A DNA stretch of 26,584 bases, taken from a virus. Position 1 is the first letter of the stretch, and the number at the start of each line of letters is the position of its first letter. Positions 1 to 26,584 of this stretch are shown one piece after another. The notes beneath the pieces are model-generated. The model was not told the origin of the DNA. It did no database searches and saw only the letters and a program-made list of their open reading frames with translations. The stretch lies in the IMG/VR virus record IMGVR_UViG_3300036781_000367, positions 1-26,584 of that record. One strand, written 5' to 3'. The translations under genes were made by a program, and so were the position numbers.

Positions 1-381
1 GGGAAGCATGTAGTACGAGCCTTCACGCTCGATGCGACCGTCTTTGAGAGCCGAGCTGACGAACGGTGATATACCGGCGTCCTTGCGGATGCCCAGTGCG
101 TCGCATATCTCTCTGCCGCGCGACGGCCCATGGACGCGCAGGTAATCGATAACCTGATCGACACGGGACAGACGAAGCGCCTTTTCCGTTTCGATCGTCA
201 CGTTCTTCACAGTGACGGCCTTCTGAAGGCTGTCGACGGGATTCGCCCACGGCGACGCGCTGCCCGTAAGTTGGCCCTCGGGATTCTGCGCAGGCGTATC
301 GTCGGCCCGCGCGGTGAGCGCGGCCATCGACACTGTCTCGCCGGCGTGCGGGAACATGTTCGGGTGCAGGACGTTCTTCAT
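1..381 (-). CDS. Winged-helix-like DNA-binding protein (3' end outside window)
   Basis: The leftward frame is open from an ATG at 381-379 to the window edge (127 codons, no stop), so the C-terminus is missing. The first 60 residues are polar and Pro/Ala-rich. Residues of about 65-127 look like a winged helix-turn-helix: a helix around VDQVIDYLRVHGPSRGREIC, a second helix ending ALGIRKDAG, then a predicted wing (DGRIEREGSYYM). Such folds in phage early operons are usually small regulators or replication accessory factors. It is the most distal visible gene of the leftward operon and starts 5 bp after the stop of the gene at 387-1154. The family is not recognised by name. The reading frame is well supported; the function is inferred from fold resemblance only. 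Confidence 0.7.
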   Translation of the reverse strand, partial: MKNVLHPNMFPHAGETVSMAALTARADDTPAQNPEGQLTGSASPWANPVDSLQKAVTVKNVTIETEKALRLSRVDQVIDYLRVHGPSRGREICDALGIRKDAGISPFVSSALKDGRIEREGSYYMLP

Positions 382-386
382 TGCGA

Positions 387-1154
387 TCACCCGACGTGCG
401 CCGCGGCTGCGTGCGGCGGCATGTGGCGCGAGGCGCGCGCGACCTTGATGTCCAGTTCCATGATTGCCGCGTCGCCGTCCGCAGACGCGAATTCGTACAG
501 CTTCGGTAGCGCGGCCTCGAACGATGCCCGGATCTCATCGCGTGATGCGAGCCGGCCACTGGCGTACCAGAACGTCTGTTCAGGCTCGCCCATGCGAATG
601 AGGAGGTCATCGCCCTGCTGAATGGTCTCGACGTCGCGCGTTACCCATACAGCGACAGCGCGCGAATCTCCGGTGAGCAGCGGAGCGGCCGCGGCCGCGA
701 ATTTTGCGCAATCTGTGTGCGACGGCGGTTCGCATGTCAGACGGCTGATCGTGCGCAGAGGCTCGACGACGAAGGCCTTGTAGCGGCCGAGCGCTTGTCC
801 GCAGAGCCAGCAACGCTTGAAATACACGCACTCGGCCAACTTCGCTGCGTCAGCGCCGGGCTGGCCGGGCTTGCGGGCGGCCGACGCCGCGAAATACGGA
901 ATCGGGTAACCGCGCGAGTCGACGGGAAGCGAGCGCATGCGAAGCGGCACTTCGGGGAGGCCCTGGCGGAGGATGGCGGAGGTCATGGAAACCCCATGCG
1001 GAAGGCGCGCCGCGGCCGCGCATCCGTCAGAGCCCGATACATCATTCGCGGGGGCGGGAAAGTCGGCTTGAAAGCGCTTTGCGACAGCGATGGCAGACCA
1101 CGCGGCCGCGCCGAAGAACGCGAAAGCGGACGCGATGTAGTTGGTAGGCGTCAT
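387..1154 (-). CDS. Conserved phage hypothetical protein, possible N-terminal membrane anchor
   Basis: A 255-aa frame. Residues 1-28 form a hydrophobic helix (IASAFAFFGAAAWSAIAVA) that could anchor the protein in the membrane. From Met57 on the sequence looks like a separate soluble protein: MTSAILRQGLPEVPLRMRSL, then a CWLCG pair of cysteines around residues 115-119, then a segment WVTRDVETIQQGDDLLIRMG and an acidic tail. The soluble part resembles conserved hypotheticals of Burkholderia and Pseudomonas phages, from memory. Two starts compete: ATG at 1154 (GAGG upstream, 3 bp after the previous stop) and ATG at 986 (weak ribosome site). I keep the longer form because the frame is unbroken and the spacing fits the operon, but the 199-aa form from 986 is quite possible. 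No function can be assigned. Confidence 0.7.
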   Translation of the reverse strand: MTPTNYIASAFAFFGAAAWSAIAVAKRFQADFPAPANDVSGSDGCAAAARLPHGVSMTSAILRQGLPEVPLRMRSLPVDSRGYPIPYFAASAARKPGQPGADAAKLAECVYFKRCWLCGQALGRYKAFVVEPLRTISRLTCEPPSHTDCAKFAAAAAPLLTGDSRAVAVWVTRDVETIQQGDDLLIRMGEPEQTFWYASGRLASRDEIRASFEAALPKLYEFASADGDAAIMELDIKVARASRHMPPHAAAAHVG

Positions 1155-1157
1155 GGC

Positions 1158-1466
1158 TCAGTCCTCGTCCCTATCGTTAGCCGCGCGGCGTTTGATATCG
1201 ACGCTGTTGCGGTCGAAACCGAGTGCCGTCTGAACACCGAGCGCCCGGGGCGCAGCTCGCCGAGCAGGACGACCGGCGAGCTGCGCGCGGACGGCGGCCT
1301 GCACGGCGGCGCGCAAAGCGGGATTGAGGAGCGCCTCGTCGGGAAGCCCTTCGATCCCCAGCGTTCGGCAAGCGGGTGCGAGCATCTCGTCGGGAAGGCG
1401 GGTAGGCGTCGGGCGCATGCCGGCTTCACGCACAGTGGGTGAGGGAGCAGGACGCATCGCCGACAT
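1158..1466 (-). CDS. Hypothetical protein, leftward operon
   Basis: A 102-aa basic, Ala/Arg/Pro-rich protein. Its core (residues 24-60, PDEMLAPACRTLGIEGLPDE and following) looks helical. It ends 3 bp before the ATG of the next gene, so the two are probably translationally coupled. The start is uncertain. ATG at 1466 overlaps the upstream gene by 41 bp and has GAGGA about 8 bases upstream. ATG at 1418 would begin 7 bp after that gene's stop but lacks a good ribosome site. No known family is recognised. It is called on operon position and orientation and is moderately sure. Confidence 0.55.
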   Translation of the reverse strand: MSAMRPAPSPTVREAGMRPTPTRLPDEMLAPACRTLGIEGLPDEALLNPALRAAVQAAVRAQLAGRPARRAAPRALGVQTALGFDRNSVDIKRRAANDRDED

Positions 1467-1638
1467 CGACGCGATCCTCGTATTGCTGCCAGCCCGTATA
1501 GAGCAGGTAGACGAAGATCACGCCGAGGATGGCGAGCGAGTTGCGCACGGCGCGCAATGCCCAGACGAGCGCGCGAACGCCGCGCGCGCCGGCGCGGGGG
1601 GCGCCGGTGGTGGGAGTGGCTTGCTGCTGTTGGGACAT
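1426..1638 (-). CDS. Small single-pass membrane protein
   Basis: A 70-aa protein beginning MSQQQQATPTTGAPRAG, with a basic stretch and then one transmembrane helix of about 20 residues (VRNSLAILGVIFVYLLYTGW, about residues 31-50), and a short polar tail. The start at 1638 is chosen over the upstream in-frame ATG at 1710 because GGAG lies 8 bases before it. The positive charges precede the helix, suggesting N-in topology. A lone short membrane protein in a phage early-left operon could be an exclusion, host-takeover or antiholin-type protein, but nothing in the sequence decides this. Its promoter side faces the 77-bp inverted-repeat element at 1659-1735. Confidence 0.6.
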   Translation of the reverse strand: MSQQQQATPTTGAPRAGARGVRALVWALRAVRNSLAILGVIFVYLLYTGWQQYEDRVDVGDASCSLTHCA

Positions 1639-1658
1639 CACGTTCTCCGCTCTAGGGC

Positions 1659-1735
1659 GGGTGATTCCTTCACGCGATAATGAAATGGCCGACTCGCAAA
1701 CGGCATTCATTGATCACTTCCAGAAGGAATCACCC
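1659..1735. repeat. 77-bp element with perfect 13-bp inverted ends
   Basis: GGGTGATTCCTTC at 1659-1671 is repeated as its exact reverse complement at 1723-1735. Inside lies a second, imperfect inverted pair (AATGAAATGGCC at about 1680-1691 against GGCATTCATT at about 1702-1711). The element fills the gap between two divergent genes. Its right arm carries the AAGGAA ribosome site of the gene at 1736, and the mirrored AAGGAA lies in the leader of the gene at 1638. It could be a shared operator, a large hairpin, or a small mobile or duplicated promoter segment. Confidence 0.7.
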
Positions 1736-1990
1736 ATGGATGAAATTGCAGAACTCAAAATTCGCGTTGACGCGTTGGAGAGAGCGCTCAGCGCCGCGCT
1801 GAAGCACTCGCCGGCCGCTGCGGCTGGCGCGCATCAAGCGCTTCAGGATCGAATCGCCGAGATTGCGGCGACCGAGCCGCCGCCGCGCGAAGGGTTTCCC
1901 CGCACGGTTGAGATGACAGCGAGGAATCCGCGACGGGATACGGAAAAAGCTTTGCTCGCAAGGCTTCAAGGACTGCTTTCTCAGCCATGA
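1736..1990 (+). CDS. Small coiled-coil protein
   Basis: An 84-aa protein starting at ATG 1736 with AAGGAA 6 bases upstream. Residues 1-25 (MDEIAELKIRVDALERALSA) show a clean heptad pattern of hydrophobic residues, a predicted coiled coil. A second helix follows around residues 34-45, and the C-terminus (about 66-82) is another amphipathic helix. This gene reads against the flanking leftward genes. Its last 203 bp overlap, on the opposite strand, the end of the gene at 1788-2132. Coiled-coil miniproteins of this kind are common in phage accessory loci; no family is recognised. Confidence 0.65.
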   Translation: MDEIAELKIRVDALERALSAALKHSPAAAAGAHQALQDRIAEIAATEPPPREGFPRTVEMTARNPRRDTEKALLARLQGLLSQP

Positions 1991-2132
1991 CGTAGCGACG
2001 CTGCACCGCCTCACGACCTTCGACGGTGTCCGCTGCCGAGCAGATGGCGGCGGCCAGACGGCGCGCGGCCGCGCGCATCGCGCCGGCGGTGCGGGCACGG
2101 AGTGCTTGGAAAACTTGCTGGCGGTTGTGCAT
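1788..2132 (-). CDS. Hypothetical helical protein, first gene of leftward early operon
   Basis: A 114-aa protein from ATG 2132, chosen because GGAG lies 6 bases upstream; the frame extends further up without a ribosome site. Residues 1-62 look like a natural helical protein rich in Ala/Arg (MHNRQQVFQALRARTAGAM, then VMAEKAVLEALRAKLF). Residues beyond about 70 are Arg/Ser/Pro-rich and may be constrained by the opposite-strand gene at 1736-1990. It lies about 25 bp downstream of the predicted start site of the leftward promoter (-35 at 2188-2193, -10 at 2165-2170), the position of the N gene in lambda-like operons. The N-terminal Arg content (RARTAGAMRAAARR) is compatible with an RNA-binding antiterminator, but that is speculation. 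Confidence 0.55.
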   Translation of the reverse strand: MHNRQQVFQALRARTAGAMRAAARRLAAAICSAADTVEGREAVQRRYVMAEKAVLEALRAKLFPYPVADSSLSSQPCGETLRAAAARSPQSRRFDPEALDARQPQRPASASARR

Positions 2133-2164
2133 CGTTCGCTCCATGCGGCGATCTAATGCAGCGA

Positions 2165-2193
2165 AGTATGGCAAATGCAATAGAGCGGAGCAA
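2165..2193 (-). promoter_or_regulatory. Leftward early promoter (PL-like)
   Basis: On the minus strand TTGCTC (2193-2188) and CATACT (2170-2165) are separated by 17 bp. Transcription would start near 2158, giving a leader of about 26 nt with an SD (GGAG) before the gene at 2132. Two operator-like sites overlap it: one covers the -10 and spacer, the other the -35. The core 13-mer GCAAATGCAATAG also lies in the rightward promoter at 4483-4511. Confidence 0.6.
2166..2183 (+). promoter_or_regulatory. Repressor operator-like site, OL1 candidate
   Basis: GTATGGCAAATGCAATAG matches the pseudo-palindrome CTAGTGCAAATGCAATAG of the rightward promoter at 15 of 18 positions. It covers the -10 and spacer of the leftward promoter, where a bound repressor would block polymerase. 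Confidence 0.5.
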
Positions 2194-2208
2194 GTGCAAA
2201 AGCACTCG
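2191..2208 (+). promoter_or_regulatory. Repressor operator-like site, OL2 candidate
   Basis: The core AGTGCAAAAGCACT (2193-2206) is a perfect inverted repeat with 5-bp arms around AAAA. It shares the AGTGCAAA half with the operator at 4491-4508. Its centre lies 25 bp from the OL1 candidate, and it overlaps the -35 of the leftward promoter. Confidence 0.45.
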
Positions 2209-2243
2209 GCACCGATTGATTTTTTCTATTACTTTTGCGATAA

Positions 2244-2259
2244 CCCCTCGTTCGAGGGG
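2244..2259 (-). terminator. Inverted repeat, possible weak terminator for minus-strand genes
   Basis: CCCCTCG (2244-2250) and CGAGGGG (2253-2259) form a perfect 7-bp stem. On the minus strand it lies just after the stop at 2281 and is followed by TTATCG, a poor U-tract. It may be a weak terminator insulating the leftward promoter, or simply a protein site. Confidence 0.35.
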
Positions 2260-2280
2260 CACCCTACAGGGATGGTGTGG

Positions 2281-2499
2281 TCAGGAAGGCGTGCGTCGAT
2301 TCGTCTGGCGAGCGTCTTCCGCGAGATCAACGAGGGTGTCTATGAACCCATCCTGGAGATCCGAGCTCATTTCCAGAAAGGTCTCGCGATTCTCTCCGGA
2401 AAGGATGACGAGAAGGCTTGTCGCCCCTCGCAACTTGCGCTCGATGCGATCGCGTGTCTCCACTGGTCCCTCGATATCTTGATTTTCGTCGTAACCCAT
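2281..2499 (-). CDS. Small acidic hypothetical protein, immunity region
   Basis: A 72-aa acidic protein. The start ATG at 2499 is supported by GGAG 5 bases upstream (GGAGCTTTTATG); an upstream in-frame ATG at 2517 has no ribosome site. Helix-forming segments cover about residues 14-35 (TRDRIERKLRGATSLLVIL) and 40-63. No known family is recognised. It is downstream of, and on the same strand as, the Arc-like gene at 2584-2772 (84 bp apart), so the pair may be one operon. A short acidic protein beside a repressor that seems unable to cleave itself could be an antirepressor or host-inhibitor candidate; that is inference from location only. Confidence 0.6.
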   Translation of the reverse strand: MGYDENQDIEGPVETRDRIERKLRGATSLLVILSGENRETFLEMSSDLQDGFIDTLVDLAEDARQTNRRTPS

Positions 2500-2583
2500 A
2501 AAAGCTCCGTTGTACATGCGGGGTCGAAGGACGACTCTTCGTTCGTCCTTGTTCTGTGCACTAATTGCGGAGCGGCGCCGACT

Positions 2584-2772
2584 CTACCTTTGGTCAGGGC
2601 CTTTGTTTGCGGCGTCGTCCGTTTCAAAATCTAGACGAATGGTGCGAAAGTGTTCGCTTAGGATCGCAATCAGCTGTCCGTTCATCGAGCGATGGTTGTT
2701 CTTCGCATCCTTCGCCAGCGCGTCGCGGATCGACGACGGGATCCGCACCTGCATCTTGATTTCTGCTGTCAT
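2584..2772 (-). CDS. Arc-family ribbon-helix-helix DNA-binding protein
   Basis: A 62-aa protein from ATG 2772 with a strong GGAGG 5 bases upstream; the much longer upstream extension of the frame is not supported. It shows the Arc/MetJ layout: a short strand (EIKMQVRIP), helix A (SSIRDALAKDAKNN), a turn with RSMNGQ, and helix B (LIAILSEHF). Phage Arc proteins bind operators as dimers of dimers through the paired N-terminal strands. The C-terminal 20 residues are polar. It is divergent from a second Arc-like gene at 2887, with a perfect palindrome between them that is the likely shared operator. It probably regulates early or immunity genes, as Arc and Mnt do in P22. Confidence 0.8.
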   Translation of the reverse strand: MTAEIKMQVRIPSSIRDALAKDAKNNHRSMNGQLIAILSEHFRTIRLDFETDDAANKGPDQR

Positions 2773-2810
2773 TTTGTCCTCCGTTTGCCCGATGCAATTC
2801 ACTAGATTAC

Positions 2811-2841
2811 AGGCACAAATGCCTTCATTTTGAAGGCACAA
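2811..2841. promoter_or_regulatory. Palindromic operator between divergent Arc-like genes
   Basis: TGCCTTCA (2820-2827) and TGAAGGCA (2831-2838) are perfect inverted 8-bp arms around TTT. AGGCACAA occurs as a direct repeat at 2811-2818 and 2834-2841, so three GGCA/TGCC half-sites line up in the pattern expected for cooperative ribbon-helix-helix binding. A plausible rightward -35 (TTGAAG, 2830-2835) and -10 (CAGAAT, 2854-2859) overlap it. Confidence 0.6.
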
Positions 2842-2886
2842 CCATTTTAGTAGCAGAATAGTGTCTTGGTTAGTAAAATCGCCCGC

Positions 2887-3258
2887 ATGGCGACCCAAGA
2901 CGATTTCGTGAAGACCGCGTTGCGATTGCCGCGGGCCCTCCACGCGGATATCCAATCCGCTGCACTGGCAGGGGGGCGTTCCATGAACGCAGAGATCATC
3001 AGCCGTCTGCAGGCGACGGTTGACGCGCCGGCAGGCTTGGCGTTGCTTGAGCGGTTGCAGGCGAGCGAAAATGCGTTGCTCGAGACGGTTCGCAAGCAAC
3101 GGGACCAACTAATGGGGGTAGTGGAGCGTTTTCAGGTGGTCGCCGAAGGTGCCGACGCCGTGTTGGCAGTTGCGAAGCCCACTCAGGAAATACTTGAAGT
3201 GCGCCGCAATATCGAGGTGCTTCGGGCGGTCATTGCAACGATTAACGGTTATCGCTAA
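2887..3258 (+). CDS. Arc-like ribbon-helix-helix regulator with coiled-coil extension
   Basis: A 123-aa protein from ATG 2887. Residues 1-42 repeat the Arc plan: strand (VKTALRLP), helix A (RALHADIQSAALAG), RSMNAE, helix B (IISRLQATV). The RSMN turn is shared with the neighbour at 2584-2772. Residues 50-95 are a long helix with heptads (LLERLQASENALLETVRKQR), a likely oligomerisation coiled coil, and the tail is also helical. No SD precedes ATG 2887. A TTG at 2866 could extend the frame by seven residues, and the promoter position suggests a short or absent leader. Its stop abuts the stop of the convergent gene at 3259. It probably controls the immunity region together with the divergent Arc protein. 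Confidence 0.75.
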   Translation: MATQDDFVKTALRLPRALHADIQSAALAGGRSMNAEIISRLQATVDAPAGLALLERLQASENALLETVRKQRDQLMGVVERFQVVAEGADAVLAVAKPTQEILEVRRNIEVLRAVIATINGYR

Positions 3259-3723
3259 TTAATTCGCGGGAGTAATATCGTGGCGATCAATATAGAAATA
3301 TGTTGAAAATGGTGTGCCGCCAGCTTCTTCTGCAGTGAATTTAACGACCGCATACGCCAAATCGGCACGCCCCACCAGCGAATCATATGACTCGAACCTT
3401 TCCACCTCAAACGTTTTATCGTTAGCCCGCGAAACGTGGCACCGGCCTTGATTCATTATGCGATGGAGATAGCTCTCGTCATGCGGCGGATTGTCCGCGA
3501 GCTGCCGGGCCTCCAGCACGTACGTGCGCCCCATGCACTCGATTGCGCCCGCCGGAACAGCACGAAATCTACGGTGCCCTTCCGAAGGGAACGTAGCTTG
3601 AGAGGGTACCTCGTTCGCATAGGCGATCACCGCTGTTCTTCCTGTCTCCGGTTGCCCTGCGAAGGAACCCGCGATACTGGCTTGGCATATTGTAAGCGCC
3701 AGCGTTGCAACGATCGTCTTCAT
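3259..3723 (-). CDS. Secreted protein co-expressed with repressor (lysogenic-conversion candidate)
   Basis: A 154-aa protein with a classical Sec signal peptide: MK, hydrophobic core IVATLALTICQASIAG, likely cleavage near residues 18-23. The mature part has two cysteines (about residues 63 and 94) that could form a disulfide and looks mostly beta-strand; no family is recognised. Its ATG overlaps the repressor stop by 4 bp (ATGA), with GGAG upstream, so it should be translated whenever the repressor is, that is in the lysogen. GC content is visibly lower than in the structural genes. A periplasmic protein made by a prophage suggests superinfection exclusion, envelope modification or a host fitness trait; the exact role cannot be read from sequence. 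Confidence 0.75.
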   Translation of the reverse strand: MKTIVATLALTICQASIAGSFAGQPETGRTAVIAYANEVPSQATFPSEGHRRFRAVPAGAIECMGRTYVLEARQLADNPPHDESYLHRIMNQGRCHVSRANDKTFEVERFESYDSLVGRADLAYAVVKFTAEEAGGTPFSTYFYIDRHDITPAN

Positions 3724-4433
3724 CCTGCTATCTCCGAAAGCGGCCCTGATCGGTAGATCACGCGGCCAAGAATGGCGATATGAGAAATCATGTCTGGCGG
3801 TACCAGCTTGTCGGGATAGCGCTGTGCATCAAGTGCGCGCAGTGCAAGATGGCCGCCGATCTGCTTCACCACCTGGCGATATATCACTTCTCCCTCGAAG
3901 TACAGAGCATAGACGGTGTTATCACGAACAACGGTGGAATCAGTGTCTACCAGCACAAGATCTCCGGCTAGCAGCATGGGGGCCATTGCAGCATCGTGGA
4001 CCGCTAGACAGCGCAGTTTGGAAAGCCGTTTCGTCGGGAGCAGTACTGCCGCATCGGCCGAGACATAGAAGCCCTTCGTCTTTGCCTTCCACCTCGCCTC
4101 ACCCGCATCCGACATCGAGAATTCATAAACGGGGAAGTATTCAGCATTCGTGCTGACCACCGGGCGCCGGAGCGTGCGCGCGAGGTCGTACTCTTCTTCA
4201 GTCTCTTCTAGGGCCGTATCGCTGGGATGCTTAGGCCCGACACCATCCGCCAGCCAGCCGGGGTTTAGCCCCAACGCGTCCGCGATAGCAAACAAGTACT
4301 TCGAGCCATTATTTCGACGGCTTTCGATGTTGTTGATGGTGGACTGAGATACGCCGGCCCTCCGCGCAAGTTCCGATTGCGAAAGCTGAGCGTCTTGTCT
4401 GGCTTCCTTCAGCCGTTCCGCGAGTGAATTCAT
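3720..4433 (-). CDS. CI-like phage repressor, HTH plus degenerate S24 peptidase domain
   Basis: A 237-aa protein. Residues 4-61 are an HTH_3 domain (LSQSELARRAGVSQSTINNI). Residues of about 98-225 have the S24/LexA fold: GFYVSADAAVLL, then the region normally holding the nucleophile, then AGDLVLVDT and a beta-rich end. In LexA, UmuD and lambda CI the nucleophile lies in a (G)DSM-type motif; here the motif reads HDAAM, so Ala149 replaces Ser. The lysine expected about 37 residues on is Arg186 (EVIYRQV). An Ala-Gly pair at 110-111 sits at the spacing of the CI cleavage site. The repressor should therefore not cleave itself with RecA. It is predicted to bind operators at both early promoters and keep lysogeny. 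It is translationally coupled to the secreted-protein gene downstream. Confidence 0.9.
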   Translation of the reverse strand: MNSLAERLKEARQDAQLSQSELARRAGVSQSTINNIESRRNNGSKYLFAIADALGLNPGWLADGVGPKHPSDTALEETEEEYDLARTLRRPVVSTNAEYFPVYEFSMSDAGEARWKAKTKGFYVSADAAVLLPTKRLSKLRCLAVHDAAMAPMLLAGDLVLVDTDSTVVRDNTVYALYFEGEVIYRQVVKQIGGHLALRALDAQRYPDKLVPPDMISHIAILGRVIYRSGPLSEIAG

Positions 4434-4450
4434 AAGTGCGATCGTAATAG
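4433..4450 (+). promoter_or_regulatory. Repressor operator-like site at repressor start (autoregulation candidate)
   Basis: TAAGTGCGATCGTAATAG matches the operator at 4491-4508 at 12 of 18 positions, including the AGTGC and AATAG ends. It touches the repressor start codon (4431-4433) and overlaps a minus-strand TATTAC (4449-4444) that could be a weak repressor -10. If that is right, the repressor mRNA leader is very short. Confidence 0.35.
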
Positions 4451-4482
4451 ACGGCGCGATTGCTTTGGCTGGTTTCGGGTTA

Positions 4483-4511
4483 TTGCGTTGCTAGTGCAAA
4501 TGCAATAGACT
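4483..4511 (+). promoter_or_regulatory. Rightward early promoter (PR-like), leaderless start
   Basis: TTGCGT (4483-4488), 17-bp spacer, TAGACT (4506-4511). Transcription should begin about 7 bp downstream, at or next to the A of ATG 4519, leaving no room for a ribosome site; none is visible. The spacer holds the repressor operator candidate. Confidence 0.65.
4491..4508 (+). promoter_or_regulatory. Repressor operator-like site, OR candidate
   Basis: CTAGTGCAAATGCAATAG is a pseudo-palindrome (CTA-n-TGC-nnnn-GCA-n-TAG). It fills the spacer and start of the -10 of the rightward promoter. Related sites lie at 2166-2183, 2191-2208 and 4433-4450. Confidence 0.55.
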
Positions 4512-4518
4512 TTCCTGC

Positions 4519-4719
4519 ATGAACGCCAAAGTCATCATCAGTGAGCTGCTCGCCCTTGGTCTGACCCAGATGGAAATGGAACGACGGACTGGCATCGACC
4601 AGTCGACGATATCCGCCATCTATACGGGACGCCGCGGCAAACGCGTGTCGTACGACGTCATGTCGAGGTTGGCCAACCTCCTCGCGGAATCGAAGGCGGC
4701 GGCCGAGGAGGGCTCCTGA
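4519..4719 (+). CDS. Cro-like HTH regulator
   Basis: A 66-aa protein in the cro position, divergent from the repressor and first in the rightward operon. An HTH covers about residues 14-36 (LTQMEMERRTGIDQSTISAI), followed by TGRRGKRVSYDVMSRLANLL, the usual final helices of this class. It is expected to act as a DNA-binding antagonist of the repressor at the operators between 4433 and 4511. The ATG coincides with the predicted transcription start, so the message may be leaderless. Next gene: ATG one base after this stop. Confidence 0.85.
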   Translation: MNAKVIISELLALGLTQMEMERRTGIDQSTISAIYTGRRGKRVSYDVMSRLANLLAESKAAAEEGS

Positions 4720-4720
4720 A

Positions 4721-4939
4721 ATGGCCTGTCCATCGCGTGAGCTGGCGGATTTGATCGTGGCGCAGATGCACGAGCGCGACGCCTTCGCTGCGACGCTGAA
4801 GGCTGCACGCGTTTCGACATGTGCTCTGACGTCGCCGGCGCCGCAATCGACCGCGGATCTGCGCGAACGCCTTTTCAGCGTGCGCGCTGGGGTGCTCGTC
4901 GAGCGCGCCATCAGATGGTTTCCGAGGCTCGCCAGATGA
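4721..4939 (+). CDS. Hypothetical early protein
   Basis: A 72-aa protein beginning one base after the Cro-like stop (TGAAATG), with GAGGAGGG about 14 bases upstream. It is mainly helical and amphipathic, with segments of about residues 5-30 (RELADLIVAQMHERDAFAAT) and 46-66. No known family, membrane segment or metal site. It is overlapped at its stop by the next gene (ATGA). It is called on operon context and codon use; the function is unknown. Confidence 0.6.
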   Translation: MACPSRELADLIVAQMHERDAFAATLKAARVSTCALTSPAPQSTADLRERLFSVRAGVLVERAIRWFPRLAR

Positions 4940-5220
4940 AAGCTCCGTCGCTCCATTCCGTCATCGACCAGCTGCTCGACGTCATCGACCTCCGTCCGGA
5001 GCTGGCGGCCGACGTCATGCATTTCATCTTCGACGACGCGCAGGAGATCCGCGACGGCCTGGCCGACGTGTATGTACCTGAAGCGGCCCCCGCACATCAT
5101 CCGGGTGGCTCGGTCGGCTTCAGCATGGTCGGCGAGCTGCGCGCGAGCGAACGATTGATGCATTTCGCTCGCGCCGTTTCGGACGGTGTTGTGCCGGCTA
5201 TGCAGCTGGGTGGCGGCTGA
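4936..5220 (+). CDS. Hypothetical early protein
   Basis: A 94-aa acidic protein from ATG 4936, which overlaps the preceding stop by 4 bp. An acidic helical segment at residues 5-45 (SVIDQLLDVIDLRPELAADV, then FIFDDAQEIRDGLADVYV) is followed by a loop with a GGSVG segment and a final helix (ELRASERLMHFARAV). No family is recognised. The gene ends 111 bp before the next, a gap holding a perfect hairpin and three tandem 12-bp repeats, so a regulatory break follows it. Confidence 0.6.
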   Translation: MKAPSLHSVIDQLLDVIDLRPELAADVMHFIFDDAQEIRDGLADVYVPEAAPAHHPGGSVGFSMVGELRASERLMHFARAVSDGVVPAMQLGGG

Positions 5221-5230
5221 CGTATCGGTG

Positions 5231-5253
5231 TTTTGCATGAGGTTCATGCAAAA
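5231..5253. repeat. Perfect 10-bp inverted repeat
   Basis: TTTTGCATGA (5231-5240), GGT, TCATGCAAAA (5244-5253). It begins 10 bp after a stop codon. There is no downstream T-run on the plus strand, so a protein-binding site is more likely than a terminator. The ATGCAAAA element recalls the TGCAAA core of the repressor operators, but the full consensus is absent. Confidence 0.6.
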
Positions 5254-5269
5254 AATTTTCATCTCCAGT

Positions 5270-5305
5270 CAACTGGGTAATCAACCGGGTAACCAACTGG
5301 GTTCC
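5270..5305. repeat. Three tandem 12-bp repeats upstream of regulator gene
   Basis: CAACTGGGTAAT (5270-5281), CAACCGGGTAAC (5282-5293) and CAACTGGGTTCC (5294-5305). The spacing is close to one helical turn plus 1.5 bp. They end 27 bp before ATG 5332, so they probably bind a regulator of that gene, possibly its own product. Confidence 0.65.
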
Positions 5306-5331
5306 GATGATTTTTCTCTATCACGAAGGCC

Positions 5332-5706
5332 ATGAAACAGACCGAAATCCGCCTTTTTGCGCCGTATGTAGAAGGCGTGAGGCTCCCCGAAGCTGAGATC
5401 GACGCGATGACGTTCGAGCAGTCCCTTGCGAAGGCGCTCGAACTCGGGCTCAAGCGCTTCGACCGCAAAACGCTGGCGGCGAACTGCGGCATCCACTATC
5501 CGCACTTCGCCGACCTGATTGCCGGGCGCCGGCCGTTCCCTGCGTCGAAGGTCTTTCTCTTCTGCATGTTCACGGGGTGCGACTACCCACGGCAGTGGCT
5601 TGAGCTGGCAGAAGAGAAGGCGAAGGCCGAGTACAAGCGCCTGAGCGCGCAGGTTCTCGGTGAATACATCCAGAAGGCGTTCGAGCAAACACGGGCGGCG
5701 GCATGA
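5332..5706 (+). CDS. Putative phage transcriptional regulator
   Basis: A 124-aa protein with ATG at 5332 and AAGG 4 bases upstream. Residues of about 43-75 (RKTLAANCGIHYPHFADLIA, then GRRPFPASKV) look like a helix-turn-helix, followed by FLFCMFTGCDYPRQWLEL and a long charged helix. This resembles the DNA-binding proteins found after cro in Burkholderia phages, in the position of lambda cII, but a CII identity is not shown. The 12-bp tandem repeats just upstream could be its target. It overlaps the next gene by 4 bp (ATGA). Confidence 0.65.
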   Translation: MKQTEIRLFAPYVEGVRLPEAEIDAMTFEQSLAKALELGLKRFDRKTLAANCGIHYPHFADLIAGRRPFPASKVFLFCMFTGCDYPRQWLELAEEKAKAEYKRLSAQVLGEYIQKAFEQTRAAA

Positions 5707-5891
5707 ATTTGAAGCGTGGCGGAAAAGGGGTTGTGTTCGTCGCCCCTTCGCGGCGGCGTGTGGTGTTCGACCGCGAGGCAGACGGCCAATACGTTTTCGT
5801 CTACGAGGACGATCCATCTGAGGGGCTGGCACTGTCCGAGGAGGGCCTGAAGATCCTTGAGCGGGCGACGACTTCGGAGACCCTTCAGTGA
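5703..5891 (+). CDS. Small hypothetical protein, beta-rich
   Basis: A 62-aa protein coupled to the upstream regulator (ATGA). It is predicted beta-rich (GVVFVAPSRRRVVFD, then GQYVFVYED) with an acidic middle and a C-terminal helix. No family, membrane segment or metal site. Its stop overlaps the GTG start of the following membrane-protein gene. Call based on operon structure. Confidence 0.55.
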   Translation: MNLKRGGKGVVFVAPSRRRVVFDREADGQYVFVYEDDPSEGLALSEEGLKILERATTSETLQ

Positions 5892-6034
5892 GCGCGACCG
5901 AGGTGCTCAATGCGTTGTTGCGCGCGCTTGTGGTTGCGCTGCTTGTTCGCGCCTTCGTCCAGCGCCGCTGGATTTTCACGATCAGTTTTGTGTCGGCATC
6001 CATCGGCGCGCTGATCGCGATGGCGGGTATCTGA
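5888..6034 (+). CDS. 48-aa membrane protein
   Basis: GTG start at 5888 overlapping the previous stop (GTGA). Two hydrophobic helices, VLNALLRALVVALLVRAFV and WIFTISFVSASIGALIAMAG, are separated by a short basic turn (QRRW), giving a hairpin topology with the basic loop probably cytoplasmic. This small gene is easily missed. Such double-pass miniproteins in phage early operons may be exclusion factors or holin-like proteins; no family is recognised. Confidence 0.55.
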   Translation: MSATEVLNALLRALVVALLVRAFVQRRWIFTISFVSASIGALIAMAGI

Positions 6035-6089
6035 CCATGCGCGGATGCGGGCTGACGCGCCCGGAAATCGCGAGACCTTCGGAGGGCGC

Positions 6090-6371
6090 GTGTCCCATCA
6101 TCTGACCAACCTTGCGTGGGAGATCGAGCTGCGCGGAATGCAAAAGCTCGTCCTCCTTTGCCTCTCCCATCTCAGCGTGCAAAGCACGCGCGAATGCCGC
6201 GTCACTGTTGCGCGACTGGCTTTCATGTGCGGGTTGTCGAGCAGCGGAGTGCGCCAGCAGCTGGCGGAACTCGTCGCGGCCGGCCTCGTGGTGGAATTGC
6301 GCGACGGCAGAACTGTGCATTATCGCGTGAACGTCGCGCAGCAGGAGACAGTCGCCAATGCGCGCGCATAA
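6090..6371 (+). CDS. Winged-helix protein, probable replication accessory or regulator
   Basis: 93 aa from GTG 6090, chosen because GGAGG (6081-6085) lies 4 bases upstream; an in-frame ATG at 6045 has no such site. It has a compact winged helix-turn-helix: a helix (QKLVLLCLSHLS), helix-turn-helix (VARLAFMCGLSSSGVRQQLA), helix ELVAAGLV and wing ELRDGRTVHYRV. Proteins of this type with an O-like partner downstream are often the N-terminal DNA-binding part of phage replication initiation, or regulators. The stop overlaps the next gene by 14 bp. Confidence 0.7.
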   Translation: MSHHLTNLAWEIELRGMQKLVLLCLSHLSVQSTRECRVTVARLAFMCGLSSSGVRQQLAELVAAGLVVELRDGRTVHYRVNVAQQETVANARA

Positions 6372-6930
6372 GACGGACACCGCCGCGCCGGCGATGAACG
6401 CCGGGCTCGTGGAGGCCGCGATCCGTCGCCACGTGGACCACCGCCGGAACATCCTGATCCCCGAGGCGAACGTGCGCGGTCCGCACCCGCGCGGGGGCTT
6501 CGACGAATATCGCGCGGACTTCGTCATGGTCACGCAGGCGGGCTACGCGACCGAGCTCGAGGTGAAGGTGTCGCTCTCGGACTGGCGGCGCGATCTCGCC
6601 AAGCCGAAGTGGGTGACGATGCCCGACTGGATCACGCGATTCGTGTACGTGGTGCCCGCGCAACTCGGCGTGCCCGAATGGGTGCCCGCGCAGGCCGGCG
6701 TGTGGCACGTGGTGCCGACGCTCGTCGACCACTACTACGCGCACGAACCTCGCCCGGTGGCGGACGGCTACGCCATCATCGTGAAGCGGCCGCCGCACGT
6801 CCGTGGCCGCGCGAAGATTCCTGCCGTGGTGATCGGCAACTGGTACCGGAACCTCTACTACCGCTACTGGGAGCAGCGCATCGACGCGCAGCGACGAATC
6901 CCTCGGCATGTGCGGGAGAGCGTCGCGTGA
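6358..6930 (+). CDS. MmcB-like PD-(D/E)XK family protein
   Basis: 190 aa. The central region (about 48-110) carries the restriction-fold signature: RADFVMV (Asp) followed by ELEVKVS (E-x-K), then SDWRRDLAKPKWVTMP and a strand FVYVVP, matching the MmcB/DUF1052 layout in which an acidic pair and Lys form the nuclease centre. The C-terminus is rich in Tyr, Arg and Trp (NWYRNLYYRYWEQR), suiting nucleic-acid contact. Likely role: DNA repair or recombination in phage replication; a nuclease product is inferred. It overlaps the upstream gene and, by GTGA, the membrane protein downstream. Confidence 0.7.
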   Translation: MRAHKTDTAAPAMNAGLVEAAIRRHVDHRRNILIPEANVRGPHPRGGFDEYRADFVMVTQAGYATELEVKVSLSDWRRDLAKPKWVTMPDWITRFVYVVPAQLGVPEWVPAQAGVWHVVPTLVDHYYAHEPRPVADGYAIIVKRPPHVRGRAKIPAVVIGNWYRNLYYRYWEQRIDAQRRIPRHVRESVA

Positions 6931-7157
6931 TCGACCAGATCGTCATCGGTGTGTTCGGTACCGGCGCGGCCTACCTCTCGCAGGATGCGCGCGCCGCCCG
7001 CCGGCGTTTCGCTTGCCTCTGCGGTCTGGCAGCTCAGCCGTTCTGGTTCTACGCATCGTGGACCGCCGGGCAGTGGGGCGTATTCGCGCTGTCGATCGTC
7101 TATACGCTTGCGTGGGCGCGCGGGCTCAAGACGCACTGGCTGGGGAAGCGCGGATGA
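6927..7157 (+). CDS. Small membrane protein
   Basis: A 76-aa protein from GTG 6927, overlapping the previous stop. Hydrophobic segments: residues 3-16 (DQIVIGVFGTGAAYLS), 28-45 (FACLCGLAAQPFWFYASW) and 51-67 (GVFALSIVYTLAWARG), joined by basic turns (ARAARRR). Probably two or three passes. Not recognised; similar small membrane proteins sit beside replication genes in several Burkholderia phages, from memory. The ATG of the replication gene overlaps its stop. Confidence 0.6.
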   Translation: MIDQIVIGVFGTGAAYLSQDARAARRRFACLCGLAAQPFWFYASWTAGQWGVFALSIVYTLAWARGLKTHWLGKRG

Positions 7158-8305
7158 GCGGCGACGCAGTCACGTGGGCACGCGCACAGACCGTCGGTGA
7201 TGGTCGCGCGAAAGCGCTCCTGAAGGAATATGCCCACTGGGCGAGCGAGGACTACACGACCTGGGCGAGCAACGACACGCTCGAGCTGGCGCTTGAACTC
7301 GACATCAAGACGATCCGCAAGGCGCGCGATCGCCTCGTTGAACTCGGCTACCTCATCGAGACGCGCAAGCGCCGCGGGGACACCGGCAACATCGTCGTTT
7401 ATCAAATGCTGGCGCCTGAGCACTCCGTCATCGCACAGAAGATCGATCGCCGCACCGGTGAAACGACGTCGCTGAGTCCTCCATCTCCCGAAGAGTATCG
7501 GGCTAAACAGGACCAAAAACGGAGCCCCTCCAAATCCGGTACCCCTAAGGGGAACCAAAAACGGAGCCCCTCCGAAAACGGAGCCCCTCCAGATTTGGTC
7601 GCAAGGGGTACCAAAAACGCCCTTCAAGGGGTACCAGATTTTCCGCAAGGGGTACCAAATGTGGACCCCGATTTAAAAGAGTTAGGTTCTGAGTTAAGTG
7701 GAGTGAGTAACGCGCGCGCGATCGACGCGGCCGCCGACGACAAAACCTCACACACGCCCAACGGCGAAAAATCGGACTCCGACAACCGGGCGCCTGGCTT
7801 CGATCGCTTCTGGCAGGCATGGCCGGCGGCGAGTGGTCGGAAGCAGGCGCGGGGCACGTGTCTCTCGCACTGGATCGCGAACGGCCTCGAAGCCGACCAG
7901 CATCTGATCGTTGCCCACGTCGAGGCGATGAAGCGCACGCAGCACTGGAAAACCGGCGGCGACCCGACGCCCATCCGGTACCTCGAAGGCCGGCGCTGGC
8001 GGGACTGCTCGCCCGAGGAAATCGAGGTCGCCACCGCGGCCGCGCAGCAGCCCGGCGACGACACGCCGTGGCACGAAACGATGGACGGTGTCGATGCCCG
8101 CGGGAAACAGCTCGGCGTTCGGGAGCGCAAGCCGGACGAGAACTGGCGCTACTACCGCGTGCTCGTCGCGAACGCCGCCCGCGAGCGCGGCGCCGTCGAA
8201 GCTGTGTTGAACGACGCGCGGCGCTTCAACGATTCGCAGCTCTACCAGTTCGCGCGCACCACGTTCGGCGACGCGCTGATGCCTGTGGACGACTACGCAT
8301 CGTGA
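7154..8305 (+). CDS. Replication initiation protein, lambda O-like organisation
   Basis: A 383-aa protein from ATG 7154 (ATGA with the previous gene). Residues 1-100 form a winged-helix DNA-binding domain (WASNDTLELALELDIKTIRK, then LVELGYLIETRKRRGDTG), as in phage replication proteins with HTH_36-type N-termini. Residues of about 110-190 are low-complexity Pro/Ser/Lys/Gly and come from a DNA repeat cluster that is the origin candidate. Residues 210-383 contain FWQAWP, RGTCLSHWIANGL and a Trp/Arg-rich segment ending in a helical tail. The organisation, an origin inside the initiator gene, is that of lambda O. It probably recruits a helicase loader or the host helicase; no loader gene is seen nearby. 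Confidence 0.75.
   Translation: MSGDAVTWARAQTVGDGRAKALLKEYAHWASEDYTTWASNDTLELALELDIKTIRKARDRLVELGYLIETRKRRGDTGNIVVYQMLAPEHSVIAQKIDRRTGETTSLSPPSPEEYRAKQDQKRSPSKSGTPKGNQKRSPSENGAPPDLVARGTKNALQGVPDFPQGVPNVDPDLKELGSELSGVSNARAIDAAADDKTSHTPNGEKSDSDNRAPGFDRFWQAWPAASGRKQARGTCLSHWIANGLEADQHLIVAHVEAMKRTQHWKTGGDPTPIRYLEGRRWRDCSPEEIEVATAAAQQPGDDTPWHETMDGVDARGKQLGVRERKPDENWRYYRVLVANAARERGAVEAVLNDARRFNDSQLYQFARTTFGDALMPVDDYAS
7512..7660. repeat. Iteron-like repeat cluster, candidate replication origin
   Basis: Two interleaved repeat families. ACCAAAAACGGAGCCCCTCC occurs at 7512-7531 and 7554-7573, with a shortened copy at 7575-7590. AAGGGGTACCA occurs at 7603-7613, 7626-7636 and 7647-7657, an inverted AGGGGTACC at 7538-7546, and a variant AAGGGGAACC around 7547-7556. 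An AT-rich stretch (7671-7686, ATTTAAAAGAGTTAGG) follows directly. Repeats within the initiator gene next to AT-rich DNA are the layout of lambda ori. Confidence 0.65.
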
Positions 8306-8357
8306 GACATGAACATCACGTCAACGGCCGCCGGCGCGCGGCGAAGAAGGGAGGCGT

Positions 8358-8630
8358 ATGAACTGCAAACCCGGGGATCTCGCGATCGTCATGCGGAACC
8401 TTCCGCCGGACAGCAACGACGCTGTCGGCGCGCACGCACTACGCGCGATGGTGGGAAAGGTCGTGCGTTGCCGCGAATTGGCCAATGAGATCGAATGGCG
8501 AATCGATCCTGTTCGAATTGATATCGGCCTTCCGTTCGACCTAACGGTTTATGCGATTGGCGACATGTATCTCGTCCCGGTCGCCGGCGTGCCGTTGCAC
8601 GACGAGCAGCACGACGAGGTGTCGGCGTGA
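8358..8630 (+). CDS. Hypothetical early protein
   Basis: 90 aa with a strong ribosome site (GGGAGG) 4 bases before ATG 8358. It is beta-rich: MNCKPGDLAIVMRN, MVGKVVRCREL, EIEWRIDP and DMYLVPVAG look like strands of a small barrel. The opening CKPGDLAIV is common in phage barrel proteins of unknown role. It overlaps the GTG start of the next gene by 4 bp. Confidence 0.65.
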   Translation: MNCKPGDLAIVMRNLPPDSNDAVGAHALRAMVGKVVRCRELANEIEWRIDPVRIDIGLPFDLTVYAIGDMYLVPVAGVPLHDEQHDEVSA

Positions 8631-8830
8631 AGGCAACGATCACCGCAGACGGAACGCTCGTCGTGCGCCCGAAAAGCGAAATCGAAGCGTATGCACTGGC
8701 GCGCTGGTCGGAAGCGAACTTCTCCGATTGGTTTAACGCGCTTGCATCGCGTCCGCGGCTCATGACGGATTGCTCGGAATTTTCGGGCGCATTAAGTCCG
8801 ATCTTCGTTCACGGCGTTCCGCAATCGTGA
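8627..8830 (+). CDS. Hypothetical early protein
   Basis: 67 aa from GTG 8627 (GTGA with the upstream stop). MKATITADGTLVVRPKSEIE is probably a strand pair, followed by a helix (AYALARWSEANFSDWFNAL). Resembles small conserved hypotheticals of phage early regions. No function known. Its stop overlaps the GTG of the DUF1064-like gene. Confidence 0.55.
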   Translation: MKATITADGTLVVRPKSEIEAYALARWSEANFSDWFNALASRPRLMTDCSEFSGALSPIFVHGVPQS

Positions 8831-9318
8831 GCAAGGGGACTATCCGTCTGCCTGCGAGCGCGATCAACGGCAACCGCATCGGCACAGCGCGCGTGCGCGA
8901 GACCATCGCTGGCGCTGCCGCGCGCCTGCAGTCGACGACGGCCCCCGAACTCGACGCGTCGCTCGCGCGCATGGTCGGCGACCCGCGCGCGACGCATCGC
9001 GCGCTTGGCCGGCTCGGCGGCGGCCGCATGAACAAGACGGAGACGGCGTACGCCGAATACCTCGCTGCGCGCCGCCATGTCGGTGACGTGCTCTGGTTCC
9101 GATTCGAAGGTTTGAAGCTGCGGCTGGCGGATCGCACGTTTTACACGCCGGACTTCGCGGTGATCGTAGCCGGCGGCTCGCTCGAGCTGCACGAGGTCAA
9201 GGGATTCATGGAAGAGGATGCGGCCGTCAAGTTGAAATCGGCGGCCGCGCAATACCCGTTCGCGCTGCGCATCGTGCGGCGCGCGAAGGGCGGCGACTGG
9301 GATATACGGGAGGTTTGA
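8827..9318 (+). CDS. DUF1064-like phage endonuclease
   Basis: 163 aa from GTG 8827 (overlap with the previous stop). The conserved domain is residues of about 66-163: MNKTETAYAEYLAARR, WFRFEGLKLRLADRTFYTPD, then a strand and LELHEVKG, and a terminal strand FALRIV. The Pro-Asp (TPDF) and E-x-K (EVKG) pair is the PD-(D/E)XK active site arrangement of DUF1064 phage proteins, thought to be nucleases, possibly junction or gap endonucleases. It sits among replication and recombination genes next to a second nuclease, a position often held by RusA-type resolvases. Confidence 0.8.
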   Translation: MSKGTIRLPASAINGNRIGTARVRETIAGAAARLQSTTAPELDASLARMVGDPRATHRALGRLGGGRMNKTETAYAEYLAARRHVGDVLWFRFEGLKLRLADRTFYTPDFAVIVAGGSLELHEVKGFMEEDAAVKLKSAAAQYPFALRIVRRAKGGDWDIREV

Positions 9319-9404
9319 TGGGCGCGAAGCTATGGTCACCGGAAAAGGTCCGAAGCGGGCATTACGATCCGTTCGCCGCGCTGGCGCAGCAGGTGAGCGC
9401 GTGA
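9318..9404 (+). CDS. 28-aa small protein
   Basis: ATG 9318 overlaps the upstream stop (TGATG) and has a very good ribosome site (GGGAGG). It encodes MGAKLWSPEKVRSGHYDPFA followed by eight more residues, and its stop overlaps the GTG of the next gene. The strong site and tight overlaps suggest a real leader or coupling peptide; no homology is recognised. Confidence 0.4.
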   Translation: MGAKLWSPEKVRSGHYDPFAALAQQVSA

Positions 9405-9847
9405 AGCGGTCGGCTCCAATGACGCGAACCGGCTTCACGCGCAAGGCGGCTTCGCCGTTCGGGAGTCTCGCGAACCGTGCGACGACGCTACGCAGATCGG
9501 CAATGAAACGCCGCGTGAAGAAGCCGACGGCCGCCGAGGGCTCGAAGTACCTCGCGGTCTGCCGCGACGAACCGTGCTACCTGCGAATCGCTGGCGTGTG
9601 CACGGCGCTCGAGTGGGCCGCCCCTGACGTCGTCCCATGCCATTCAAATCTGCTGGAGCACGGGAAGGGAAAGGGCATCAAGGCGGCGCACGAATTCACC
9701 TTTCCCGGCTGCCGCGCATGTCATTTCTGGCTCGATCAGTCGAGCATCCCTACGAAAGAGCAACGGCGCGCCGCGACGCTGGCGGCACTCGAACGCTGGC
9801 GCCCGGTACGAGCACGCAAGCTTAGCCCCGAGGAGAACATACGATGA
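9401..9847 (+). CDS. YbcO/DUF1364-like phage nuclease
   Basis: 148 aa from GTG 9401. A basic N-terminus (about 40 residues) precedes a metal-binding core: VCRDEPCYLRIAGVC, then PCHSNLLEHGKGKGIKAAHE, then CRACHFWLD. The CHSN...GKGKGIKA...CxxCH pattern is that of the DUF1364/YbcO family, HNH-like DNases of lambdoid prophages. Likely DNA processing during recombination, packaging or host-DNA turnover. It is coupled downstream by ATGA to the gene at 9844. Confidence 0.8.
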   Translation: MKRSAPMTRTGFTRKAASPFGSLANRATTLRRSAMKRRVKKPTAAEGSKYLAVCRDEPCYLRIAGVCTALEWAAPDVVPCHSNLLEHGKGKGIKAAHEFTFPGCRACHFWLDQSSIPTKEQRRAATLAALERWRPVRARKLSPEENIR

Positions 9848-10173
9848 CGATGGTCCTATCCGTGGCCGTGCCGATGCGCGTCGCGGTCGAGGTGCGATCC
9901 GGGCGCAGAATGCGCGTCACAAGCATCGTTGACGACGTGGCGTTGGTTACGTCAGTCCGGCGCCTACGGCGAATTCAGCACGTTGGTGGCTCGCTTGATC
10001 CAGACCGCGTGACCGTCGAGGCATTCATCCCGGATCACGAGCGGGGCTACATCGAGGCTTCGAAAGGCAGTTGGCTGGAGTCCGACTACCTTCGCTGTTA
10101 CGCGCGGCTCAGCCTGAACCGCAAAACCCTCGCGGACTTCTTCGAATCTGGCGATATGGAGCGCGATGTATGA
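9844..10173 (+). CDS. Hypothetical early protein, beta-rich N-terminus
   Basis: 109 aa, ATGA overlap with the nuclease. Repeated strands (MVLSVAVPMRVAVEVRSGRR and VTSIVDDVALVTSVRRL) look like a small barrel; residues 60-80 include VTVEAFIPDHERG. The C-terminus is helical (LESDYLRCYARLSLNRKTL) and acidic. No known family. Coupled to the next gene. Confidence 0.55.
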   Translation: MTMVLSVAVPMRVAVEVRSGRRMRVTSIVDDVALVTSVRRLRRIQHVGGSLDPDRVTVEAFIPDHERGYIEASKGSWLESDYLRCYARLSLNRKTLADFFESGDMERDV

Positions 10174-10373
10174 GCGCGCGCCGGCCGCCTCCGACGACCT
10201 CGGACGTCGAAAACGCGCTGCGCGACGCGTCGCTCGCGGTTCGCGCAGGCCACCCGGAGGAGCCGATTACGATTTCGGCCGCCGCGCTCTGGCTGCTAAA
10301 CGAGATGATCCACGCTCAGAGCGAGCGAATCAAACGACTTAGAAACCGGCAACCCAGCAAGGCCACAAAATGA
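10170..10373 (+). CDS. Hypothetical early protein, helical
   Basis: 67 aa from ATG 10170 (ATGA). A Pro/Arg-rich start is followed by helices VENALRDASLAVRAGH and AAALWLLNEMIHAQSERI, ending in a basic tail. It is the last small gene before the Q-like protein, whose ATG overlaps its stop. Function unknown. Confidence 0.55.
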   Translation: MSARRPPPTTSDVENALRDASLAVRAGHPEEPITISAAALWLLNEMIHAQSERIKRLRNRQPSKATK

Positions 10374-11056
10374 GCGAGACCATTGAAACGTTGTTCCGGA
10401 CGCCGCAAGACGCCCTCGTTTTTGCATACAACTACTCGATGCAGCGGCAAGATCGCTCGCTGGTTGACCGGCTAGCGGCGCCGAGTCCGCGCACGGGGAA
10501 AGGACTAAGCGGTAACGACGGAGCCGGGCAGGCCGGGATGATTCGGCGCGAGCTGCAGCAGCTGAGCGAGCTGGACCGCGCTGTGCTGGCAGCGCGCTTT
10601 GCACCGAGGTCATGGCCCTGCTCATGCGCTAGCCCGTGCTGCTCGGGCCATATGCCTAATCCTGAGTATCTGGATGCGATTCGCACTCTCGAGCAGGCAG
10701 CGCTTGCACTTTTGGCGGGGCACCTTTCGAGTTATCGACTTCGCCGGCGGCTCATCGAAAAAGCGATGGGCCAAAAGATCGAGCTGAACGCGCTCGCGAA
10801 GGAGTGCGGCGTCAGCGAGAAAACTGCGGGCACCCACTGGCGAATTATCAGGGAATGGGTAGGAGGGCGGCCGAAGCCAAAACTGAACGCTGCAGCTGCG
10901 CGCACGCGAATCGTAGCTGACGGAGCTGCAGCGAGCGTTGCTGACCATGATTCTGACATTGGCGGCGGGGTGTTGACGGCGATAGACGGAATCGAGTCCC
11001 TTGCGCGCAAGCGTGCTGATGACCTGCTCTCGACGTTGCCATTTATCGATGCGTAG
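10370..11056 (+). CDS. Probable late antitermination (Q-like) regulator
   Basis: 228 aa. Residues 55-110 include LDRAVLAARFAP and a Cys cluster (SWPCSCASPCCSGH), a possible zinc site. Residues 120-172 hold a helix-turn-helix (LNALAKECGVSEKTAGTHWR, then IIREWV). The C-terminus is Ala-rich and helical. The best argument for Q function is position: the gene is last in the early rightward operon and is followed within 12 bp by a near-consensus promoter and a strong terminator, exactly the lambda Q-PR'-tR' plan. A sequence match to a named Q family cannot be claimed, and a DNA-binding activator of the late promoter is the alternative. Confidence 0.6.
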   Translation: MSETIETLFRTPQDALVFAYNYSMQRQDRSLVDRLAAPSPRTGKGLSGNDGAGQAGMIRRELQQLSELDRAVLAARFAPRSWPCSCASPCCSGHMPNPEYLDAIRTLEQAALALLAGHLSSYRLRRRLIEKAMGQKIELNALAKECGVSEKTAGTHWRIIREWVGGRPKPKLNAAAARTRIVADGAAASVADHDSDIGGGVLTAIDGIESLARKRADDLLSTLPFIDA

Positions 11057-11067
11057 TACGGATTTTC

Positions 11068-11095
11068 TTGACACTTCCATTTTGGACCGTAGAAT
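11068..11095 (+). promoter_or_regulatory. Late promoter (PR'-like)
   Basis: TTGACA (11068-11073) is a perfect -35; a 16-bp spacer separates it from TAGAAT (11090-11095), a 5/6 match to the -10. The start would be near 11102, about 30 bp before a terminator stem. No coding sequence on the plus strand begins until 11596. Confidence 0.8.
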
Positions 11096-11107
11096 AGCGC
11101 TCATTCT

Positions 11108-11126
11108 GACACTGTGAGTAAGTGTC
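11108..11126 (+). promoter_or_regulatory. Inverted repeat just after late transcription start
   Basis: GACACT (11108-11113) and AGTGTC (11121-11126) form a perfect 6-bp stem around a 7-nt loop in the first 25 nt of the late transcript. In lambda, Q loading needs a pause element at this distance; this hairpin could be part of one. The role is inferred. Confidence 0.4.
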
Positions 11127-11129
11127 TCC

Positions 11130-11164
11130 AAAGCCCCGGTTCGCTTCGCGCTCCGGGGCTTTTT
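11130..11164 (+). terminator. Strong intrinsic terminator after late promoter (tR'-like)
   Basis: AAAGCCCCGG (11130-11139) and CCGGGGCTTT (11153-11162) form a perfect 10-bp stem with a 13-nt loop, followed by a T-run. It should stop unmodified polymerase from the promoter at 11068-11095, making late expression dependent on antitermination. The AAA arm may also let it end the antisense gene at 11179. Confidence 0.85.
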
Positions 11165-11178
11165 GCTTTTCTCGATCT

Positions 11179-11412
11179 TCAGGCGAAGTGCGTCCTGACC
11201 GTCAGGCGCCAGCGAATCGCGCCTTGTGTGCCGGTGTGTTGGTGGTGGTTTTGCGCGGGAAGCGGATGAGTCTTGGTAGAGACAATGCTTTTACCGCAGC
11301 CTTCGCAGCGATAGATGCCCGAAAAAGGCGTCGGGGTTCCGGGGTGATTTATCTGGTCAAACCCGTCACTCTGGTCCTGCGCCAGGAACTGCCCATATTT
11401 GTAGTACGCCAT
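11179..11412 (-). CDS. Small zinc-ribbon-like protein, antisense cargo gene
   Basis: 77 aa on the minus strand inside the late leader. ATG 11412 is supported by AAGGAAAG upstream. The sequence MAYYKYGQFLAQDQSDGFDQ, then TPFSGIYRCEGCGKSI and PLPAQNHHQHTGTQGAIRWR, matches from memory a widespread uncharacterised bacterial family (often annotated protein L) with a CxxC and a conserved HHQH motif. The Cys pair and His cluster suggest metal binding. It is opposite to every flanking gene, with its own upstream region and the terminator at 11130-11164 downstream, the usual features of a phage moron. Cellular role unknown. Confidence 0.7.
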   Translation of the reverse strand: MAYYKYGQFLAQDQSDGFDQINHPGTPTPFSGIYRCEGCGKSIVSTKTHPLPAQNHHQHTGTQGAIRWRLTVRTHFA

Positions 11413-11497
11413 TTGACTTTCCTTTGCCTGCAGCGGCGGTTTCCGGATAAGCGCGGCAACGCTGACCGGGATTTTTATGTGCACGAGCGCGCATTCG

Positions 11498-11516
11498 GCA
11501 GATGCGGATCATCTGC
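11498..11516. repeat. Perfect 7-bp inverted repeat upstream of antisense gene
   Basis: GCAGATG (11498-11504), CGGAT, CATCTGC (11510-11516). It lies 86 bp upstream of the antisense gene's start, in non-coding DNA, and could be its operator. No good sigma70 promoter could be assigned nearby. Nothing else is seen in 11413-11595. Confidence 0.5.
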
Positions 11517-11595
11517 AAGTTCCCAACAGCGGGTAAACCCGTCGACATTCACTTTATGCCTGTCGCATCACGGCGGCGCTTTGGCGGACGATAGG

Positions 11596-11853
11596 ATGAA
11601 CAAACCGAAGTCAAAGGCCGCCGCGACCGCAGTTGCTGTCGCACTTCCGCGACTTGGCGAGACAGTCATGGTGCGCGCGCCGTATTTCGCGAAGCCGACG
11701 GTCGCGATGGTCATTAGCCTGTTCGAGGACGCGACCAACGAGATTGCCGTGCAGGCGTTTCCGTTGGGCCGCGAGTCGCTGCAGATCCCGGCGATCCCAT
11801 TCTTTGCCAAGGAACCGGACGCCGGGGTGCGCTCGGCGGCGTGGCCGGCGTAA
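11596..11853 (+). CDS. Hypothetical protein, first late gene
   Basis: 85 aa from ATG 11596 with a weak ribosome site (GGACGATAGG). After a Lys/Ala-rich start comes VALPRLGETVMVRAPYFAKP and a strand-rich middle (VAMVISLFEDATNEIAVQAF) with a C-terminal PFFAKEPDAG. It could be a small virion or assembly protein; no family is recognised. It is the first plus-strand gene after the late promoter and overlaps the next by 13 bp. Confidence 0.6.
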   Translation: MNKPKSKAAATAVAVALPRLGETVMVRAPYFAKPTVAMVISLFEDATNEIAVQAFPLGRESLQIPAIPFFAKEPDAGVRSAAWPA

Positions 11854-12518
11854 TCACGATCCGCGTTTCGTCGAACGCCAACGCCATCGCGCGCGGGCTC
11901 GACGACTTCATTCGGCGCCAGCTGCCGTTCGCGATCGCGCAGGGCGTCAATGCGACGGCTCAGCGCGTCGCGGCGGCTGAGACCGAGAACATCGTCCAGA
12001 CATTCAAGAATCCGACGCCGTTCACGCGCAAGTCGGTCGGCGTGCGCCGCGCGAAGAAAGGCTCGCCGACGGCCGTCGTCTACATGAAGGACGTCACGGC
12101 AAAGTATCTGCAGCCGTACGAGACCGGCGGCGTGCATGTGCTGTCCGGATCTGCACTGCTGAATCCGAAGGACATCGGCCTCAATCAGTATGGGCAGCTG
12201 CCCCGCAACGTGATGGCCAAGCTGCGCGGCCGCAAAGACATCTATATCGGCGTCGTCAAGACGTCTAAAGGCAGCATCAGCGGTGTGTGGCAACGCCTGG
12301 ATGTTTCTCGCAATGGTGGCGTTCGAAAGAAGCGTGTCGCACGCGGTGGTCTGTACGACAAGCACCTCGGCGCGCTCAAGCTGCTGATCCGTTTCGGTGA
12401 TGCGCTGCCGGTGAAGAAGCACCTCAACTGGGGCAAGCGCGCGAAACAGACCGTCGACCAGTGGATCGACCGAGATCTGTCAGCGGCCCTCGCAGCGGCG
12501 CGCAGGACGGCCCGGTGA
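11841..12518 (+). CDS. Minor tail protein Z-like / connector-type protein
   Basis: 225 aa from GTG 11841. The N-terminal helix ARGLDDFIRRQLPFAIAQGV with NATAQRVAAAE is the typical start of lambda gpZ and HK97 gp10-like proteins; then FKNPTPFTRKSVGVRRAKKG and strand-rich segments, with a basic C-terminus (VKKHLNWGKRAKQTVDQWID). These proteins help complete or connect the tail. The odd point is position: gpZ-like genes normally lie between capsid and tail genes, here it precedes cos and the terminase. The family call is from pattern and length, not a search. Confidence 0.6.
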   Translation: MAGVITIRVSSNANAIARGLDDFIRRQLPFAIAQGVNATAQRVAAAETENIVQTFKNPTPFTRKSVGVRRAKKGSPTAVVYMKDVTAKYLQPYETGGVHVLSGSALLNPKDIGLNQYGQLPRNVMAKLRGRKDIYIGVVKTSKGSISGVWQRLDVSRNGGVRKKRVARGGLYDKHLGALKLLIRFGDALPVKKHLNWGKRAKQTVDQWIDRDLSAALAAARRTAR

Positions 12519-12554
12519 GCTGAAGGTGGCCCGGTGGAGGGTGGCCCGGCGCGG
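12509..12554. repeat. Three GGCCCGG repeats before the terminase gene
   Basis: GGCCCGGTGAG (12509-12519), GGCCCGGTGGAG (12528-12539) and GGCCCGGCGCGG (12543-12554), about 15-19 bp apart. They straddle the end of the Z-like gene and open the gap that probably contains cos. Confidence 0.55.
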
Positions 12555-12667
12555 GCACCCCCCTACCTTACAGGGTCCTTCCGGGAAGGGGCGAAACACG
12601 CGGGCATTGCGCGCGCCCGTTTCTCCCGTTCTTTTGAGCGAAAAAAACTCGTTACACGTTACACGCT
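12519..12667. other. Non-coding gap, candidate cos packaging site
   Basis: This 149-bp gap directly precedes the small terminase subunit gene, the position of cos in lambda. It contains G/C-rich repeats, a CCTTCC-G-GGAAGG palindrome in the middle (about 12577-12590), and two tandem GTTACAC motifs (12651-12657, 12658-12664). Related motifs recur inside the next gene as GTGTAAC (12717-12723), GTTACAG (12761-12767) and ATTACAC (12776-12782). These may be terminase-binding sites. The cut position is not determined. Confidence 0.45.
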
Positions 12668-13375
12668 ATGGCGGCATCCAACGCGGCTCAAACGCAGAAG
12701 GCGTCGGGCAGAGCGGGTGTAACGCAACGCGGCGCAAAAGCTCAAGGGAAGGGCGGAAACGTTACAGCGGCCGGCATTACACCGGTCGGCACTGACGGGC
12801 TGATCGGCAAGGCTGCGCTTTGCGAGGCGCTCGGCTGGACGCGCCCGAAGCTCGACCGGCGCCTCGACAGCGATGAGAACTTCCCGATTGCTCAACGCGG
12901 CACGCGCGCTGGTGGCTGGGCGTTCGATCTCGCCGCGGTGCGCGCCTATCTCGACGGCGGTTCGCGGAAGCCGGTGGCGAGGTCTCGCGAGCCGATCGAC
13001 CAGCGCAGCGACCCGCAGCCATCGTCCAACCCATACCCGGGCGCGAAGTACTCGGTCGTGCCGCCGCCGGGCGTGCCGCCTATCGAGCACACCGGCGAAC
13101 AGAGCGCGCGGCAGCGCCGCGACGCAGTGCAGGCAGAGATCCTTGAGGACAAGCTGCGGCGCGATCGCGGCGATCTCGTGCAGGCAGAGGTCATGCGCCA
13201 GGTGATCACGAAGATGCTGGTGCACCTCGGCAAAGGCATGGACCGGCTGACCGACCAGGTGATTGAAAAGCTCGGGCTGCCCGAGGAGAACTCGGACGCG
13301 ATTCGTGAGCTGACCGACGACCTTCGTACGACGATGGTCGACGAGCTGAAAGTGCTGCTGGGCCCCGATGCTTGA
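12668..13375 (+). CDS. Terminase small subunit (Nu1-like)
   Basis: 235 aa from ATG 12668. After a flexible basic N-terminus of about 40 residues, residues 45-95 form a winged helix (GKAALCEALGWTRPKLDRRL, then FPIAQRGTRAGGWAFDLAAV), as in lambda gpNu1, which recognises cos. A proline-rich linker (about 96-145) and a helical C-terminal part (EILEDKLRRDRGDLVQAEVM...) for large-subunit binding follow. No ribosome site is obvious. It overlaps the large subunit by 8 bp. Together they cut and package concatemers at cos. Confidence 0.85.
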   Translation: MAASNAAQTQKASGRAGVTQRGAKAQGKGGNVTAAGITPVGTDGLIGKAALCEALGWTRPKLDRRLDSDENFPIAQRGTRAGGWAFDLAAVRAYLDGGSRKPVARSREPIDQRSDPQPSSNPYPGAKYSVVPPPGVPPIEHTGEQSARQRRDAVQAEILEDKLRRDRGDLVQAEVMRQVITKMLVHLGKGMDRLTDQVIEKLGLPEENSDAIRELTDDLRTTMVDELKVLLGPDA

Positions 13376-15470
13376 AAACGCCTACGCTGACGCGTACCAG
13401 ATCGTGCGCGAGGCGCTCGCGGCCCTCGTGCCGCCGGCGCGCGAGACCGTCGCGCAGTACGCGTCCCTCCACCGTCGGCTGACGAACCAGGGCGGTGGCT
13501 ACGTGGGCCGGTGGCACCACGAGAAGGCGCCGTATCTCGTGGGGCCGATGGAAACGCTCACGCGGCTGGACTATCTGACGACGGTGGTCGTCGGCCCAGG
13601 ACAAAGCGGAAAGACCGAAGTCGGTCAGAATTGGTTGCTCAAGTCGGTGGCAAACGATCCGGGCGACTTCCTCTGGTACATGCAGACGGATCCGGGCCTC
13701 GAGGCCTTCGTCAAGAGCCGGATCAACACGCAGATCGACGGCCATCCAGAAATGGCCATGAGCCTCGGGTCGAAGCCCGTCGACGATTCGCTGCACTTCA
13801 AGCGTTTCGCTAGCATGCGCGTCGAGTTCTTGTCCGCGAACGAGAACAACCTGATCAACAAGTCGGCGCCGCGGATTGTCGCCGACGAGGTCGACGCGTA
13901 TCCCGAAGGCCTCGGCGACATCAAGGCGCTGCTCGACGTGCGCCGCCAGACGTTCGGGCGCCAGTCGATGCTGCTTGCGATGAGCCACCCGGACCGGGCG
14001 CGCGGACTGAACCCCGAACGCGACTGGACATCCGGCGTCATGGCGCTGTACGGCGACAGCGATCGCCGCGTCTGGTACTGGCCATGCCCGCATTGCGGCG
14101 CGTGGTCGAGCCCGGTGCCGATTGCCGCGCGGTTCATGCCGCTGCATTACGAGGACGGCTGGAGTCTCGACGAGATCGAGGTGAAGGCGCGGCTCATCTG
14201 TCCAGTGAACGGTTGTCTGATCGAGGACCGGCACCGTCGCGCGATGAATCTGGCCGCATATCGATCCCCGTTCGGTGGGTGGGTCGGAGACGGTCAGGAG
14301 ATCTCGCAGGAAGGCGTTGTGAGCGGCGAGCTGGTCGCGCGCAAGTCGGCCGGATTCTGGATCGTCGGCGCGATGTCGCCGTTCATCCTCGGCGGCATTG
14401 GGGGGCTTGCCCGGGCGAAGGCGAAAGCCGAGCGCGAGTTCGAAGTTGATGGCGACGACAAAACGCTGAAGCAGGTCGTCGTCAAGCAGTGGGGTTTCCT
14501 GTACGCGCCGAAGCGCGGCGTCGGTTCAATCGACGCCAACGTCTTGGCCGATCGCGCGGAAGCAGACCTGAAGCTCGCTGTGGTGCCGGAGGGTGTCCGT
14601 TTCCTGACTGGAGGCTGCGACGCCAACGGCGGCCGCTTTGAGTGGCTCGTGCGCGGCTGGGGAGTCGACGGCGAGAGCTGGGTGATCGAGAAGGGGCGCA
14701 TCAACGGCGATCCGGCGACGGCGCCGGAAGACTGGGACCTGCTGCTCGAGGTGATCCAGCGCACGTATCCGCTCGCGGACGGGAGCGGGCGCCGCATGCC
14801 GATACGAGCGTTCGGGTTCGACAGCGGCGGCGAGGCGGGTGTCACGCAGCAGGCCTACGCCGCGTGGCACCGCTGGCGCAAGCAGGACGGCATCGTGCGG
14901 CTCTTCGGCAAGATCGCTGGCCGCGACGCCTGGAGTGTGCTGCCAACGAAAGGCGCGAGCGCGTTGACCGCCCAGCGGCTGCTGGTGACGTATCCGGACA
15001 CCGCGCGCAAATCGAACCGCGCAGCCGCCGGCGGCACGGTGCCTGTCGCGCGGTTCAACCCGAACAGCTTCAAGGATGACCTCGCCGGACAGCTGCAGAA
15101 GGCTGATCTCGGCAGCTGGTACGTGCATTTCCCCCATGCGCTCCGGTCTCCCGAAGAACCTCACGTCTGGTTCGAGCAGCTGACGGCCGAGATCCGGCTA
15201 AAGAACGGGCGATGGGAAAAGGCCGTGAAGTCGCGCCGCAATGAGGCGCTCGATTTGATGGTGCTCACGCACGTTATGGCGCACCTGCACGGCCTCTCGC
15301 AGATTGACTGGACGAGGCCGCCGTCATTCGCTGCACCGTGGGACAAAAACACGACGCTCGTGGCGGCCGCTGCAGCCAAGGCTGCGCCGCCGCCGACGCC
15401 GAGCGCGACGCCGACATCTGACGGCACGGCGCCGAAGAACCCGAAATCCGCTGTTCACCGCTTCCGCTAA
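13368..15470 (+). CDS. Terminase large subunit (lambda GpA family)
   Basis: 700 aa, slightly longer than lambda gpA (641). N-terminal ATPase: Walker A GPGQSGKT (76-83) and Walker B VADEVD (171-176). A zinc-ribbon-like set follows, CPHC (240-243) and CPVNGC (278-283). The C-terminal RNase H-like nuclease has TGGCDANGG, RAFGFDSGGE and ALDLMVL, with acidic residues at the expected places. It is the motor that hydrolyses ATP to drive DNA into the prohead and the nuclease that cuts cos. The last 30 residues are Ala/Pro/Thr-rich. Confidence 0.97.
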   Translation: MLENAYADAYQIVREALAALVPPARETVAQYASLHRRLTNQGGGYVGRWHHEKAPYLVGPMETLTRLDYLTTVVVGPGQSGKTEVGQNWLLKSVANDPGDFLWYMQTDPGLEAFVKSRINTQIDGHPEMAMSLGSKPVDDSLHFKRFASMRVEFLSANENNLINKSAPRIVADEVDAYPEGLGDIKALLDVRRQTFGRQSMLLAMSHPDRARGLNPERDWTSGVMALYGDSDRRVWYWPCPHCGAWSSPVPIAARFMPLHYEDGWSLDEIEVKARLICPVNGCLIEDRHRRAMNLAAYRSPFGGWVGDGQEISQEGVVSGELVARKSAGFWIVGAMSPFILGGIGGLARAKAKAEREFEVDGDDKTLKQVVVKQWGFLYAPKRGVGSIDANVLADRAEADLKLAVVPEGVRFLTGGCDANGGRFEWLVRGWGVDGESWVIEKGRINGDPATAPEDWDLLLEVIQRTYPLADGSGRRMPIRAFGFDSGGEAGVTQQAYAAWHRWRKQDGIVRLFGKIAGRDAWSVLPTKGASALTAQRLLVTYPDTARKSNRAAAGGTVPVARFNPNSFKDDLAGQLQKADLGSWYVHFPHALRSPEEPHVWFEQLTAEIRLKNGRWEKAVKSRRNEALDLMVLTHVMAHLHGLSQIDWTRPPSFAAPWDKNTTLVAAAAAKAAPPPTPSATPTSDGTAPKNPKSAVHRFR

Positions 15471-15474
15471 TCCT

Positions 15475-15744
15475 ATGGCCACAACCGATATCAGCTCGCC
15501 GTATTACGGCATGACTGATCAGCAGCTCATGGCCGCGATCAGCGCCGCGCAGCAGGCCTATATCGACCTGCGGACGGGAAAGAAGGTGGTCAACGTTTCG
15601 TATGCGCAGGGTGGCGGCTCGCGCAGCGCGACGTTCCAGCAGACGGACATGGCGAACCTGCGGCTGTTGATCGCCGAGTTGCAGCAGGCGCTCAACCCTG
15701 GTGTGCGCATCAAGCGCCGCCGCCCGATGACGCCGTACTACTGA
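15475..15744 (+). CDS. Head-tail joining protein gpW-like
   Basis: 89 aa from ATG 15475. Helix MTDQQLMAAISAAQQAYIDL, the strand VVNVSYAQGGGSRSATFQQT, and a final helix (DMANLRLLIAELQQALN) with a basic tail reproduce the gpW fold. gpW closes the portal and allows neck assembly. It lies between terminase and portal as in lambda. Confidence 0.88.
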   Translation: MATTDISSPYYGMTDQQLMAAISAAQQAYIDLRTGKKVVNVSYAQGGGSRSATFQQTDMANLRLLIAELQQALNPGVRIKRRRPMTPYY

Positions 15745-15745
15745 C

Positions 15746-17398
15746 ATGGGCAACGAACTCAGTATCGTCGATGCCCAGGGCAATCCGATCCGGCGCGCGC
15801 GCGGCGAATATCCCAACGGCATGCCGCTGACGACCGGCGTCGGCCGCTCGTTCTTTCCGTACCAGGCAGCCGCGTGGCAGACCCAGGAGATGGGCAACTG
15901 GTTGCCATGGATCAGGTCACCCGACGCGGAGATCACGCAGTTCCGCGATCGCATGGTCGCGCGGTCGCGCGATCAGGTGCGCAACGACGGCCGCTCGAGC
16001 GGCGCGATTACCCGGATTCTCGATAACACGGTGGGTGCGTCGCTGCGGTTGTCCGCGATGCCGGACTACCGCGCGCTGCGGCTCATCAGCGGCGCGGCCT
16101 TCGATATTCAATGGGCGAAAGAATTTGCGAGCGCGGTCGAGGCGCGCTGGCGCATGTTCTCCAACGACCTGAACCATTACAACGACGTCTCACGTCAGCT
16201 GACGGTTTCGCAGCAGCTGCGCCTAGCGCTGCGCCACAAGCTGATCGACGGCGAGGATCTTATCGTCAACCACTGGATGCCAGAGCGCATCGGCCGCGGC
16301 GCCGCGCAGTATGCCACCGCGTTCCTCATCGTGGATCCGGACCGACTGTCGAACCCCATGCAGATGGTCGACACGAAGCATCTGCGCGGAGGCGTCGAAA
16401 TCGACGACGTCGGCGTGCCGCTCGCCTACCACATCCGCAAAGCGCACCAGAACGATTGGTACAACGGCGTCGAGAGCATGGAGTGGGAGCGCGTGATCGC
16501 GGAGGACGATGACGGCTGGCGACGCGTGATCCATGACTTCGAGCGCGATCGAGCGGGCCAGAACCGTGGCATCGGCGTGTTCGTTCCGGTCCTTGCGCAC
16601 GCAAAGATGCTCGCGCGCTACTACGGCATCGAGCTGCAGGCTGCGGCCCTCGCCGCGTCGATCGGCACGTACATCACCAGCCCATACGACCCGTCCGAAG
16701 TGCAGGATGCAATCGGCGGAGACGACGAGCTCAAGTTCTATCAGGGCCTGCGCAAGGAATGGAACGATGAGCGGCCGGCGATGTTCAATGGGGTGCACGT
16801 GCCGGCGCTGGCCCCGGGTGAGGACATCAAGGCACTCACCTCTGATCACCCTCATAACGGTTTTACCGAGTTCGTGCACGAGATGCAGGGATGCGTCGCC
16901 TCCGCGCTCGGGGTCTCCATGGAGCAGGTCACGCAGGACTGGACGCGCACGACGTACTCGAGCGCCCGGGCCGGGCTGCTGGAAAGCTGGAAGACCCTCG
17001 TGCGCCGGCGCCTGGAATTTTCGGGCGGCACCGCCACACCGATGTATGCGGTGTGGCTTCGCGAATGCATGGAGAACGACGAGCTGCCGCTCCCGAACGG
17101 CGCGCCCGATTTCATTGAGGCCGCAACCGCGTATGCCGGCTGCTCGTGGCTCGGGCCCGCACGCGGCTGGGTCGACCCGGTGAAAGAACCGCAAGGCTCG
17201 ATCCTGAAGATGGATGCGTCGCTCACCACCCTGAAGCAGGAAGCGGCCGAGCAAGGCTCCGACTGGGAAGAACTGCTCGACCAGCGGCAGATCGAGATCG
17301 AAGCGTTCAAGGCGCGAAACATCCCGCTGCCCGAATGGGGCGGCCAGGAGGTGGCGACGCGCACCGACGAACCCCCCGAACAACCGAAGGCAGCATGA
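15746..17398 (+). CDS. Portal protein (lambda gpB family)
   Basis: 550 aa, close to lambda gpB (533). RDRMVARSRDQVRNDGRSSG is typical of the family, followed by the DNTVGASLRL and wing/crown regions, and GCVASALGVSMEQVTQDWTR in the stem. The ring of portal subunits forms the DNA gate at one head vertex and the terminase dock. It starts 1 bp after gpW. Its C-terminus is charged and overlaps the protease gene by 4 bp. Confidence 0.96.
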   Translation: MGNELSIVDAQGNPIRRARGEYPNGMPLTTGVGRSFFPYQAAAWQTQEMGNWLPWIRSPDAEITQFRDRMVARSRDQVRNDGRSSGAITRILDNTVGASLRLSAMPDYRALRLISGAAFDIQWAKEFASAVEARWRMFSNDLNHYNDVSRQLTVSQQLRLALRHKLIDGEDLIVNHWMPERIGRGAAQYATAFLIVDPDRLSNPMQMVDTKHLRGGVEIDDVGVPLAYHIRKAHQNDWYNGVESMEWERVIAEDDDGWRRVIHDFERDRAGQNRGIGVFVPVLAHAKMLARYYGIELQAAALAASIGTYITSPYDPSEVQDAIGGDDELKFYQGLRKEWNDERPAMFNGVHVPALAPGEDIKALTSDHPHNGFTEFVHEMQGCVASALGVSMEQVTQDWTRTTYSSARAGLLESWKTLVRRRLEFSGGTATPMYAVWLRECMENDELPLPNGAPDFIEAATAYAGCSWLGPARGWVDPVKEPQGSILKMDASLTTLKQEAAEQGSDWEELLDQRQIEIEAFKARNIPLPEWGGQEVATRTDEPPEQPKAA

Positions 17399-18276
17399 AC
17401 AACTACGCGCATCTCGCGACCCGGCTGTTCAACGTGCCGATCGCGATTCTTCCGCAGAAGGCCGAAATCGTGATGGCGGCGCTCGCCGACCGGTTCGGCA
17501 TCGCACAGCTGTTCCGGGACGACGGCACAGCGCTCGCGCTGTCTGGCGGCGCAGCCAGTGCCTTCCTGGAGATGCAGGAGGACGGCCCGGCTCAGTACAA
17601 GCCATATGACGTCGCCGAGGGAGTTGCACGCATCCCGATCGAAGGGACGCTCGTGCACAAGCTCGGGACTCTGCACCCGTATTCGGGAATGACTGGCTAC
17701 GACGGCATTCGCGCGCTGATGAGCCTCGCACTCGACGACGATGATGTGCGAGCGATCATGCTCGATATCGATTCGCCCGGCGGTGAAGTCTCCGGATGCT
17801 TCGACCTCGTCGACGCGATCTATGGCGCGCGCGGCCACAAGCCCATCTGGTCGGTTCTGACCGAAAGCGCGTATTCCGCTGGATACGCGATCGCGAGCGC
17901 CGCGGACCGGGTCATCGTGCCGCGTACCGGCGGCACCGGCAGCGTGGGCGTCATCTGCATGCACGTCGACATGTCCCAGGCCCTCTCGAAGGCGGGCATT
18001 GACGTCACGCTCATTCATTACGGCGCGCGCAAGGCGGACGGCAACGAGTTCAGTCCGTTGGCGAAGGATGCGCTCGCACGCTTTCAGAAGGACGTGAACG
18101 CGATGGGCGAGATCTTCGTGAAGACCGTCGCTCGCAATCGTGCGCTCAAGACGGCCGAGGTGCGCGACACCGAAGCCGGCACCTTTCTCGGCGCCGCCGG
18201 CGTCGACATCGGCTTCGCCGACGACGTCATGTCGCCGGACGAGGCGTTCGCCTCCCTGCTCGACGAGCTGGGCTGA
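17395..18276 (+). CDS. Prohead maturation protease, S49/SppA family
   Basis: 293 aa from ATG 17395 (ATGA with the portal). The S49 core spans residues of about 75-240: DIDSPGGEVSGCFDL (oxyanion region), TESAYSAGYAIASAAD with the probable nucleophile Ser161, and GARKADGNEFSPL with the probable general base Lys213. It corresponds to lambda gpC, which cleaves scaffold and itself in the prohead. Unlike gpC it is not fused to the scaffold; the next gene holds the scaffold-like charged region. Confidence 0.95.
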   Translation: MNNYAHLATRLFNVPIAILPQKAEIVMAALADRFGIAQLFRDDGTALALSGGAASAFLEMQEDGPAQYKPYDVAEGVARIPIEGTLVHKLGTLHPYSGMTGYDGIRALMSLALDDDDVRAIMLDIDSPGGEVSGCFDLVDAIYGARGHKPIWSVLTESAYSAGYAIASAADRVIVPRTGGTGSVGVICMHVDMSQALSKAGIDVTLIHYGARKADGNEFSPLAKDALARFQKDVNAMGEIFVKTVARNRALKTAEVRDTEAGTFLGAAGVDIGFADDVMSPDEAFASLLDELG

Positions 18277-18302
18277 TCCATCCCACCATCAGGGTAAATT
18301 CA

Positions 18303-18992
18303 ATGAGCACCACGTTACGCAACCTCATGTCACGAGGTGGGTTGAGCTTCGCCCATCTCAGCCGCGGCGCGCGCGCCGAAGACCGTCCGGACGATGACGA
18401 CGACAGCCGCAAGGGCAAGAAAGGCAAGCGCGCCGATGACGACGGTCCGGACGAGCAGCAGGACCGCGATAACGGTGACAGCAAGAAGGGCAAGCGCGCC
18501 GAGGGCGGCGACTCGGATGACGACGACAACGACGACCCGGACGACGACGTCGACGACGAAGACGATCCGGACGACGACAGCGGAAAGGGCAAGCGCGGCA
18601 AGAAGGGCAAGCGCGCGGCGGACGAGAAGGACGACGAACGCGCCGAGGACGATGACGACGATGAAGAGGAGATGCGCGGCAAAAGCGCTTCTGCCCGGGC
18701 GCGTCGGCGCGAACGGGCGCGCTGCGCCGCGATCTTCGCCAGCAAGGGCGCCGGCCGCAACCCCGAGCTCGCCTGCAACCTCGCCTTCGAAACGACGATG
18801 ACCCGTAGCGAGGCGATCGCCGTGCTCAACAAAACGCAGGGCAGCGTCGGCGGTAGCCGCTCGTCGCGCACGAACCCGAACCTCGGCGCCGGCGGCAGTG
18901 CCGCGAGCATGACATCGGAGCAGGCGGCTTCGGCCAGCTGGGACGTTGCATTCCAGCGCGCGGGTTCGAAGAATCGCGGCAGCCGCCACTGA
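18303..18992 (+). CDS. Highly charged repetitive protein, probable scaffold or protease partner
   Basis: 229 aa from ATG 18303 with AGGG upstream. Residues of about 25-135 alternate Asp/Glu blocks with basic KGKKGKRA-type modules (KGKKGKRA, KKGKRA, KGKRGKKGKRA), an unusual polyampholyte. Residues 145-190 form a folded domain (ARCAAIFASKGAGRNPELAC, then MTRSEAIAVLNKT) that I recall at the C-termini of phage S49 proteases. The tail is Ser/Gly-rich. Position between protease and decoration protein suggests a scaffold that is degraded on maturation, or a split-off protease C-terminus. Confidence 0.75.
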   Translation: MSTTLRNLMSRGGLSFAHLSRGARAEDRPDDDDDSRKGKKGKRADDDGPDEQQDRDNGDSKKGKRAEGGDSDDDDNDDPDDDVDDEDDPDDDSGKGKRGKKGKRAADEKDDERAEDDDDDEEEMRGKSASARARRRERARCAAIFASKGAGRNPELACNLAFETTMTRSEAIAVLNKTQGSVGGSRSSRTNPNLGAGGSAASMTSEQAASASWDVAFQRAGSKNRGSRH

Positions 18993-19052
18993 CCGGATCG
19001 CCCGCGCACACGCAGGCGCCCCCCGCCCCTTCATTCTCCTCAGGACTGAATC

Positions 19053-19727
19053 ATGACCAACCCTCCCGTACTCAACCAGACGCCGCTCATCGAGCAATGG
19101 CACGCTGGCGGATTCCTGGTTTCCGAAGCCCGCGGCCACCGCTCGCGTGATCCCGTGACCATGGGCGGCGCGACGAAGATCTATCCGGGCACCGTGCTCG
19201 GCGCGCAGACCGGTGGCGTGGCAGCCGCATGGCCCGGCAACGCGACGCAGGAAAACACCAACACCGGCAACGGCACGATCGCAATGGCCGGCACGCCCGT
19301 CGTCACCGGCGGCCAGCTCGGCGTGTATTCGGCGGTCGCGACCGATGCGACGCACTTCGCTGTCACCGACCCGTACGGCAACTCGCTCGGCGCGGCGACC
19401 GCAGGCAGCGCGTTCAGCAACCAGATCGCATTCACGATCACGGCCGGCGCCACGGCATTCGTCCAGGGCGACGAGTTCTCGATCGAGGTGGAGGCGCTCA
19501 GCGCGGCGTACGTTCCGCTGAATCCGTCGGCGAGCGATGGTTCGCAGACCGCTGCGGGCATCGCGTTCGGCTTCTACGACGCGACGAACAACGACGTGTC
19601 CGGCCTGGCGGTTACGCGGGAATGTGAGGTCAACGGTTTCGAGCTCGTCTGGCCGAGCGGCGCAACCGCCTCGCAGATCGCGGCGGCGACCGCGCAGCTC
19701 ACGGCGCTCGGCATCATCACCCGCTGA
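19053..19727 (+). CDS. Head decoration protein gpD-like, enlarged by an inserted domain
   Basis: 224 aa, about twice lambda gpD (110). Residues 1-50 (GFLVSEARGHRSRDPVTMGG, KIYPGTVLGA) look like a gpD start, residues 165-224 (AGIAFGFYDATNN, REVEVNG-like stretch, FELVWPSGAT) like its end. Between lies a Thr/Ala/Gly-rich domain with strands ending TAFVQGDEFSIEVE. Trimers of gpD stabilise the mature shell; the insert would project outward and might bind surfaces. It precedes the terminator at 19775-19802. Confidence 0.85.
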   Translation: MTNPPVLNQTPLIEQWHAGGFLVSEARGHRSRDPVTMGGATKIYPGTVLGAQTGGVAAAWPGNATQENTNTGNGTIAMAGTPVVTGGQLGVYSAVATDATHFAVTDPYGNSLGAATAGSAFSNQIAFTITAGATAFVQGDEFSIEVEALSAAYVPLNPSASDGSQTAAGIAFGFYDATNNDVSGLAVTRECEVNGFELVWPSGATASQIAAATAQLTALGIITR

Positions 19728-19774
19728 TCGCGAGGACGATCCTCCGCGTTCTCTAAACCCTGTTTCAAGTCCTT

Positions 19775-19802
19775 ATGGCCGCGCGAGCGGCCATTATTTT
19801 TT
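19775..19802 (+). terminator. Intrinsic terminator/hairpin upstream of capsid gene
   Basis: ATGGCCGC (19775-19782), GCGA tetraloop, GCGGCCAT (19787-19794), then TATTTTTT. A perfect 8-bp stem with a strong U-tract inside the late operon. It could lower downstream transcription when antitermination is off, or protect the 3' end of an upstream message. Confidence 0.75.
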
Positions 19803-19815
19803 CTGGAGCCAAATA

Positions 19816-20847
19816 ATGGCCAGCTTGGACGTATTCCATCAGGATCCCTTCACGACCCTCCAGTTGACGGCGGCGGTCGACAAGTATCCTTTCCAGCCGA
19901 CGGGGCTCGGCGACCTTGACCTGTTCGAGCCGGAACCGATCCGCACCACGGCGCTCGCGGTCGAGCAGCGTCAGGGCAAACTCGTCATCATCCCGACGTC
20001 GCCGCGCGGCGCCGAAGGCACACAGCGTACGACCGAAAAGCGGCAGGCTCGCTACTTCGACGTGCCGCGCCTGATGCATGACGATACGATCTACGCGAAC
20101 GAGATCCAGAGCATTCGTCAGTTCGGTACCGAATCCGAACTCATGCAGGTGCAGGTCGAAGTTGCCCGGCGCATGAATGGCCCGACTGGCATCCTGCGCA
20201 ATATCGAGTACACGTGGGAATTCCACCGCCTCGCCGCCGTGCAAGGCAAGCTGATCGATGCTGACGGCGACATCCTGTACGACTGGTTCCAGGAGTTCGG
20301 CATCACGCCGGCGGGGGCCGTCGAATTCGACTTGGCGGCGAACACGGAGTACTCGCTGCGCCCGATCATCAATAGGATCCGCCGGACCATGGCGCGCAAG
20401 GCGCAGGGCTCGTTCACGCCCAGCACGCGCGTCTATGCGCTGTGCGGCGACAGCTTTTACGACTCGTTCGTGAATCACCAGGACGTGATCCGCACGTTCG
20501 TCAACTGGTCGGCCGCCGCGGATCTCCGTGACGACAAGCAGGGCGGCGCGTTCGACGCCTTCCCGTTTGCCGGCGTCACCTGGATGAACTATCGCGGTTC
20601 GGACGACAACTCGACGATCAAGATTCCGGACGACGAAGTGCATTTCTTCCCCGTCGGCGCGCCAGGCATCTTCCGCGTCGCGTACGCGCCGGGTGAATCG
20701 TTCGAATGGGTCAACACGCCTGGCAAGCCGACGTATGTGATCCCGATCTTCGATCGCGACCGCAACAGCTGGTGGAAGATGGAGGCGTACAGCTATCCGC
20801 TTCACATCTGCACCCGTCCGGAAGTGCTGCAGAAGGGCACCGCCTGA
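19816..20847 (+). CDS. Major capsid protein (lambda gpE family)
   Basis: 343 aa, matching lambda gpE (341). ATG 19816 with GGAG 9 bases upstream. Family features include FHQDPFTTLQLTAAVDK near the start, PFQPTGLGDLDLFEP, IYANEIQSIRQFG, EYTWEFHRLAAVQGKLIDAD, and the tail (TYVIPIFDRDRNSWWKMEAY). It forms the HK97-fold shell built on the scaffold. Confidence 0.97.
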   Translation: MASLDVFHQDPFTTLQLTAAVDKYPFQPTGLGDLDLFEPEPIRTTALAVEQRQGKLVIIPTSPRGAEGTQRTTEKRQARYFDVPRLMHDDTIYANEIQSIRQFGTESELMQVQVEVARRMNGPTGILRNIEYTWEFHRLAAVQGKLIDADGDILYDWFQEFGITPAGAVEFDLAANTEYSLRPIINRIRRTMARKAQGSFTPSTRVYALCGDSFYDSFVNHQDVIRTFVNWSAAADLRDDKQGGAFDAFPFAGVTWMNYRGSDDNSTIKIPDDEVHFFPVGAPGIFRVAYAPGESFEWVNTPGKPTYVIPIFDRDRNSWWKMEAYSYPLHICTRPEVLQKGTA

Positions 20848-20849
20848 GC

Positions 20850-21164
20850 ATGATCGACTTCGACGGGACGCTGAATGCGGCGATCAGCGCGACGCTCGGC
20901 GATGAAATGCCGGTGACGTACGTACGCGGTGGCGTCAGCAAGCCCGTGCTCGGCATCTTCACGCTGATCACCGACGAGACCCTGGGCGAAGACGGTACGC
21001 CGGATGCGAACATCACCGTCGCCACGCTCGGGCTGCAGGTGTCGCAGCTCCCGTCGCCTCCTCAACAGAGCGACACCGCGACCGTCAACGGCGCGAACTA
21101 CGTTGTGAAAGACGCGTCGTTCGACGGTCTCGGCTGGGCTTACCTCGATCTCGGTGCGCAATGA
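20850..21164 (+). CDS. Head-tail connector, lambda gpFII-like
   Basis: 104 aa from ATG 20850 right after the capsid stop. It has a beta-barrel look: TYVRGGVSKPVLGIFTLITD, ITVATLGLQVSQLP, and TATVNGANYVVKDASFDGLG, where VNG-x-x-Y-V-V-KD followed by an aromatic strand is typical of head-completion proteins. It joins neck and tail. The stop overlaps the next ATG. Confidence 0.78.
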   Translation: MIDFDGTLNAAISATLGDEMPVTYVRGGVSKPVLGIFTLITDETLGEDGTPDANITVATLGLQVSQLPSPPQQSDTATVNGANYVVKDASFDGLGWAYLDLGAQ

Positions 21165-21715
21165 CGACCTCCCGGGACCTGCGCGAGATCGCCGTGCAGG
21201 GGTTGCTGGTGTCGGGCGCGACGGCGGCCGGCAGCAATGTTTTCTCGCCGCGCACGTGGTCAACATGGAACCACACGTATCCGGTGCTGCTCGTCCAGAC
21301 CCCCGACGAGGATGGGCAGAGTTGGGGCCCGCACGGGGCGCCCGCGTTCACTGTGACGACGACGCTGCGGGTGTCGGCTCGCGCACAGGCGGCGGCGCTG
21401 ACGAACGATCAGGCGGCGCCGGTCGTCGAGGAGCAGCTCGAACTGCTGCGCGAGCAGATCAAGGCGGCGCTCGTGAACTACCCGCCGTTGATGTCGCTGC
21501 TTCAGCAATACCCGTTCTTCCGCTCAACCCTCAACGTCTCGGGCGAAGGCTCCGAACCGATCGGGCAGATGGTGCTCGATCTCGGCCTCGAATTCGTACA
21601 GGGGCCGCATGACTTCTATCAGCCGGCGGCCATTCCGCTTCAAGGTGTCGATCTCACGGTGCAGGAACTGGACGGCACGACCGCGCCGGGCCTGACGATC
21701 AACCTCCCTCAGTAG
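21161..21715 (+). CDS. Tail completion/terminator-like protein
   Basis: 184 aa (ATGA). RDLREIAVQGLLVSGATAAG, NHTYPVLLVQTPDED and VTTTLRVSARAQA are the strand-helix plan of phage tail-terminator and minor tail proteins (gpU-like); C-terminal half has LGLEFVQGPHDFYQP and a strand. It probably caps the tail tube at the head side. Family assignment by position and fold pattern. Confidence 0.65.
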   Translation: MTTSRDLREIAVQGLLVSGATAAGSNVFSPRTWSTWNHTYPVLLVQTPDEDGQSWGPHGAPAFTVTTTLRVSARAQAAALTNDQAAPVVEEQLELLREQIKAALVNYPPLMSLLQQYPFFRSTLNVSGEGSEPIGQMVLDLGLEFVQGPHDFYQPAAIPLQGVDLTVQELDGTTAPGLTINLPQ

Positions 21716-21724
21716 GGGCATCCC

Positions 21725-22000
21725 ATGTTTGTGAAACCCGCACCGGGCGTGCTGCTGCGCGACCCGGTCACGAAGCGTCTTCTCTCGGCCGCGCCGATGG
21801 AAGGAGTGGCAAAGCCGGTGACCGTGCTGCCCCAGGAGGGCATGGAGGTCAGTGACTTCGACCGCTTCTGGCTGCGCCGCATCCGCGATCGCGATGCTGT
21901 GAAGGTCGAGCCGAAGTCGTCAGCAAAGCAGGCCAATACAGCCACTGTCGCCGAAGCCCTTCAGGCGCCGGCGGTTTCGGTGGAACAGGGAGCCAAGTAA
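21725..22000 (+). CDS. DUF2635-like small tail protein
   Basis: 91 aa, ATG 21725 with GGGG upstream. MFVKPAPGVLLRDPVTKRLL, then VTVLPQEGMEVSDFDRFWLR, fit DUF2635, which directly precedes the sheath in Mu-like phages. The C-terminal 30 residues are Ala-rich and flexible. Function in tail assembly unknown. It ends 1 base before the sheath ATG. Confidence 0.85.
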   Translation: MFVKPAPGVLLRDPVTKRLLSAAPMEGVAKPVTVLPQEGMEVSDFDRFWLRRIRDRDAVKVEPKSSAKQANTATVAEALQAPAVSVEQGAK

Positions 22001-23509
22001 ATGGGCGACATTTCGTTTCCGAATCTTCCCCAGGACATTCGCGTCCCGCTGTTTTATGCGGACATCGACCCCTCCAACGCGAACACCGGTCAGCAGAGCC
22101 AGCGCGCGCTGATCATCGGGCAGATGAACGCGGGCGCCTCCGGCACGCCGGATTTGCCGCAGATCTGCCAGGGCGTGTCGGCGACAAAGTCACTGGCGGG
22201 ACAGGGCTCAATGCTCGCGCTGATGACAGCTGCTTATCGCAAGCGCGATACGTTCGGCGAGGTCTGGCTTCTTCCGCTGGCGGACGATGCCGAGGGCGCG
22301 GCGGCAGCCGGTAGCTTGAGCTTCACGAGTGCGCCGACCGGCACAGGCGTCCTGTCGCTGTATGTCGGCGGTCAACTCGTGTCGCTCGCAGTATCGGCAT
22401 CGATGTCCGCAACGCAAGTGGCATCCGCGCTCGTCGCGCAAATGGCGACACTGCCGGATCTGCCGGTGACGGCGGCGATCGACGGCACGACGGCCACGAA
22501 GGTCAATCTGGCCGCGAAGAACAAAGGCCTTGCGGGCAACGATATCGACCTGCAGCTTAACTATGGCGGCACGCTGGCCGGAGAGGCGATGCCCGCCGGG
22601 CTCGCGGTTTCCATCACCGCGATGACCGGCGGCGCGACGAATCCGTCGACGCTGGCAGCCGCACTCGCGAACCTCGGCGACCAGGAATTCGATTTCATCG
22701 CATTCCCGTACACGGATTCGACGTCGCTCGATGCGATGAAGGCTTTCCTGAGCACCCAAACCGGGCGCTGGAGCTGGGCCGAGCAGCTCTATGGTGGTGC
22801 GTTCGCCGCGTATCGTGGCACGCTGAGCGGCCTGACAACGTTCGGTGTCACGCGTAACGATGAGCACATGTCGATTACCGGTTTCAACGGCTCGCCGACA
22901 CCTGCCTGGGTCATCGCCGCGGATCTCACGGCAGCGGTTGCGGTGTCGGTGCGCGCGGATCCCGCGCTGCCATTGCAGACCGTGACGCTGGCCACCATGC
23001 AGGCGCCTCCGCTCGCGGATCGCTTTGCGCTGACCGACCGCAACACGCTGCTGTACGACGGCATCTCGACGTTCGACGTGGCCGACGACGGCACGATCTC
23101 GATCGAAAACCAGATCACCACATACCAGAAGAACAGCTTCGGCGACGCGGACGACAGCTATCTCGAGGTCGAGACGATGTTCACGCTGACGTATGTCCTG
23201 CGGCAACTCAGGTCGGTGGTCACGACGAAGTACGCACGCAAGAAGCTCGCCGCCGATGGCACGCGCGTCGTGCCGGGAACGAACGTCGTCACGCCAAGCA
23301 TGATCAAGGCCGACCTGATCGCGCAGTACCAGACGATGGAGGAAGACGGCTACGTGCAGGGCAGCGCAGTGTTCGCGCAGGGCCTCATCGTGCAGCAGAA
23401 CTCCACAAATCCGAATCGCGTCGACGTTCTCTACCCGGCAGTGCTGATCGATCAGCTGCGGGTCTTCGCGCTGCTGATGCAGTTCTCCAACATCGTGCCG
23501 ACGACGTAG
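22001..23509 (+). CDS. Tail sheath protein (Mu gpL-like)
   Basis: 502 aa. ISFPNLPQDIRVPLFYADID is a typical sheath start; QRALIIGQMNAGASG, FGEVWLLPLADD, FDFIAFPYTD and RWSWAEQLYGGAFAAYRGTL are conserved core segments; the C-terminus (LIDQLRVFALLMQF) takes part in the sheath's contractile mesh. The sheath wraps the tube and contracts at infection, so the phage is a myovirus. Residues of about 110-200 form a Thr/Ala/Gly-rich insert. Confidence 0.95.
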   Translation: MGDISFPNLPQDIRVPLFYADIDPSNANTGQQSQRALIIGQMNAGASGTPDLPQICQGVSATKSLAGQGSMLALMTAAYRKRDTFGEVWLLPLADDAEGAAAAGSLSFTSAPTGTGVLSLYVGGQLVSLAVSASMSATQVASALVAQMATLPDLPVTAAIDGTTATKVNLAAKNKGLAGNDIDLQLNYGGTLAGEAMPAGLAVSITAMTGGATNPSTLAAALANLGDQEFDFIAFPYTDSTSLDAMKAFLSTQTGRWSWAEQLYGGAFAAYRGTLSGLTTFGVTRNDEHMSITGFNGSPTPAWVIAADLTAAVAVSVRADPALPLQTVTLATMQAPPLADRFALTDRNTLLYDGISTFDVADDGTISIENQITTYQKNSFGDADDSYLEVETMFTLTYVLRQLRSVVTTKYARKKLAADGTRVVPGTNVVTPSMIKADLIAQYQTMEEDGYVQGSAVFAQGLIVQQNSTNPNRVDVLYPAVLIDQLRVFALLMQFSNIVPTT

Positions 23510-23534
23510 AGCTGACGCGTCGCGCGCACCGCAT

Positions 23535-23559
23535 AAGCCGCCTTCGGGCGGCTTTTTTT
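23535..23559 (+). terminator. Intrinsic terminator between sheath and tube genes
   Basis: AAGCCGCC (23535-23542), TTCG loop, GGCGGCTT (23547-23554), followed by a run of seven Ts. A textbook stem with a stable UUCG tetraloop, in the middle of the tail operon. Confidence 0.85.
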
Positions 23560-23581
23560 ATTCCTGAGTGGAGCATCCGCA

Positions 23582-23971
23582 ATGCCTTCTCCGACTGGCC
23601 TTCTCGCCGGCACCGCATCGGTGTCCGTCGACGGCACCACGTACATGGTGACCGCCGACTTCAAGTACAAACCCGCGAACGTCAAGCGCGAGACGCTGGC
23701 GGGCATGGACAGCATCCACGGCTGGAAGGAGACGCCGTCTGCTCCCTACATCGCAATGAATCTGCGCGACTGGGGCGGACTGACGGTGGCCGACTTCAAC
23801 ACGATGACCAACGTCACGGTCGTCGCCGAGCTGGCGAACGGCAAGACGATCATCGGCCGCTCCATGTGGACGGTCGAGGAGCAGGAGGTCGACTCCACGG
23901 ACGCGAAGTTTGACGTCCGATTCGAGGGCCCGACGGGGTCCGTTACCGAAACCACTTCGAGCGGAACATGA
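23582..23971 (+). CDS. Tail tube protein (Mu gpM-like)
   Basis: 129 aa from ATG 23582 with GGAG upstream. The PF10618-type pattern is visible: GTASVSVDGTTYMVTADFKY, RETLAGMDSIHGWKETPSAP, and GRSMWTVEEQEVDSTDAKFD, VRFEG. Hexameric rings stack to form the tube inside the sheath. It is coupled to the chaperone gene by an ATGA overlap. Confidence 0.93.
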   Translation: MPSPTGLLAGTASVSVDGTTYMVTADFKYKPANVKRETLAGMDSIHGWKETPSAPYIAMNLRDWGGLTVADFNTMTNVTVVAELANGKTIIGRSMWTVEEQEVDSTDAKFDVRFEGPTGSVTETTSSGT

Positions 23972-24312
23972 ACGAAGACGAACAGAAAATCATCCGGCTT
24001 AAGAAGCCGATCACGCTAAAGGGCGACAGCGTGACGTACGACACGATCACGCTGCGCGAACCCACGGTCGACGAGCTCGACCGTAGCGCGCAAGTGCAGG
24101 GCTCGGCCTATGCGTCGAACGCTGCCCTCATCGCAATGGTCGCTGGCGTCCCCGTGGCCGTCGCCCGGCAACTGGGCAAGGCCAACTACGAGGAGGCGAC
24201 GGCGTTCCTCTCGGGTTTTACCTGGACGCCCCCGTCGTCTGGCGTGACCTCGGGGACCGACGCGCTGACGTCACCTACTTCTTCCGGTGGGGACCCGACG
24301 CTGTCGGCCTGA
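23968..24312 (+). CDS. Tail assembly chaperone, short form (G-like)
   Basis: 114 aa in the normal frame. RLKKPITLKGDSVTYDTITL, REPTVDELDRSA, then a helical region (AALIAMVAGVPVAVARQL), are typical of Mu gp41-like tail chaperones between tube and tape measure. The last 30 residues (Ser/Thr/Pro/Gly-rich) look unnatural and share their DNA with the better conserved -1 frame. It binds the tape measure during tube assembly. Confidence 0.88.
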   Translation: MNEDEQKIIRLKKPITLKGDSVTYDTITLREPTVDELDRSAQVQGSAYASNAALIAMVAGVPVAVARQLGKANYEEATAFLSGFTWTPPSSGVTSGTDALTSPTSSGGDPTLSA

Positions 24313-24374
24313 TGAAGCTGAGCAGGTTTCAGTATTGGCATGATCAGGCCGCGCGCCTGAAACGAAGCACCTGA
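23968..24374 (+). CDS. Tail assembly chaperone, -1 frameshift product (GT-like)
   Basis: At 24213-24219 the heptamer G-GGT-TTT has the X-XXY-YYZ form in the gene's frame. A -1 slip after codon 84 leads to a frame reading YLDAPVVWRDLGDRRADVTY, FFRWGPDAVGLMKLSRFQYW and HDQAARLKRST to a stop at 24372-24374, a total of 135 aa. The extension has the aromatic F-x-W and W-x-x-x-A features of tail-chaperone T-domains, and reads as protein while the normal frame does not. This is the lambda G/GT arrangement; the ratio of forms would matter for assembly. Confidence 0.8.
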
Positions 24375-24383
24375 GGCTATCAG

Positions 24384-26261
24384 ATGCCGAACGTTTTCCA
24401 GATAACGATTTCCGCTGTCGACCGGGCCACAGCGGTCGCAAAAGGCGTAAACGCGTCGATCGGCAAGATTACGAAGCCGATCTCCGACGTGAAAGCATCG
24501 GTACAGGCTTTCTCGAAGGAAACCGGGCTCGACAAGCTCGGCGATCGACTCGTTAAGGTCGGCGGTGTTGCGAGCGACGCCGCGCGGCGGATCGGCTCAA
24601 TCGCACCCCCGCTGGCAGCGATCTCGGCCGCGGGGTCCATCGCTGGACTAGCGACGATGGCGCACGCTTGGGGCCGCAATGCCATTGAGATCGCGAACAC
24701 CGCGTCGGTCATCGACGTAACGACCGAGCAGTTGCAAAAATATCGGGGCGCCGCACGGCTTGCCGGTCTGTCGGACGCCGACATGACGTCGGGTCTGAAG
24801 TCGGTGGGGGCCGCGTTCGAGGACGCGGCGGCCGGTCGCGACACGTTCGTCGCAGGTGTCCTGTCGAGCAAGAACATCGGCGTCCACCGATTGGCCGACG
24901 GTTCGGTCGACACGATTCGTGCGTTGCACGACGTGTCGAACGCCGCCGCGAAAATCACGAACGCTCAGGCGCGCGAGAAGTTCCTCGATATTTTCGGCCT
25001 GGGTGGCCTCGCGCCCCTGCTATCAAAGGGTGGCGCAGCGATCGACGCATACGTTGCGCAGTATGCGAAGCTCAACGCGACGATGACGCCCGACCAGATC
25101 GCGCGGGGCGCACAATTCAACACCCAGATGATCGCTCTCGACGCGTCGTTTGGGCGGCTCAAGAACACGCTCGGCGAGTCGGTCGCGCCGGCGCTGACCA
25201 CGGTCGCCAATCGTCTCGAGCCGATCGCGCAGGAATGGGGGCCGAAGGTCGCTTCGTGGATCCAGTCGACAGACTGGAATAAGGCGGCCAACGACACGGC
25301 GAAGTACGTCGATCGACTGGGCGGCTTGAAGACGATTGCCGCTGCAGTTGCGGCAATCGCGTTCGCCGGGCCTATCGCCGGAGCCATCAAGCTGGCGATT
25401 ACATTGGGCAAGGTCGCGCTGGTGTTGGGGAAGATTGCGGAGCCCCTTGTGGAGCTTTCCCTTGATAAGACTGGATCGCTTCCGCTCGAGACGATTGCAG
25501 GGGGGGCCGCACTGACGGCTGTCAGCATTGCCGCAGAGCGTTCGCGGGCCGATGCACTCAATAAGGGCATCCATCGCCAAACAGACGAATCTGAATCAAG
25601 CCGGGATCAGCGCGTCGCGGAAGCGATCGCCGGTGGAGTTGTGACGCCGAACGCGACCGGACCTGTTGGCGGCGGTGTCGGCGGCAGCATCTACCGGTGG
25701 GTGTCCGGTCTCTTCCGCTCGAGCGCCGCCGACAACGTCCAGACCGCACCGATAGTGGGACGTTTCGAACAGATGGGCTGGAGTCCCGCACAGTCGGCCG
25801 GCATCGCGGCGAACATCTTCCGAGAGAGCGGCTACAACGCTACGCAGACCGGCGATAACGGTCAGGCATACGGTCTCGGTCAGTGGCATAAGGATCGGCA
25901 GGAAGAGTTCCGGAAACGCTTCGGAAAGGACATCCGGCAGTCGACGCTCGACGAGCAGTTGCAGTTCGTCGACTACGAGATGCGGCAGGGTAACGAGCGC
26001 CGCGCGGGCACCGCGCTCGCCCAGGCAACGACTGCCGCGCAAGCCGGCGAGATCGTTTCGCGGCTGTACGAGAGGCCCGCGCAAGCCGATAACGAGGCAG
26101 CGATCCGCGCGAGCGATGCCAATGCGATCGCAGGGCGCGTGCACGTGCAAGTCGAGCTGAAGAACGCGCCGAAAGGCACGCGCGCGACTGTGACGAGTTC
26201 GGGGAGCGCCACGGCCTCTGCCAGCGTCCGCGACTCGTCAATGATGGAACCGGCCATATGA
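24384..26261 (+). CDS. Tape measure protein with C-terminal lysozyme domain
   Basis: 625 aa from ATG 24384 (GAGG upstream). Residues 1-310 are helical, Ala-rich, with family segments (ANTASVIDVTTEQLQKYRGA, FLDIFGLGGLAPLLSKGG). Residues 315-355 are hydrophobic (IAAAVAAIAFAGPIAGAIKL) and may enter the inner membrane. Residues of about 457-545 match the phage tail lysozyme domain: FEQMGWSPAQSAGIAANIFR, ESGYN with probable catalytic Glu481, and GQAYGLGQWHKDR. It sets tail length and opens peptidoglycan during injection. It overlaps the next gene by 4 bp. Confidence 0.93.
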   Translation: MPNVFQITISAVDRATAVAKGVNASIGKITKPISDVKASVQAFSKETGLDKLGDRLVKVGGVASDAARRIGSIAPPLAAISAAGSIAGLATMAHAWGRNAIEIANTASVIDVTTEQLQKYRGAARLAGLSDADMTSGLKSVGAAFEDAAAGRDTFVAGVLSSKNIGVHRLADGSVDTIRALHDVSNAAAKITNAQAREKFLDIFGLGGLAPLLSKGGAAIDAYVAQYAKLNATMTPDQIARGAQFNTQMIALDASFGRLKNTLGESVAPALTTVANRLEPIAQEWGPKVASWIQSTDWNKAANDTAKYVDRLGGLKTIAAAVAAIAFAGPIAGAIKLAITLGKVALVLGKIAEPLVELSLDKTGSLPLETIAGGAALTAVSIAAERSRADALNKGIHRQTDESESSRDQRVAEAIAGGVVTPNATGPVGGGVGGSIYRWVSGLFRSSAADNVQTAPIVGRFEQMGWSPAQSAGIAANIFRESGYNATQTGDNGQAYGLGQWHKDRQEEFRKRFGKDIRQSTLDEQLQFVDYEMRQGNERRAGTALAQATTAAQAGEIVSRLYERPAQADNEAAIRASDANAIAGRVHVQVELKNAPKGTRATVTSSGSATASASVRDSSMMEPAI

Positions 26262-26584
26262 GTGTAGCGACCCTAGCGAACTTTGCGGGCAGCATCGGCG
26301 GCCTCGCGTCTGCCGCGTCGCAGGTCGCGTCGATCCTGAACGGGCCCGGCGCAGGCACGTGGTGGGGTTCATTGCGACAGGCGTCATTCGGTGGCGTGCC
26401 GTTCGCTGTGCTTGAAAACCGCACGCGTTTCGGGAGCCGCAACGTAGTCCACCGCTATCCGTTTCGCGATGATGCATATATCGAGCCCCTCGGCAAACTG
26501 CCACGGCAGTACGAGCTGATGGGCTTCCTGATAGAGAGCAGCAAGGTATATGGCGGGGGCCCGGTGATCGCGCAGCGCGACGCG
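26258..26584 (+). CDS. DNA circularisation / baseplate protein, Mu gpN-like (3' end outside window)
   Basis: ATG 26258 overlaps the tape-measure stop; 109 codons remain open to the window edge. WWGSLRQASFGGVPFAVLEN, RNVVHRYPFRDDAYIEPLG and YELMGFLIE match the DNA_circ_N domain: the SFRGVPF-like motif, the HxYPxRD segment and the strand GFLI. In Mu-like phages this gpN-type protein is a tail/baseplate component despite its historical name. Only the N-terminal part is visible. Confidence 0.9.
   Translation, partial: MSVATLANFAGSIGGLASAASQVASILNGPGAGTWWGSLRQASFGGVPFAVLENRTRFGSRNVVHRYPFRDDAYIEPLGKLPRQYELMGFLIESSKVYGGGPVIAQRDA

Follow-up and report, generated by a model that had tools for sequence, protein, structure and literature searches.

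Organization of the immunity region

The window analyzed here is the whole of a 26,584-base linear virus record, a fragment about half as long as its relatives, which typically measure 50 kb. It carries lambda-like early genes, packaging genes, and a contractile-tail module that includes the tail sheath. A lambda-like immunity region runs in the order OL-like site, X, arc1, arc2, orphan, repressor, OR-like site, and cro:

2171-2238, no strand assigned: OL-like region found by motif scan, with the 14-mer GCAAATGCAATAGA at 2171-2184 (plus strand) and, with two mismatches, at 2225-2238 (minus strand)
2281-2517, minus strand: gene X, 78 aa, without a Pfam family, following arc1 on the same strand in the position that ant holds in P22 immI-type modules
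2584-2772, minus strand: arc1, Arc-type RHH protein 1 (Pfam), about 62 aa, divergent from arc2
2887-3258, plus strand: arc2, Arc-type RHH protein 2 (Pfam), 123 aa, with a C-terminal extension, in an Mnt-like position
3259-3723, minus strand: orphan open reading frame, 154 aa, whose N-terminus resembles a signal peptide and whose ATG overlaps, as ATGA, the stop codon of the repressor gene, a rex-like position
3720-4433, minus strand: lysogeny repressor, 237 aa, with an HTH_3 domain and an apparently catalytically dead S24 domain (open reading frame, Pfam, alignment, and model)
4434-4518, no strand assigned: OR-like intergenic region found by motif scan, with GCAAATGCAATAGA at 4496-4509
4519-4719, plus strand: Cro-like HTH gene (Pfam), 66 aa, divergent from the repressor gene

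The motif GCAAATGCAATAGA occurs at three sites in the window, compared with a mean of 0.05 and a maximum of one in shuffled sequences. Given these paired OL- and OR-like motifs, X, arc1, arc2, and the orphan gene are placed inside the immunity region; lambda keeps rex in the region between its operators. Since its start codon overlaps the repressor stop codon, the orphan gene, which occupies the place that rexA has in lambda, is probably translated together with the repressor in lysogens. Neither a Pfam family nor a relative was found for it in the Pfam and relative searches. An inverted repeat, CCCCTCGTTCGAGGGG, lies at 2244-2259, beside the OL-like sites.

No integrase is encoded within the 26.6 kb fragment, so the temperate nature of the phage is read from the repressor, cro, and operator layout, by which it would be an inducible prophage. 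The terminase is 69-90% identical to those encoded by Paraburkholderia, Caballeronia, and Variovorax prophages, and on this likeness the host is probably a member of the Burkholderiaceae. Among the replication genes of the window lies a gene for an MmcB-like DNA repair protein (PHROG 5429; 6358-6930, plus strand).

The repressor retains the S24 fold and lacks the catalytic dyad

Pfam recognized both domains of the repressor, HTH_3 with an E-value of 2.2e-12 and Peptidase_S24 with 2.1e-12 over residues 109-226. An AlphaFold2 model built from 26 sequences had a mean pLDDT of 80, rising to about 90 for residues 141-230. Its fold matches were, best first, the lambda-186 hybrid repressor (7jvt), Thermotoga maritima LexA, coliphage 186 CI (2fjr), and lambda CI, with LexA S119A entries among the structure matches. 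A different placement of the two domains kept the whole-chain TM-scores low; taken alone, the C-terminal domains of lambda CI, 186 CI, and LexA each gave a TM-score of about 0.7 by target length. Pfam, the model, and the fold matches thus agree on an N-terminal HTH and an S24 fold of the self-cleaving LexA/CI type.

Three stretches of the gene bear on cleavage:

3876-3878, minus strand: codon CGC of Arg186, in the catalytic Lys column (alignment, codon read)
3987-3989, minus strand: codon GCA of Ala149, in the catalytic Ser column (alignment, codon read)
4101-4106, minus strand: codons GCG GGT of Ala110-Gly111, one to three residues beyond the cleavage column of the homologs (alignment)

The homolog set drew on 398 Burkholderiaceae genomes, 146 Paraburkholderia genomes, and viral contigs and comprised 51 distinct sequences at 99 loci. 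Single-protein scans of the genome and viral collections recovered no close homolog; the best identity among the 398 Burkholderiaceae and 146 Paraburkholderia genomes was 38%. All 51 homologs carry the catalytic Ser and all 51 the catalytic Lys, whereas the window repressor has Ala149 and Arg186 in these columns: the homologs' RGD-SMEP stands opposite HDA-AMAP, and LVKQIFK opposite IYRQVVK. These replacements, which the preliminary description had read from the sequence, are thereby confirmed. Both fall on invariant columns, in an S24 domain that is otherwise intact and well folded, and this is more than chance would give. Dead LexA and CI are standardly made by mutating the Ser or the Lys to Ala. 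No Ser or Lys was found in place of the dyad, at or beside the active-site columns, in the alignment to the 51 homologs. Lys190 was considered as a substitute for the residue missing at position 186 and rejected, as its counterpart in the homologs is a second Lys, conserved beside the catalytic one and itself without catalytic function (VKQxFK).

The third element is the scissile pair. In 48 of the 51 homologs an [Ala/Cys]-Gly pair lies at FS-[AC]G-xG, and this column corresponds to Met107-Ser108 or Ser108-Asp109 of the window repressor (FSMS-DAG), depending on the alignment. Ala110-Gly111 aligns instead with the next x-Gly turn, one to three residues past the pair, where the homologs also have the turn Gly. 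Its spacing to residue 149 is 39, near that of lambda, although spacing alone is not decisive. The alignment does not support the earlier proposal that the repressor keeps its cleavage pair: an Ala-Gly pair exists, but it is displaced and is probably not the cleavage site. All three cleavage elements (Ser, Lys, and Ala-Gly) look lost in the alignment, and self-cleavage of this repressor is almost certainly dead. The closest homologs, the live S24 repressors of two Burkholderiaceae prophages (L149 and L202), are 36-38% identical to it over the full length and keep Ser, Lys, and Ala-Gly, whereas in the window repressor all three look lost. A state that is the reverse of the window's occurs in two homologs, L150 and L151, where Ser and Lys are intact and Ala-Gly is lost (SPRDK and DADDG).

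A second dead repressor and a phage group in which no live S24 domain was found

Loss of the catalytic residues is not unique to the window. The S24 repressor of a related phage, G019, is also dead by alignment, with PDDRMAP in place of xGDSMxP and LYRLL in place of xVKxx, so that Arg occupies both catalytic positions; its linker lacks the cleavage segment. The two repressors share only 29% identity, and each is on a long branch of the tree, which therefore does not separate one shared loss from independent losses.

The search for Peptidase_S24 (PF00717) covered 28 related records, 23 of them with a terminase at least 69% identical to that of the window, and 17 of those at least 45 kb long. 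Among the 23, only G019 gave a match, and none had a live S24 domain. The other two matches, G024 and G025, belong to more distant phages (terminase identity 52-54%), and their S24 domains are live. In seven relatives an HTH repressor with a non-S24 C-terminus is encoded divergently from cro, and the same arrangement is likely in five further relatives, from position only. Together with the missing Ser and Lys and the displaced Ala-Gly, the lack of a live S24 repressor in these related phages supports the earlier proposal, made from sequence, that the prophage would not be induced by repressor self-cleavage. The immunity module is often swapped across related prophages, whereas the terminase is conserved. 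Unrelated HTH repressors with a non-S24 C-terminus, divergent from cro, were seen in the related prophages L176, L180, L183, L184, L192, L193, and L194.

A divergent Arc-type pair followed by a small gene

The window and G019 have in common a cassette that lies, in the same order, between paired operators: a divergent Arc-type pair, then X. Identity between the two phages is 63% for arc1, 57% for arc2, and 53% for X, which encodes 78 aa in the window and 92 aa in G019. In G019 a phage-specific motif, ATACGTTTGTATT, is found in the repressor-cro gap and again just past X, and a Cro-like HTH gene occupies the same place as in the window. X was found only in these two phages; a weak match at L294 was rejected as chance. 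The protein is acidic in the window (pI 4.4) and matches no Pfam family, neither of antirepressors nor of toxins. Its AlphaFold2 model is weak (pLDDT 65) and predicts, with low confidence, a helical protein.

Of 19 records, three contain Arc-type RHH domains, namely the window, G019, and G028, and in each they come as a divergent pair adjoining a non-cleavable repressor. Homologs of arc2 in viral contigs were found at 80 loci, or 79 with G019 left out. A divergent Arc-like partner is present at 41 of the 79, some of these pairs overlapping and perhaps mis-called. In 22 of the 41 pairs a classical antirepressor gene follows arc1: 19 distinct genes scored by Pfam (six AntA, five Rha, four Bro-N, two KilA-N, one P22_AR_N, and one ORF6N), 11 of which contain an ANT domain, plus three near-duplicates recognized by their sequence likeness. 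Such an order is that of P22 immI. No antirepressor is recognizable in about half of the 41 pairs, a count in which some clearly different downstream open reading frames, left out of the Pfam scan, figure as non-matches. At L333 a small open reading frame separates arc1 from a real ant gene, which means that X may be an accessory rather than an antirepressor; by this analogy it could be an accessory remaining after loss of ant.

Induction of a repressor predicted not to cleave itself

With a dead dyad, the repressor would need another switch, as the preliminary description had argued in naming an antirepressor and cleavage by a separate protease among the options. The antirepressor now has the best local evidence, in the RHH pair and in X, which stands where other phages have antirepressor genes, while no protease of the ImmA/IrrE type was found in the window or 18 relatives. 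The reading we favor, and hold to be fairly probable as a whole, is that the S24 repressor is non-cleavable and that an antirepressor, for which X is the best candidate, relieves it. The protein would still work as a lysogeny repressor, its S24 domain being retained solely for dimerization or oligomerization. As self-cleavage is predicted to be absent, activation of RecA would not directly inactivate it. Binding of a protein antirepressor to the repressor, in the manner of Tum and 186 CI, would most likely start lytic growth, and relief by a phage-encoded antirepressor is rather likely. X is the best local candidate for that partner, and the divergent Arc1/Arc2 pair would hold its expression down, as in P22 immI. 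The identification of X as the antirepressor is tentative, and we consider it somewhat doubtful. The widest version of the proposal appears unlikely: X would found a new family of small antirepressors, placed under a P22-type Arc pair inside the immunity region and relieving a dead S24 repressor independently of SOS, in a Paraburkholderia-type phage group without RecA-driven repressor cleavage.

An antirepressor might also be encoded outside the window, under LexA control. Antirepressor genes outside the immunity region are known for 186 and Gifsy, and a typical relative, at 50 kb, is about twice as long as the window. However, the window contains no LexA box (CTGTN8ACAG), the scan giving nothing above chance, and no site scoring at least 14/20 was found in the scanned parts of relatives; nor is there an ANT gene (PF03374) in the 19 records, and we regard this source of relief as unlikely. 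We give about the same small weight to the absence of any dedicated trigger, with spontaneous switching through the repressor/Cro balance or repressor turnover, and with arc-X as a moron cassette that lies in a rex-like position and serves as a toxin-antitoxin pair, in exclusion, or in some other role. That protease, LexA box, and known ant were all not found speaks for it, as do the layout of arc1 upstream of a small open reading frame, typical of toxin-antitoxin pairs, and the place of lambda rex between the operators. Against it, X matches no toxin family, and the homologous divergent RHH pairs of other phages carry antirepressors.

Three further explanations are much less probable. Cleavage in trans, by a protease of the ImmA/IrrE (M78) type or one of the host, has precedents in ICEBs1 ImmR/ImmA and Listeria MpaR; with no match to PF06114 in the window or 18 relatives, it seems very unlikely here. 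There is a comparably slight chance that the gene is decayed or misassembled and has no repressor function, as might be suspected of a metagenomic fragment whose repressor has no homolog closer than 38% identity. Yet the open reading frame is intact, with a normal HTH, a well-predicted fold, and coding-like composition; the paired operator-like sites, cro, and the ATGA-coupled gene are all present, and the same dead state recurs in G019. Least probable of all is that self-cleavage persists using other residues, an idea prompted by the nearby Ala-Gly pair: the active-site columns and their neighbors offer neither Ser nor Lys, and replacing either by Ala is an established way of killing LexA and CI.

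What is new at this locus is the combination of a kept-but-dead S24 repressor with an Arc-pair cassette whose small gene belongs to no known family, in a phage group in which no live S24 repressor was found. The repressor is a clear natural case in which all of the S24 cleavage chemistry looks lost and the fold is retained, with a second case in a related phage. Such dead repressors, in a group without a self-cleaving one, point to induction other than by RecA-driven cleavage, and the common arc1-arc2-X cassette is a concrete, small, and testable switch candidate.

Comparison with known systems

Coliphage 186 CI (2fjr) is the structural parallel: it too combines an HTH with an S24-like fold without the dyad, lacks the Ser motif, has Arg at the Lys column (SIREL in the alignment), and is among the top fold matches of our model. 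It differs in being only about 16% identical over the fold match and in belonging to a different phage type. Phage 186 is induced by the antirepressor Tum, which is under LexA control (PMC7708051), whereas neither tum nor a LexA box was seen in the window fragment.

P22 immI (mnt, arc, and ant) resembles the cassette in its divergent Arc-type RHH pair and in the gene that follows arc. Unlike Ant, X is small and outside the Ant family (no Pfam match and no PF03374), and the window cassette lies inside the immunity region. The P22 C2 repressor is itself cleavable, whereas that of the window is predicted not to be.

Gifsy-1, Gifsy-2, and Gifsy-3 are induced without repressor cleavage, as proposed here for the window, through antirepressors that act on short repressors (PMC3121763). 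Those repressors have about 136-150 aa and no C-terminal domain, whereas the window repressor has 237 aa and keeps its S24 domain. One survey that covered linear plasmid-like phages predicted no autoproteolysis for 210 of 271 cI proteins (PMC10432266). Non-cleavable repressors are thus a known and common kind, as the cases of 186 CI, Gifsy, and the linear plasmid-like phages indicate. The TF-smORF modules of the latter phages (PMC10432266) are similar in that a transcription factor adjoins a small open reading frame whose product inactivates cI without proteolysis; the cI there is self-cleaving and the transcription factors differ. In ImmR/ImmA systems an M78 metalloprotease gene lies by the repressor, whereas the window has none.

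At L302, L308, L309, L310, L311, L314, and L321, an HTH-only repressor has an Arc-like gene a short distance behind it on the same strand. The pairing of an RHH protein with a non-cleavable repressor is recurrent across these seven loci.

Follow-up and report, generated by a model that had tools for sequence, protein, structure and literature searches.

Locus and phage setting

The DNA analysed here comes from a single IMG/VR virus record, IMGVR_UViG_3300036781_000367, and the whole stretch of 26,584 nt is referred to below as the window. A plus-strand gene of this window (10370..11056) encodes a protein of 228 amino acids, which is predicted to be an AlpA/Q-type antiterminator on the basis of its homologues, an AlphaFold model and a match to AlpA. 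A promoter, a short leader and an intrinsic terminator follow the gene. On the 5' side of this group lie a CI-like repressor gene on the minus strand (3720-4433), an O-like replication gene (6908-8305) and a gene of HNH-like type (9332-9847). Past the terminator, the plus strand carries a predicted late operon (11596..26584), with genes for a minor tail protein, the small and large terminase subunits, portal, protease and major head protein, as well as for the tail sheath, tail tube and tape measure. The phage is thus temperate and has a contractile tail (a myovirus), and the putative switch sits where the early region gives way to the late operon, in the position that Q, PR' and tR' occupy in lambda. 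Judging from the closest relatives of the 228-aa protein, the host probably belongs to the Burkholderiales.

When the promoter region is read directly, it comprises a -35 element TTGACA (11068..11073) and a -10 element TAGAAT (11090..11095), both of which are conserved in homologous loci and are separated by a spacer of 16 nt (11074..11089). The predicted transcription start, at about position 11103, falls within a conserved initially transcribed segment, CATTCTGACACTGTGAGTAAGTGTCTCC (11102..11129). This segment opens with CATTCT (11102-11107, approximately -1 to +5), a possible -10-like pause element carrying A2 and T6, and RNA folding places a small hairpin of 6 bp (GACACT/AGTGTC, 11108-11113/11121-11126) immediately after it. 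The tR'-like terminator (11130..11164) consists of a 10-bp stem, AAAGCCCCGG/CCGGGGCTTT (11130-11139/11153-11162), and a U tract; its stem begins about 27 nt after the predicted start, and the terminated RNA would measure about 62 nt. An earlier note on this DNA, made from the sequence alone, had described precisely this order of promoter, small hairpin and terminator 3' of the 228-aa gene, and had recognized in it the layout of a lambda-like late switch. Both descriptions agree with what is found here, where a Q-type gene, a late promoter and a terminator are followed by terminase, head and tail genes. Searches of the window for Rfam families and for tRNA genes gave no match in either case.

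Several other open reading frames in the vicinity of these elements deserve mention. One of 101 aa (11179-11484, minus strand) is located past the terminator and ahead of the late genes, is oriented against late transcription, and matches phrog_15514, a family of unknown function, with an E-value of 4.7e-17; it is possibly an extra gene expressed in lysogeny. Two more minus-strand frames, 4480-5262 (260 aa) and 5281-6003 (240 aa), adjoin the CI-like repressor, and a search for PHROG matches at E 0.01 returned none for either of them.

The protein family and its predicted fold

The most conserved stretch of the protein comprises residues 42-58, TGKGLSGNDGAGQAGMI (10493..10543), with a conservation of 0.86 in the family alignment as compared with 0.41-0.66 in the rest of the protein. 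It is followed by a CxCxxxCC cluster formed by C84, C86, C90 and C91 (residues 84-91, 10619..10642), which has a short strand on either side in the model and is possibly a zinc knuckle, and by a helix-turn-helix at residues 138-165 (10781..10864), suggested by weak matches to helix-turn-helix and sigma region-4 profiles and by two helices of the model (residues 139-146 and 150-165). The helix-turn-helix-like segment and the cysteine cluster named in the earlier note are therefore both present. Across the family, TGKGLSGNDGAGQAGM is almost invariant and the CxCxxxCC cluster nearly so, while the recognition helix is variable and ranks among the least conserved parts of the alignment.

Relatives of the protein occur in five phage records, all without a functional name: Bordetella PHB09, Burkholderia Bcep176 (gp2, locus L063), Achromobacter CF418P1, Shewanella QDWS and a 47,902-base Hujiaoplasma record, whose match is the same as that of Shewanella QDWS. 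They were also found in 111 IMG/VR stretches, 80 of which were kept for analysis, and at 28 genome loci, mostly of Paraburkholderia but also of Achromobacter, Bordetella and others. An Edwardsiella phage gave a remote match at 25-27% identity, with no detectable promoter-leader-terminator module in the stretch examined. Neither the 228-aa protein nor 50 of its relatives could be assigned to a convincing family, the former in Pfam, PHROG and NCBIfam, and only weak helix-turn-helix or sigma region-4 scores appeared for any of them. Profile and single-sequence searches for a link to any known antiterminator likewise returned none, and no description of the family was found in the open-licence literature that was searched.

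The relation to lambda Q merits separate consideration, since the earlier note had called the arrangement lambda-like and had been unable to place the protein in a known Q family. The resemblance to lambda holds for gene order (Q, PR', tR', late genes) and, in general terms, for a protein of about 200 aa with cysteines and a helix-turn-helix (partly PMC6606751). It does not extend to the sequence, as profile comparison with lambda Q by hhalign gives a probability of 0.3%; lambda Q relatives in IMG/VR were nearly identical to one another and thus of no use for a profile. As to the fold, the lambda Q structure 4mo1 does not appear among the matches listed by Foldseek and VIA-align, although this listing does not decide against such a fold. 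In addition, no match to Phage_antitermQ (PF06530) at E 0.1 was found for 51 members of the family, within the best 25 of 35 families listed, and such a match was likewise absent in four host genomes. By its sequence, then, the protein belongs to neither the lambda Q nor the Phage_antitermQ family. The lambda leader measures about 194 nt, whereas that of the window would measure about 62 nt and has no obvious -35-like second element. The 'antiterminator Q' of VarioGold (134 aa, assigned to PF06530 by HHpred; PMC9658991) was considered as a possible counterpart and set aside, as its length and Pfam family, compared by description, differ from those found here.

An AlphaFold2 model built from an alignment of 48 family sequences reached a pLDDT of 84.4 and a pTM of 0.78. 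Its best matches among solved structures are the AlpA-loaded and AlpA-loading complexes of Pseudomonas aeruginosa (7xya and 7xyb; PMC7969949, PMC9371919), with Foldseek E-values of 2e-3 and 4e-3 at a probability of 1.00, and with VIA-align Z scores of 13.8 and 13.2 over 146 aligned residues (model residues 11-224). The next unrelated chain reaches Z 5.8; the weaker similarity to 21Q (6p19_Q), with Z 4.4 over 100 residues, lies within the background and does not decide for or against a 21Q fold. Searches of PDB chains by profile and by single sequence do not list 7xya or 7xyb up to E 10, so that AlpA is alike in predicted fold and unlike in the absence of detectable sequence homology. The protein probably shares the AlpA fold, although a fold match alone is no proof of function. 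The match spans the N-terminal part of the model as well as the helix-turn-helix, which in AlpA also lies on the C-terminal side. The ring by which AlpA and 21Q block terminator hairpins within the RNA exit channel is made up of this N-terminal part (PMC9371919, PMC6606751). In the predicted AlpA-like fold, the best-conserved motif of the family falls in the N-terminal part, and residues 42-58 are accordingly proposed, from their position in this fold rather than by mapping, to be the corresponding ring segment. The suggestion of the earlier note that the protein may represent a different Q lineage thus gains substance, insofar as the model predicts a nozzle protein of the AlpA/21Q type.

Conservation of the gene-module pair

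A scan of 6 kb for promoters retrieved one site where 0.8 were expected, and terminator-like sites in the same scan numbered 11 against 5.6 expected. Promoter matches of such quality thus arise about as often as they are observed, and the promoter alone proves nothing; on this count, the arrangement might be an ordinary terminator behind a gene, accompanied by a fortuitous promoter-like sequence. Such a coincidence is refuted by the comparison of homologous loci and retains a negligible probability. Promoter-terminator pairs, defined by a terminator located 15-48 nt after the promoter at the end of the gene, were found in 56 of 93 non-redundant loci, as compared with 9 of 744 control windows taken elsewhere in these loci and with none of 279 shuffles. 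When 53 modules (promoter, leader and terminator) were combined into a profile, the module was detected downstream of the gene and on the gene's strand in 109 of 113 homologous loci, and upstream in none. The module lies within 200 nt of the gene in 78 of these loci and at 0.3-2.5 kb in the other 31, where further genes intervene; these were mostly outside the training set and were mostly recovered with E-values of 1e-8 to 1e-19, a few matches being weak (for instance L109, E 0.004). Among the four loci without a module, the contigs of L038 and L035 stop shortly 3' of the gene, and L049, though part of the training set, has a diverged and shorter leader. The pairing also holds when the search starts from the DNA: querying IMG/VR with two leader motifs retrieved 25 viral contigs, 21 of them already known as protein matches, and the gene was present in all 25, including the four that were checked additionally. 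The leader motif itself occurs once in the window, against zero expected occurrences.

Part of the module is nearly constant in geometry and part of it is free in sequence. Almost all lineages keep the terminator at a similar distance, mostly 30-39 nt after the -10 element, but freely replace its sequence. The spacers, of 16-18 nt, differ by lineage and yet share one dyad axis, situated 7 bp upstream of the -10 element, as illustrated by TTTCGACA/TGTCGAAA, TTGGGA/TCCCAA, TCTGCGG/CCGCAGA and TGCGGG/CCCGCA. In 36 spacer clusters, facing bases are complementary in 43% of cases, as compared with 29 +/- 2% when halves are swapped (z 6.7), and the dyad signal is near zero at most other axes; per-sequence shuffles of the symmetry agree with this result (4.06 versus 1.71 +/- 0.21). 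The dyad is found in most of the family and is degenerate in the window and in its closest subfamily. By analogy with known systems, the spacer is proposed to hold a protein-binding element equivalent to a QBE or ABE. Recognition helix and spacer co-vary (partial correlation 0.17, permutation p 0.004); since the remaining protein correlates with the spacer no less well (0.24), this co-variation lends weak support.

A helix-turn-helix domain and a two-fold-symmetric site overlapping a promoter would also suit a dimeric regulator, and the protein might accordingly be an ordinary activator or repressor acting on the dyad between -35 and -10, with the terminator as an attenuator or by-product. Such a regulator would leave unexplained why the terminator is kept at a nearly fixed distance while its sequence is freely replaced, and also why the predicted fold matches AlpA over its full length, outside the helix-turn-helix; we regard it as improbable.

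Downstream of the promoter, the initially transcribed region is conserved around a core GATAC, which reads GACAC in the subfamily of the window. In the leaders, hexamers of the canonical -10-like A2/T6 form show no enrichment (64 of 73, versus 62.8 +/- 2.7 in shuffles), and such a pause element is accordingly not claimed for the family as a whole; in most lineages, the conserved motif with the GATAC core is no such element.

The leader RNA of the window (11103-11166) folds at -30.8 kcal/mol, as compared with -15.7 +/- 2.5 for shuffles (z -6.0). The small hairpin to which the earlier note had drawn attention is indeed present at 11108-11126 and is perfect throughout the window's subfamily, but outside this subfamily it occurs in other registers or is missing, and it is consequently not counted as a defining part of the module. 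As a conserved RNA structure the hairpin was rejected, given its varying register and the modest excess of leader structure over shuffles in the family as a whole (12.8 versus 11.0 +/- 0.26). The strong conservation of the leader within the subfamily and its stable folding would, on the other hand, be expected of a small-RNA gene, in which promoter and terminator delimit a regulatory RNA of about 62 nt whose synthesis is controlled by the neighbouring protein. A precedent can be seen in IsrK of Gifsy-1, a prophage sRNA with two transcript isoforms (PMC4825925). However, leader sequence and hairpin differ between subfamilies, the features in common being the promoter, the early transcribed DNA and the terminator, and virion genes come next in the window as well as in the annotated relatives. 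This renders a small-RNA gene very improbable as the principal explanation, even though production of such an RNA would be compatible with antitermination.

A proposed AlpA-type late switch

The preferred reading is that the locus constitutes the late-gene switch of a temperate Burkholderiales myovirus, served by an AlpA-like nozzle antiterminator rather than by a lambda Q protein, and we assign it a probability of roughly 0.88. A PR'-tR'-type switch with an AlpA-like protein is very probable and is the simplest reading of the observations, which are the DNA elements, the pairing of gene and module, the spacer symmetry in the family, the position of the late genes and a predicted fold like that of AlpA. 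Antitermination, which the earlier note had predicted from the layout, is supported by analogy: relatives keep gene and module together in more than 100 loci and in both search directions, and the predicted fold resembles that of a proven antiterminator. The replication gene upstream and the packaging and virion genes downstream also count in its favour. On the other side, searches gave no sequence-level link to a known antiterminator, the start site is a predicted one, the dyad of the window is degenerate and the pause hexamer is unenriched, and the model derives from 48 sequences, its AlpA match reaching a Foldseek E-value of only 2e-3.

In the switch as proposed, RNA polymerase would start from the promoter at 11068-11095, at about 11103, and, in the absence of the phage protein, would stop at the terminator (11130-11164). 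When present, the protein encoded at 10370-11056 would bind the element between -35 and -10 by means of its helix-turn-helix and load onto a polymerase held up while transcribing the first bases of the leader. The conserved N-terminal ring segment would then enter the RNA exit channel and narrow it, preventing the formation of terminator hairpins, so that the terminase, head and tail genes could be transcribed. DNA binding, pausing, loading and read-through are modelled here on AlpA and 21Q, whose binding elements are likewise located between the -35 and -10 elements (PMC6606751, PMC7969949).

With AlpA, the locus shares the position of this putative element, a short leader and an intrinsic terminator that begins 26-54 nt after the start; the AlpA-controlled terminator of PA0807 begins 26 nt after the start (PMC7969949), as compared with about 27 nt here. 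Unlike AlpA, the present family would control phage late genes. The AlpA site is asymmetric (GGGACGN5GGTA), in contrast to the symmetric spacer site found here, and the CxCxxxCC cluster may set the family apart from AlpA, with which it was compared by overall fold. With 21Q (6p19, PMC6606751), the locus shares the geometry of the late promoter and a putative binding element with two subsites between -35 and -10; these subsites are direct repeats in 21Q and form an inverted repeat in the present family. Lambda Q, 21Q and AlpA all require a canonical -10-like pause hexamer. The proven hexamer of AlpA, CACGAT, has a counterpart in only some leaders of the present family, and the CATTCT of the window occupies the same position.

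The kind of system is therefore already known, while the lineage is undescribed in the libraries and open-licence literature searched, and it differs from the known cases in the symmetric site, the cysteine cluster and the non-canonical early motif. A further proposal goes beyond this, namely that the proteins of this large unannotated family load two at a time, in a symmetric arrangement, on an inverted-repeat site straddling the spacer, and are captured by way of the GATAC-core element instead of a canonical -10-like sigma pause, in a pathway distinct from those of lambda Q, 21Q and AlpA; we put it forward tentatively and consider the odds to be somewhat against it. The switch reading would provide a likely function for a family that goes by the name 'hypothetical' in phages of Burkholderia, Bordetella, Achromobacter and Shewanella, and would explain how the late genes of these phages are probably switched on. 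In the literature searched, the AlpA fold is represented by one Pseudomonas cell-death regulator, and the present results suggest that it may belong to a widespread phage lineage. The approximately 36 distinct natural spacer sites, together with their proteins, make the rule of specificity and loading directly testable.

Finally, the surroundings of the module vary among relatives. In 21 loci (for instance L004, L060 and L085), the gene's stop codon TGA forms part of the TTGA in the -35 element, so that coding and promoter sequences overlap unusually closely. In others, 0.3-2.5 kb separate gene and module (L013, L015, L017, L020-L024, L033, L052, L056, L073 and L095), and this junction may be a hot spot at which additional genes are inserted. 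In PHB09, where the module adjoins the gene, module and terminase are separated by a BrnT toxin gene, a minus-strand neighbour and a Rha gene. Many relatives carry tRNA genes (Gly-TCC, Met-CAT) immediately 3' of the late terminator (L039, 3697-3770; L040, 3698-3771 and 3916-3990; L053, 2929-3080; L055, 3764-3838; L080, 3663-3736; L104, 6764-6838; L007, 3806-3881), and these tRNAs would be the first products of an antiterminated operon.
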